NCBI GenBank assembly: GCA_039583875.1
Contig: CM077150.1
Coordinates: 183,214,375 to 183,278,374, forward strand
Length of the DNA stretch: 64,000 nucleotides
Reading direction: 5' to 3'
Origin: Platanthera guangdongensis
Lineage: Eukaryota > Streptophyta > Magnoliopsida > Asparagales > Orchidaceae
Below, piece after piece: positions 1-64,000 of the stretch. The translations under genes were made by a program, and so were the position numbers. The notes beneath the pieces were generated by a model. The model had not been told where the DNA came from, did no database searches, and was given only the letters and a program-made list of their open reading frames with translations. How positions within the stretch are numbered: the first letter of the stretch is position 1; each line of letters starts with the position of its first letter.

Positions 1-1
1 G

Positions 2-3000
2 TTGCAGGTGAGTCCAAGTTGTCATGCCCCTATATCGTACTTGGACAGAGGATGTTCCAGGCATATGAATGGAACAAGGGGACAGCTAAAGGACTACTCA
101 CCTATGCTGAATGAGCCTAAAGTAATCTTTGGTGGTTCTAAAACGGGAGTCATCAAAGGTTTGGGTAACATTTCTAATAACTCAGTTACTATCACTCAAG
201 TGGCCTATGTAAAGGGTTTGAAACATAATCTTATTAGCATAAGTCAGCTGAGTGATTTAGGATATGACATTTCATTTGTCAAGAATGAGTGTCATATCAA
301 AAGGTCAAGTGATCAAGAGGTCATATTGACTGGTTATAGAAAAAGAATTGTATATTGCCTAGACTTTGTGTGTGAGAATGGAAATTCTCCTATCTGTCTT
401 GTAGCTGATGAGAAAGTCTCTCATTGTGTCAAATGACACAAGAGGCTAGCCCATCTTAACTACAAGACCATTGGCCAACTCTTTAGTAAAGAGTTAGTGA
501 GGAATGGTCCTCAAGTTAAGTGTGTTAAGGATGGAATATGTTCAGCTTGTCAAAAAGGCAAGCAGACTAGATCCTCCTTTCATAGCCTTGAAGTTAAGGA
601 TTCAGTGAGGTGCTTGTACCTCTTGCATATGGATTTATTTGTTCTTATGCCAGTTCAGAGCCTAGGTAGGAAGGTCTACACTTTTGTGGTTGTAGATGAC
701 TATTCTAGATTCTCATGGGTATTCTTTCTGAGATAGAAATCTGAAACCCCAAAGGTCTTCTATAATTTTGTTAAACAAATTCAGAATGAATTAGATAGTT
801 CAGTCGTCAAAATCAGAAGATTCCATGGAACTGAATTCCAATCTAAAAGTATGAAAAGACTGTGTGAAGAATTTGGGATTCTTCAGGAATTCTCCTCACC
901 TAGAACACCTCAGCAAAATGGCATTGCTGAGAGAAAGAATAGGACATTGATTGAGGCTGGAAGAACTCTATTGAGTGATACTTCTCTCCCAGAATATTTC
1001 TGGGCTGAGGCAGTTAACACTGTATGTCATGTGCTCAATAGGGCTTCCATCACCAAAAGCCACAAAAAGACACCCTATGAGGTTGTGAAAGGCAGAAAAC
1101 CAAACTTATCCTATTTTAGGATCTTTAGTTGCAAGTGTTATGTACTTAACAATGGCAAATCTCACCTTTCTAAGTTTGCTGCCAAATCCCAAGATGAGAT
1201 ATTTGTTGGGTATAGCAATAATAGTAAGGCCTATTTGGTCTACAACTTGGCTACTCAAGTTGTAGGAGAGTCAGTTCATGTTATCTTTGATGAAACTGGA
1301 CTTATTAAGAGTGAGTTGCCAAGTAGTTCTTGTAGCTCCATAAGTATACAGCAGAAGATGGACCAGCTTACTATCAGAGAAGATCCAACTGCAAAGAAGG
1401 ATGTGGAAAATGGTAGTTGCTGTCCAGGGGGAGTACAAGACACTCAAGATGCTGAAGAAGAACATGAGGTGCAGCATGAAGAAGAGATTGGCGAAGATCA
1501 AACTGCTGATAGATTACCTCTAGCAGTTAGACAGTTGAAGGATCATCCTGCACACCAGATCATTGGTGATCTAAGACAAGGAGTACAAACAAGGAGCAAG
1601 AACTTGAACACAGTTCTTTGCTATAACTTCTTATCTCAAGTGGAACCCAAGAGATTTGAAGAAGCAATTGAGGACCCATACTGGATTGATGCCATGCAAG
1701 AGTAGTTAAATCAGTTCAGAAGATGCAAGGTCTAGGATTTGGTTCAAAAACCAAAGGGCCACAATGTCATAGGGACAAAGTGGATATACAGAAACAAGCT
1801 GTATGAGAGTGGGATCATAGTGAAGAACAAGGCAAGGTTATTTGCCAAAGGATACAGACAGGAGGAGGGCATAGACTTTGATCAGACTTTTGCTCAAGTG
1901 GGTAGGTTGGAAGCTATCAGACTATTCCTAGCCTATGCAGTATATCAAGGGTTCAAAGTGTTCCAGATGGATGTGAAGTCTGCATTCTTAAATGGAGACT
2001 TAAAAGAGGAGGTCTATGTAGAGCAACCCTCAGGTTTTGTTGATCCACTCAATCCTACTTATGTCTATAGACTCAGGAAAGTTTTGTGTGGGTTAAAACA
2101 AGCTCCAAGGGGTTGGTATGAAACCCTATCTACTTTCCTCATTGGGAATAAATTCTCAAGGGGGAAAATAGATAAGACTCTATTCCTTAGGGAATCCAAA
2201 GGAAAGATAATCCTAGTCCAAATATATGTTGATGACATAATATTTGGGTCTACTGAAAGTAACCTTTGTAGGAAGTTTGCAAAACTTATGCAAGGAAAAT
2301 TTGAAATGAGCAGTATGGGAGAACTTAAGTTTTTCTTGGGTCTCCAAGTAAGACAGACCGAAGATGGCTTGTCCATATCCTGGTCTAAGTTCACCCTGGA
2401 GTTAATTAAAAAGTATGGTATGGAGTCATCCACTACCGTGAGAAATCCAATGGGGACAAGTGTATCTCTTAGCAAAGATGATGCAGGGAAACCTGTAGAT
2501 GAAACTTTGTATAGAGAAATAGTTGGCTCCCTCCTATATCTGACTGCTAGTAGATCAGATATCATGTATGCTACATGTGTCTGTGCTAGGTACCAATCCT
2601 ACCCTAAAGAATCGCATTTTACCGCAGTCAAAAGGATTTTTAGATATTTTAAGGGCACGCCTAATCTAGGCCTTTGGTATCCTAGGGATAGAGATTTTCT
2701 ACTAATGGGTTATTCAGATGCAGACTTTGTAGGTTGCAAAGTCGATAGGGAAAGTACTACAGGCACTTGTCAATTTCTAGGAGGAAGATTGGTGTCTTGG
2801 AGCTGTAAGAAGCAGACCAGTGTGGTTATTTCCACAGCTGAGTCAGAGTATGTTGCTGCTGGAAGTTATTGTGCACAACAATTATGGATACAACATCAGT
2901 TAGAAGACTATGATATCCAAGTAAGTAGAACCCCATTATTATGTGATTCTACTAGTGTTATTTCTATTGCACATAATCAAGTTTCTCATAGTAGAACAAA

Positions 3001-3169
3001 GCATATAGAAATCAGGTAATATTTTCTTAAAGACCATGTAGAGAAAGAGGATATCTCTTTAGAATTTGTTAGTACTGATTTACAACTAGCTGACATGTTT
3101 ACTAAGCCTTTAGATGAAACTAAATTCAACAATTTCAAAATTGAAATAGGTATGTTGAACATAAATTAG
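2..3169 (+). pseudogene. pol: S1 pol: protease end, integrase, reverse transcriptase, RNase H (nonsense-decayed)
   Basis: One reading frame runs from base 2 to a stop at 3167-3169 with in-frame stops at 434, 734, 1703, 1733 and 3017 but no frameshift. Visible in order: protease motif reading LDRGCSRHMNG where copia elements have LDSGCS.HMTG, so the catalytic Asp-Ser-Gly is broken; GAG-pre-integrase with CSACQKGKQTRSSF; integrase core with VDDYSRFSWVFFLR and TPQQNGIAERKNRTLIEA; reverse transcriptase with [14 protein letters not shown] and the catalytic YVDDIIFGS; RNase H with [12 protein letters not shown] and a C-terminal ADMFTKPL. In a working element this polyprotein would process Gag-Pol, copy RNA to DNA and integrate it. 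Several stops fit TGG to TAG/TGA changes, typical of methylated-cytosine decay. It is not functional as it stands. Confidence 0.9.
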
Positions 3170-3196
3170 TTTACAAAATTTAGCTAAGTAAAATTG

Positions 3197-3540
3197 TGTC
3201 GACATCAGAAGTTGTCTGTGTCGACACATAATAGTTGGTGTCGACATTTCAGGAAAGTAGTGTCGACACATCTAGAGAATCGGTGTCGACACTTCAGAGA
3301 AGTGGTGTCGACACATCCAGATGTGGTGTCGACACTTAGAGTATAGACACAGATTCGTCGACCTCAGATCGTCGAACTCGACAAAGTCAAATAGAATTGA
3401 TGTCGAGTCATTAGAAGTCTGTGTCGACACTTTTCAACAGTGTCGACACATTAAGAGATTGTTGATGCGACTTTTGACCTTCATTACTTAGAAAGGTATA
3501 AATAGGTCAACACCATATTCTGTCGACACACTCTCTATAT
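3197..3540 (+). repeat. S1 GTGTCGACAC palindrome array between pol and ORF2
   Basis: About ten copies of the 10-bp perfect palindrome GTGTCGACAC and one-base variants are separated by 10-25 bp of variable sequence. The same motif fills the S1 LTR. The array ends beside a TATA-like sequence and leads into ORF2, so the block looks like LTR U3 sequence placed inside the element. It does not code: the pol stop precedes it and the ORF2 start follows it. Confidence 0.85.
3497..3504 (+). promoter_or_regulatory. candidate internal TATA box upstream of ORF2
   Basis: The sequence TATAAATA lies about 100 bp upstream of the ORF2 start at 3606, at the end of the palindrome array. Position and context fit a promoter for a separate ORF2 transcript, but no transcript evidence is available here. 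Confidence 0.45.
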
Positions 3541-3605
3541 TTTCGAGACCAAAACCCTGTGTTGACAACTTCTCTCTTCTCAATCCAAGCTTTCACTCAA
3601 CCCTA

Positions 3606-6262
3606 ATGGCGCCGAAGCTAGAAGACAATGTCAATGAAGGCTATGAGCTTTTACGCAATGCCTTTGATCATGCGGAATCTAAAATTAAAGCCGTAGTAAC
3701 CCTAATTGCTGAGAATGGGTTAGAATTTTTGGTATCTGAACCAACAAAGATTTGGAAGAAATAAATTCTGGATTTCTATGGCGCAGCTTCTATAGATTCA
3801 ACTGGACTCAAGATCAAGTCTACAGTTCAAGGAACTAAGGTTAAACTTACTTTGAAGAGCTTGAGAAAAACTCTTCAACTACCAAGAATTCAAGAAGAAG
3901 AAGTAGAAGTTGCCTCATCCAAGACAAGGGAAGCACTTCAATGGTGTGGATTGGATCCCAGCTTAAAGATTGGTTTAGCAATGAACAAAAAAGGAATGAA
4001 TCTACATGGAAAGTTTCTTTCAGAAATAGTTGGCAAAGTCATTCTCTGTAAGCCAGGGGGCATGATAGGATATCAGCCTATATGTTCAGCCTGATGACCA
4101 GGATCATCTACAGACTAAACACTGATTGGTCAGCAGTAATATTTGAAAAGATTAAGGAAAGTATTAAGAAACCAAATCTGGGAAGGATTATGAGTCTCTA
4201 CTTGGCTGGAATAATTACAGAAGTAATGACACATACTGCTGGTTCAAAGATTAACCATATGAGGAGAATGGACATAAGGATTATATCTAGATGGGATAGG
4301 GTCCTAACTAAGGATATGCCTGAGGAAGAAAGGCAAGAGATTCCTGAAAAATCTACAGAAAAAGATATTCCTGCACAAGACCCTACAGATAGTGCTCAAG
4401 TGCAGGGGGAGCCTCATGTTGAGGGAGATCCAATACACTTGGAAAGTGATATTGCTACACAAACTATCCTTGAGGTAATACATGAGGTTAATCAATCAAT
4501 TCTTAATGATAGGGATGAAATTCTAACTGAATCTTTGATTGATGTTGACCAGCCAACTCAACTACACAGTCAAGCTCAAGATGTTATCATGGAGGATACA
4601 TCTGCTACTGATCATGCTCCAGAGATAAGAGTATCTCCAGTCCCTACTCAACAAGAGTTCACTCTTGAAGAGTTGTTCCCTGATTTAGGGCAAACTAAAT
4701 TTGAGTGGGAGAAAGCAGATTTTGAGGGGGAGCAAGTTAACCTTGAGAAAGAGCAAGTTAGTACTATGGGGGAGGAGCAAAGGACTCAGGGGGAGCTACC
4801 TAGGACTGCACAGGAATTGCCTCCTAGTCCTAAAGAGAGAGTTGATATTGCCAGTACCTCAACTTCAGAAGAGGAAGCAGAAATTCAAGCTAAGAAAAGG
4901 AAGCTAATGGTATTCAAAAGAAGAAGCCAGAGTTATAAGAGGGCATTACAAACTACTCCACAATCTGCCCCAGCAACAGATTATAGTTCCTTATTAGTCT
5001 CACTGCAAGTAAAGTTGGATGAACAAAGGATTGCAATGGAGAAATATATGGATGAAACTCGGAAAGATCTACAACTCTCCTTGGCTACATATATTAAATC
5101 AATAAGATTTGAAGTTAATCAACATAAGAAGGAAATGACTGATTGTTTTCACAAAGGAGGTAATGCTGTGGTTTTCCTAGCCACACATCAAGAAAAGGCC
5201 AAGACTCAAGTTGATGATATAGCTGTCAAGTAAGGCTATGTCCTAGAGAATCAACTTAGAATGAATGATAATCTGACAGAATCTCATAATGTGATGTTAC
5301 AGAACTGAAGAATGTTGCAACTGCCCAGACTGAAGCAAGGACTAATGCTAAGGCAGAGTTTGATAAGCAATTACAGGAAGGCCTAGCTGCTGTCAAAACA
5401 GCTATTGAGCAATCTCAAAAGACCATTTCTGGACAGCTACTGAAGTTAAAGGCATTCTATAAAGATGGTGTTAATTTTCTTGATGACCAAATCAGATTTC
5501 AAAAAGATGACCTCAAGGATCATGTTGCTAGAGAAGTTATAAAGGGGGAGAGAGTGTTAGTCAAAGCTGGCTCTGATCATGCTAAATGGATCTCTAATAG
5601 CATCAGAGCCACCCTTGGATATCCACCCCTCTGTGATGATGATAATGTGGCTGAGTCAGGTATACACCCTACTTATTTTGGAGGTGATCAAGCTGAAGTT
5701 GCTAAAGTTATTTATCCTCCAGCTAATTTTGAAATGATTCACCAAGAAGTATAATCAATGTACAGCCCTCCAGAGGGTAATAAAAATGTTATCCTTGAGA
5801 AAGTAGATATGGCAGTGCCAGAGGCAGTTTTGAACAAAGAGCAAGAAGCTCTATTGTCTAAGAAAAGATTCAGAGAACAGGCAGAGTTGAAGCTTGATTT
5901 TGAGCAGTAGAGTCCAACATCCAGGAACATTATACTGACTGCTTGGAAAGCTGTAAAGGATCAGACCCATGATAGGGTCAAATGGTACACAGAACAAGAA
6001 TGACAAAGCATGAAGCTAGACAAGAAGCCATAGTTCAATATTGAAGAAAGGATAAAGATGGGAAGCTACCTCCTAATGCTCAGGACCCTAGCAAATATTT
6101 ACCTAAGCCTTTTCATTACTTTGAAAGGCAAAGAATAAGGGCTGAAGAGTAAAAGAAGAAAGATCTAAAGGGAAAGAAGCCAACTGATGATACTGATGCT
6201 CCAGTTTAAGCCAAGATCCAATCAGGTAAAGGAATTGTCATCAAGGAGCCAGAGCAGGCTTA
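3606..6262 (+). pseudogene. S1 ORF2: accessory protein downstream of pol, decayed
   Basis: The ATG at 3606 opens a frame broken by a stop at about 3762, which continues in the same frame to 4094. A frameshift near 4085 moves to the frame open over 4082-5233, then another to 5296-5754, with further stops to about 6262. The N-terminal part (FYGAASIDS..., then FLSEIVGK...) parallels S2 ORF2 and resembles the domain annotated in plants as 'putative plant transposon protein' (Pfam Transposase_32); that match is from memory. The middle is acidic and Glu/Gln-rich, then Lys/Arg-rich, then long helical, probably coiled-coil, and the C-terminus is Lys-rich. I see no signal peptide or membrane segment, so I do not call it an envelope protein. 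Its function is unknown. Confidence 0.65.
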
Positions 6263-6514
6263 GATTAGATTCACTAGATTTTATGATATTGTAAACTTTA
6301 GTGTTTAAAATCTATGTAAACTATTATTAAAGAAACTTTTGAAAGTTGAAACAGAACATGATTAATGCTCATTTTGGTTGCATTATTATTCTGTGATGAT
6401 TTGTTATATATGTTTTGTTTAGGAGTTACCCTGTCATATAATGTTGTTATACATCATAATGTGTATTTGTTGTGAAAGGTGTATATCATTGACTAAGGGT
6501 TATGAATTCTCCAA

Positions 6515-6526
6515 ATAGGGGGAGAT
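6515..6526 (+). other. S1 polypurine tract
   Basis: The purine run ATAGGGGGAGAT abuts the TGTTGG start of the 3' LTR, the position of a plus-strand primer. S2 has the same tract at its own 3' LTR edge. Confidence 0.85.
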
Positions 6527-8262
6527 TGTTGGGTACATTGGAAAATGTGTACCAGATTTGAAGAAGCCTCCCCTTGCTCAATGATATGCATCAAGGTGTA
6601 TTTGATGTTGTTTTGAGTTTATATGTGCAGGTTAAGAAAATGCAAGAATGCGGGAAAACTTTCTAAGTCCAAATGTTGACACCAGGAGAAGTTGTGTCGA
6701 CACTTATGAAGGTTTGTGTCGACACTAGAGAAAAGCTGTGTCTACACTTGGAGTTAATTGTGTCGACACTTGGAAAGGCTGTGTCGACACCTAAAGAAAC
6801 TAAGTCGACATACAGAGGTAGTGTCAACACAAAGAGAAGTTTAGTCGACATCAGCTGTGTCGACACACAGTGGCTGTGTCGACACACAGAGAAGCTTAGT
6901 CGACATCAACTGTGTCGACACCAAGAGGCAGTGTCGACACACAGAAGTCTTTTTCGACATCAACTGTGTCGACACCAAGAGGCAGTGTCGACACACAGAA
7001 GTCTTTGTCGACATCAACTGTGTCGACACACAGGACTTGTGTCGACACAGTGCAGAGTTTCAACTATGTTAAAGAGAAGAAGTGATTGTGTCGACACACA
7101 GAATCAGTGTCGACACATTCTACAGATGATGTGTCGAGAAGCCGTATCAACAACAAAGGAGATGTGTAGACACCACCAAGGCTTGTGTCGACACTTAGTC
7201 CAATTGTGTCGACACTTAGTCTATTTGTGTCGACACATGATGAAGTTCAGTCTCGAAAATTTGCTGACAGACAGAATTTCAAGAAGTGGTTGGATGACTT
7301 GACAGCTGTCGTTACCAACCGGTCTACTGCAACTGTCAGAGATGTCAGAAGTTTGTTAGAAACTGGATCAGCCGGTTACCATGGGGAAAGTTTATATAAA
7401 GGCATTCTCCTTCAACAGATGATGATTGATGATAGAAGTAAAAACACTGATACAGAATAAAAAGAAGAAGTTGGAAAGAGAGAGCTCCATCTACTGAAGT
7501 GCAGTTGCTGAACCAGGATGCTAAGAAGGATTCAGATTGTGATGTGAATATCAAGAAAGAAGCTGATTGAAGATCAACTTCACAGGAGATTCAACCCTAC
7601 TGAGTTCAGATTCAAGAAGCTTTGAAGAAAGCTATGAGTGGTTGTTCTCTGCCATCAGATTCTTCCAAGAACAGATCAAGAAGCAATCCATCCATTCTCT
7701 CTACCTAGGTGGTGGTTAAATACTTTGTTAAATCTATTTTCTGTAGGATCTTTATAGAACTGAGTTGTAAGCCTGTGTTTATAAAGGCTTAGTGTAGGAG
7801 AGTATTTTATCTGAGTGGTAGGCCTTGTTGAAGGCTGAGGTAGGGATGTGAGCCTGAGTTGTAGGAGATTGTGATCTCTGAGTGTAGGCCTTGTTCAATG
7901 CTGAGGTAGGGCAGTTTGCCTGAGCTTTAGGAGTGTGGACTCACTCTGAGTTGTAGGAGCCTTGTTGGGTTCAGTGCTATAAGATCTGAGGATCTGAGGT
8001 GAAGAGAAGAAGTTAGGCCGAATCTAGCACACTGCTAGATAGGCGAAGGGGGAAAGTGGATGCACCCAGACCTTGGGGAACCACTATAAAATCTGTGTGC
8101 AATATGTGATTGTGTGATTCTGTGAATTCTGTGCTGTATTAGCTGTAGAATTTTCTGTGTTTGAGTAATTTACTGAATAGATATTCTGGCTTAGAAGAAA
8201 AAGGAATTACACCTATTCACCCCCCCCCCCACCCTCTAGGTGGTTAGGCACTCATTCTTTCA
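6527..8262 (+). repeat. S1 3' LTR (1736 bp)
   Basis: It starts TGTTGGGTAC and ends CTTTCA. The first half (about 6690-7240) holds roughly twenty GTGTCGACAC palindromes. A TATATAAA at about 7391 is a likely promoter core. The poly-C tract before the end (about 8220-8235, followed by CCTCTAG) matches the same place in the S2 LTRs. Long ORFs through the palindromes encode only repeated VDT/CRH-type peptides and are not genes. Confidence 0.88.
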
Positions 8263-8438
8263 ATGGACTTCACACAACATGCCTATTTCTTATTCCTTTT
8301 TCGGATCTATATGCCAAATGATTGGGGATTCCATGAATCAACCTAAGAGACTCCCATAATAAGCCACCCTTTGGTGGGGGAATCCTATGCACAAGCCAAA
8401 AAGAAAGCCTTCACATGGCTAGGAAGAAAAGTCGTTAC

Positions 8439-8462
8439 CCTCGAAGATTGCTTCAGTGCCAT
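8439..8462 (-). other. F LTR mini-exon with splice donor
   Basis: On the minus strand an ATG opens eight codons, MALKQSSR, directly followed by GTAACG. Length, final AGG codon and donor match the mini-exons of A, C, D and E although the neighbouring sequence has diverged. It is inferred to be the first coding exon of the element's gag. Confidence 0.6.
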
Positions 8463-8744
8463 GAGCTCCTAGCTGGCTGGAAAGAACCACAACAGCTTTT
8501 CGTTCACAACGCTAGCCTCGGATCTCTTATCGGAACACCGTAGCACCACCGATGGCCCGCTCCTCTTTCTCCTTCTCCTTCTTTCTCTCTTTCTCTCTCT
8601 AGGAGTTTAGAAAGATGAAGGCCAAAAGGACAATGAGAACTTCCTTCTCTTCCATGGTGTTAAGGAAGTAGGGAGGCACCTCAGCCCTTAGATCACAGCT
8701 GAAGAAATGGATGGCCATGATTTTGCCACAAAAGACTATTTTTG

Positions 8745-9290
8745 CCTAACACGGCCGGTGACACGCCCGTGTTACGGGCCGTGTACCCCAAGCAGTGCTC
8801 AACCGACTTATCTAGTCCAGTACACACCCATGTGACATGCTTGTGTCACGGGCCATGTCACTTGACATGCCTTCAGACACGCCCGTGTCTGGGGCCGTGT
8901 ACATCAGGCTGCACAAAATCGAGATTAACCCGACGGGGACACGGCTAGTGACATGCCCGTATCAAAAGCTGTGTACCCTAAGACACAGCCGTGTCCTGCC
9001 CGTGTTCACAAGGCCTCAAGGCCTTGGGCACATCCCGAAAAGGACACGCCTGTGACACGTTGTGTCAAAGGCCGTGTGCCCATACACGGCACTAGACATG
9101 CCCAGCTCAACTTCATCGAGCTAAAATTCGTCAATCCGCGAGGATACGCCCTGTGACAAGCCCATGTCACAGGCCGTGTACTCTGCTCTTGATAATCGTT
9201 GACCGAATTTTGTCGACCCCTCGTCGACTGCTCACCCAAGAAGGACACGCCCTGGGACACGCCTGTGTCCCAGGCCGTGTCACAAAATTT
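8745..9290. repeat. CGTGTC/GACACG hairpin array in F
   Basis: Repeated short inverted repeats of the type GACACGCCCGTGTC are mixed with GGCCGTGT blocks. This is the reverse-complement view of the arrays in the other gypsy LTRs. Confidence 0.8.
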
Positions 9291-9474
9291 TGCCAAATTC
9301 TGGGATTTGGGAACTTTTGCCCACTCTAGAATTTAGGGTGTTACAGCAGGTGACGGTGGAACTATTTTAGCAGTTATTTATAATGTATTTACAGCTAATG
9401 AAGGATGGTACAAGCTTGCCGTAAGATAGAAAGTAAAAAAGAGCAGTAAGTATATAAAAAGAAACAAGTAACCT

Positions 9475-9903
9475 TATTGTAGGAAGGAGACCGGGCAGAC
9501 TGTTGCTGTTCGGATACCGGGCGGTCTGGCGGTTTCTCCTAGTCAGTCTGTATGGTAGGCTGTTGCAGTTTGGTGTCCCAGCGGTCAGGCGGCTTGTCTC
9601 AGACAACTTGGAGAGCGGCGGTCTAGCGGTCTCCTGTGATGACTTGCTCTCTGGGATGCTTGTTCTCTCATCCTGGTTGTGGTCGGGCGGTTAGCCGGTT
9701 TGTCTAACCGCACGGCTTGTCCGGTTTGTCTTTTTGTAAAGCCGCATATACTTGTAAATTTTTAGTCCCACATTGCTTTTTTGTAATCTCTCTCATCTCC
9801 TCCATTCTATAAAAGGGAGGCTATACCATTGTAATTGATACCTTTTTGGGATAATAAAGTTTCTGTTAAACCACTTCCGGTTTGTTTCTGTTTGTTTCTA
9901 ACA
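9475..9903 (+). repeat. G 5' LTR (429 bp)
   Basis: It aligns along its whole length with the 3' LTR at 13664. The expected TG start has become TA; the end is CTAACA. A TATAAAAG at about 9808 and AATAAAG at about 9852 are likely TATA and polyadenylation signals. Confidence 0.9.
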
Positions 9904-9917
9904 TGGTATCAGAGGAA
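9904..9917 (+). other. G primer-binding site
   Basis: TGGTATCAGAGGAA lies immediately next to the LTR end and matches the 3' end of initiator-Met tRNA in its first ten bases. Confidence 0.85.
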
Positions 9918-10443
9918 ACGATCTTTTCCTCCATATTGTGTGCGCTCTCTGATTCTCGCGGCTTGATTCTTCTTTCTATGACCTGTCTTCGCGGATTGAT
10001 TCATCCTCTGACCGTTGCCATGTTCGCGCGGCTTGTTTCTGCTTTCCGCGACCTGTCTTCGCGACTTTCCTTCTCTTCTGACCGTTGCCTTGTTCGCGCG
10101 GCTTGTTTCTCCTTGCTTCTCTTCTCTAGCTACTCTTCTTTGTTTTCGCGACCTGTCCTTAAGTCGCAGCGACCTGCTCTCACCACTCTCCTCCTCTTAG
10201 TCGCTGTGACCTGTTTTGTAGTCGTCGTTACCTTGTTGCCCCTCTCCTAACTGCCTTCGCTCCTCGCCTCGACCTGTTTCCTTCTAGCTGCTCCTGCTTA
10301 CTAGTTGTTACGGCCTCTCTTTTGCGGTCTGACCTGTTTTCTCCTGCCTGCATCCTTCCTAGCCGCGCGGCCTGCTTCCCTTTGCCTGACTTGCGACTTG
10401 TTGTTGTCGCCGCTTCTTCCTGTTCTCTCATCGTCTCTCTTCA
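9915..10443 (+). other. G leader made of degenerate repeats, no gag
   Basis: About 530 bp of pyrimidine-rich sequence contain diverged repeats of a unit with GCGCGGCTTGTTTCT and CGACCTGTCTTCGCG. No gag-like protein is encoded in any frame; ORFs here are low-complexity Ser/Leu-rich peptides. Confidence 0.6.
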
Positions 10444-13400
10444 ATGGATTCCACCTCCAAGCTGTCCGCCTTGGTGGTCACCTCTTATGGTAGTGCCCAC
10501 GCTATTACTCGTGGACGATGGTTGATCGACTCTGGTGCTACAAATCATATGACAGGCAATCCTCAGTTTTTCTCTCATCTAGAAACACATGATCGGTTGC
10601 CCCCGGTCATAGTTGTTGATGGCTCTCCCTCCCCGGTCAATGGGGCGGGTATGGTTCAAGTCACTCCATCTCTGTTCCTGGCAGATACCCTCTATGTGCC
10701 CCGGTTTCCTTGCAATTTATTATCAGTTACTTCTTTATGCAAGCAACTACAGTGCTCCGTCACATTCACTCCTACTTCTTGTTATTTTCAGGATCCGGCC
10801 TCCCAACGGACGATTGCTACTGGGACTGAGAGCTGCGGCCTCTACTTCCTCGACAACGTCTCTGATCTATCCGCCTTCTCCTCCTCCTCTACAAATCTTC
10901 TTCAATGGCATCTTCGCCTTGGTCATGCTCCTCCCTGGCTTCTTCGCCAGATTCTGCCCCACCTCCCTCCGCATCATCCTCCTCTTAATTGTGATGCATG
11001 TCAACTTGGCAAGCATCACCGCTCCTCCTTTCCTCCAAAGCAAGAACGTGGTTCTACCCGTCCGTTTGATCTTGTTCACTCCGACATCTGGGGTCCTGCT
11101 CCTACCCTTACCGTTGGTCGGGGTAGTTCCTATTTTGTTACTTTCATTGATGAATTTTCTCGCTCTACTTGGGTATATCTCTTACGCGACCGCTCTGAAC
11201 TTTTTGATGTATGGACATCCTTTTACCATTCCATTCAAACTCAGTTTGATATCTCCATTAAAATCTTACGCTCGGATAATACAAAAGAATATCTCAGTCA
11301 CGCTTTTTTCTCTTTCTGCACGCAATATGGGATTATTCATCAAACAAGTTTCGTTTACACCTCCCAACAAAATGGAGTAGCGGAACGGAAAAATCGTCAC
11401 CTCCTTGATGTCGCTCGCACACTGCTCATGCAAATGCATGTCCCTCGCTCCCACTGGGTCTATGCTGTTCTCATTGCTTACTATCTCATCAATCACATTC
11501 CCTTCACCGTTCTTCGTGGTCAAACTCCTTTCTCCATTCTCTATCCGGGCAAAGAACCCTTTCCTCTTCCTCTACGTATCTTTGGCTGCACAGCCTTTGT
11601 GCATGCTCCCTCTGCCACCCGCGACAAACTCTCCCCGCAGTCCACTAAATTTGTCTTTCTGGGGTACTCTCCCACTCAGAAAGGTTATTGTTGCTTTGAC
11701 CCTGTTACCCGCAAGTAATTTGTCTCTGTGGATGTCACCTTCTTTGAAAATACATCTTACTTCTCTTCCTCTTCCTCCTCTACTCCTGCTGATCCTAACT
11801 CTCACCACAACCCCACAATTCCCTCTGCTCCTACTACTGTTCCGCCACCTCCACCATCTCCACCATCTCCGCTATCTCCACCCTCTCACGCATCTTCTCC
11901 CCCATCTGCCTCCTCTTCGCCGCTGTCGCTCTCTCCTTTTGGGCCAGCTCTCTCCGCCACGGATGCTCCGGTTGTTGAGGAACATGCCGACCTGGGTCTC
12001 CCCATAGCTCTTCCCAAAGGGGCGCAGACGTGTACCCAGCACCCGCTGGCTGCTGTTGTTTCATATGATCGTCTGACTCCTTCTCACAGGACATTTGCAT
12101 TGGCTATCTCTACGACCGCCACTCCCCGCACCTACCAGGAGGCTCTTACTATTCCTCATTGGAAGACTGCTATGGATGAGGAAATGGCTACCCTCACTGA
12201 ATGGGGGACCTAGACCCTGGTTCGCCCACCTTTGGGCACGGATGTTGTTGGCTGTCGTTAGGTCTTTGTTGTGAAATTTTGTCTCGATGGTAGCGTGGAT
12301 CGCTACAAGGCCCGCCTGGTGGCCAAAGGTTTCACTCAGACATATGGTGTTGATTACTTTGATACTTTCTCTCCTATGGCTCGTCTCAGCACCATTCGGG
12401 TCCTTCTCTCTATTGCTGTCAACAGGGATTGGCTCATTTCGCAGCTGGATGTTAAGAATGCTTTCCTCTACGGTGATCTGCAGGAAGCTGTTTACATGGA
12501 GCAACCTCCTGGGTATGTTGCTCAGGGGGAGACACAAGTATGCCGGCTAAATAAGGCTATCTATGGCGTCAAGCAGAGTCCTCATGCCTGGTTTGACAAG
12601 TTCAGTGGCATTGTAGCGGCCATTGGTTTTACGAGAAGCTCAGCAGATCACTCCTTGTTTGTTTGGAAAACGTCCACTAGTCTGGTTGTTCTTGCGGTTT
12701 ATGTTGATGACATTCTTCTTACTGGCGATGATCAGGATGGGGTATTGCTGACAAAGAAACACATTCGTCAACACCTGGTCACAAAGGATATGGGGTCCCT
12801 GAAATACTTTCTGGGGATTTAAATCTCTAGGAACCCGAACTCCATGGTCCTTTCCCAACGAAAGTTTGCTCTTGATCTTTTAAAGGAGGCAGGATTGACT
12901 GGTGCTAAACCTGCCTGTTGTCCTATGGCTGCTGGAGAAGACAAAACTTGGACATATGACTCTCCTCTTCTATCTGATCTTACGAGGTACCGGCATATGG
13001 TGGGCAAGCTCATTTATCTCACGGTAACCAGGCCCGACATCGCTTATGCTGTTGGCAAGGTGAGCCAGTTCATGCAAGCTCCTAGGGAGTGTCATCTACA
13101 ATCTGCCCTGAAGATATTAGAGTATATTAAAGAAGCACCAGGGAAAGGACTCCTCTTTCAGAAGAATGGTCACCTAAGGTTTTTAGCGTACTCTGATTCA
13201 AGTTATGCTGATGACAAAGGGGACCGCAAATCGACATCAGGTTTCTGCACGTTTGTTGTAGGAAATCTTGTGAGTTGGAAGAGCAAGAAACATTCTGTGG
13301 TCTCCAGGTCTAGTGCAGAGGCGGAATATCGAAGTATGGCGTCGACTACATGTGAGTTGAAATAGATGTGGACTCTCATGCTTGACTTAGGAGAGGTTTA

Positions 13401-13656
13401 CAACTATCCTCTTCCAATGTTCTGTGACAATAAGGCCGCGATATACATTTCCAAAAATCCGGTCTTTCATGAGAGAACAAAACACATAGAAGTCGACTGT
13501 CATTTTATTTGGGAAGAGATATTGAAGAAGCAGATTTGCACTTTGTTTGTCACTTCCGACAACGAGTTGGCAGACATCTTCACCAAGCCGGTGTCCGCTT
13601 TCTTTTTCCACATCTGTGACAAGCTGGGCATGATTGATACCTATGCTCCAGCTTGA
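10444..13656 (+). pseudogene. pol: G polyprotein: protease, integrase, reverse transcriptase, RNase H
   Basis: A single frame runs from ATG 10444 to a stop at 13654-13656, broken by stops at 11716, 12211, 12259, 12820 and 13363 and by no frameshift. Residues 1 to about 23 lead straight into the protease motif WLIDSGATNHMTG, so gag has been lost in frame. Then come the pre-integrase CDACQLGKHHRSSF, the integrase core (VHSDIWGP, FIDEFSRSTWVYLL, SQQNGVAERKNRHLLD), a Ser/Pro-rich linker (about residues 435-520), reverse transcriptase ([14 protein letters not shown], catalytic YVDDILLTG) and RNase H (YSDSSYADD, SSAEAEYRSMAS, ADIFTKPV). Stops at 12211, 12259 and 13363 fit Trp TGG to TAG. If it ever moved in this form it needed Gag from another element. 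Confidence 0.9.
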
Positions 13657-13663
13657 GGGGGAG
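13654..13663 (+). other. G polypurine tract
   Basis: TGAGGGGGAG abuts the TG start of the 3' LTR at 13664; it overlaps the pol stop codon. Confidence 0.85.
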
Positions 13664-14093
13664 TGTTGCACGATGGAGACCGGGTGGTCTGTTGATGTTC
13701 GAAGACCGGGCGGTCTGGCGGTTTCTCCTAGCCGGTCTGTGTGCTGGGCTGTTGCAGTTTGGTGTCCTAGCGGTCAGGCGGCTTGTCTCAGACAACTTGG
13801 AGACAGGGCGGTCTAGCGGTCTCCTGTGACGACTTGCTCTCTGGGGTGCTTGTTCTCTCATCCTGGTTGTGGTCGGGCAGTTAGCCGGTTTGTCTAAACG
13901 CACGGCTTGTCCGGTTTGCCTTTTTGTAAAGTCGCATATACTTGTAAATTTTAAGTCCCACATTGTTTTTTTGTAATCTCTCTCATCTCCTCCATTCTAT
14001 AAAAGGGAGGCTATACTATTGTAATTTATACCTTTTTGGGATAATAAAGTTTCTGTTAAACCACTTCCGGTTTGTTTCTGTTCGTTTCTAACA
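13664..14093 (+). repeat. G 3' LTR (430 bp)
   Basis: It starts TGTTGC and ends CTAACA, with the same TATA-like and polyadenylation-like signals as the 5' LTR. Confidence 0.9.
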
Positions 14094-17000
14094 AACCTTA
14101 ACTTATATGAATGCCCATACAAAATTATAAGTTAAGTGATCTTTTACAAGTCTCCCATCGTATAAAAAGTCTCATACCGATTTATACGTTGGGGTGTCGG
14201 TTTTCAAGCAAGTAATAAATATATCCATATAATAATAACAATAGATTATAAGCACGCTCAAACAAGCTTATAAACTAAGAGGGTCATTTTGCAGGGCCTA
14301 TCGTATAAACTGTCCCATACCAATTTATACGATGGGTGTCAGGTTTAAATGCAATGATTTATGATATGCTATGTTATGCCATGAGTCATGCAAGTGTAAC
14401 ACACCCACCCGACATTGTGCACACAGACATTTAGTTCCCCCTTTCTGGAGCCTAATCTCCCACGATACCTCCGTAGTGGAAAATGAAATTGGTGGGTTGG
14501 GCCTCGCCTACCTCTAAACCGGTAATTGCACTACCAGTCAGACCTATCATACGCCTCAATACTGGTGCACTAAGCAGAGCTCCTGCATACTCTTTGCCGA
14601 CTGGTCCACCAGACTTAATTTGGCGAAGTGCTAAACCACACTTGCCAAGTCAATGTATTGGCGTCGGTGCATCGACATTCCAACACCGAATACCCACCAC
14701 CTTAGAATTTATGCACATGCAATGTTGATGTATCAACCACCGAGCCAAAGCTCTTCGGACAATCCAGTCCGTCACAAATATCTACCGAGCCAAAGCACCC
14801 TTGACTAACCCGTCCGTCTCAAAACCATCCGAGCCATCGGCTCGCCGGGCTAACTTGCCCTTCACCAAAACCACCGAGCCAACTGACCATGTGAACCAAC
14901 CTAACTTCTAAAGACACCGGGGTGTGTGATACTGAACCCCTAGTTATACTAGTTGCCCTTAAACATTGATTTTCCCTGCAGTTTAGGTTAGCCCAGCACT
15001 GCCCAAGGTATTCCCGATGAAGGGCTCTCACAGAGCACTAGGAACTACGACGGGCTGAAGCCCAAAGCTCCCTTTCGCAAGGCACTTACTATTATTGGTT
15101 AATAACCGATTCCCGATCCCTTTTTAATATTACTCTGGATCTAACCCTAGTGTGTTTGGACTCTCCCTCTCTCTCTCTCCACAGGAAAGACGATCTTTCG
15201 TCGATCCAGAGCATCTCTTAACTCTAGCCAACCCAACACTCTCCTCATCATGATTCCTAATGAAACTCTCTTTCATCTTACCAAATTAGCTTGCATTTCT
15301 TGCCACTTCATATGACCACATCCCATGTTATTACAATTTTCGCAGTTTTAGTAAATGAAGACCAACATATGCTATATAATGTACATGATAGGAGGGTACT
15401 CCAAATTTCATCCACAAGCCTTAAGATATTTAATGGGGGTCTATCATGACATGATTAGCCTATCTCCAGAAACTTATAATTTTCCTAATTAATTTTCCCC
15501 AATTTTGTCCATGAGTAATTTGAACATGAAGTACAATATATTCTCAAATAATGTCCACCCAAAAATTATGAACACTAGATAACAGAGGAATAATAGTAAA
15601 TACCAAGCCTCATGATTTTTCCATAAATTATTTGGCCTCTAATTAATTAATCCAATGATAAGCCATTCATTATGGATAAAGAAGAAAGTACTAAAGTTAA
15701 TCATCAGAAAATTGAAGAAAAATTATTGAATCTCAAGGATGACCAGAAAGGGTCTCTGACCAAAAATTACATTTTGTCAATCTCAATAAGTATAAAAATA
15801 AATTCAGTTACTTTTACTTAGAAAACTGCACCTTGTGAACCAACCCCTATAGATATACTTCCAAAAATTCCACAAAAAATCACAGAGCTTTAAAATGTCA
15901 ATAAACGTCTTCTTAACAAATTTCATAAGTTTCCATTGAGTTGTTTGTTTATAAGAAATTTCTAAGTAGAAGGTTCAACTTGATGGGTTGTGAGTGAACT
16001 ACCCCATAAAATGATCAAAAATTCATATTAAAAATTTCTAGGGCTTATTATATAAAACATAGCTTGACTAAATATCATCCAAACTCAAGGTCAGGAAGTC
16101 ACATAATAAAATTCTTCAAGACAACACATGATAGTGCATTTTTCAAAGGAACCCACTTGTAAAGTCATCCAAACATTATATAGTATATTTCAGTGGTTAA
16201 TATGATTAAGAAAATGACCTCTACCAAAATGTCATGCAGTTTCAAAGTCATATGAGCCACTAGACATTCCCTAAGGTGTATGGACCCAAAAACTTACCTA
16301 GTGGTTTAAGTAGTGTTCATGTGTCCAAAACTCACCACATCTCTCCCTAGGGCTTTTGACCACCTTAGAATCACATGGACTAAACACCAAGTCCATACAA
16401 GGGCATTTCACCCCATGCCCTCCACAAATCCCCAAAGCCCAACCTTCGGGCATGTACTTGGGTCCTCGGGAAAATCTATCCCAACCCACCGCAAATTCCT
16501 TGTGAGGCTGTCTAGCATCACATCAAACCAGTGGCCCAAGTTTCAACCTCTGTTGAGGTGATTTGACTACTTAAACCCACAAGGAACACTTTGACCTAAA
16601 TACCCCTCTTTTGTCCAAGGATAGGGTTTACAAAAATTCAACCCAAATCATCTCAAAATGAGATGGAATTTTTTCCAGAGACTTATGATTACCCAAGGAC
16701 CACTCACCAAAATTTGGGAGGGTTTGCAGGTCATTAGCTCCTCTAATTAAATTACCCTAGGATTATTAAATAATTTCAAAAACTATAGAAAAAGTAATTC
16801 CAAAAATTCCTATTTTTGGATATGTTCTATGTATAGGAAAGAATAGCCCCCATCCAAAATTTCAAGTCATTTGGATAGTTGGATTGATGGGGCACTCAAA
16901 ATAGTCTTTGTTCCATCCTAGGTATAGTGCACACCAAAATGAGTGCTCTGATCAAACCATTTAACCAAATGGGTTGAAACAAATTTTAAAATAAAGTAGA

Positions 17001-18570
17001 CCCTTAGAGCTACAATGTTCATGTTGATCATTTTCTCTGAAACAACCCCAAGTTATTTTTATCATAATTCCTAAATGTCTGATTTTTAAAGGCAGAAAAT
17101 ACATTAATTATAATATTTATAGCTTGATCTAACACAGATCTTGACGTAAATCCGCCGGCTGCCGGTGATCCTCTTCTTCCAGCCGACGGGTGAGATTTAC
17201 CCGACCTGGAGCTTGTTCCATCCATGTTTCCCGGCCACCCGGCCACCTCCCTAGCCGGCCACCGCCGCCGCCACCTCTGTTGAGGTGGGGGCTATCGCCG
17301 GGCGCAGCACGACCGCACCTCTGGGCGATCCCGACAATGAGTTTTTTTCCAGGAAAAATAGGAAATTGAAAGCTTTGATCTGGCTCAATTGAGACCGATT
17401 CTTATCCCTATTGAATCCTATGATCTACCCACGGATGAAGGAGCAAGGGAGGACATGTTGGGATGGTTGGAGGCGCGTTGATCTCCGATTAGCCATGGTG
17501 TTGGTGCCACCGATCGGGTTTCTGCAACACATAGTCAAGTGCTTCGAATCCTTCAGGTAAAGGTTGTAACCTTCTCCCCTCTGCCTGGACATGCTTTTAA
17601 GATCCCTAATTGGGTTTGGGGAAGGGTGTAACTCCAATGGCATGGTCATTTTCAGTTTCAGCCATTTGAAGGGCTGAGCCACCCCATTGGCTAGCCACCT
17701 CCTGAAAACCCCTCCCCTTCCTCCAAGGAGTAAAATCCCATCAAGGTGGGGGGGGGGTGTTTGAAACCTTCATGGCCATAATGGCAATTAAGCTCCATTT
17801 TCTCTCTTCCCAAGTGGGGGTAACCTCCACCCTCTCTCTCCTAGTCATGACTTTCTGAATTTGGTGGGCCGAAAATGTGTCTCTCCACTTCCTTAGACTA
17901 ATGGGTCACGCCACTTGGGCTTAGCCCACTTAAATTGGGCTAGGTTAACCTAAGTTGACCACTTTGACCCATGAGTTGACTTTGGTAAACATGACCATTT
18001 GGGTTGACCCCAAGGGGCCTTGGTGACCCCTTGGCTCCCCTTAGGTCCAGGAAGGGTTATGTAGGGTTGACTTGGCACCTTGGTGGTCACTTGCCCCTTA
18101 ATTAGGACACTTTGACCACTTTAGGGCAAGGATTGACTTGGGTAAACTTAGCCTCTAAGGTTGACCCCATTGTGTCTTTGGTGACCCATTGACTTCACCT
18201 TAGGTACAGGAAGACCTAGGTAGGGTTGGTTGGGCACATTAGGGGCACATTTCCCTTAGTTAGGGCACCTTGCCCAATTTAGGAGTAGGATGATCCTAGG
18301 TCAACTTGGCCACCCTGGGTTGACTCCAATAGAATGTTAGGGCTCTAATGGACCTTGCAATAGGTTGGTGAGGTTGTAGTGGGGTCCTTGAGTCATGGTG
18401 AAACCCCATGATCATCCTTAACTAGTGTTTAGAAACCTACTATTCGCAGACCATAGTGATCTCACCTACATTCCTAGGTCCACTTGGTATTCTTGGGAAT
18501 CCTAGGGTTTTGTCATAACTAGTCATGAAAAAACCACTGCTAAAGGTCTAGTTTTCTGAGGGATGTTACA

Positions 18571-19680
18571 AATCCCAATACACAAACAAAAAATTTCGTC
18601 CTCGAAATTCAAGTTAGGGCTACGAGGTTGTAAGGAATACGTGACTGAAAAGCTCTGGGTACTTTTGTTGCATTAAATCCTGTGGATCCCATGTGTGCTC
18701 CTCCTCGCCATGAATACTCAACAAGACCTTGACCAACGAGACCTTCTTGCATCGCGGGACCCGCATCCCAGTATCTTTTATCCGGATCGGCTCCAGGTGC
18801 ACCGATTGATTAGAAGCTATAGGCCCATCTGTAGTCGTAATCTGCTGCTCCGGTCGAAGTAGAGCTCTCCTCAGGGAGGAGACATGAAAGACGTCGTGTA
18901 AACCCGCTAGCTCTTGCAGTAGCTCCAGTCTATAAGCCAAGGAGCTGATCCTATCCAGAATCCTGTATGGCCCCATGTTCTAGGGCTGAGCTTCTTTCGA
19001 CCATGCACCCGCGAGACTCCATGCATCGGTCAGATCTTCAAAAATACCCGGTCTCCTACCTGAAACTCTACCTAACGAAGTCGAGCGTCGTAATACTTAG
19101 CCTGACTGCTCTGGGCCCCCAACATTCTGTCTCAAATCAATCAGACCTGAGCATCCATATCCTCGACAAACTCTGAGCCGAGTGACTTCGGATCCACATC
19201 CTGGATCCAAGACAAAGGATTCCTGCATCTCTGGCCGTATAAAGCCTCATAAGGGGTCATGCCGATACTGGACTAGTGCTTGTTGTTGTACGAGAACTCG
19301 ATCAATGGTAGTTGGCATTCCCATGGCTCTCCGCGGTCCAGTATGTAAAGATATAGTAAATCTTACAGGGTCCGATTGGTGTGCTCTTTCTATCCATCCG
19401 TCTGATGGTGGAAGGCGGTACTAAAAGTCAATCATGACCCCAAATAAGCTAGAACCGTCCTCCATTCCATAGACGTGAATCCTCCATCACGATAGGACAC
19501 TATCATTCTTGGCACTCCTCATCCCAAACCTTGTTAAAAGTGGACAATTTACACATGATCCCCCATATGGGCACACCACTGCTTCCATTGCTTAATTTGT
19601 CCCCAAACTAAACTCGTGCGGGGGTTACGCAGGGTTAGTGGACTACTACTTTTCGATCGAGGTTTGGATCTGATACCACT
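18571..19680 (-). pseudogene. pol: B1 internal remnant: gypsy integrase end joined to leader
   Basis: Read on the minus strand, a primer-binding site and an 86-bp leader (19595-19680) join directly to the later part of a gypsy integrase, which runs to the LTR at 18570. The clear ORF 18620-18976 has the GPY/F-type start MGPYRILDRI, LHDVFHVSSLRRALL and a chromo-like tail (LVKV...HTWDPQDLMQQKYPELF), as in Tekay/Del-like elements. Gag, protease, reverse transcriptase, RNase H and the integrase core are missing, so only about 1.1 kb of internal sequence lies between two 5-kb LTRs. Confidence 0.75.
19666..19678 (-). other. B1 primer-binding site
   Basis: Minus-strand TGGTATCAGATCC lies two bases inside the LTR edge at 19681 and matches initiator-Met tRNA. 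Confidence 0.8.
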
Positions 19681-20499
19681 TGTAAGACCCCATTTTTTTA
19701 TTTTTAAACCAAGGGGTCTTAGGCCCAGAACCGCCGCTTTGTGGTGACACCATCACACCTGGGAAGTTTGTCACTACAAAACGACAATCCTGCAAGCCAT
19801 ATCGATCAAATAATAGTAGCAAAAGTATGAGAGTATATGAAATTAGAATTCTAACACATGTCCACAAAAATCACATATATAGTAATTATTTTCCACGAAG
19901 GGAGAGTCCACAACAATAATAATAAAAGTACTGAAAATAGGGCTCATGCCCGATACATAAAGTCCTCACTATATGTCACTCATCGCGGAAGCAAATCTAT
20001 AACAACTACTAGCGAACGGGACTCACTGTCCCAACTGTCTGAACTCCGGTGCTAGACTGTCCCATCTCCAAGCGTGCCGAACTCCGGGGCTACACCTCCA
20101 AGCTGGGCTCCACGATCCCCTAAAATGATTTGGTACGAAAACCATTAGTCTAAAAGACTAAGTCCTATCATCCCATACCCCTCCCCCCATGGCTCCTAGG
20201 CACCGAGCGGAGAGGAGGAAAAAAAGGTAATGAAGGCGGAGAATAATCAAGGCAGATGATGGTGGAACTATTCTAGTAGTTATTTATAATGTATTTACAG
20301 CTAATGAAGGATGGTACAAGCTAGCCGTAAGTCAGAAAGTAAAACAGAGCAGCAAGTATATGAAATGAAATAAGTAACCTTAACTTATATGAATGCACAT
20401 ACGAACTTATAAGTTAAGGGATCTTTTACAAGGCTCTCATCGTATAAAAAGTCCCATACTGATTTATACGTTGGGGTGTCGGTTTTCAAGCAAGCAATA

Positions 20500-22480
20500 T
20501 GAAAGTGCAGCTAGATCTGATATACTCTAGAGGGGGGGGGGGGTGAATAGAGTATATGGTGTTTATAAAACTTTTACAACTGCTGTTGTATTTTAGGTGT
20601 GTGTGTGTGTGTGTGTGTGCAGGGAAGCAAGTACAATAAATCAAAAAGAAAACAACAATGGACTAAACAAAGCACATTCACAGAGCAAGGCCAGAAAACA
20701 AAAGGAAAAGAAAGCAAGCAGATGACACAAGAATTTTATAGTGGTTCCCCAAATCTGGGTAGTCCACTCTTCTACCACCCTGGTAGGAATCCACTGCAGG
20801 AAGGGGTTGATCAGGTGTCCTGGCACCAATGGGGTTTTGATCAGGTTCCCAAAAACCAAACCCTCAAGTCTTTTGGTGGGAGACTTGCAACCAGAATAAT
20901 TTGGAAGGGAATTAAAACCCTGTACAGAGGTGGAGTGAGAGGGTGATGAGGTCTTCTCTTTCTCAAGTCAAATGAGAAGACTTGTGGAATGTTGTTTAGC
21001 AGCTTTGCTCCCCCTGAGATGTAGAATGGATCAGGAAGAATGCTGGAGAACTGCTTCAGGGTGATAGGTCTTCAAAGACCTAGAATTCCAGGTCCAGAGC
21101 AAATCTTCAGGAACTTCTTGTAACTGATATGAATGTGTTGTTTCTTGAAGTTATCCTGAGTGAAAGCAGATGAAAAAGACTCTTAATATTGATGTAGTGT
21201 TCTTCTTCTTCTTCTAGATCAATTTCTCTCTGGGCCAAGAATGAATTCTTTTTCTTGTGTTATCTGAATCGCTGTGTATGCTTTTCTTGTTGTTGTCTGT
21301 TGTGTATCTCTGTGTTACTGACTGTTTATGTATATCTGTCTATTTCTCATAAGAACACACTCGAATCTTTGAATGTCGAGCAGTAATGGCAGACGGCCTG
21401 GAAAGGAAGCAGCAATTAATTATTTCCCCAACTGTTTCCATGGGAAAAAAGGCATGTAATAATCCAGAATTAACTGTGCATCCTAACGGTAGTATTCTAT
21501 GAAGAACTGCCATTAATTGTCCAGGAATCAGCGCCATGGAATGAGACGGGAATGGAAGAAGACCTAGTCTGGAATCGTCGACCGAAGAACATAATTCGTC
21601 GAGCTGAGTTTAGAGTTCGTCGAGCTGAACAGAGTTCGTCGAGCTGAGCTGAGTTCATCGAGCTGAGCTGAGTTCGTCGAGCTGACAGTCTTCATTCGTT
21701 GAATAGACAATCTTCAATAGCAGACAAACACTATTCGTTGAGCAGAGAACTAAATTCGTCGAGCTGAGAATAAACTTCGTCGACCTGAGAAAAGTTCTGG
21801 ACTTGGACGAAATACTCTGCATCTGCTGAATTGCTGTGTCGACACAAAATGGTGTCGACAGATTTGTCTTGGTGTCGACACAAATCCTCTGGTGTCGACA
21901 GATTGATCTTGGTGTCGACACAAATCCTCTGGTGTCGACATAAGCTGGTGTCGACTGAAATCCTGGGTGTCGACACAAATCGTCTGGTGTTGACACAAGC
22001 CCTAAGTGTCGACACAAATTCTCTGAGCACAAAAATCGTCGAGTAGAGATTAGCATTCGTCGACCTGAGAAGCTGTGAACTTGAGGTCCAAGTTCATCGA
22101 GCTCAGAATATAATTCGTCGATCGAAGCATGAAGCTGGACTTAGAGAAATTCTGAAGTAGTCCTGATAAGCTTGAGGTAGAATCCGTTGTTCGTCGAGCA
22201 AGGAACGAAGTTCGTCGAGCTTAGCACTGCGAATTTTCTCACGATCATCGAGCGCAGAACTTCCTTCGTCGAGCTGAGTTCGACGAACGTCGAACTCATT
22301 TCACTTAGTCTGAAAAACTGATAGATCTGGAGTTCCTGATGGTCTTGAAGAAGGCTGGTCCATCTGAAGTTGAGATAGAGGACTGTCCTAGACTCTAAGA
22401 TAAGAAATTGACCCAGACTATACATGATGGGTCACAACCTAAGTCAGTGAACCTAGCCCAAATCAACTAGGGATCCAACA
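20500..22480 (-). repeat. S2 3' LTR (1981 bp)
   Basis: On the minus strand it starts TGTTGGATCC and ends CACTTTCA. It contains a GTGTCGACAC array (about 21835-22020), TTCGTCGA-type sites on both sides of it (including a full bipartite palindrome at 22265-22287), a GT microsatellite (about 20597-20622) and a poly-G tract (about 20534). It retains about 115 bp lost from the other LTR. Confidence 0.9.
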
Positions 22481-22492
22481 ATCTCCCCCTAT
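22481..22492 (-). other. S2 polypurine tract
   Basis: Minus-strand ATAGGGGGAGAT abuts the TGTTGG start of the 3' LTR, identical to the S1 tract. Confidence 0.88.
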
Positions 22493-22671
22493 TTGGGTGA
22501 GGTCACTAACAGAAACTCCAAGCAAAGAACAAACAGAAAAACAAAGCAAAATCAAGAGATATATCTGGCAGAGAATTTACAACACATGCAACAGATATAT
22601 ATACATACTGGCTTTATTTTAATGCAAGATATAGACTGAAACAGAAGTAGAAATGAAAAGAAAACACAAAA

Positions 22672-23314
22672 TTACTTCACTGTTTTCTTCTGTTTTGGCT
22701 TGACTTCTGATGCTTTATCTCCTGGCTTCTTGAAAATGGTTTCCCTATTGGGATCTGAAGATTGACCCTTGGTCATAGTCATGTCAGCTGCCCCTATGAT
22801 GTTCAGTGAAGTGGCTCTGGGGACAACTGCTTCTGGGTGAAGATGCATGTACTCATCAACATTGAGTAGCTTGTTTGCTTTCCCAAATCTCTTTAATTCA
22901 TCTCTCCTGTACCGAGACATAGTAGTTAAGCCTGTTGTGTCCTTGCCTTCAGCTTTAGCCTTGTTGATTAGAGATAAGCCAATGATCTCTTGGAATCTTG
23001 CCATTTTGGCTGTGTTGGCTGTTTCTGGATCTTCAGGAGGAGAATAGGGCCTTTCATCTTCATGTTCCTTAGATTCCTGGTGCTACTGCTGTTGTTGTCT
23101 GCCTGAATATGGTGGCCTTGGCTGACTGCCACCAGAGTATCTCCCTGTTTGTCTCTGATAAGTTTGAATAGGAGCAGATCTCTGAGAGCTAGAGCCAGAG
23201 GCACCTACTGCTGGAGGAGGAGGAGGAGGATCCTTTCTGTATCTATGCACTGGGGGAGGAGAGTATCTTCTACTACTCTTCCTTTCTTTTTGCTGGTTCT
23301 TCGATAGCCACATC
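22672..23314 (-). pseudogene. S2 ORF2, C-terminal part beyond element A
   Basis: This segment continues the frame of 32779-33745 when A and one copy of its target duplication are set aside. It encodes a Lys/Arg- and Pro-rich stretch, a Gln run interrupted by one in-frame TAG at 23083-23085 (CAG to TAG), then a charged region ending in a Lys-rich tail (KPKQKKTVK). No catalytic motif is visible. Function unknown; the basic tail may bind nucleic acid or mark a nuclear signal (inference). Confidence 0.7.
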
Positions 23315-23369
23315 TGTAACACCCCGAAACTCAAAGGAGCAAAGGGGGACGTTTTGGGCCAGTTTGGGT

Positions 23370-24030
23370 TCTTGCAGCAGGCACACGGCCTGGGACACGG
23401 GCATGTCCCAGGGCGTGTCAAGCGTGTGTCGACACTTAGCCGCGAAGTCGTCGAGATTTTCTCGACGATTCGCTGAGAATGGGCACACGGCCTGCGACAC
23501 GGGCGTGTCGCAGGGCGTGTCGACCTGTGTCGACACTTAGCCGTGAAGTTGTCGAGTTTTACTCTACGATTCGTCGAGAATGGGCACACGGCCTGTGACA
23601 CGGGCGTGTCGCAGGGCGTGTCGACCCATGTCGACGATCATCCCGGAGAGTCGTCGAGATTCACTCGACGATCGTCGAGGCATGGCACACGGCCTAGGAC
23701 ACGGGCGTGTCCAAGGTCGTGTCATCAAGTCGTCGATCTTCCCTCGACGAAGTGTCCCGTGTACACGGCCTGGGGTCCAGGCGTGTCAATGTGACATGGG
23801 TAAGGACACGGGCGTGTCCTAGAACCCGTGCAGTGCTCGGGTTGAAAATGGGGAAAAATCATGGGATACACGGCCGGCTACACGACCGTGTGAAGTGGAA
23901 CACGGGCGTGTCAGCTCGAACACGGGCGTGTTCGATACCCGTGTGAGGTTCCAGGAGATTCGATTTTGACGGCGAATGCGGCACACGGCCCTGGACACGG
24001 GCGTGTGCCAGGCCATGTTTGGCCCAGATT
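23370..24030. repeat. A 5' LTR palindrome block
   Basis: Alternating units: hairpins of GACACG-GG-CGTGTC type, four 8-7-8 bipartite sites (from about 23447, 23545, 23651 and 23726) and GTGTCGACAC. The matching block in the 3' LTR is 30540-31180. Confidence 0.85.
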
Positions 24031-24270
24031 GGGCATTTCAGCCCCGAATCAAAGCCGTTCGTTTCCTTAGGTTGAGATCCAACGGCTGGGGGTTGTTCCT
24101 GAGAGGATATACCCGTGAGTTGACTTAGAAATCCATCACTTTCATACCTTATCATCTCTCCAAGTCCTTGGAGAAAGAGGAGAGTCATTGGAGGAAGAAG
24201 AACTAGATTCTGCAATTGGAGGAGCTTCGGAGCTCCGAATCGCAAGCCGACTCCATCCGATTACTTTTCA

Positions 24271-24294
24271 ATAGCGCCAAAGAGGAACTCAAGG
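24271..24294 (+). other. A 5' LTR mini-exon, start codon mutated (ATA)
   Basis: Eight codons ending in AGG are followed by GTAACG (donor at 24295). The first codon is ATA here but ATG in the 3' LTR copy (31465-31467) and in the C, C', D, E and F LTRs, so this copy has lost its initiator by G to A. Spliced to 25810 the frame enters gag in phase 0. Confidence 0.65.
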
Positions 24295-25809
24295 GTAACG
24301 ATCCTCATCTTGAGCACGAATAGCTCTCTTTCCTAGAATAGGAAGCCTGCTCTCGCGAGTTTGCGGAGAGTTGGAGGCGTTCCTTCGGGTAGATATGTAA
24401 AGTCCCCGTTGTTTAGAGTCCGTATGCGAGAACGGACGTAGGCATGATGTGTGAAGCCTACCCGGACATGTTAGTCTGGATCGGTGATGTTGCATTGCAT
24501 AAGGCCGGAGAAGACTCCGAGCTATTGGTTGTTTTTCGGGTTTTCTACGCGGTAGATTGCAGCAGGGAGCCTTGGGGACTAACCCAAAGGTACACCCGGA
24601 AAACTGGGCGGATACGAGATCTTGCCAACTTGGTGGCTTGAGAGCCAACTTGAACATAACGGGGTTATGTGACTTGTGATGGAAATGGGACTCGGTGGAA
24701 GTTTGACCCGCGCAAATGGCTTAAATTGCCGTTGCGATGTGAGCACGGGTTAGATGGAACCGTACCCGTTCTATGTCGTTTGGTTAAAGAGACCTAAAGG
24801 CACGTGGCACTTACCGTTGGCATAGAGTAGGGTCTTCGGCGGTTAATGGCTTAAATTGTCGTGACCCAGGCCAGGAAGACGAATTGCTCATAGGTTTGGC
24901 CGTCTGAGTGGCGGTGGTGAGTCCGGAATGTTAATGGCTTTAATTGACGTGACATCGACCGGTTCACCGAGAATGTGCCCTGAGTGCACGGGGCATGTGG
25001 CCGTACGAGCCAACGTCTGTGATGACATTGCTATGGTTATTTATATGGCTCGCTTATGCTAATGAAATGCAGGGAAGGAGCATCGCCGCCCCGAGTTGGG
25101 GGCGGGATCGTTATAATTTGGTCAGCATTGCTGACCGTTGCCTTGTTTTGCCACCGTGCGGTGGTTTGTTGCTTGCAGGTGCAGCTGGACCAAGCGGTCA
25201 ATAGCGGGCTAAAGCCCTTTTTGCGAAGCCGGCCCTCGAAGGCCCAAATGGAAATGTTTATTGCTTTATTCATGTATGACCGGCCTGCGTGCCGTGGTTT
25301 GTAAATCATGTAATATTCAAGTGAAACATTTTGTAAGGCCTTAAGGCTTGTTTTGAGTATTTTGTATTAACATTCCTGTTTGGTACTAGTGGACATTCGT
25401 GCTCTAATGCTGGGTTCTTTGTTTACAACTTTTATAAACTGCTTCCGCTAGAATGCTCTGTGTAGGACATTGAGATTGGTTGGATGGTTTCCATACGTAA
25501 CCACCCAGTCTGTCTGTGGTCTATGGCGTCGGGCCCCGGCCGGACCTACTGCTATATGCTATGCGACGGATAGGGGGTGTTACAATTTGGTATCAGACTA
25601 CTGGTTTTGGTCGGGCTTAAAGTGAATTCGTGGGCGAATTCTTTTTAAGGGGTGGTGAGCACATTGTGTGCGCCATCGTTATAACAGTAAAAAGAACCCA
25701 TGAATGTCCACTTAGGAATGAAAATACTCGTGTTTGAGGAACCTGCGTGTTCCTATAATTGCTGTTTGCAATTTATTTGGTCGCTTAACGGTGTTTTGTA
25801 CCACTATAG
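24295..25809 (+). other. A candidate intron 1 (LTR to gag, 1515 nt)
   Basis: The donor AGG/GTAACG is conserved in most gypsy LTRs of the window. The acceptor is TTTTGTACCACTATAG just before gag. The intron would contain the rest of the LTR transcript and the primer-binding site, so spliced RNA could not be a reverse-transcription template. In E the matching interval is 52910-54400 (1491 nt). Inferred from sequence only. Confidence 0.6.
25588..25604 (+). other. A primer-binding site
   Basis: TGGTATCAGACTACTGG starts three bases after the LTR end and matches initiator-Met tRNA at its first ten bases. Confidence 0.85.
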
Positions 25810-26964
25810 GTGACCAGAAGTGGTGTTGGGCCGTCAGAACGCCGAGTTTCTGAGGCTAGTAGTGCACCGGATGTTGCTCCTGCAACACTTCTGTCGGCTG
25901 AAAATATACGATTGGTGGCTGAAGCGGTGTTGGCCGTGATTAATGCGCAGCCTGGAAGGCAAGCGCAGCAGCCCGCTCCCGTGATGGAGCAAGAACCTCT
26001 ACAAGAGGCTGAGCCGAGGATGGTGGAGCAAGTGGTTGTAGAACCGGTAGTGCCAAGGAGGCCAACTGAGAGGCAGCTAAAGCATGTAATGAGCTTTAAG
26101 CCTCCGTTATTCTCGGTGTTGGGAACCCCATCTCAGGCTGAAGACTGGCTCTCCAGGCTGAAGAGAGTCATGACAGCGACGGAGACGGAGGAGTGGCAAA
26201 TGACCACCATCGCTACGTTCCTTTTGGACGATGAAGCGAGGATGTGGTGGGAAGGATTGGAGCTGCATCATTTGAGAGGTAGACAACTGATAGACGTTCC
26301 GATGGAAGAGTTCTCGGGATTGTTCTTAGCAAGATACCTACCTTCTACTCAGAGGATTTCGATGGAGAATGAGTTCCTGAAGTTGGTTCAGGGTGAGAGG
26401 AGCGTGGATGAATATCTCCACGAGTTTACTCGTCTGAGTCGTTATGCTAGCTCCACCATCATGGATGAGGAGCGCAAGACTAATCGCTTCTATGAAGGGT
26501 TGAGAGATGAGTTGAGATTACTACTGTCGGGGCCAATGACGCAGGGTTTCTTAACCTTGGTCAATACTGCCCGGTCCTTGGAGAAGGACATGAAAAATGT
26601 ACAAGCGAAGAAAAGCTTGGGTGAGAAGAAATCTGAGTTCAGAGTGCCGACTACTTCAAAGTCTGGCTATCGGAGGTCTTTCAAGAAGCATAGGACTTCG
26701 GGTCCAGCTCCTTCTGGTGCTTCTGGGGCGACTACGAGTCGGACCCCGGGTGCGTGTTTTACATGTGGAAAGACGGGGCATTTCGCCCGTGACTGTTGGA
26801 GCGGACGTCCTAAGTCCGAGAGAAAGCCGGGAGCTACCTATGAAGAGAAGGGAAAGGCGTTGGAGTCGACCGCATCCCATTATGCTCCGGCCCAACCAAG
26901 GGTCTACAATCTTGGCCAACAAGAAGCCATTAAACAAGCTGATGTGGTGACAGGTACGGTTTAA
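25810..26964 (+). CDS. gag: A Gag (exon 2; stop codon lies in candidate intron 2)
   Basis: The 384-codon frame begins with GTG at 25810. A TAG stop lies immediately upstream at 25807-25809 and the first in-frame ATG is about 58 codons in, so its start is unusual. The E copy has the same TAG/GTG arrangement, and the LTR mini-exon would supply the start. The retrotransposon Gag domain covers about residues 90-235 (FLLDDEARMWWEGLE, RSVDEYLHEFTRL, KTNRFYEGLRDELRLLL). A basic stretch follows, then a CCHC knuckle CFTCGKTGHFARDC (about residue 316) for RNA binding. Gag forms the particle that packages the RNA. It ends at TAA 26962-26964, eight bases into the candidate intron 2. Confidence 0.9.
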   Translation: MTRSGVGPSERRVSEASSAPDVAPATLLSAENIRLVAEAVLAVINAQPGRQAQQPAPVMEQEPLQEAEPRMVEQVVVEPVVPRRPTERQLKHVMSFKPPLFSVLGTPSQAEDWLSRLKRVMTATETEEWQMTTIATFLLDDEARMWWEGLELHHLRGRQLIDVPMEEFSGLFLARYLPSTQRISMENEFLKLVQGERSVDEYLHEFTRLSRYASSTIMDEERKTNRFYEGLRDELRLLLSGPMTQGFLTLVNTARSLEKDMKNVQAKKSLGEKKSEFRVPTTSKSGYRRSFKKHRTSGPAPSGASGATTSRTPGACFTCGKTGHFARDCWSGRPKSERKPGATYEEKGKALESTASHYAPAQPRVYNLGQQEAIKQADVVTGTV

Positions 26965-27028
26965 TTTATAGCAAGTCAATTTCTTATATGCTTGTTATGC
27001 ACATGTTACCTTACCACTACTTGTTTAG
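26954..27028 (+). other. A candidate intron 2 at the gag-protease junction (75 nt)
   Basis: The donor is ACAG/GTACGG and the acceptor TTGTTTAG/G. The interval is AT-rich, with a branch-point-like CTTAC at 27010-27014. It contains the gag stop TAA. Removal joins gag to protease in frame (phase 1 on both sides). E has the same borders at 51687-51762 with 76 nt, and removal also restores frame there. Retained intron gives Gag; spliced RNA gives Gag-Pol. Stop-codon readthrough could serve A but not E. Confidence 0.7.
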
Positions 27029-30000
27029 GATTTGTATTGATTTGTGAAAATCTGGCACGAGCACTCTTCGATACGGGAGCTTCACACTCCTTCTTGTCCG
27101 AAGGATTTATATCACGCATCGGAGTCCCTTCTTCGATGGCGAAGGATAAGTTGGATGTGTTGTTGCCCAATGGGTGTTCGATGCGAGCGGATAGGATCTG
27201 CGATGTTAAGACTCGTATTGGGGAGCAGGAGTTCGACCTGCGGGCGTCTTTACTTCCGTTAGTGGAGTTCGACGTCATATTTGGCATGGACTGGCTCTCG
27301 GAGCAGCAGGCCCATATAGATTGCGGTAGCAAGGAAGTTAAGTTGGGAGCGAGTCGTGAGACGATGTTTACGGGCTTAAAGGGGTCGAGCAAGACGTTGA
27401 TGTCTGCTCTTCAGGTGGTGAAGGCGGTTCGTGCTGGAGCAGAACTGTTCTTTACACTAGTGGAGGTTGCAAAGCCGAAGCCCGCGTTGGATTGTATTTC
27501 AGTGGTATCGGAATACCCTGATGTGTTCCCCGCAGATCTTCCTGGAGCCCCGCCTCAGCGCGAGATAGATTTTATGATCGAGCTAGTGCCAGGTGCAAAG
27601 CCTGTGTCACGATCTCCATATCGGCTAGCGCCTAAGGAAATGGCGGAGCTGAAAGTTCAACTGCAAGAGTTGTTGGAGCAAGGGTGTGTGCGCCCGAGTT
27701 CTTCGCCTTGGAGCGCACCGGTCCTCTTTGTTAAGAAGAAGGACGGAAGCTTGAGGCTATGTATTAATTACCGGGAGCTCAACAAGCTGACTGAGAAGAA
27801 CAAGTACCCGATCCCTCGGATTGATGATCTCTTTGATCAGTTAGTCGGGTCGACGGTGTACTCGAAGTTAGATCTCAAGGCTGGGTACTATCAGCTGCGA
27901 ATAAGGGAGAGTGATATCCCGAAGACAGCGTTTAGTACGAGATACGAGCATTATGAGTTTACGGTCATACCGTTTGGGCTGACTAATGCGCCGTCAGTAT
28001 TCATGGATTTGATGAATAGGACGTTCAGGGAGTACTTGGACCATTTCGTGATCGTCTTCATCGACGATATTTTGGTGTACTCGCAAAGTGAGGAAGATCA
28101 CTTCAAGCATCTTCATTTGGTGTTGGAGACGCTAAGGAGAAATCAGTTGTATGCCAAGTTCTCGAAGTGCGAGTTTTGGCTATCCTCAGTGGCGTTCCTC
28201 GGGCATATAGTAAGTGGAGAGGCTATTACTGTGGATCCGGCGAAGATTGTTGCGATACGGGAGTGGCCTGAGCTTGCTACGGTAGCAGAAGTCCGGAGCT
28301 TTTTGGGGCTTGCCGGCTATTATAGGCGCTTCGTAGAGAACTTCTCGCGGATAGCGTTACCTCTCACTACTTTGACGAGGAAGGAGCATAAGTTCGTTTG
28401 GACGCCGGAGTGCGAGCGAGCTTTCGAGGAGTTGAAGTGTCGGTTGACCACGGCGCCTGTGCTGAGTTCGCCATGTGGAACCGAAGGCTATGAGATATAT
28501 AGCGATGCTTTGGGCAGCGGTTTGGGTTGCGTGCTACTACAGCACGGAAGCGTGATAGCTTATGGCTCGAGACAGCTAAAAGCGCACGAGAGGAATTATC
28601 CGGTCCATGACTTGGAGTTAGCGGCCGTGATTTTTGCCTTGAAGCTGTGGAGACACTATTTGTACGGTGTGAAGATTGATATCTACACCGATCACAAGAG
28701 CCTGAAGTATCTTCTTGATCAGAAGGATCTGAATATGCGGCAGCGTAGGTGGATGGAGTTCCTGGGGGACTATACATTCAAGATCCACTACGTGCCTGGC
28801 AAAGGAAATGCGGTTGCGGACGCGTTGAGTCGCCGAGCCCCAGCTCAAGCCAATTGGCTATCAGAGCATGATGAGCGGTTGGTGCGGGAGTTGGAGGCGT
28901 TGAAGATTGTTTGTGTGGACAGGCAATCAAGTGCTGAAGCAGTTCTAAATTGGACTGAAGTCCAATATGACCTGGCTGATCGTATTCGGCAGGCTTTGGA
29001 TATGGATGCTCATATGAAGCAGTTCATGGTAGAGGCTCTGGATGGGTCAAATTCCCAATTCGTCGTGGAGGACGGATTGCTGTGGAAAGACGGTCGTTTG
29101 TGCGTCCCAAGTGTGGGCAATTTATGGGTGGAGTTGTTGTACGAGGCGCACCATACCAAGTACTCGATTCACCCGGGGAGCAGAAAGATGTACCGTGATG
29201 TGAAGAAACTGTTTTGGTGGCCGGGTTTAAAGAAGGATGTGGCGCTATACGTAGCAAAGTGCCAAACTTGCGCCTTGGTAAAGGCGGAGTGCCAAAAGCC
29301 GGTTGGATTTCTTAAGTCCTTGTCTATTCTGGAGTGGAAATTCGACGACATCTCTATGGACTTTGTGCATGGTTTGCCAAGGTCGCAAAAGGGGAACGAC
29401 GCCATTTGGGTGGTTGTTGATCGATTAACGAAGGTGTCGCATTTTATTCCGCATAGGAAGGATGATCCGGTGGAGAAGTTGGCAAAGCTTTATGTGGATA
29501 ACATAGTGCGGCTTCATGGTGTGCCCCGCAGCATCGTGAGTGACCGAGATGGGCGGTTCACGTCCAATGATTGGAGGCTTGTGCAGCAAATGTTGGGAAC
29601 AAAGCTGAAGTTCAGCACAGCCTTTCATCCACAAACGGATGGGCAGACCGAGAGGGTTAATAGAACCATGGAAGACATGCTCCGCATGTGTGTCTTATAT
29701 TTTGAAAAGCAATTGGAAGACCACCTTTATTTGGTGGAGTTATCATACAACAACAGCTACCAAGCGAGTATTCTAATGGCGCCCTTCGAGGCCATATATG
29801 GTAGAAGATGTCGCACGCCGTTGTCTTGGTTAGAAACGGGTGAGTCAAAGTTGTATAAGCGATTGGAAGTGGATGATGCTATTTCTTTGGTGAGAACCAT
29901 TCGGGAGAGGTTGCTTATCGCTCAGGACCGGCAAGCAAAGTACTATAATGCCAAGCACAGGAACGTGGAGTTCGCTGTGGGCGATTATGTATACTTAAAG

Positions 30001-30411
30001 ATCAAGCCGTTCAAGGGTGTCCCGCGGGTGCGGCGATTGAAAAAGCTAAGCCCGAGGTACCTTGGACCGTTCAAGGTTCTGGAGCGAGTTGGGGAAGCAG
30101 CCTATCGGTTGAAGCTTTCAGTGGAGCTAAGTGGTTTACATGATGTATTCCATATTTCGGTGCTTCGGAAGGCGGTGCAAGAGCCTACGCAGGTGATCGC
30201 GGTTGATCAAGTGCTGGTGGATAGTGGGCTAACGACAAAGGTCAAGCCCGTGCGGATTGAGGACTCGGAGGTCAAGCGGCTACGCAATAAAGAGATCAGG
30301 ATGGTCAAGGTCCGGTGGGACAATTGCGGTCGTGAGGAGCTCTCTTGGGAGAGAGAGCAGACTATGCTTGACGAATATCCGGAGTTGTTCCGCTCAGGTA
30401 CAAAATTTTGA
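27029..30411 (+). CDS. pol: A Pol: protease, reverse transcriptase, RNase H, integrase, chromo-like tail
   Basis: The open frame starts at 26992 and is uninterrupted to 30411 (1139 codons). Positions from 26992: protease [11 protein letters not shown] (Asp at about 27); reverse transcriptase with [21 protein letters not shown] and catalytic FIDDILVYS (about 355); RNase H with [10 protein letters not shown] (about 503) and [10 protein letters not shown] (about 566); integrase zinc-binding [11 protein letters not shown]...CQTCALV (about 720-765), DDE core with [14 protein letters not shown] (about 850) and [22 protein letters not shown] region [24 protein letters not shown]; a chromo-like C-terminus ([19 protein letters not shown]). 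The last feature and order fit Tekay/Del chromoviruses. All visible catalytic residues are present, so the enzyme is probably intact. Without splicing there is no good start codon: the frame opens after the gag stop. Confidence 0.93.
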
Positions 30412-30455
30412 TTTTGTACATGTCTTTCCTTTATGTAATTTCGTGGGCGAAATTC

Positions 30456-30473
30456 TTTTAAGAGGGGTAGAGT
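30456..30473 (+). other. A polypurine tract
   Basis: TTTTAAGAGGGGTAGAGT abuts the 3' LTR start; E has a similar tract at its own LTR edge. Confidence 0.85.
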
Positions 30474-32778
30474 TGTAACGCCCCAAAACTCAAAGGAGCG
30501 AAGGGGGACGTTTTGGGCCAGTTTGGGTTCTGGCAGCAGGCACATGGCCTGGGACACGGGCGTGTCCCAGGGCGTGTCAAGCGTGTGTCGACACTTAGCC
30601 GCGAAGTCGTCGAGATTTTCTCGACGATTCGCTGAGAATGGGCACACGGCATGCGACACGGGCGTGTCGCAGGGCGTGTCAACCCGTGTCGACACTTAGC
30701 CGTGAAGTTGTCGAGTTTTACTCGACGATTCGTCGAGAATGGGCACGCGGCCTGCGACACGGGCGTGTCGCAGGGCATGTCGACCCGTGTCGACGATCAT
30801 CCCGGAGAGTCGTCGAGATTCACTCGACGATCGTCGAGGCATGGCACACGGCCTAGGATACGGGCGTGTCCAAGGCCGTGTCATCAAGTCGTCGATCTTC
30901 CCTCGACGAAGTGTCCCGTGTACACGGCCTGGGGTCCAGGCGTGTCAATGTGACACGGGTAAGGACACGGGCGTGTCCTAGAACCCGTGCAGTGCTCGGG
31001 TTGAAAATGGGGAAAAATCATGGGGTACACGGCCGGCTATACGGCCGTGTGAAGTGGAACACGGGCGTGTCAGCTCGAACACGGGCGTGTTCGATACCCG
31101 TGTGAGGTTCCAGGAGATTCGATTTTGACGGCGAATGCGGCACACGGCCCTGCACACGGGCGTGTGCCAGGCCGTGTTCGGCCCAGATTGGGCATTTCAG
31201 TCCCGAATCAAAGCCGTTCGTTTCCTTAGGTTGAGATCCAATGGCTGGGGGTTGTTCCTGAGAGGATATACCCGTGAGTTGACTTAGAAATCCATCACTT
31301 TCATACCTTATCATCTCTCCAAGTCCTTGGAGAAAGAGGAGAGCCATTGGAGGAAGAAGAACTATATTCCGCCATTAGAGGAGCTTCGGAGCTCCGAATC
31401 GCAAGCCGACTCCGGATCCACGGAGGCGACGCTAGTGCGGTGATTTCCATCCGATTACTTTTCAATGGCGCCAAAGAGGAACTCAAGGGTAACGATCCTC
31501 ATCTTGAGCACGAATAGCTCTCTTTCCTAGCATAGGAAGCCCGCTCTCGCGAGTTTGCGGAGAGTTGGAGGTGTTCCTTCGGGTAGATATGTAAAGTCCC
31601 CGTTGTTTAGAGTCCGTATGCGAGAACGAACGTAGGCATGATGTGTGAAGCCTACCCGGACATGTTAGTCTGGATCGGTGATGTTGCATTGCATAAGGCC
31701 GGAGAAGACTCCGAGCTATTCGTTGTTTTTCGGGTTTTCTACGCGGTAGATTGCAGCAGGGAGCCTTGGGGACTAACCCAAAGGTGCACCCGGAAAACTG
31801 GGCGGATACGAGATCTTGCCAACTTGGTGGCTTGAGAGCCAACTTGAATATAACGGGGTTATGTGACTTGTGATGGAAATGGGACTCGGTGGAAGTTTGA
31901 CCCGCGCAAATGTCTTAAACTGCCGTTGCGATGTGAGCACGGGTTAGATGGAACCGTACCCGTTCTATGTCGTTCGATTAAAGATACCTAAAGGCACGTG
32001 GCACTTACCGTTGGCATAGAGTAGGGTCTTCGGCGGTTAATGGCTTAAATTGTCGTGACCCAGGCCAGGAAGACGAATTGCTCATAGGTTTGGCCGTCTG
32101 AGTGGCGGTGGTGAGTCCGGAATGTTAATGGCTTTAATTGACGTGACATCGACCGGTTCACCGAGAATGTGCCCTGAGTGCACTGGTTGTGTGGCCGTAC
32201 GAGACAATGTCTGTGATGACATGGCTATGGTTATTTATATGGCTCGCTTATGCTAATGAAATGCCGGGAAGGAGCATCGCCGCCCCGAGTTGGGGGCGGG
32301 ATCGTTATAATTTGGTCAGCATTGCTGATCGTTGCCTTGTTTTGCCACCGTGCGGTGGTTTGTTGCTTGCAGGTGCAGCTGGACCAAGCGGTCAATAGCG
32401 GGCTAAAGCCCTTTTTGCGAAGCCGGCCATCGAAGGCCCAAATGGAAATGTTTATTGCTTTATTCATGTATGACCGGCCTGCGTGCTGTGGTTTGTAAAT
32501 CATGTAATATTCAAGTGAAACATTTTGTAAGGCCTTAAGGCTTGTTTTGAGTATTTTGTATTAACATTCCTGTTTAGTACTAGTGGACATTCGTGCTCTA
32601 ATGCTGGGTTCTTTGTTTACAACTTTTATAAACTGCTTCCGCTAGAATGCTCTGTGTAGGACGTTGAGATTGGTTGGATGGTTTCCATACGTAACCACCC
32701 GGTCTGTCTGTGGTCTATGGCGTCGGGCCCCGACCGGACCTACTACTATATGCTATGCGACGGATAGGGGGTGTTACA
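30474..32778 (+). repeat. A 3' LTR (2305 bp)
   Basis: It matches the 5' LTR throughout but keeps the 35 bp missing there. It carries hairpins (for example arms 30549-30558 and 30561-30570), bipartite sites at 30606-30628, 30707-30729, 30809-30831 and 30888-30910, and an intact mini-exon. Confidence 0.93.
31465..31488 (+). other. A 3' LTR mini-exon (ATG intact) with splice donor
   Basis: ATG plus seven codons, MAPKRNSR, followed by GTAACG at 31489. In the 3' LTR it is not used for this copy's gag, but it shows the ancestral state of the mutated 5' copy. Confidence 0.65.
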
Positions 32779-33745
32779 ACATCCATGCAGGCATCCCTTT
32801 GTAAGGAGCAACATTGTGCAGAATATAGTATGGAGTGTCTGCAGTGGGATTAGGCTTGGGAGCAGGAGGAGGAGCCTTCCTTTTCTTAGAGAGCAACTTC
32901 TTTTTCTTTTTAGCAGCCTCCTCATCTGATTCATCATCATCATCATCATCAGAATCTGAACTTTGAGGGTTATCATACAGAGCATTCAACTTCCTCAGAG
33001 TGGCATCAGGAATGATAAGAGGCTTTTCTTGAGGAGGGATAGAAGGTTCAGAGGATGAGGGTTCAACAGCAGTAGAGACAGAACTTGCAGCTGCTGCCTT
33101 GTTCTCTTTTTCAATGTCTGCCAGAATGAGCTCATCCAGATCAGGCATGGGAGAATCATCCATGACAAAATTTGGGACAGGGCAGATTTCTGGAACAGAC
33201 ACAGGAGTTGGAACAGCAGTAGGAGCAGCAAAAGTGTCACAAAGTTGCCTGGCAACTACTGGACTTGCTGGAGAGGTATACTGAACAATAGCCAAATATG
33301 GCTTAGCAATCTCTACTGAGGGAAGCGTCATATATACAGGATCAAAGATCTGAATTATCTCAGATAAATTAACTGTGGGATTTATAAGGAAATCACAAAC
33401 AATTGTTATTGAATCCACTGACTCATCAAAGCTACTGTCAGTGTCCATGAATTGAATAAAATCAATTGCTGTATTTGTAATTGCATTATCTGTATCTGTA
33501 TCTGTATCTACTGTATTCACTTCTGCAGCTGCTGCACCAGCTTCATCATGGAGCATCTCCCCCTGCCTGGGTTCAGGAGAACCTGGAGCCAGGCCCCTGA
33601 ATGAAGAGGGGGCAGCAGAGAGGGCTGAGATTTGGGCAGCTAAAGAATCAATGGAATTCACTAGAGGTGTAATGGCCTCTGTGATGAGTGATTTAATAAG
33701 AGGAGTCAGAAGAGAGATGATGGAGGGAATGGTGGAAGAATCCAT
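32779..33745 (-). pseudogene. S2 ORF2, middle part interrupted by element A
   Basis: The frame starts at an ATG at 33745 (MDSSTIPSIISLLTPL) and runs to the insertion edge, continuing in frame at 23314 on the far side of A. It encodes an N-terminal hydrophobic/helical stretch, a long acidic region with DTDTDT and a run of Asp (about residues 270-280), then a Lys-rich run. It is one frame away from 33832-34818, so either a one-base frameshift lies in the Pro-rich junction or this is a separate cistron. No known domain is recognised. Confidence 0.65.
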
Positions 33746-33831
33746 AAGTGGAGAAAGAATAGTAGAGTAGGAAGGAAGAATATGTGGAGGGGATAAAGGA
33801 GGGAGAACAGTGTGTGACTCAGTGGGTAGGT

Positions 33832-34818
33832 TTAGGATGGAATAGTGGATAGGTGTGGTGGAAGAGGGGATTGAGGAGGTGAGGGAATATGTGTTTCAGT
33901 AGGGGAAACTGGAGGTGTAGGGATATGTGGAAGATCAGGCGGTGGAGATTGATGTTGAGGTGGAGTCAATTGAGGTGCAGGAGGAGTGGGAAGAGATTTG
34001 GTAGGGGGAATGGCCTCTTCAGTGTTAGGGTTAGGAGTGACCTTGACGGTCATGGTGCTCTCAGAAGCATTGATGGAGGAGGAGGAACCCTTGGAGGGTT
34101 TGGTGATTGTCCTCTCCCATCGGCCAAAGAAGGCACAGGTGAGGCGCTTGCTGGCGTTGATGAATGTGGTCGGGGAGACCAAACATTCACTGGCCTTTTC
34201 CTGGAGGAAAATCCCCAGGACTCTGCCGTAGTAGACTTCCTTCTTGCTAATTCTCTTCTTGATTAGGTCAAAGAAAACCATGCCCCAATTGACCTGACTC
34301 TTGTTGAGCACTGCACACATGATCAGGAATTGATGGCGAGTGATATAGTCATGTGCCGAGTGTTTGCCCATAAGAAGTTTCCCTACAATGTCGGCCAAAA
34401 ATTGATAGGCGGCTGACAGTTGTTTCTTCAGAAGCTTATTAGGGTTGTTGCCGGAGAAACCCATGACTTTCAACATATCAGCATATTCCTCAGCGTCCAT
34501 TTCCAAGTTGTCTTCCCAATTGATCAGTCCAAAAATTTCAGAGAGTACTGCTGGGGACAGTGAAACGGCAGTGTTTCCAATATTTCCTGTCAGATTGCCA
34601 TCTTCAGAAACTGTGGCAGTGTACACCCATTCTCTTATCTCGGTTGAGTGTAGCTTGATGCTACGTGTCATGAAATCCTTGAGATGCAATTCTTCAAGTA
34701 ATTCAAGGATGTACAGAAAAATTGTATCATAATGTTGGAAGGACTCAAAGTCCATTGAAAATGCTGCATCAAATTTCATCGCTGCAAGTGCTCCTGGAGG
34801 AATCACCATTGATGACAT
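33832..34818 (-). pseudogene. S2 ORF2, N-terminal domain
   Basis: The frame is open from 35142, but residues before the ATG at 34818 (MSSMVIPPGALAAMKF) are translated palindrome repeats, so 34818 is the likelier start. The part reading EIREWVYTATVSEDGN...SLSPAVLSEIFGL, then AAYQFLADIVGKLL...SQVNWGMVFFDLIKKRI, aligns with S1 ORF2 and resembles the plant 'putative plant transposon protein' domain (recalled, not searched). A Pro-rich C-terminal stretch (about the last 60 residues) ends at a stop at 33832-33834. It lies directly after pol in the element, as in S1. Function unknown. Confidence 0.65.
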
Positions 34819-34929
34819 GCAAAGAAAATCACAGAGAAAACGACGATCAAGATCAAAGGAACTGAAAGCGCGGGACAGAGGTCGAAGAAAACCTAGATAT
34901 AGGATTTTCAGAATATGAATCGACAAGCT

Positions 34930-35190
34930 CCGTTCCACGAAAAGAGATAGATCTTCGAACTGGGATCGACGAAATAAGTTACAGGAGAGTAGTTCGTCGA
35001 ACCCATTCAGAAGAATTGAAAACAGTTCGTCGAACTCCGTTCGACGAAATGGTTTCTGAAGCAAGGTTCGTCGATCTCCGGTTGACGAAAATTGTTTCCA
35101 CACAGAGAATTCGTCGATCTCCATTCGACGAGAATCTTTCAAACTTTCCCTAAGTCGTCGAACTCCGTTCGACGAACTCTGGAAAATTTG
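34930..35190. repeat. S2 bipartite TTCGTCGA palindromes upstream of ORF2
   Basis: At least four sites with an 8-bp arm, 7-nt spacer and 8-bp inverted arm, for example TTCGTCGA at 35026-35033 with TCGACGAA at 35041-35048. They sit between the pol stop and the ORF2 start, matching the place of the GTGTCGACAC array in S1. Confidence 0.85.
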
Positions 35191-35207
35191 TCAAATGCAG
35201 ACAGAAA

Positions 35208-38200
35208 TTAATTTAACTCTTCTCCATCAATCATTCCCAGTTGATTTATAAAGAACAGATGGGTTTTCTCATCCAAAGGCTTGGTGAAGATATCTGCTCT
35301 CTGTATATCAGTAGGAATGTGGATCAAGTTAATTTTCTTTTTGTCCACATTATCTCTAATGAAATGATGTCTTATTTCAATATGTTTAGTCCTAGAATGA
35401 TGAACTGGATTCTGAGTTATAGCAATAGCACTTGTATTATCACAGAATAAGGTTAAATTAATTAAGTTGATACCATAGTCTAGGAGTTGGTTTTGTATCC
35501 ATAGCATCTGTGAACAGCAGCTGCCAGCAGCCATATACTCTGCCTCAGCAGTTGATGTAGACACAGATGTCTGCTTTTTGCAAAACCAAGAGACAAGTCT
35601 CATACTCAGGAACTGGCAAGTTCCATAGGTACTTTTCCTGTCCACTCTACATCCACCATAGTCAGCATCTGAGTATCCAGTTAACTCAAATTCTAACTCT
35701 GCAGGATACCAGAGTCCTAAACTAGGACACCTCTTTATATATCTCAAAATCCTTTTTAGAAAAATAAGATGAGATTCTTTAGGATTCACTTGGAATCTAG
35801 CACAAAGGCATGTGGCAAACATTATGTCAGGCCTGCTAGCTGTTAAGTATAATAGGGATCCAACAATTGCCCTATAATGTTTCTGATCTACAGGTTTCCC
35901 TGCTGCATCAGAATCCACAACAGCATTGGTAGCCATATGTGTTTTCATTCCTGAGGCATCACCCATCCCAAACTTTTTAATAAGCTCTTTAGCATATTTA
36001 GATTGGGAGAGGAAGATACCATCAGGGAGCTGCTTCACTTGGAGACCAAGGAAGTAGGAAAGCTCACCCATACTACTCATCTCAAATTTGGAATGCATGA
36101 GGTCAGCAAACCTCTGGCACAATTTGGGATCAGTGGACCCAAAAATAATATCATCCACATATATTTGTACTAATAAGATTTGGTCCTTATAATGTCTAGT
36201 GAAAAGGGTTTTATCTATGGTTCCTCTTGTAAATTTATGCTCTAAAAGAAAGCTAACTAGGGTCTCATACCAAGCTCTTGGAGCTTGCTTTAAACCATAG
36301 AGAGCTTTATGCAATTTGTAAAGATAAGAGGGTTGAGTTAGAGAGATAAAACCTGGAGGTTGTTCTACATAAACCTCTTCTTGAAGTACACCATTCAGAA
36401 AGGCACTTTTAACATCCATCTGAAATACCTTGAACTTTTTGTATGCTGCATAGGCTAGGAATATTCTAATGGCCTCCAACCTTGCAACAGGGGCAAAGGT
36501 TTGGTCATAGTCTATTCCTTCTTCTTGTTTATAGCCTTGGGCAACCAGTCTAGCCTTGTTCCTTACTATGTTCCCTTGTGCATCTAATTTGTTCCTATAG
36601 ACCCATTTGGTTCCAATAACTGGGTAGTTATGGGGTCTTGGAACCAAATCACAAACTCTACATCTCTCAAACTGATTTAGTTCCTCTTGAATTGCAAGAA
36701 TCCAGTGGGGATCTTGCTCAGCTTCATGGATGGTGAGAGGTTCAATTTGAGAGAGAAAACAAGCATGCATCAAGTCTTGATTGAGCTGATGTATTATCTG
36801 TACACCAACTAAAATGTCCCCAATCACTTGAGATTTGGGGTGATCTCTAAGTGTGACAAGATCAGTTTGTGGAGTTGGTTGAGCAATAGCTTCTGTAAAT
36901 AATTCCTCTTGAGGAATGGTACTGGCTGTTGATGGAAGTTCAGTTACTTCCTCTTGGATTTCCTCTTCACTATCTTCAGCAGTCTGTGGAGTGGGATGAG
37001 TTGGAACCTCTTGGGTAAGGTTTAGTCCATCCATAGACTCACACATTGGTGAAACCTGCAAAGGACTATTAGTAGAAATGTCTTTCTTCTAATAAGCCAT
37101 GTTAGCTTCATCAAAAGACACATGGAAAGATTCTTCAATTTTAAGGGATGTTTTGTTGAAAACCCTATAGGCCTTGCTTACTTGGGAATATCCTAGAAAA
37201 ATCCCTTCTTCAGCCTTAGCCTCAAACTTTCTAATGTATCTTTTGTTATTAGTGTGGATGTAACATATGCAACCAAAAACTTTAAAGTAAGTGATTTTAG
37301 GTTTCTTTTCTTTAAGTAATTCATAGGGGGTCTTGTGTTTTAGTTTATGTACAAGACATCTGTTTAGGACATAGTTAGCTGTGTTTACAGCTTCTGCCCA
37401 AAAGGATAGAGGCATGTAAGCATCTGCTAACAATGTACCTGCAGCTTCAATGAGTGTCCTATTTTTCCTTTCAGCTACCCCATTTTGTTGGGGAGTTCTA
37501 GGAGCTGAGAAGCACTGTCTGATACCTTCCTTCTCACAGAACTCATGCATAAGAAGATACTCAAACTCTGTTCCATGATCACTTCTGATCAATGCAACAT
37601 GAGTAGAGAACTCAATCTGTATGGTCCTTAGAAAATCTGTAAGAACTTTAAATGTATCTGACTTAGCTCTCAGGAATGCTACCCAACTGAATCTGGAGAA
37701 ATCATCAACAATAACTAAGGTGTAAGACTTCCCTCCTAGGCTTTGTACTGCAATGGGTCCAAAAAGATCCACATGAAGCAGATACAATATCCTAGGTGAA
37801 TCACTTTTATTAATGGATTTGAAGCTAGTTTTAGTTTGCTTGCCTAGTTGACAAGCCCTGCATAGGCTTTTCTTCTTGTAGGGACCAGAAGGTAAACCTC
37901 TAACAAGGTTGTCTTTAGATAACCTAGATATGTTCTTAAGCTTTACATGTCCTAGCCTTTTGTGCCATAGCTCATTTTGGTTACTAGTGATATTGAGTAA
38001 ACAAATATCAGTTGTGGCAGAAATGAAATCTACTAAATATATGTTTCCTTGTCTAAGTCCAATTAAAACAGTTTGGTTTTTATCATTTATAATAGAACAA
38101 GAGGTAGAGTTGAAATGTACCTGATAACCTTCATCACATAACTGACTTATGGATATAAGGTTATGTTTAAGTCCTCTTACATATGTCACCTTTTTGAAGG

Positions 38201-38354
38201 TCACTGCTCCAATTCTTACTCTTCCATACCCTTCTGACTGACCACTCTTTGAATCTCCAAATATCACCTTTGGTCCTAGCTTGGATTTATAGTTGGAGAG
38301 ATTTGCTTTGCTGCCAGTCATGTGCTTGGAGCAGCCACTGTCCAGGTACCATGT
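35208..38354 (-). pseudogene. pol: S2 pol: protease, integrase, reverse transcriptase, RNase H
   Basis: A single frame runs from 38354 to a stop at 35208-35210 with only one internal stop, TAG at 37089-37091. It begins at the protease motif WYLDSGCSKHMTG, just after a TAG at 38355-38357. Pre-integrase (CRACQLGKQTKTSF), integrase core (HVDLFGPI, VDDFSRFSWVAFLR, TPQQNGVAERKNRTLIEA), reverse transcriptase ([20 protein letters not shown], catalytic YVDDIIFGS) and RNase H ([21 protein letters not shown]) follow in copia order. The gag frame differs, so a frameshift lies in 38355-38719. Nearly intact. Confidence 0.92.
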
Positions 38355-38599
38355 CTAACTTAGCCTTGGACAGTTCTTCACCTGTACCTGCATCAAAAAA
38401 TAAAGCTCAATTGTTCTTGACCTAGGTTACCTTGGGTCCTTGGTTTGGCTGAAAAGTAAAACTAGAAATGACTGATAATGCAGGTTGAGACTTATACCCT
38501 AGAGGGTGATATCTCCTAGGTGGGATTATCCAATCAGCTACTGGATTAAATGTCTTGTTAGCTGTTTTAAAATTTCTATAGGAGAAATTATTTATATTT

Positions 38600-38860
38600 G
38601 GTCGTTCTGGGATCGACGAGTTATTGTAAGTTCGTCGACCAGAGTTCGACGAATGGGGATGAGATCGTCGACCACCACTTAGAGAATGACCATGGTCAGT
38701 TTCTGCATCCCACGTTCGTCAACCTCTGCTCGACGAACCATACACAGTTCGTCGATCGCAGTAGGACGAATAATTATTTCTGAAGTTTGCGTTCAGCGTT
38801 CGTCGATCGGGGTTCGACGATCTTGCAGGATTTCGTCGATCTAAGTTCGACGAATTCTGC
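38600..38860. repeat. S2 bipartite palindromes at the gag 3' end
   Basis: Sites such as TTCGTCGA 38631-38638 with TCGACGAA 38646-38653, and 38832-38839 with 38847-38854, keep a 7-nt spacer. Part of the block lies inside the gag frame, where it encodes repeated Asp-Arg-Arg motifs. Confidence 0.85.
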
Positions 38861-40530
38861 TGAACTTGGTTTTTAACAGCTTTCTTCTGTTTTCTGTTTT
38901 TATTGTCTAGGGGATTTGACTTGTTTTCTGATCTGGGTTTTTCAGTTAGTTTCTCTTTACCCTTAGCAGTGATAAACTTTATGGAAGTAGAAAGTATATT
39001 CTTCTTTATTATGGGGGGTAAACCTGATGAAGCACCCAAGCCCAGCCTGCCATTTAATCTGGCATTTACTATGCTTGTGATATCCATCAGCTTGAGGCTT
39101 CTCCCATTGAGAGATTGCTCAAGTTGTTTTGCCTCACATAATTCAGATTTTAACTTGATTATCTGTTCATTAGCTAGAGTCAATTGGTCAGTTAGTTTTC
39201 TATTTTCTGTGCTGACAGATTCAAGGTTTTCTAGTCTAGTCCTCAAGGTTTTTATTTCTTTCTCTGAGTTTATTAAATCCATGCACATAGTTTTAAATTC
39301 TACTTTAAATAAGTCAGAATTGAAATCAAAACTAGAAGTAACCTGATCAGCCTCTAAGTCTGAGGTACCTTCATCTTCAGAATCCTCTTCTGATCCACAG
39401 TTGCTTCTGGAGGCATCTATTGCCATTAGGCACACCTCCTTGGATCTAGCTTCTTTCTCTTCCTCACTGGAGCTGGAGGAGGATGTTTCCTCTTCTGTGT
39501 CACTCCAGGACTCAACAACAAATCCTTTGTCCTTCCTTTTATACTTGTTGGAGGAGGGTCTGCTGCTTTGTTTTCTTCTGGAATTCTTGTCCCTGCCCTT
39601 GTCCTTTTTATGATTCTCTGGGCATTCTGAAATATAGTGCCCTGGCTTACTGCATCCAAAACACACAACCTCCTTAGTTGGTGTCTTGTCATATTTGGGC
39701 TTATCATCCTGCCTGGATGCTTTTCTTCTAAAGTCCTTTATTGCCATTTTGTAGAATCTTTTGGCAAAAAGACTCATTAACTCCTCATTGGATGTAGATG
39801 TTTCATTGTCTTCAGAAGCTTTGAGGGCCAAGCTGTGCTCCTTCCTAACTGGTGTAGTTGCCTTCTGTTCTGCTGCCTCTCTTGATTTGACAAGCTGCTC
39901 ATATGACTTCAGCTTGCCTAGCAGAGATTCTGTTGAGATCTCATTGAGGCTTCTGGCTTCTTTGATTGGCCAGATTCTGGAGTCCCATGAACTTGGGAAA
40001 CACATCAGTATCTTGTCATTCACCTCAATTAAGGTGATTTCCTTGTCAAGAGTCTTGAGTTCACTGATGATTGAACTTAATCTATTGTACATCTCAGCCA
40101 CTGATTCTGTCTCATCCTTTTTGAAATTCTCATAGAGAGAAATGAGACTGGATCTCCTATGCTTTCTTTCATCAGCTGAGCCTGCTACCATTTGATTGAG
40201 AGAGTCCCAAATGGCCTTGGCTGAGGTGCACTCAGCCACCTTCTGAAATATGTCATCTCACATTGTTTGGGCCAGAATATTCATAGCCTTTGCATCAGCC
40301 ATCTTGGCTTTCTTATAGGCTTCAGTATTGTCTGGAGGTGGTACTGCACTCAGATTAGTTGATGTGCTGGCAAAAGTTGTAGGAGCTGGAGGAACACCTG
40401 TTGAAATGACAGAAAAACTATCCTCATCAATGGAGTTCATATATAATCTAATTTTTGCCTTCCAGATGGCAAACTTATTAAGATTGCACACTGGAGGTCT
40501 GATGCTTGTATAATCCTTGTTTTGGGCCAT
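38719..40530 (-). pseudogene. gag: S2 Gag (one internal stop)
   Basis: The likely start is ATG 40530 (MAQNKDYTSIRPPVCNLNKFAIWK), in the style of Sirevirus Gag; an earlier in-frame ATG exists at 40617. One TGA at 40258-40260, probably from CGA, splits the frame, which resumes and is open to 38719. The capsid-like part (AKAIWDSL, LKTLDKEITLIEVNDKILMCFPSSW, SLLGKLKSYEQLV) is followed by a CCHC knuckle CFGCSKPGHYISEC (about 39623-39664), an acidic Ser/Glu region and a coiled-coil-like stretch (about 39100-39300). The long tail after the knuckle is usual for Sireviruses. The C-terminus is encoded by palindrome repeats. Confidence 0.9.
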
Positions 40531-40647
40531 GTCTGTGAGAAGGATAAGTCCAATAACAGAATAGAAACAAACAGATCTAACTAGGGGATCTTGGGGTTCA
40601 GGTGTTAGCCTGTACAACCAATCAGATGTGGTGTTATTAACTAACCT

Positions 40648-40660
40648 CCCTCTGATACCA
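40648..40660 (-). other. S2 primer-binding site
   Basis: Minus-strand TGGTATCAGAGGG begins two bases inside the 5' LTR edge at 40663 and matches initiator-Met tRNA. Confidence 0.9.
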
Positions 40661-40662
40661 AT

Positions 40663-42552
40663 TGAAAGTGTAGCTAGATCTGATATACTCTAGAGGGGGG
40701 GGGGGTGAATAGAGTATATGGTGTTTATAAAACTTTTACAACTGCTATTGTATTTTAGGTGTGTGTGTGTGTGTGTGCAGGGAAGCAAGTACAATAAATC
40801 AAAATGAAAACAGCAATGGACTAAACACAGCACATTCACAAAGCAAGGCCAGAAAACAAAAGGAAAAGAAAGCAACCAGACGACACAAGAATTTTATAGT
40901 GGTTCCCCAAATCTGGGTAGTCCACTCTTCTACCACCCTGGTAGGAATCCACTGCAGGAAGGGGTTGATCAGTTGTCCTGGCACCAATGGGGTTTTGATC
41001 AGGTTCCTAAAAACCAAAGCCTCAACTCTTTTGGTGGGAGACTTGCAACCAGAATAATTTTGAAGGAAATTAAAACCCTGTACAGAGGTGGAGTGAGAGG
41101 GTGATGAGGTCTTCTCTTTCTCAAGTCAAATGAGAAACTGATAGAAGTTCCAGAGCAAATCTTCAGGAACTTCTTGTAACTGATATGAATGTATTGTTTC
41201 TTGAAGTTATCCTGAGTGAAAGCAGATGAAGAACTCTTGATATTGATGTAGTGTTCTTCTTCTTCTTCTAGATCAATTTCTCTCTGGGCGAAGAATGAAT
41301 TCTTTTTCTTGTGTTGTCTGAATCGCTGTGTATGCTTTTCTTGTTGTTGTCTGTTGTGTATCTCTGTGTTACTGACTGTTTCTGTATATCTGTCTATTTC
41401 TCATAAGAACACACTCGAATTTTTGAATGTCGAGCAGTAATGGCAGACGGCCTGGAAAGGAAGCAGCAATTAATTATTTCCCGAACTGTTTCCATGGGAA
41501 AAAAGACATGTAATAATCCAGAATTAACTGTGCATCCTAACGGTAGTATTCTGTGAAGAACTGCCATTAATTGTCCAGGAATCAGCGCCATGGAATGAGA
41601 CGAGAACGGAAAAAGACCTAGTCTGGAATCGTCGACCGAAGAACATAATTCGTCGAGCTGAGTTTAGAGTTCATCGAGCTGAACAGAGTTTGTCGAGCTG
41701 AGCTGAGTTCGTCGAGATGAGCTGAGTTCGTCGAGCTGACAGTCTTCATTCGTTGAATAGACAATCTTTAATATCAGACAAACACTATTCGTTGAGCAGA
41801 GAACTAAATTCGTCGAGCTGAGAATAAACTTCGTCGACCTGAGAAAAGTTCTGGACTTTGACGAAATACTCTGCATTTGCTGAATTGTTGTGTCGACACA
41901 AAATGGTGTCGACAGATTGGTCTTGGTGTCGACACAAATCCTCTGGTGTCGACAGATTGATCTTGGTGTCGACACAAATCCTCTGGTGTCGACATAAGCT
42001 GGTGTCGACTGAAATCTTGGGTGTCGACTGAAATCCTGGTGTCGACACAAATCGCCTGGTGTCGACACAAGCCCTAAGTGTCGACACAGATTCTCTGAGC
42101 ACAAAAATCGTCGAGTAGAGATTAGCATTCGTCGACCTGAGAAGCTGTGAACTTGAGGTCCAAGTTCGTCGAGCTCAGAATATAATTCGTCGATCGAAGC
42201 ATGAAGCTGGACTTAGAGAAATTCTGAAGTAGTCCTGATAAGCTTGAGGTAGAATCTGTTGTTTGTCGAGCAAGAAACGAAGTTCGTCAAGCTTAGCACT
42301 GTGAATTGTCTCACGATCGTCGAGCGCAGAACTTCCTTCGTCGAGCTGAGTTCGACGAACGTCGAACTCATTTCACTTAGTCTGAAAAACTGATAGATCT
42401 GGAGTTCTTGATGGTCTTGAAGAAGGCTGGTCCATCTAAAGTTGATATAGAGGACTGTCCTAGATTCTAAGACAAGAACTTGACCCAGACTATACATGAT
42501 GGGTCATAACCTAAGTCAGTAAACCTAGCCCAAATCAACTAGGGATCCAACA
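40663..42552 (-). repeat. S2 5' LTR (1890 bp)
   Basis: It matches the 3' LTR except for a deletion of about 115 bp near 41135 and one extra 19-bp palindrome unit near 42000-42040. It has the same GT microsatellite and poly-G tract near the U5 end. Confidence 0.9.
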
Positions 42553-45500
42553 CAATAAATATATCCATAGAATAATAACCTTAGCTTATAAGCATGCTCA
42601 CGCAAGCTTATAAACTAAGAGGTCGTTTTGCAGGGCCTATCGTATAAACTGTCCCATAACAATTTATACGATGGGTGTCAGGTTTAAATGCAATGATTTA
42701 TGCAATTCTATGTTATGCCATGAATCACACAAGTACAACACACCCACCCGACTCTGTACACACAGACCATTAGTTCCCCCTGTCTGGAGCCTAACCTTTC
42801 AGGATAAATCCGTAGTGGCAAACATAAGCGGTGGGTTGGGCCTTGCCCACTTCTAAATCGGTAATTGCACTACCAGTCTGTCCTATCGTATGCCTCAATG
42901 CTGGTGCACTAAGCGGAGCTCGTGCGTACTCTTTGTCGGTTGGTTCAACGGACTAAATTTGGCGAATTGCTAAACCACACTTGCCGAGTCAACGTATTTG
43001 CATCGGTGCATCGACCTTCCAACACCGAAGACCCACCACCTTAGAATTTATGAATGTGCAATCTTGATGTATCAACCACCGAGCCAAAGCTCCTCGGACA
43101 ATCCCGTCCGTCACAAATATCTACCGAGCCAAAACTCCTCGGACTAACCCGTCCATCTCAAAACCATCCGAGCCATCGACTCGCCGGGCTAACCTGCCCA
43201 TCACCAAAACCACTGAGACTACCGTCGATGTGAGCCAACCTAACTTCCCGAGACACCAGGGTGTGTGAAAGTGAACCCCTAGTTATACTAGTTGCCCTTA
43301 AACATTGATTTTCCCTATGGTTTAGGTTAACCCAACACTGCCCAAGGTATTCCCGATGAAGGGCTCTCACAGGGCACTAGGAACTACGATGGGCTGAAGC
43401 CCAAAGCTCCCTTTCGCAAGGCACTTACTGTTATTGGTTAATACCCGATTCCCGATCCCTTTTTAATACTACTCTGGATTAAACCCTAGTGTGTTTGGAC
43501 ACACACTCTCTCTCCACAGGAAAGACGATCTTTCGTTGATCCCGAACACCTCTTAACTCCAGTCAACCTAACACTCTCCTCATCATGATTACTAATGAAG
43601 CTCTCTTTCATCTCACCAAATCACCATGCATTTTCCCCCACTTCCTATGATCATATCCCATGTTATCACAATTTTCGTAGTTTTACTAAATGCAGACCAA
43701 CATATGCTATATGATGTACATGATAGGAGGGTACTCCAAATTTCATCCACAAGTATTAAGATATTTAATGGGGGTCTATCGTGACATGATTAGCCTATCT
43801 CCAGAAACTTATAATTTTCATAATTAATTTGGTATTTAATTAATTTTCCCCAAAGTTAGGCCATGGGTAATTTTAACATGAAGTACAATATGATCTCAAA
43901 TAATGGCCACCCAAAAATTATGAACACTAGATAACAGAGGAATAATTGTAAATACCAAGCTTCATGATTTTTCCATAAATTATTTGGCCTCTAATTTATT
44001 AATCCAATGATAAGCCATTAATTATGGGTAAAGAAGAAAGTACTAAAGTTAATCATCAGAAAATTGTAAAAAATTACTGAATCTCAAGGATAACCAGAAA
44101 AGGCCTCTGACCAAAAATCACATATTGTCAATCTCAATAAGTATCAAAATAAATTCAATTACTTTTACTTAGAAAACGGCACCTTGTGAACTAACTCCTA
44201 CAGATAGACTTCCAAAAATTACACAAAAAATCACAGAGCTTTAAAATATCAATAAAGGTCTTCTTACCAAATTTCATATGTTTCCATTGAGTGGTTTGTT
44301 CATAAGAATCTTTTAAGTAGATGGTGCAACTTGATGGGTTGTGAGTGAAGTACCCCATATAATGATCAAAAGTTCATATTAAAAATTTCTAGGGCTTATT
44401 ATATAAAACATAGCTTGACTAAATATCATCCAAACCCTAGGTCAGGAAGTCACATAATAAAATTCTTCAAGACAACTCATGATAGTGCACTTTTCAAAGG
44501 AACCCACTTGTAAACTCATCCAAACATTATGTAGTATATTTCAGTGGTTAATATGATTAAGAAAATGACCTCTACCAAAATGTCATGCAGTTCCAAAGTC
44601 ATTTGAGCCACTAGACATTCCCTAAGGTGTATGGACCCAAAAACTTACCCAGTGGTTTAAGTGGTGTACATGTGTCCAAATCTCACCACATCTCTCCCTA
44701 GGGCTTTTGACCACCCTAGGATCACATGGACTAAACACCAATTCCATACAAGGGCATTTCAAACCATGCCCTCAATAAATCCCCAAAGCCCAACCTTAGG
44801 GCATGTACTTGGGTCATAGGGAAAATCTACCCCAACCTATCCCAAATTCCATGTGAGGGTGTCTAGCATCACATCAAACCATTGTCCCAAGTTTCAACCT
44901 CTGTTGAGGTGATTTGACTACTTAAACCCACAAGGAACACTTTGACCTAAATACCCCTCTTTTGGCCAAGGGTAGGGTTTACAAAAATTCAACCCAAATC
45001 ATCTCCAAATGAGATGGAATTTTATCCAGAGACTTATGATGACCCCAAGGACCACTCACAAAAAGTTCGGAGGGTTTGGAGGTCATTAGGTAATCTAATT
45101 AAATTTCCCTATGATTATTAAATAATTTCAAAAACCTATAGAAAACACATTTCTAAAAATTTCCATTTTTGGATATGTTCTTGGTGTTGGCAAGAATAGC
45201 CCCCATCCAAAATTTCAAGTCATTTCGATGGCTGGATTGATGGGAGGACTCAAAGGCGTCTCTGGTCTATCCTACGTATAGTCCTCACCAAAATGAGTGC
45301 TCTGATCAAACCACTTACCCAAATGAGTTGAAACAAATTTTAAACTAAAGTAGACCCTTAGAGCTACAATTTCTGTGTTGATCATTTTCTCTGAAACAGT
45401 ACCTATGCATTTTTAAAATAATTCCGAATCGACTGATTTTTAAAGGCAGAAAATACATTAATTAAAATATATACAGCTTGATCTAGCACAGATCTTGAAG

Positions 45501-46957
45501 CAAATCCGACGGTTGTCGGTTATCCTCTTCCTCCTGCTGACGGTGAGATTTACCCGACCTGGAGATTGTTCCATCCATATTTCCCGGCAACCCGGCTACC
45601 TCCCTGGCCGGCCACCGCCGCCACCACCTCCGTTGAAGTGGGGGCTATTGTCGGGCGGCAGCACGGCCGCCGGAGGGGCGGATTCAGGCGATCCCAACAA
45701 TGAGGTTTTTCCCGGAAAACAAAGAAAATGAAAGCTTTGATCGAGCTTAATTGATCCTGATTCTTATCCCAATTGAATCCTATGATCTACCCACAGAAGA
45801 AGGTGCAAGGGAGAAAATGTTGGGGGGGGGGGGGCTGGAGACGCGTTGATCTCCGATTTGCCATGGTGGTGGTGGCGCCAATCAGGTTTCTTCAACAACA
45901 CAGTCAAGTGCTTCGAATCCTTCAGGTAAAGGTTGTAACCTTCTCCGCTCTGCCTGGTGAAGCTTTTAAGATCCCTAATTGGGGATGGGGAAGTGTGTAA
46001 CTCCAAAGGCCATGAATGGCCATTAATGATCATTTTCGGTTCCAGCCATTTGAAGCGCTGAGCCACCCCATTGGCCGGCCACCTCCTGAAAACCCATCCC
46101 TTGCCTTCAAGGACTAAAAGCCCATCGAGGTGGGGGGAGGGGGTTGAAACCTCCATGGCCAAAATGGTCATTAAGCTCCATTTCTTCTCTCCTCCCAAGT
46201 GGGGGTAACCTCCTCCCTCTCTCACCTAGTCATCACTCTCTGAATTTGGTGGGCGTAAAATGTGTCTCTCTACTCCCTTAGACTAATGGGCCACACCACT
46301 TGGGCTTAGCCCACTTGAATTGGTCTAGGTTAACATAAGTTGACCACGTTGACCCATGAGTTGACTTTGGTCACCATGACCATTTAGGTTGACCCCAAGG
46401 GGTCCTTGGTGACCCCTTGGCTTCCCCTAAGGTCTAGGAAGGGTTATGTAGGGTTGACTTGGCACCTTGGTGGTCACTTGCCCCTTAATTAGGGCACTTT
46501 GACGACTTTAGAGTTAGGGTTGACTTGAGTCAATTTAGCCTCTAAGATTGACCCCAATGGGTCTTTGGTGACCCATTGGCTTCACCGTAGGTCCAGGAAG
46601 ACCTAGGTAGAGTTGGTTGGGCACATTATGGGTACATTGCCCTTAGTTAGGGAACCTTGCCCAATTTAGGACTAGGATGGTCGTAGGTCAACGTGGCCAC
46701 ACTGGGTTGACTCCAACGGACCCGTAGGGCTCTAATGGACCTTGCAATAGGTTGGTGAGGTTGTGGTGGGGTCTTGGAGTCATGGTTAAAACCCATGATC
46801 ATCCTAAACTAGTGTTTAGAAACCTACTATTTGCAGACCATAGTGATCTCACCTACATTCCTAAGTCCACTTGGTTTTCTTGGGCTTCTTAGGGCTTGTC
46901 ATGACCTAATCATGACAAAACCAATCCTAGGGGTCTAGTTGTATGAGGGATGTTACA

Positions 46958-47541
46958 AATCCCAATACATAAACAAAAAATTTCATCCTCGAAATTAAAG
47001 TTAGGCCTACGGGGTTTCAAGTATGAGAAATAAAATGTAACATCCTGAGAGGTTGTAAGGAATACGTGACTGAAAAGCTCCGGGTACTTTTGTTTCATCA
47101 AATCATGTGGCTTGCATGTGTGCTCCTCCTACCCATGATTCCTCCACAAGACCTTGACCAACTGAACCTTCTTGGGTCACAGGACCCGCATCCCATTATC
47201 GTTTATCTAGATCTGCTCCAGGTGCATCGATCGATCAGAGGCTATAGGCCGATCTGTAGTCGTAATCTACTGCTCTGGCCGAAGTAGAGCTCTCCTCAGG
47301 GAGGAGACATGAAAGACATTGTCCAAACTCGCTAGCTCTGGTGGCAGATCCAGCCTATAAGCGAAGGGGTCGATCCATTCCAGTATCCTGTAGGGCCCCA
47401 TGTATCTCAGGTTGAGCTTCTTCCGACCACACACCCGCGAGACTCCATGCATCTGTCGAATCTTCAAAAATACCTGGTCTCCTACCTGAAACTCTACCTG
47501 ATGATGTCCAGCATCGTAATACTTAACCTGCCTGCTGTGGG
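46958..47541 (-). pseudogene. pol: B2 internal remnant, pol 3' end
   Basis: Minus-strand integrase tail matching B1: 47267-47467 reads ...RKKLNLRYMGPYRILEWIDPF...NVFHVSSLRRALLRPEQ, and 46990-47101 ends KYPELFSHVFLTTS. The frame is broken between them. It directly follows the B LTR, so the LTR is shared by B1 and B2, and it is interrupted at 47541 by E. Confidence 0.75.
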
Positions 47542-48243
47542 TGTAACAACCCCTATCCGTCGCATAGCATATATCAGTAGGTCCGGCCGGGTCCCGACAC
47601 CATATACCACAGACAGACCGGGCGGTTACTTAATGGAAACCATCCAACTAATATCAACATCCTACACAGAGCATTTTAGCGGAAGCAATTATAATAGTTG
47701 CATTAATAAAGAACCCAACACTAGCATGAATGTCCACTAACAAGCCACGGAATGAACGTACAAATACACAAGTACAATGGCCTTAAGGCCTTACAATTGT
47801 TTACTCAAATAGAAGTGTTTTCCAAACCTCGGCACGCAGGCCAGCCATACATGAATAAAAGAAAACACTAAGCATTAGGCCTTCGAGGGCCAGCACAGTA
47901 ACTTGGGCTTCAGCCCGGTATTTATCGCTCGGCTCCACAGCACCTACAAGCACAATCCACCGCAATGGTGGCAAACCAAAGCAACGGTCAGTAATGCTGA
48001 CCAAATTATAACGATCCCGCCCCCAACTCGGGGCGGCGATGCTCCTTCCCTGCACTTTATTCGCATAACCAAGCAGTATAAAAAATACACTACGTCACAG
48101 GCATGGGCACGCACGGCCAGGTCGTCGACCCAAGCTCGACACGCCCTGGGATACGCCCGTATCCCAGGCCGTGTGCCCCCTGCCAAATTCCAAACTTGGC
48201 TCAAAATGCCTCCCATCGCACTTTTGAGTTTCGGGGCGTTACA
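47542..48243 (-). repeat. E 3' LTR, internally deleted (702 bp)
   Basis: It matches the two ends of the 2090-bp partner but lacks about 1.39 kb between sequences near 53700 and 55095 of the partner, where both edges share CACGG..CCA-like sequence. The lost part includes the mini-exon and most hairpins. Confidence 0.88.
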
Positions 48244-48260
48244 ACTCTCTCCCTCTTAAA
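48244..48260 (-). other. E polypurine tract
   Basis: Minus-strand TTTTAAGAGGGAGAGAGT-type purine run abuts the 3' LTR, like the A tract. Confidence 0.8.
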
Positions 48261-51200
48261 ATAATTTCGTCCACGAAATTACATAAAGGAAGGATAAGCA
48301 TAAAACTGAAACGGTACCTGAGCAAAACAACTCCGGGTACTCCTCAAGCATAGTCTGCTCTCGCTCCCAAGAGAGGTCCTCCCGACCGCAATTGTCCCAA
48401 CGGACCTTGACCATCCTGATCTCTTTATTGTGTAGCCTCTTGACTTCCGAGTCCTCAATATGTACGGGCTTGACCTTCGTCGTCAACCCACTATCGACCG
48501 GCACTTGATCGACCGCGATCACTTGCGCAGGCTCTTGCATCGCCTTCCGTAGCACTGATATATGGAATTCATCATGTACAGCACTAAGCTCCACTGACAG
48601 CTTCAATCGGTACGCTGCTTCACCAATCCGCTCCAAAACCTCAAAGAGTCCAAGGTACCTTGGGCTTAGCTTATTCAAGCGCCGCACCCGCGAGACACCC
48701 TTGAACGGCTTGATTTTCAAGAACACCCAATCGCCGATAGCGAACTCCACGTTCATGTGCTTGGCATTATAGTAATTCGCCTGCCGGTCTTGAGCGATAA
48801 GCAACCTCTCTCGAATCATTCGAACCAAAGACGTAGCATCATCTACCACTTAGCGCTTGTGCAACTTTGACTCACCCGTTTCCAACCAAGACAACAGTGT
48901 GTGACATCTTCTACCATAAAAGGCCTCGAAGGGCGCCATTTGTATACTTGCCTGGTGGCTATTATTGTACGCGAACTACACCAAGTATAGATGATCTTCC
49001 CACTACTTTCCAAAGTCCAGGACACATATGCGAAGCATGTCTTCCATTGTCCTATTGACCCTCTCGGTCTGCCCATCTGTCTGCGGATGGAAGGCTGTGC
49101 TAAAACTCAGCTTCGTTCCCAACATCTGCTGCTCCAACCTCCAATCGTTGGACGTGAACCGCCCATCCCGGTCACTCATGATGCTGCGGAGCACACTGTG
49201 AAGCCGTACTATGTTATCCACATACAACTTTGCAAATTTCTCAACCGGATCATCCTTCCTATACGGAATGAAGTGCGACACCTTCGTTAGACGATCTATG
49301 ACCACCCAAATGGTGCTGTTCCCCTTTTACGACCTTGGAAACCCGTACACAAAGTACATAGTAATGTCGTAGAACTTCCACTCCGGAATAGGAAAGGATT
49401 TCAAGAATCCTCCCGGCTTTTGGCACTCCGCTTTCACCAAGGCACAAGTTTGACACTTCTCCACGTAGAGCGCCGCATCCTTTTTCAGTCCTGGCCACCA
49501 AAACAATTTCTTAACATCGCTGTACATCTTCGTGCTCCCCGGGTGAATTGAGTACTTGGTATGATGCGCCTCGTACAACAAATCCACCCGCAAATTGCCC
49601 ACGTTTGGTACGCACAGACGACCATCCTTCCAAAGCAATCCATCCTCAACGACAAATTGGGAATTTGACCCATCTAGAGCTTCAACCATGATCTGCTTCA
49701 TGTGGCCATCCAAATCCAAAGCATGTCGAATCCGATCAGCCAGGTCATACTGGACTTCAGTCCAATTCAGTAGTGCTTCAACACTTGACTGCTTATCCAT
49801 GCAAGAGATCTCCAATGCCTCCAACTCCCAAACCAACCGCTCGTTATGGATCGATAGCAAATTGGCTTGAGCTGGGGCCCGACGACTCAATGCATCCACA
49901 ACTGCATTGCCTTTACCATGCACGTAGTGGATCTTGAATGTATAGTCCCCCAGGAACTTCATCCACCTACGCTGCCGCATGTTCAGATCTTTCTGATCCA
50001 GCAAATATTTCAGGCTCTTGTGACCGGTGTAGATATCAATCATCACACCGTACAAATAATTTCTCCATAGCTTCAAGGAAAAAATCACGGCCGCTAACTC
50101 CAAGACATGGACCAGATAGTTCCTCTCGTGCACCTTCAGCTGTCTTGAGCCATATGCTATCACACTTCCGTGATGTAGTATAACACAACCCAAACCACTA
50201 CCCGAAGCATCGCTATAATTCTCAAAGCCTTCGGTCCCACTCGGCGAACTCAGCACAGGCGTCGTGGTCAACCGACACTTCAACTCCTCAAAAGCTCGTG
50301 CAAACTCCGGTGTCCAAATGAACTTCTGCTCTTTCCTAGTCAAAGTAGTGAGAGGTAACTCTATCCGCGAGAAGTTCTCCACGAAGCCCCTATAATAGCA
50401 GGCAAGCCCCGGAAAGCTCCGGACTTCCGCTATCGTAGAAAGCATAGGCCACTCTTCTATCGCAACAATCTTCGCCGGATCCACTGCAATACCCTCTCCA
50501 CTCACTATATGACCGAGGAATCCCACTGAGGACAACCAAAACTCACATTTAGAGAACTTGGCGTATAACTGATTCCTCCTCAGTGTCTCCAAAACCGAAT
50601 GTAGATGCCTGAAGTGATCCTCCTCACTCTGCGAGTACACCAAAATATCATCGATGAAGACGATCACAAAATGGTCCAAGTACTCCCGGAAAGTCCTGTT
50701 CATCAAATCCATGAACACCGACGGCGCATTGGTCATCCCAAACGGCATGACCGTAAACTCGTAATGCCCGTATCTCGTACTGAACGTTGTCTTAGGGATA
50801 TCACTCTCCCTTATTCTCAACTAATAGTAACCGGACTTGAGATCCAACTTTGAGTACACCATCGACCCGACTAATTGATCAAAGAGATCATCAATCATTG
50901 GGATCGGGTACTTGTTCTTTTCCGTTAGCTTGTTTAGCTCCCGATAATCTATACATAGTCTCAAGCTTCCATCCATCTTCTTAACAAAGAGGACCGGTGC
51001 GCTCCAAGGCGAAGAACTTGGACGCACGTAACCTTGCTCCAACAACTCCTGAAGTTGCACCATCACCTCCGCCATTTCCTTAGGCGCTAGCTGATACGGA
51101 GATCGTGACACATGCTTTGCACCTGGCTCCAGCTCAATCGTGAAATCTATCGACCGCTGCAGCGGGGCTCCAGGAAGATCACCAGGGAACACATCAGGGT

Positions 51201-51686
51201 ATTCTGATACCACTGAAATACTATCCAACATAGGCTTTGGCTTTGCAACCTCCACTAGCATAAAGAACAGCTCTGCTCCAGCATGAACCGCCTTCACCAC
51301 CTGAAGGGCAGACATCAACATCTTGCTCGACCCTTTCAAGCCCGTAAAAGTCATCTCACAACCTGTTCCCAACTTGACTTCCTTACGACCGCAATCAATA
51401 TAGGCTTACTGCTCTGAGCGCCAGTCCATGCCAAATATAACGTCGAACTCCATCAGCGGTAGTAACGATGCTTGTAGCTCAAACTATTGACTCCCAATGC
51501 GAATCTTAACGCCGTAGATTTTATCCACGCACATCGAACACCCATTCAGTAACAACACATCCAACTTGTCCTTCACCATCGAAGAAGGTAGTCCGATGAA
51601 CAATATGAATCCTTCGGACAAGAAGGAGTGTGAAGCTCCCATATCAAAGAGTGCTCTTAGCGGATTCTCACAAATCAAAACAAATT
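48256..51686 (-). pseudogene. pol: E Pol (exon 3), nonsense-decayed in one frame
   Basis: All pieces (51678-51484, 51372-50821, 50820-49327, 49305-49003, 48849-48256) lie in the same frame, separated by stops, several from CAG/CAA to TAG/TAA. The domains are those of A: protease reading ALFDMGASHSF (the catalytic Asp-Thr-Gly is now Asp-Met-Gly), reverse transcriptase with FIDDILVYS, RNase H, integrase with SDRDGRFTS and [18 protein letters not shown], and a chromo-like tail. The frame is linked to gag only if the 76-nt interval 51687-51762 is removed. The C-terminus reads on toward the LTR, longer than in A. Confidence 0.9.
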
Positions 51687-51762
51687 CTAAACAAGCAGTG
51701 GTAAGTTAACATGCACATAACAAGTATAAAACAATTTGACTTGCTATAAATTTAAACCATAC
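51687..51762 (-). other. E candidate intron 2 (76 nt)
   Basis: The donor is ACAG/GTATGG and the acceptor TTGTTTAG/A, with a branch-point-like CTTAC upstream. It contains the gag stop. It is one base longer than the A interval, so without splicing gag and pol are in different frames here but in the same frame in A; with splicing both are in frame. Confidence 0.7.
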
Positions 51763-52909
51763 CTGTCACCACATCCGCTTGTTTAATGGCCTCCTGTTGC
51801 CCAAGATTATAAACCCTTATTTGAGCCGGAGTATAATGGGACACAGTTGACTCCACCGCCTTGCCCTTCTCTTCATAAGTTGCTCCCGGCTTCCTTTCGG
51901 ACTTGGGACGTCTGCTCCAGCAGTCACGGGAAAAATGCCCCGGCTTCCCACAAGTAAAACATGCACCCAGGGTCCGACCCGTAGTCGCCCCAGAAGCACA
52001 TGAAGAAGGAGCCAGACCCGAAGTCCTAGCCTTCTTAAAGAACTTACGGTACCCAGACTTTGAGGTAGTCGGCACCTTGAACTCAGACTTCTTATCACCA
52101 AAGCTTTTCTTTGCTTGTACATTCTTCATATCTTTCTCCAAAGAGTGGGCCATGTTGACCAGGGTCAAGAAGCCCTATGTCATCGGCCCCAAGAGTAGTA
52201 GCCTCAAGTCATCTCTCAGACCTTCGTAGAAACGGTTGGTCTTACGCTCCTCATCCGCGAATGTGGAGCTAGCGTACCGACCCAATCGAGTAAATTCATG
52301 GAGATACTCATCCACGCTACTCTCTCCTTGTACCAACCTCTGGAACTCATTCTCCAAAGCTATCCTCTGCGTCGAAGGGAGGTACATAACCAAGAACAGT
52401 CTCGAGAACTCTTCCATCGAAACGTCTGTAAGTTGTCTTCCTCTCAAGAGATCCAACTCCAAACCCTCCCACCACAGCCTAGCGTCTCCATCCAACAGGA
52501 ACGTAGCTATAGTGGTTATCTGCCACTCCTCCATCTCCATCGCTGTCAAGACTCTCTTCACTCGAGAGAGCCAATCTTCAGCTTGGGATGGGGTTCCCAA
52601 CCCCGAGAACACAGGAGGATTGAAGCTCATAACATGTTTGAGCTGTCTCTCAGTTGCCCTCCTCGGTACCAATGGTTCCAACACAACCTGCTCCACTCTT
52701 CTTGGCTCATCCCTTTGAAGTGGTACCTGCTCCATCGTAGGAGCGGGCTGCTGTATCTGCCTTGCAGGCTGCACATTGATCATGGCAAACACTGCTTTGG
52801 CAACCAATCGTATGGTTTTAGCCGAAGGAGGTGCTGCAGGAGCATTGTTTGCTGCACTACTAGCCTCAGAAACTCGTCGTTCTGATGGCCCAGCACCGCA
52901 TCTGGTCAC
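51763..52909 (-). pseudogene. gag: E Gag (exon 2), one internal stop
   Basis: The frame begins with GTG at 52909, directly after TATAG, as in A. A TAG at 52175-52177 (from CAG) breaks it. The Gag domain (FLLDGDARLWWEGLE, SVDEYLHEFTRL, KTNRFYEGLRDDLRLLL) and CCHC knuckle CFTCGKPGHFSRDC are visible. The gag stop lies inside the candidate intron 2. Confidence 0.88.
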
Positions 52910-53113
52910 CTATAGTTGTACAAAACACCGCTAAGCGACCAAACAAAATTGCAAAACGCAATTATAAGAACGCGCAGGTTCCTCAAACACGTGTATTTTC
53001 ATTCCTAAGTGGACATTCATGGGTTCTTTTGCTGTTATAACGATGACGCACACACATGTGCTCACCACCCCTTAAAAGAATTTGCCCACGAATTCAATTA
53101 AGCCTGACCGAAA

Positions 53114-53131
53114 CCAGTAGCTCTGATACCA
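53114..53131 (-). other. E primer-binding site
   Basis: Minus-strand TGGTATCAGAGCTACTGG, three bases from the 5' LTR edge, gives the full initiator-Met match TGGTATCAGAGC. Confidence 0.9.
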
Positions 53132-53134
53132 AAT

Positions 53135-55224
53135 TGTAACACCCCCTATTCATCGCATAGCATATAATAGTAGGTTCGGCCGGGGCCCGACGCCATATAC
53201 CACAGACAGACCGGGCGGTTACTCTATGGAAACCATCCAACTAATAACAACGTCCTACACAGAGAATTCTAGCGGAAGCAATTATAATAGTTGCATTAAT
53301 AAAGAACCCAACACTAGCATGAATGTCCACTAACAAGCTACGGAATGAACATACAAATACACAAGTACAATGGCCTTAAGGCCTTACAATTATTTACTCA
53401 AATAAAAGTGTTTTCCAAACCTCGGCACGCATGCAGGCCATACATGAATAAAAGACAACACTAAGCATTAGGCCTTTGAGGGCCAGCACAACAACTTGGG
53501 CTTTAGCCCGCTATTTATCGCTCAGCTCTACAGCACCTGCAAGCACAATCCACCGCAAAGGTTGCAAACCCAAGCAACGGTCAGCAATGCTGACCAAATT
53601 ATAATGATCCCGCCCCCAACCCGGGGAGGCAATGCTCCTTCCCTGCACTTTATTAGCATAACAAAGCAGTATAAAAAATACACTACATCACAGGAGTGGG
53701 CACGGACGACCACACACCCCGTACACTCAAGGCACATACTCGATGAGCCGGTCAATGTCACGATAATTTAAGCCATAGACACCCCGGTCTCACCACCGCC
53801 ACTTTGACGACCAAACTATGAGCATTTTGTCTTCCCTGTATGAGTCACATCAATTTAAGCCATAGACCGCCGAAGACCCTCATCTATGCCAACGACTCAC
53901 ACCGAACGACATAGAATGGGTACGGTTCCGCCTGACCCGTTGCTCACGTTGCAACGTCAATTTAAGCCATATGCACGGGTCAAACCTCCCCGAGTCCCGT
54001 TTCCGTCACACAGTTCACATAACCCGGTTATGTTTAAGTTGGCTGCCAGGCCACCATGTTAGCAGAATCACGCATCCGCCCAGTTTTCCAGGTGCACCTT
54101 GGAGTTAATCCCCAAGGATTCCTGTTGCAATCTACCGCGTAGAAAACCTAAAAAAAACATTCGCACAGAGTCTTCTCCGGCCATTTAAACAATGCAACAT
54201 CATCGATCCAGACCAACTTGTCTGGGTATGATTCACACATCATGCCTATGTCTGTTCTCGATTACAGACTCTACATGTACACAACGGGGATTATTCATGT
54301 CTACCCGAAGGAACGCCTCAAACTGACCGCAAACTCGCGAGAGCAGGCTTCCCTATGCAAAAGAAGTAGAGCTTCACATGTTCAAGTAGAGAATCATTAC
54401 CCTAGCATTCTTCCTTGGCGCCATAGAAATGTTCGCGGATGAAAAGCACCGCAATCTCCTTGCCTCCGTAAATCCGAAGTCGGCTCGCGATTTGGAGCTC
54501 CGAAGCTCCGTCGGTGACCGGATCTAGGCTTTTTCTTCCTCCTTTGCTCTCCCATCTCTCTAGACTTAAAAAGAGAACCACTCAAGTGAAATGAGGGTTT
54601 CAAAGGCCCAATCCCGGGTATATTCAAGCACTAGCAACCACCAGCCGTCGGATCCCAAATTAAAGAAATGAACGGCCACGATTCGGGCCTGAAATGCAAA
54701 ATCTGGGTCGAACACGGCCTGTGACACGCCTGTGTCCACGGCCGTGTCCCCCATTTGCCGTCGAAATTGACGCATCTCAAAAATTACACGGGCACCCGAC
54801 ACGCCCGTGTTTGACCTAACACGCCTGTGTCATCCAGTACACGACCGTGTTCCCGACCGTGTTCCTCCATCGATATAGGCCAGCAGTGACCCGAGACACA
54901 CATAGGTATTGGACATGCCCGTATCCCATTTGACACTACCTTGTCACCACTAAACACGCCTGGGCTTCCAGGCCGTGTTTCACCTGTGAATAAAATCGAC
55001 CAACCACCCGAGACACACACGACCTATAACACGCCCGTGTCACAGGCCGTGTTCGCTGCTCGACAATCGTCGACTCCAAATTTTGTCATCCACACGGCCA
55101 GGTCGTCGACCCAAGCTCAACACGCCCCGGGATACGGCCGTGTCCCAGGCCGTATGCCCCCTGCAAAATTCCAAACTTGGCTCAAAATGCCTCTCGTCAC
55201 TCTTTTGAGTTTCGGGGCATTACA
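53135..55224 (-). repeat. E 5' LTR (2090 bp)
   Basis: Plus-strand reading starts TGTAACACCCC and ends GGGGCATTACA. Hairpin-type repeats lie at about 54710-55175. The R/U5 part near 53580-53640 resembles that of A. It contains the mini-exon at 54401-54424. Confidence 0.9.
54401..54424 (-). other. E 5' LTR mini-exon with splice donor
   Basis: ATG plus seven codons, MAPRKNAR, followed by GTAATG (54400 leftwards). Splicing to the acceptor at 52910-52911 enters gag in phase 0. Candidate intron length is 1491 nt and includes the primer-binding site. Confidence 0.68.
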
Positions 55225-55229
55225 GTGGG

Positions 55230-55708
55230 CCTCCAACATCCTATCGCATATCAATCGTACCTAAGAATACGTATCCTCGACAAAATCTGAGCCTAGTGAC
55301 TTCGGATCCTCATCCTAGATCCAAGACAAAAGATTCTTGCATCTTCGCCTGTATAAAGCCTCATAAGGGGCCATGCCGATACTGGACTGGTGGTTGTTGT
55401 TGTACGAGAACTTGATCAGTGGTAGCTACCTCTCCCAAGGCTCTCCGCAGTCCAGTATGCAAAGACACAGAAAATCCTCTAGGGTCCGATTGGTGCGCTA
55501 TGTCTGTCCATCCGTCTGAGGGCGGAAGGCGGTACTAAAAGTCAGCCGTGACCCCAAATAAGCCTGAACCGCCCTCCATTCCTTAGACATGAATCGTCCA
55601 TCACGATCGGACACTATCGTCCTCGACAATCCTCATCCAAAACCTTTCTAAAAGTGGACAATTTACACGTGATAACCCATATTGGCACACCACTGCTTCT
55701 GCTGCTTA
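55230..55708 (-). pseudogene. pol: B2 internal remnant right of E
   Basis: It continues the B integrase remnant and aligns with 19110-19594 of B1. It ends at GCTTA (55708), the same base at which B1 switches to leader sequence (19594); here it switches to plus-strand C pol. Short ORFs are not informative. Confidence 0.65.
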
Positions 55709-58593
55709 TTTCGGAGTTTGCTGATGTCTTTCCGAAAGAACTTCTGGGATTACCACCACAGCGGGAGATTGATTTCTCAATTGAGCTGGTGCCAGGTGCA
55801 AAATCTATGTCCCCCTCGGCATATCGAGTAGTGACAAAGGAAATGGCCGAACTAAAAGTTCAACTGCAAGAGTTGTTTGAATAGGGTTATATACGCCCAA
55901 GTATGTCATCTTGGAGCGCACCTGTTCTTTTTGTGAAAAAGTAGGATTGTAGGCTGCAATTGTGTACTGATTATCTTGAATTGAACTAGTTGACAGAGAA
56001 AAATAGATATCTGATTCCACGGATAGATGATTTGTTTGATTAATTGGCGGGATCGAAAGTATACTCAAAGCTGGATTTGAAATCGGGCTACTATCAGTTG
56101 CGAATTCGGGAAGGTGACATACCCAAGATAATGTTTGGAATACGCTACGGTCATTACGAGTTCACTGTAATGCCGTTTGGACTATGCAATGCACCATCGG
56201 TGTTTATAGATTTAATGCACCGAACGTTTCGAGAGTACTTGGATCTGTTTGTGATTGTTTTCATTGATGATATCTTGGTGTGCTCTCAATCTGAAAAAAA
56301 TCATGCGAACCATTTACGATTGGTGTTGCATACCCTGGAGAGAAACAAGCTCTACGCCAAGTTCTCAAAGTGTGAGTTTTTGCTGTCGTCAGTGGCTTTT
56401 CTTGTCAATCTGGTGAGTGGAGAGGGCATTGTGGTGGATCCGTCAAAGATAATGCCATTCAGGAGTGGCCTGTGTTGTCTTTGGTGGACGAATTCAGGAG
56501 TTTCCTTGGACTGGCAGAAAACTACAGATGTTTTGTAGAAAACTTCTCACAGATCGCTTTGACTCTTACCACGTTGATGAGAAAGGATCAGAAGTTCGTT
56601 TGGATGCCGGAGTGCGCGCAAGCTTTTGAAGAGCTAAAGAGTCGTTTGACCATGACGCACGTTCTGACATCGCCATGTGGTACAGACGGCTTTGAGATTT
56701 ATAGTGATGCTTCAGGGAGCGATTTAGGGTGCATTCTTCTTCAATTTGGAAAGGTGATCGCTTATGGCTCACGCTAGTTGAAAGTGCATGAGTGAAACTA
56801 TCCCGTCCATGATTTGGAGTTGGTGGCGGTAATTTTTGCATTTAAATTGTGGCGTCACTATCTATGGCATAAAAGTGGATATATTCACGAACATAAGAGC
56901 CTAAAGTACATATTGGGTCAGAAGGATCGCAATATGCGATAACGAAGATGGATGGAGTTCCTTGGGGACTACACCTTTGATATTCACTACACTCCCGGGA
57001 AGGGAAATGTGGTCGCAGATGTCTTGATCATAGGACTTTGTAAAAGGCAAATTGGTTGCAAATGCATGATGAGCGTCTGATCCAGGAGTTTGAAGCTTTA
57101 GAGATTTCTTGTGTTGACAAGAATTTCACAGTAAATGCATGCTTGAACTGGATGAAGGTACGGTATGATCTTACTGACAGAATTCGGCGAACAATAGAGC
57201 TTGACAAAAGTCTACAATGTTATGCAGTGCATGGGTCAAATGACCAATTCTCCTGGGATGGCGGCCTTTTTTGAAAAAAAGGTCGTTTGTGCATTCCAAG
57301 TATGGGTAAGCTGATATAAGAATTTATGTATGAGGCTCATTTTACGAAATACTCAATTCACCTAGGAAGCACAAAGATGTACAAGGACATGAAATAGTTA
57401 TTCTGGTGGCCAGGGTTAAAGAAAGATGTAGCACATTATGTGGCTAAATGTCAGACCTATGCCTTAGTAAAGGCTGAATGCCAGAAGCCTGGAGATTTAC
57501 TGATGTCGCTACCTGTTCTGGAGTGGAAGTTTGATGATATTTCTATTGATTTCGTTCATGGTTTGCTGAAGTCTCAACGCAGTAATGATTCAATTTGGGT
57601 AATCGTAGACCGGTTAACTAAAGTGGCTCACTTCCTTCCGAACAAGAGGGATGATTCAGTGGAAGTATTGGTGAAACTCTATGTTGAGTAAATCATACGG
57701 TTGCACGGTATTCCCCGTAACATCGTAAGTGATCGTGACGGGCGATTCACATCGAATGACTGGAGGCTAATCCATCAATTGTTGGGAACAAAGTTAACGT
57801 TCAGTATGGCCTTTCATCCCCAAACTGATGGCAGACTGAGAGGACCAACAGAACGATGGAGGATATGCTCTGAATGTCCGCCTTAGATTTTGGTAAGAGG
57901 TGGAAAGATCATCTCTATATGGTAGAGTTTGCCTACAATAATAGATACCAAGAGAGCATCAATATGGCACTATTTGAAGCTTTGTATGGTCAAAAAAGCC
58001 ATGCACCTTTAGCTTGGGTGTAAGCAGGCGAATCTAAACTATATAAGTGTAAGGAAGTCAAAGAAGCTAATTTGACGATACGCTCTATTCGGGAGAGACT
58101 ATTGATAGCCCAAGATAGACAAGTCAAATATTACAATGCCAAGAACCGAAATGTTGAGTTTGCGATTGACGATTGGGTATATTTGAAAATAAAACCATTC
58201 AAAGGCGTGTCCAGGATTCGGCGATTGAAAAAGTTAAGTCCGCGATATCTTGGTACATTTGAAGTGGTGGTAAGAGTTGGCAAAGTTGCCTATCGGCTAG
58301 CCCTTTCAGATGAATTGAGTGGATTACATGATGTGTTCCACATCTCAGTGTTTCAAAAAGCTGTAGAAGATCCAGCTCAAGTGATTGCGAATGGTCGGGT
58401 ACCGATCGAATTTGGGATAACAACGAAGGTTAGGCCCATTCGGATTGAGGATAAAGCCGATAAGCAGTTGCGGAACAAAATAATCTGGATGCTCAAGGTC
58501 TGATGGGACAACTATGGCCGTGAGGAGCTAACATGGGAACGAGAGCAGACCATGCGTGCTGAGTTTCCCAAATTGTTGTTTAAACTTGTATAA
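55709..58593 (+). pseudogene. pol: C pol: 5'-truncated, decayed gypsy polyprotein
   Basis: The coding sequence starts within reverse transcriptase ([27 protein letters not shown]) with gag and protease missing. Stops occur at 55882, about 55942, 55987, 56041, 56775, 57689 and 58501, with frameshifts near 56455, between 56777 and 57056, and near 57830. Still visible are [12 protein letters not shown] (reverse transcriptase), YSDASGSDLGC (RNase H), [14 protein letters not shown] (integrase, one zinc Cys changed to Tyr), [30 protein letters not shown] and the chromo-like tail to 58593. It is a Tekay/Del-like relative of A and clearly dead. Confidence 0.85.
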
Positions 58594-58681
58594 CATTTTG
58601 TGTTGTACAGAAAATGTTGTAACACATTTTGTTGAAGAGTTTCCTGAGTACTGTATGCAAATTTCGGGACGAAATTTCTTG

Positions 58682-58696
58682 TGAGGAGGGGCGGAT
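58682..58696 (+). other. C polypurine tract
   Basis: TGAGGAGGGGCGGAT abuts the LTR start TGTCGCGCCCC. Confidence 0.7.
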
Positions 58697-60556
58697 TGTC
58701 GCGCCCCAAATCTCGAGGATGACTGGGCTGAGGAGAGTGGGTAATACGGCCTGGGACATGGGCATGTCCCAAAGCCGTGTCCTACTCTGTGTGAGGACAC
58801 ACCGCCGGGGACATAGGCATGTCCATGACCATGTCCTGCACTCGACTAATGGCAAGATGTTCTCGAGTGAGCTTGACGAAATATGTTCGATGATCCTCGA
58901 GTGGGGTACATGGCCTGTGACACGGGCATGTCCAGGGCCGTGTCCTACTGTGCGCTTGACATTCTCTCGAGTGAGCTCGATGAAATGAACTCGACGATCC
59001 TCGAGTGGGCACGTCCTGTGACACGGGCATGTCAAGGGCTATGTACTTCTCTGTGCTTGGACAATTCTATGAGGACTATTGAAGACGGGCTGGACACGGG
59101 CGTGTCTGAAGCCGTGTCTGGCACACGGCCTGTGACACGGGCATGTCACACGACTGTGTCCTGGTCTGGTTAAGTAGGTTTCTTTGCCGCTTAAGGTACA
59201 CGGCCTATGACACGGGCGTGTCACAAGCCATGTTCAGCCTAGGAAAGTGATTTTCAGGGCTTTTCGTGGCCATCCATTCCTTTCAACTAGGATCCAACGG
59301 TTCTGAGATCTCCCTGCTATTATAAGGTTATGAGTTCAGGATAAACTCTCTCATTAGCAAAGGATTCTCTCTCTTTCTAAGGAGGTGGAGAGTCGGGAGA
59401 GCAAGGGAGAAGGAGGAGGAATCCGGCTAACGGTGGTGCTTCAGAGCCCCGAATCGCGTGCCGAGTCCAGATTTATGGAGGCAAGGCCATTGCGCTGCTT
59501 TTCATCCGGCTAGTTTTCCATGGCTCCAAAGCGATCGTCAAGGGTAACGATCTTTCTTCCTTGGACATGTGAAGTCCTTGATTTGGCATATGCATGGGTG
59601 TCCCCCACCAAAAGGTGGATTGTTGAGGGATTCCCCTTGGGTTGATTTTGGATATCCCTAAGATATCTTGCATGTAGATCCAGAAATGTGAATTACGAAA
59701 TAGGTATACTGTGTGAAGCCCATCTGGACAGGTTGGTATGGATTAGTGATGTTTTATTTTGCACACCTGAGAAGACTCCACATACAAATGAATATGTTTG
59801 CGGATGCAGAGGGTTGTGCCTGTGAAGGATAGTAGCAGGAAGTACTGGAGTGAAAGTCCAGGAAAATACCCGTAAAGTGCATGTGTTGTATGCTATGAAA
59901 GACCAGCGTTTCTGGTAATGCAGATGGCTGCAGGGATTGCTGGATTGTTGATCCAGATAAGGTTAGGTCTAGGGATAGAAAGTGGGTTCTATCGTTAACG
60001 CCGGACGAGTGTGAGTGTTGCTGGCGATGGCTCCTAGCTAACCTGTGATTATGAAGCCAGTCCTTCGGGAACATTGTGGCTATTTTTGAGCTTTGTGAGC
60101 TCATGAAAAGGCTTCGTGCCGAACAGACAAGGGGATGGCGATCCGCGTTAGTCTAGTAATTAAACTAATGATTTGAGCAACGGGCAATGTCTGAACTGTA
60201 TCCGCATTTTTGTTGTCCTCCATGAGTGCATGGGCTATTAGCAATCGGCAGAAACACATAATGAGATTCTTAGGCCTGTGCGCCATCAGGTAGCGATGAT
60301 ATGTGGGATATGGGAGAAATCCCGGGACGTTACAATAAGACTAAAGTCACCGTGCATTGGATTGTCCCGTGCAGGTACAGGAGAGCCGAGCAGAAAATAG
60401 GGGGCTGAAGCCGTTGTTGGTGTTGATGTTGCTGCTTCTGCTATGTTGGCCCTTGAAGGCCAAAAGAAGTTCATATGATGTTAATTTCATGTGTGGTCGG
60501 CCTGCGTGCCGATTTATGAAAGTCATATGTATTAAGCTTAACTGTAAGGCTAACGC
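58697..60556 (+). repeat. C 3' LTR, truncated at its end
   Basis: It contains hairpin repeats (58745-59240), a TATTATAAGG (about 59318) and a mini-exon. The segment 60335 to about 60556 resembles the R/U5 part of the A LTR. The end is lost where inverted sequence C' begins. Confidence 0.75.
59520..59543 (+). other. C LTR mini-exon with splice donor
   Basis: ATG plus seven codons, MAPKRSSR, followed by GTAACG at 59544. No matching gag remains in C. Confidence 0.62.
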
Positions 60557-62204
60557 GGAGACTTTAGTCTTATTGTAATGACCCGGGATTTGGTCTGTAG
60601 CTCCCCATAGCATCGGTACCTGATGGCGCGCAGGCCTAAGACTCTCATTATGTATTTCTGCTGAATGCCAATAGCCCAGGCACTCATGGCGGACAACCAT
60701 AACAAGAGTACAGTTCAGCCCTTCCCCGTTGCTCAAATTGTTAGTTCAATGACTGGACTAACGCGGGTCGGCATCCCCTTGTCCGTTCGGCATGAATCCA
60801 TTTCAAGAGCTCACAAATCTCACAAATAGCCACAATGTCCCCAAAGGACTGACTTCACAATCACAGGTTAGCTAGGAGCCATCGCCAGCGACACTGACTC
60901 TCGCCCGATGTTAGCGACAGAACTCACTTTCCATCCTTAGCCCTAACCTTATCTGGATTAACAATCCAGTAATCCTTGCAGCCATCTGCAGTACCAGAAA
61001 TGCTGGTCTTTCATAGCATACAGCACAAGAACTTTGCGGGTATTTTCCTGGACTTTCACTCCAGTACTTCCTGCTACTATCCTTCACAGGCACAACCCAC
61101 CGCATCCGCAAACATATTCATTTATATGCGGAGTCTTCTCCGGTGTGCAAAATAAAACATCACCAATCCAGACCAACCTGTCCAGATGGGCTTCACACAG
61201 TATGCCTATTCCGTACTTCACGTTTTTGGATCTACATGCAAGATATCTTGGGGATATCCAAAATCAACACAAGGGGAATACCTCAATAATCCACCTTTTG
61301 GTTGAGGAAACCCATGCATATGCCAAATCAAGGACTTCACATGTCCAAGGAAGAAAGATTGTTATCCTTGACGATCGCTTTGGAGCCATGGAAAACTAGC
61401 CGTATAAAATCATCGCAACGGCCTTGCCTCCACAAATTTGGACTCGGCACGCGATTCGGCGCTTTGAAGCTCCACTGGCAGCCAGATTCCTCCTCCTTCT
61501 CCCTTGCTCTCCCCACTCTCTACCTCCTTAGAAAGAGAGAGAAGCATTTGCTAATGAGAGAGTTTATCCTCAACTCATAGACTAATAATAGCAAGGAGAT
61601 CTCAGAACCATTGGATCCTAGTTGAAAGGATTAGACGGCCACGAAAATCACTTTCCTAGGCTAAACACGTCTTGTGACACGCCTGTGTCACAGGCCGTGT
61701 ACCTTAAGTGGCAAAGAAACCGACTTAACCAGACCAGGACACGGTCGTGTGACACGCCCGTATCACAGGCCATATGTCAGATACAGCTTCGGACACGCCC
61801 CTGTCCAGCCCGTGCTCATCAGTCCTCACAGAACTGTCCAAGCACAGAGAAGGACATGGCGCTTGACATTCCCGTGTCACAGTCTGTGTACCCCAATAGA
61901 GGATTGTCAAGTGCATTTCATCGAGCTCACTCGAGAGAACGTCCATCGCATAGCAGGACACGGCCCTGGACACGCCCGTGTCACAGGCAGTGTACCCCAC
62001 TCGAGGATCGTCGACTTCATTTCGTTGAGCTCACTCGAGAACACCCTACCAGCAATGGAGTGCAGGACACGGCCATGGACACGCCCATGTCCCCGGCCGT
62101 GTTGCTTCACAGAGAGTAGGACACTGCTTTGGGACACGCCCGTATCCCAGGACGTGTTACCCACTCTCCTCGGCCCAGTCATCCTCGAGATTTGGGGCAC
62201 TACA
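60557..62204 (-). repeat. C': inverted C-family LTR
   Basis: The sequence 60574-62204 is an inverted copy of 58697-60334 (1631 versus 1638 bp) and the match extends through the 14-bp arms 60335-60348 and 60560-60573. Spot comparison suggests about 85-90% identity. It lies in B LTR sequence and would be the 5' LTR of a minus element whose interior is lost. Confidence 0.8.
61366..61389 (-). other. C' mini-exon, donor mutated
   Basis: ATG plus seven codons, MAPKRSSR, followed by ATAACA instead of GTAACG, so the donor GT is lost. Confidence 0.58.
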
Positions 62205-62446
62205 TCCAAATCCTACCACATCTCTCCTTAGGGCTTTTGACCACCCTAGGATCACATGGACTAAACATCAAGTCAATACAAGGGCATTTCACCCAATGCC
62301 CTCCACAAATCCCCAAAGCCCAACCTTAGGGCATGTACTTGGGTCATAGGGCAAATCTACCACAACCCACCCTAAATTATATGTGAGGGTGTCTAGCATC
62401 ACATCAAACCAGTGGCCCAAGTTTCAACCTCTGTTGGGGTGATTTG
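62205..62446 (-). repeat. third B LTR fragment
   Basis: It aligns with about 16325-16565 and 44675-44925 of the two larger B LTRs. It is bounded by C' on the left and D on the right. Confidence 0.8.
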
Positions 62447-64000
62447 TGTAACGCGCCAAAAATTGTATTTGAGTTGGTCGCGTAAAAAGAGATTTTGATG
62501 CCTGCATAGGGGTACACGGCCTAGGACACGGGCATGTACAAGGCCGTGTCTGGCATGATGTTTCGGCCGATTTTGTCCCGGGAAGGACATGACAAGGAAC
62601 ACGGCTTAATGACACGGGCGTGTGCCTACTCGTGTCAGTACCTGTGTTTCCAACGATCGTGTCGGTTGGCGTGACAGTTATATGTGATACGCCCTAGGAC
62701 ATGGGCGTGTCGAGGACCCGACATGGGAGTGTCGAGTGAGACAGGGGCGTGTCGGAGCCCGTGTGAGTCTCTGTGTTCGACGATCATGCCTGGATCGAGG
62801 CACACGGCCTGGGACACGGCCTTGTGCCAAGCAGTGTTCGGCCCAGGTCTGTTAATTTTTGAGCGGATCAGAGCCGTTCAATTTCCTTATTTAAAATCTG
62901 ACAGCCCTGGGGAAACCCTGCTCTGTTAAGGTCGGAAATGGAGGATCAAATCCTCATTTTCTCCCTTAGTCTCTCTCTCAAGGAGTTGGATAGAGGAGGA
63001 AGAAGGAGGAGGATTCCGGCCGCCGGCGCAGCGTCGGAGCACCGTTTTGAGATCTGAGAGCGGATCCGTGAAGGAAAGTTTGTTGCGAAGATTTCCATCC
63101 ATGTTGTTTTTCCATGGCGCCAAAGCGTACTACAAGGGTAACGATTCTCTACTTGAGCATGTGAAGCTCTTCCTTTTTATATAGGGAAAACCCGCTCCCG
63201 CGAGTGTGCGGTGAGTGTGCGGTGTTCCTTGGGGTTGACGGGAATAGTCCCCCTTGTGTTGCATATAGAGTCCTGAATCGAAGTACGGGCATAGACATTG
63301 TGTGTGAAGCCTACCCGGACATGTAGGTCTGGGTCGATGATGTTGCATTTGTTATGATTTTCCATAGAAGACTCCGTGCTTTGGGGTTTTTGGGTTTCTA
63401 CGCGGTAGATTGCAGAAGGGATCCTTGGAGGTTAGCTCTAAGGCGCACCTGGAAAACTTAACGAAATCGTTTTTCTGCTAACTTGGCGGTCTGGGAACTG
63501 GACTTGAACATAACTGGGTTATGTGATTGTTTGGGAATGGCAGGATCCGAGAGAAGCTTGGCTCGTGCGTACGTCTTAAGGTGTACTACGCGTTGTGAGC
63601 AACGGGCAAGTGAAATCGGACCTGGGCTATGCGGTTCGGTGCAAGAGACCCGAAAAGGGGACTGGCCATTGGCATAGTCGGGAGCCTTAGACAGCGGTCA
63701 GAAAGGCTAAATGCTCATGTTGTTGCCATCTTGGTGGTGGTGGTGAAGACGTTGAAGTGTCAGGATTCACCGTTAATGCGCCATGAGTGCACGGGGTGTT
63801 TGGTCATGCGAGCCTACACCTATGGCGAAATGTAATTACACCTTATTGTTTAGCTGGGCTAATGTTATGCAGGGAAAGAGCACCGCCGTCCCGAGTAAGG
63901 GCGTGGTCATTATAATTTTGTCGGCTTTTGCTGACCGTTGTATTGTTTGCCATCGTGCGGTGGAATGTTTCTTGCAGGTGCTACGGAGCCAAGTGCAAGT
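62447..64000 (+). mobile_element. D: gypsy LTR, continues past the window
   Basis: It starts TGTAACGCGCC in B LTR sequence (possible duplication ATTTG at 62442-62446). It has hairpin repeats (62515-62850), a mini-exon and an R/U5-like part similar to A up to the window end. No primer site or coding region is reached. Confidence 0.82.
63114..63137 (+). other. D LTR mini-exon with splice donor
   Basis: ATG plus seven codons, MAPKRTTR, followed by GTAACG at 63138. Same layout as A, C, E and F. Confidence 0.63.

Follow-up and report, generated by a model that had tools for sequence, protein, structure and literature searches.

A candidate LTR mini-exon and two probable introns in the gag-pol coding sequence of chromovirus-like retrotransposons from Platanthera guangdongensis

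In a group of LTR retrotransposons found in the window (the whole analysed stretch of 64,000 nucleotides), the coding sequence probably consists of three exons separated by two spliceosomal introns, with a mini-exon in the LTR providing the AUG as exon 1; the probability of this reading was estimated at roughly 0.8. The layout recurring in several families, the selection on the reading frames and the genomic footprint of intron 2 splicing were all observed in this work.

We infer that intron 1 is spliced, that the mini-exon AUG is used and that roles are divided among the RNAs as follows. Exon 1 would be a 24-nt piece of the LTR located 3' of a TATA-like box, contributing eight codons (MAPKRxxR), the AUG among them. 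Intron 1 (approximately 1.5 kb) would comprise the remaining LTR, the primer-binding site (PBS) and the leader, and exon 2 the remainder of gag. Intron 2 (approximately 76 nt, T-rich) would bring a stop three codons past the split codon, and exon 3 would extend from protease through integrase. The unspliced RNA would be the genome, without a gag start; RNA lacking intron 1 would make Gag, and RNA lacking both introns would make Gag-Pol. The Gag to Pol ratio would thus be set by intron 2 retention.

Elements in the window and their group membership

Elements A and E contain the following features.

23315..25584, plus strand: 5' LTR of element A, 2270 nt; target site duplication (TSD) ACATC
24108..24115, plus strand: TATA-like TATACCCG in the 5' LTR of A, predicted promoter, 163 nt 5' of the mini-exon
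24295..25809, plus strand: putative intron 1 of A, GTAACG...CTATAG, 1515 nt; spans the remaining LTR, the PBS and the leader
25588..25597, plus strand: PBS of A, TGGTATCAGA (TGGTATCAGAGC in E), within putative intron 1
25784..25789, plus strand: branch-point-like CTTAAC of A, approximately 24 nt 5' of the acceptor
25810..26953, plus strand: putative exon 2 of A (gag from codon 9), 381 codons and 1 nt; Retrotrans_gag, zf-CCHC
26954..27028, plus strand: intron 2 of A, GTACGG...TTGTTTAG, 75 nt, 43% T
27029..30411, plus strand: putative exon 3 of A; protease, RT, RNase H, integrase and a weak chromodomain match
30474..32778, plus strand: 3' LTR of A
53135..55224, minus strand: 5' LTR of element E; TSD CCCAC
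52910..54400, minus strand: putative intron 1 of E, 1491 nt
51763..52909, minus strand: putative exon 2 of E (gag), with a stop at exon-2 codon 245
51687..51762, minus strand: intron 2 of E, 76 nt
47542..48243, minus strand: 3' LTR of E, internally deleted, without the mini-exon

In element A, the Pfam domains run from gag through protease, RT and RNase H to integrase, as in Ty3/gypsy elements. The Chromo match at the integrase C-terminus of A (E 7e-4, 19.9 bits) lies under the curated cut-off of 25.1, the related protein P0102 scored similarly (19.7), and P0010 scored less (11.9). The PBS of A, presumably complementary to initiator tRNA-Met, is of the tRNA-Met type, and the TSD is 5 nt long; a search for tRNA genes found none. 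According to the available text of PMC6317226, a tRNA-Met PBS occurs in most chromoviruses, and a single-ORF polyprotein in most plant groups, Tekay not being named in that text. The window elements have no such single ORF: gag is startless, and a segment holding a stop precedes protease. The elements may belong to the Tekay (Del) clade, the name used in the sequence-only reading; a single ORF is not a defining feature of that clade, and its absence does not argue against membership. The window elements can be described as members of a chromovirus-like (Ty3/gypsy) group.

The putative mini-exon in the LTR

Seven sites with the mini-exon pattern are present in the window.

8439..8462, minus strand: F-type LTR mini-exon, MALKQSSR, donor GTAACG
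24271..24294, plus strand: mini-exon of element A (5' LTR), first codon ATA in this copy, followed by GTAACG
31465..31488, plus strand: mini-exon copy in the 3' LTR of A, ATG present, MAPKRNSR
54401..54424, minus strand: mini-exon of element E, MAPRKNAR, donor GTAATG
59520..59543, plus strand: C-type LTR mini-exon, MAPKRSSR, donor GTAACG
61366..61389, minus strand: mini-exon of an inverted C-type LTR, donor mutated to ATAACA
63114..63137, plus strand: D-type LTR mini-exon, MAPKRTTR, donor GTAACG

The sequence-only reading had described a 24-nt open mini-exon ending in AGG and followed by GTAACG or GTAATG. This description was correct for E, C, D and F, but at 24271 element A opens with ATA, and the claim that its 5' LTR encodes MAPKRNSR with its methionine had to be withdrawn: the ATG is found only in the 3' LTR copy (31465). 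That site and the one at 61389 (minus strand) are additional to those listed earlier. ATA as the first codon was found in one other of 41 mini-exon rows (L044). The 5' LTR of A lacks 35 nt immediately upstream of the mini-exon; in its 3' LTR copy the distance from the TATA-like box to the mini-exon is 198 nt. The box is located at -198 in seven of seven other A-type copies, none of which has an intervening ATG; the E, C and D copies in the window have at least one ATG in this interval, which counts somewhat against the three-exon reading.

The seven sites compare with none in any of 100 shuffles of the window, for a pattern drawn up after the sites were known. When LTRs of five families (pairwise identity 52-75%) were aligned over about 620 nt, the mini-exon contained the sole ATG and the sole GTAA common to all families, and of the 256 ungapped windows of 24 columns no other both begins with ATG and is open in all five. 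The minimum numbers of changes at its three codon positions are 4, 4 and 9. The donor GTAACG differs at +5 and +6 from GTAAGT, the usual donor.

That the mini-exon hardly varied among the 39 copies retrieved first was dropped as evidence, since the invariant stretch took up most of the retrieval query and reflected ascertainment. For estimates of variation, the set queried with the mini-exon was replaced by copies selected through the acceptor region, in which features were placed with short gapless probes, mismatches being permitted. The mini-exon was found in 28 of 30 such copies, with the ATG in 27 and the GT donor in 26 of these 28. Within a close subfamily, minor alleles made up 6.8% in the mini-exon versus 6.5% in the flanks, 0/81 at the ATG and 3/162 at the donor.

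Proposed intron 1 and the start of gag

As reported earlier, gag in both A (25810) and E (52909, minus strand) opens with GTG right after TATAG, hence a TAG stop directly before, and has no early ATG. The first in-frame ATG is found at exon-2 codon 59 in element A and at codon 43 in element E. Recomputation also bore out that donor and acceptor join in phase 0 in both elements. AG precedes exon 2 in 30/30 copies, AG having been part of the retrieval query. The C-type has TATAG before exon 2 in 2/3 copies; its layout is a composite, with the mini-exon taken from the window copy and the acceptor from three other copies. The D-type gag is approximately 66% identical to that of A, and its six copies with a gag start have the mini-exon ATG and GT donor in every case and TATAG in five. 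The branch-point-like motif reads CTAATG in the C-type and CTAATC in the D-type; CTTAGC of E is a misfit.

Alternatively, there could be no intron 1, and translation of gag could begin without an AUG, at the GTG after TATAG, or at an AUG further inside. GTG is indeed the first exon-2 codon in 28/30 A-like copies, and the predicted protein P0043 starts with MTRSG at this border, as though that copy had ATG there. However, the first codon is GCA in 5/6 D-type copies; therefore, GTG is not the start codon in the D-type, and a GTG start was rejected. The inner AUGs are not shared either, that of five of the six D copies being located at exon-2 codon 23. Moreover, the first 45 exon-2 codons, compared between A and D without gaps, are under purifying selection (dN/dS 0.19; other frames 0.87 to 2.21). 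A gag without intron 1 is thus quite improbable.

Predicted proteins of other plants bear on the identity of the first exon. Protein search with gag gave one relative and with P0043 four, P0043 counted. Two Tanacetum proteins (P0060 and P0092) start with MAPKRATRS, similar to MAPKRTTR of the D-type, and four further proteins of the 122 examined start with MPP[RK][RK]. In P0022, P0023 and P0028 of Platanthera zijinensis, an apparent exon border lies exactly before VTRS. These gene models apparently use other LTR or leader stretches as first exons instead of the mini-exon and were dropped as proof of the mini-exon donor. It could therefore be supposed that the acceptor is used but that exon 1 is another open stretch of the LTR or leader, or that several first exons exist: the same acceptor is apparently joined to an LTR stretch in P0028, to a leader stretch in P0022 and, in P0023, to MAGLRAE, which resembles the end of the P0028 stretch, and the start of P0010 is also weakly LTR-like. 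Nevertheless, the P. zijinensis first exons vary from model to model, the only ATG and GTAA common to the five LTR families over the aligned 620 nt belong to the mini-exon, and it is the mini-exon that resembles how some gag-pol proteins predicted in other plants begin. Use of other first exons is accordingly unlikely, and the mini-exon is preferred as exon 1.

Splicing of intron 1 from the LTR to gag is suggested by the recurrence of mini-exon and acceptor across the A, D and C types, by purifying selection on gag codons that precede any in-frame ATG shared among copies, by GCA of the D-type and by the N-termini of other plants' proteins. No joined intron 1 was found in the genome (0 matches, A-type probes only), which is expected if splicing removes the PBS and also expected without splicing. 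The earlier proposal of a spliced coding mRNA is well supported, in part by the genomic footprint of intron 2, the case for intron 1 being built on recurrence, selection, GCA and N-termini rather than on a spliced copy or read. If intron 1 is spliced, translated RNA and genomic RNA would be separate pools, as the PBS (25588) lies inside it.

Intron 2 between gag and protease

An intron between gag and protease, which the sequence-only reading had not included, was found in both A and E. In A, it contains a TAA in the gag frame (26962-26964). When intron 2 is kept, Gag stops; when it is removed, the Gag-Pol frame is restored. The acceptor-retrieved copies have GT in 30/30 and AG in 30/30 at its borders. 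A set of 57 rows was also compared, in which five rows not GT..AG, some of them loose fits, were all kept: with the intron retained, the stop falls at the identical codon in 55/57, and the most frequent length is 76 nt (33/57). Removal of the intron from A gives an 11-residue motif spacing, as in all 33 predicted proteins with the motif (122 examined). In exon 3, dN/dS is 0.12-0.20 for the spliced frame and at least 0.72 for the others.

The link between gag and protease might instead be made by frameshifting or stop read-through, intron 2 being a spacer. The intron of A has 75 nt, so the two frames coincide there and a single TAA would have to be passed, and two copies with a 77-nt intron have a protease frame that stays open backwards through the intron into gag. 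On the other hand, at least 32 of the 33 copies with 76 nt have a protease-frame stop inside the intron, and precisely the intron 2 segment is absent at 209 places. Frameshifting or read-through was rejected in view of these stops, and its probability is close to nil.

The genome contained 18,504 matches to the intron 2 donor site versus 209 to the spliced junction, and reversed controls gave 0; the ratio is rough, since the probes were unequal in degeneracy. In the joined copies the segment from GT to AG has been removed exactly. Five of them were read. The best-flank identity to intron-bearing copies was 96.6-100% for four A-type copies and 93.5-94.1% for one D-type copy, and the 3' end of intron 1 was retained in 4/5; one slice taken for the D-type copy lay outside the element. 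RNAs that had lost intron 2 but kept intron 1 thus appear to have been reverse-transcribed into the genome. In a tree of 51 of 82 rows within length and match limits, plus the five joined copies (E was omitted by hand), the joined copies branched with intron-bearing copies at five places, four of them in the A-type and one in the D-type. These copies could be regarded as an old intron-free lineage not derived from spliced RNA: they are few, only five were read, and some local branch supports near them are low (0.3-0.93). Such an origin is very unlikely, since the five are scattered among intron-bearing copies of two families, and their identity to these copies beside the junction reaches 100%. 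Splicing of intron 2 is thus supported by its genomic footprint.

Comparison with known systems

In yeast Ty1, the LTR includes the start codon of Gag, contiguous with gag and reached without splicing; the elements described here would resemble Ty1 in having the gag start in the LTR, but the two parts are proposed to be splice-joined. In avian sarcoma-leukosis virus, splicing adds a small number of 5' codons to the downstream gene in the env mRNA, and gag is translated from unspliced RNA, whereas here gag itself would depend on splicing. The Ogre elements (Ty3/gypsy, Tat lineage), which are not chromoviruses, have an intron between GAG-PROT and RT, and the available descriptions do not mention an LTR exon; intron 2 is located between gag and protease rather than between protease and RT.

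Barley BARE1 (Ty1/copia) has been described as splicing its RNA and as translating and replicating from separate RNA pools (PMC3735527), similar to what is proposed here. However, removal of its 104-nt intron, located just past gag, creates a stop, and the spliced RNA yields Gag only, whereas removal of intron 2 is predicted to give Gag-Pol and its retention Gag; an LTR location of the gag start is not stated in the available part of that paper. In rice tungro bacilliform virus, the P4 mRNA is spliced such that a short ORF of the leader is fused with one far downstream (PMC5902531), so that the AUG comes from a short 5' ORF, as proposed here. This virus is a pararetrovirus, the product is P4 and not Gag, and, as far as the available text goes, its unspliced RNA is still an mRNA for coat protein and RT. 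Alternative splicing and short GAG RNAs are described for EVADE and sunflower Tyran and Varan (PMC7730604, PMC12786077); unlike here, the short GAG RNAs arise from splicing plus early termination. Tekay members were absent from the sunflower expressed set.

A review of December 2025 (PMC12786077), in its accessible part, treats plant LTR retrotransposons as generally intron-free, with Ogre and EVADE excepted, and no prior description of Tekay LTR-to-gag splicing was found in accessible open-licence PMC literature by searches partly aimed at other questions. How one RNA serves as both mRNA and genome is presented as a major question for retrotransposons (PMC3735527, available text). If the present reading is true, the start codon and the PBS lie across one splice, making the two roles mutually exclusive. 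It is somewhat favoured that genomic RNA cannot yield full-length Gag, that splicing determines three fates, loss of intron 1 also destroying the PBS, and that intact mini-exon LTRs, solo ones included, would offer an AUG exon and donor for possible splicing to nearby host genes.

The numbers of joined copies of intron 2 (209) and intron 1 (0, A-type probes) provide a test internal to the genome. For annotation, gene models apparently give such elements other N-termini, and the recognisable gag-intron donor sites counted above all belong to a single genome, in which the group is very abundant.

Elements and candidate splice sites

Two Ty3/gypsy LTR elements of the window, A and E, and the gag-protease segment of A (intron 2) have the following limits.

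Element A: 23315 to 32778, plus strand, TSD ACATC
Element E: 55224 down to 47542, minus strand, TSD CCCAC, 3' LTR internally deleted
Intron 2 of element A: 26954-27028, plus strand, starts GTACGG, ends TTGTTTAG

The elements are tentatively assigned to the Tekay clade on domain order, the type of primer-binding site (PBS) and a weak chromodomain match. A search with the gag protein of A returned matches from the orchid Platanthera only.

The sequence-only reading had placed the gag start codon in a 24-nt mini-exon of the LTR, joined across the PBS-containing intron 1 to exon 2 (gag from codon 9). The donor and acceptor sites that it named are present in the window sequence, in which seven mini-exon sites were found. 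The ATG that it gave for the 5' LTR of A was incorrect, the first codon there being ATA instead; the mini-exon copy in the 3' LTR of A begins with ATG. In the 5' LTR, 35 nt are missing just upstream of the mini-exon.

Mini-exon and acceptor in genomic copies

When the mini-exon region was used as the query, 39 copies were found. With A and E added, the ATG was present in 39 of 41 (A and the copy L044 had ATA) and the GT donor in all 41, in a set that is biased because the invariant stretch spans most of the query. A second search was made with the acceptor region (40 places; 30 obtained as loci and all examined, A included). The mini-exon was present in 28 of these 30 copies; 27 of the 28 had the ATG, the exception being A, and 26 had a GT donor. 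AG preceded exon 2 in 30/30, this region being part of the query, and the first exon-2 codon was GTG in 28/30. Scored against the neighbouring LTR in 27 close copies (A left out), the ATG (0/81) and the donor (3/162) varied less, but the mini-exon itself was as variable as its flanks (minor alleles, 6.8% vs 6.5%). Low variability within the subfamily is therefore not what supports the mini-exon.

Two further LTR families were studied. From the D-type LTR search, 12 of 40 places were fetched, giving six copies with a gag start and a seventh with partial gag; this gag is approximately 66% identical to that of A. All six gag-start copies had a mini-exon with ATG and GT donor. Exon 2 was preceded by TATAG and began with GCA in five of them, and the sixth had TATAT and GTA. 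For the C-type family, 8 and then 3 slices were taken from 40 places, and the acceptor region was read in three copies. Two of these had TATAG and one TATAT, and their first exon-2 codons were GTG, TTG and GTG. Some 24 nt upstream of the acceptor, A, D and C carry a branch-like motif (CTTAAC, CTAATC or CTAATG); no such motif was found at this distance in E.

Selection on the exon-2 frame

Over exon-2 codons 1-45, the gap-free comparison of A with D gave a dN/dS of 0.19, versus at least 0.87 in the other frames; for A and E, the values were 0.42 versus 0.84 and 1.42. In exon 3 (protease to integrase), dN/dS was 0.12 to 0.20 in the spliced frame and 0.72 to 2.32 in the others. No in-frame ATG common to A, D and E was found in these 45 codons: A has its first in-frame ATG at exon-2 codon 59 and E at codon 43, and in five of six D copies it stands at codon 23. 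The TAG with which the acceptor ends is a stop codon directly upstream of exon 2. As judged from these frames, the first exon-2 codons must be read from some upstream start. The GTG at the exon-2 border was excluded as a start for D, whose first codon is GCA or GTA.

Intron 2

The gag frame of A ends in DVVTGTV-stop, as does P0001, a predicted protein of P. zijinensis, and the protease of A begins further on, leaving an apparent gap of 75 nt. The T content of this segment is 43%, versus 17% in the preceding and 33% in the following 150 nt. Its removal lets gag read on into protease (26-residue joined reading) with 11 residues between VVTG and LFD, and the same spacing was found in all 33 motif-bearing proteins among 122 predicted proteins searched, from protein sequences alone. 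In E the segment is 76 nt long, so the protease frame differs unless the segment is removed.

In the 30 acceptor-selected copies, the borders were GT in 30/30 and AG in 30/30, and lengths were 76 nt (22 copies), 75 (4), 77 (3) and 56 (1). The one copy with a 56-nt intron 2, L071, keeps both borders. In D-type copies, an early stop is present in intron 2 and the GT donor in 5/6. If intron 2 were retained, translation would stop at one identical codon in 55 of 57 copies.

Gag and protease might instead be linked by frameshift or stop read-through. One read-through would suffice in A, where the two frames agree, and two copies with a 77-nt intron have a protease frame that runs without a stop back into gag. 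However, of the 33 copies with a 76-nt intron, at least 32 have a stop in the protease frame within the intron, and in 27 of those this stop follows the gag stop, at one common place, so a single frameshift could not link the frames there. Splicing of intron 2 is very probable.

Probable genomic footprint of splicing

A 30-base probe spanning the joined exons (up to 3 mismatches, whole genome) matched 209 places, 40 of them with zero mismatches, and its reversed control matched 0. The intron 2 donor probe matched 18,504 places (control 0); the ratio of the two counts is rough, since the probes are unequal in degeneracy. In the five joined copies read, the junction was exact, and the best flank identity to intron-bearing copies was 96.6-100% for four A-type copies and 93.5-94.1% for one D-type copy. 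Placed in a 56-row tree, the four A-type joined copies took four positions within a 28-member clade, 24 members of which bear the intron, and the D-type copy fell among D copies. Local supports near the joined copies were 0.3 to 0.93; thus, the separation of A-type from D-type events is more secure than the count of events inside the A-type. All four A-type joined copies retained the 3' end of intron 1.

Joined intron 1 was found at 0 places in the genome with two A-type probes. RNA that had lost intron 2 and kept intron 1 would contain the PBS and could still be copied into DNA. Because the PBS is lost together with intron 1, the presence of joined intron 2 and absence of joined intron 1 is what the model predicts; the missing joined copies taken by themselves would also fit if intron 1 were never spliced. 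That intron 1 is spliced and the mini-exon serves as first exon is given a probability of roughly 0.8. That translated and genomic RNAs are exclusive pools would be only slightly favoured. On sequence evidence, the architecture is real and recurrent in a large element group.

Earlier examples of splicing are BARE1, Ogre, EVADE and sunflower elements, and rice tungro bacilliform virus splices a short leader ORF onto a distant ORF. In searches of open-licence PMC papers, neither a spliced, LTR-coded gag start nor a Tekay gag-protease intron was found described.

Predicted proteins

The mini-exon peptides are MAPKRNSR, MAPKRTTR, MAPKRSSR, MAPRKNAR and MALKQSSR. Among the 122 predicted proteins, two from Tanacetum (P0060, P0092) begin with MAPKRATRS and four (P0005, P0007, P0070, P0102) with MPP[RK][RK]. 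Given these N-termini from other plants, the mini-exon looks like the detached opening codons of an ordinary gag of this type.

Three P. zijinensis models (P0022, P0023, P0028) have, from protein sequences alone, an apparent exon border exactly before VTRS. The residues before it match leader DNA in P0022 and LTR DNA in P0028; the corresponding end of P0023 resembles the stretch of P0028, and the N-terminus of P0010 weakly matches the A LTR. In these four models and P0014, gag continues into protease as it would without intron 2. The P. zijinensis models speak for the acceptor and for intron 2, but pick differing first exons. Public models P0001, P0010, P0022, P0028 and P0043 have N-termini that are apparently LTR- or leader-derived or shortened. 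Gag starts of these elements in orchid annotations call for care.

Putative promoter region, leader and flanking repeats

A TATA-like box lies 198 nt upstream of the mini-exon, with no intervening ATG, in 7/7 A-type copies. At least one ATG does fall in this interval in copies E, C and D of the window, which counts against the box as promoter. Upstream of the box, the A LTR contains an overlapping internal duplication (23380-23743; approximately 265 nt, 83%).

The leader 3' of the PBS (25610-25750) is 89-95% identical among A, E and two D-type copies, whereas exon 2 is only 62-82% identical among the same copies. The leader appears to be under strong non-coding constraint, perhaps from packaging, dimer or splicing signals.

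A direct-repeat pair (20495-22480 and 40659-42552, roughly 95% identical) flanks element A together with copia-type coding frames (35211-40257), an arrangement resembling LTRs with insertions nested between them. Element E is nested in an older element, whose flanks (42554-47541 and 55226-55711) match 14214-19597, where the insertion is absent. Two C-type LTR copies (58697-60352 and 60556-62204) are inverted to each other, 88% alike and separated by approximately 200 nt.
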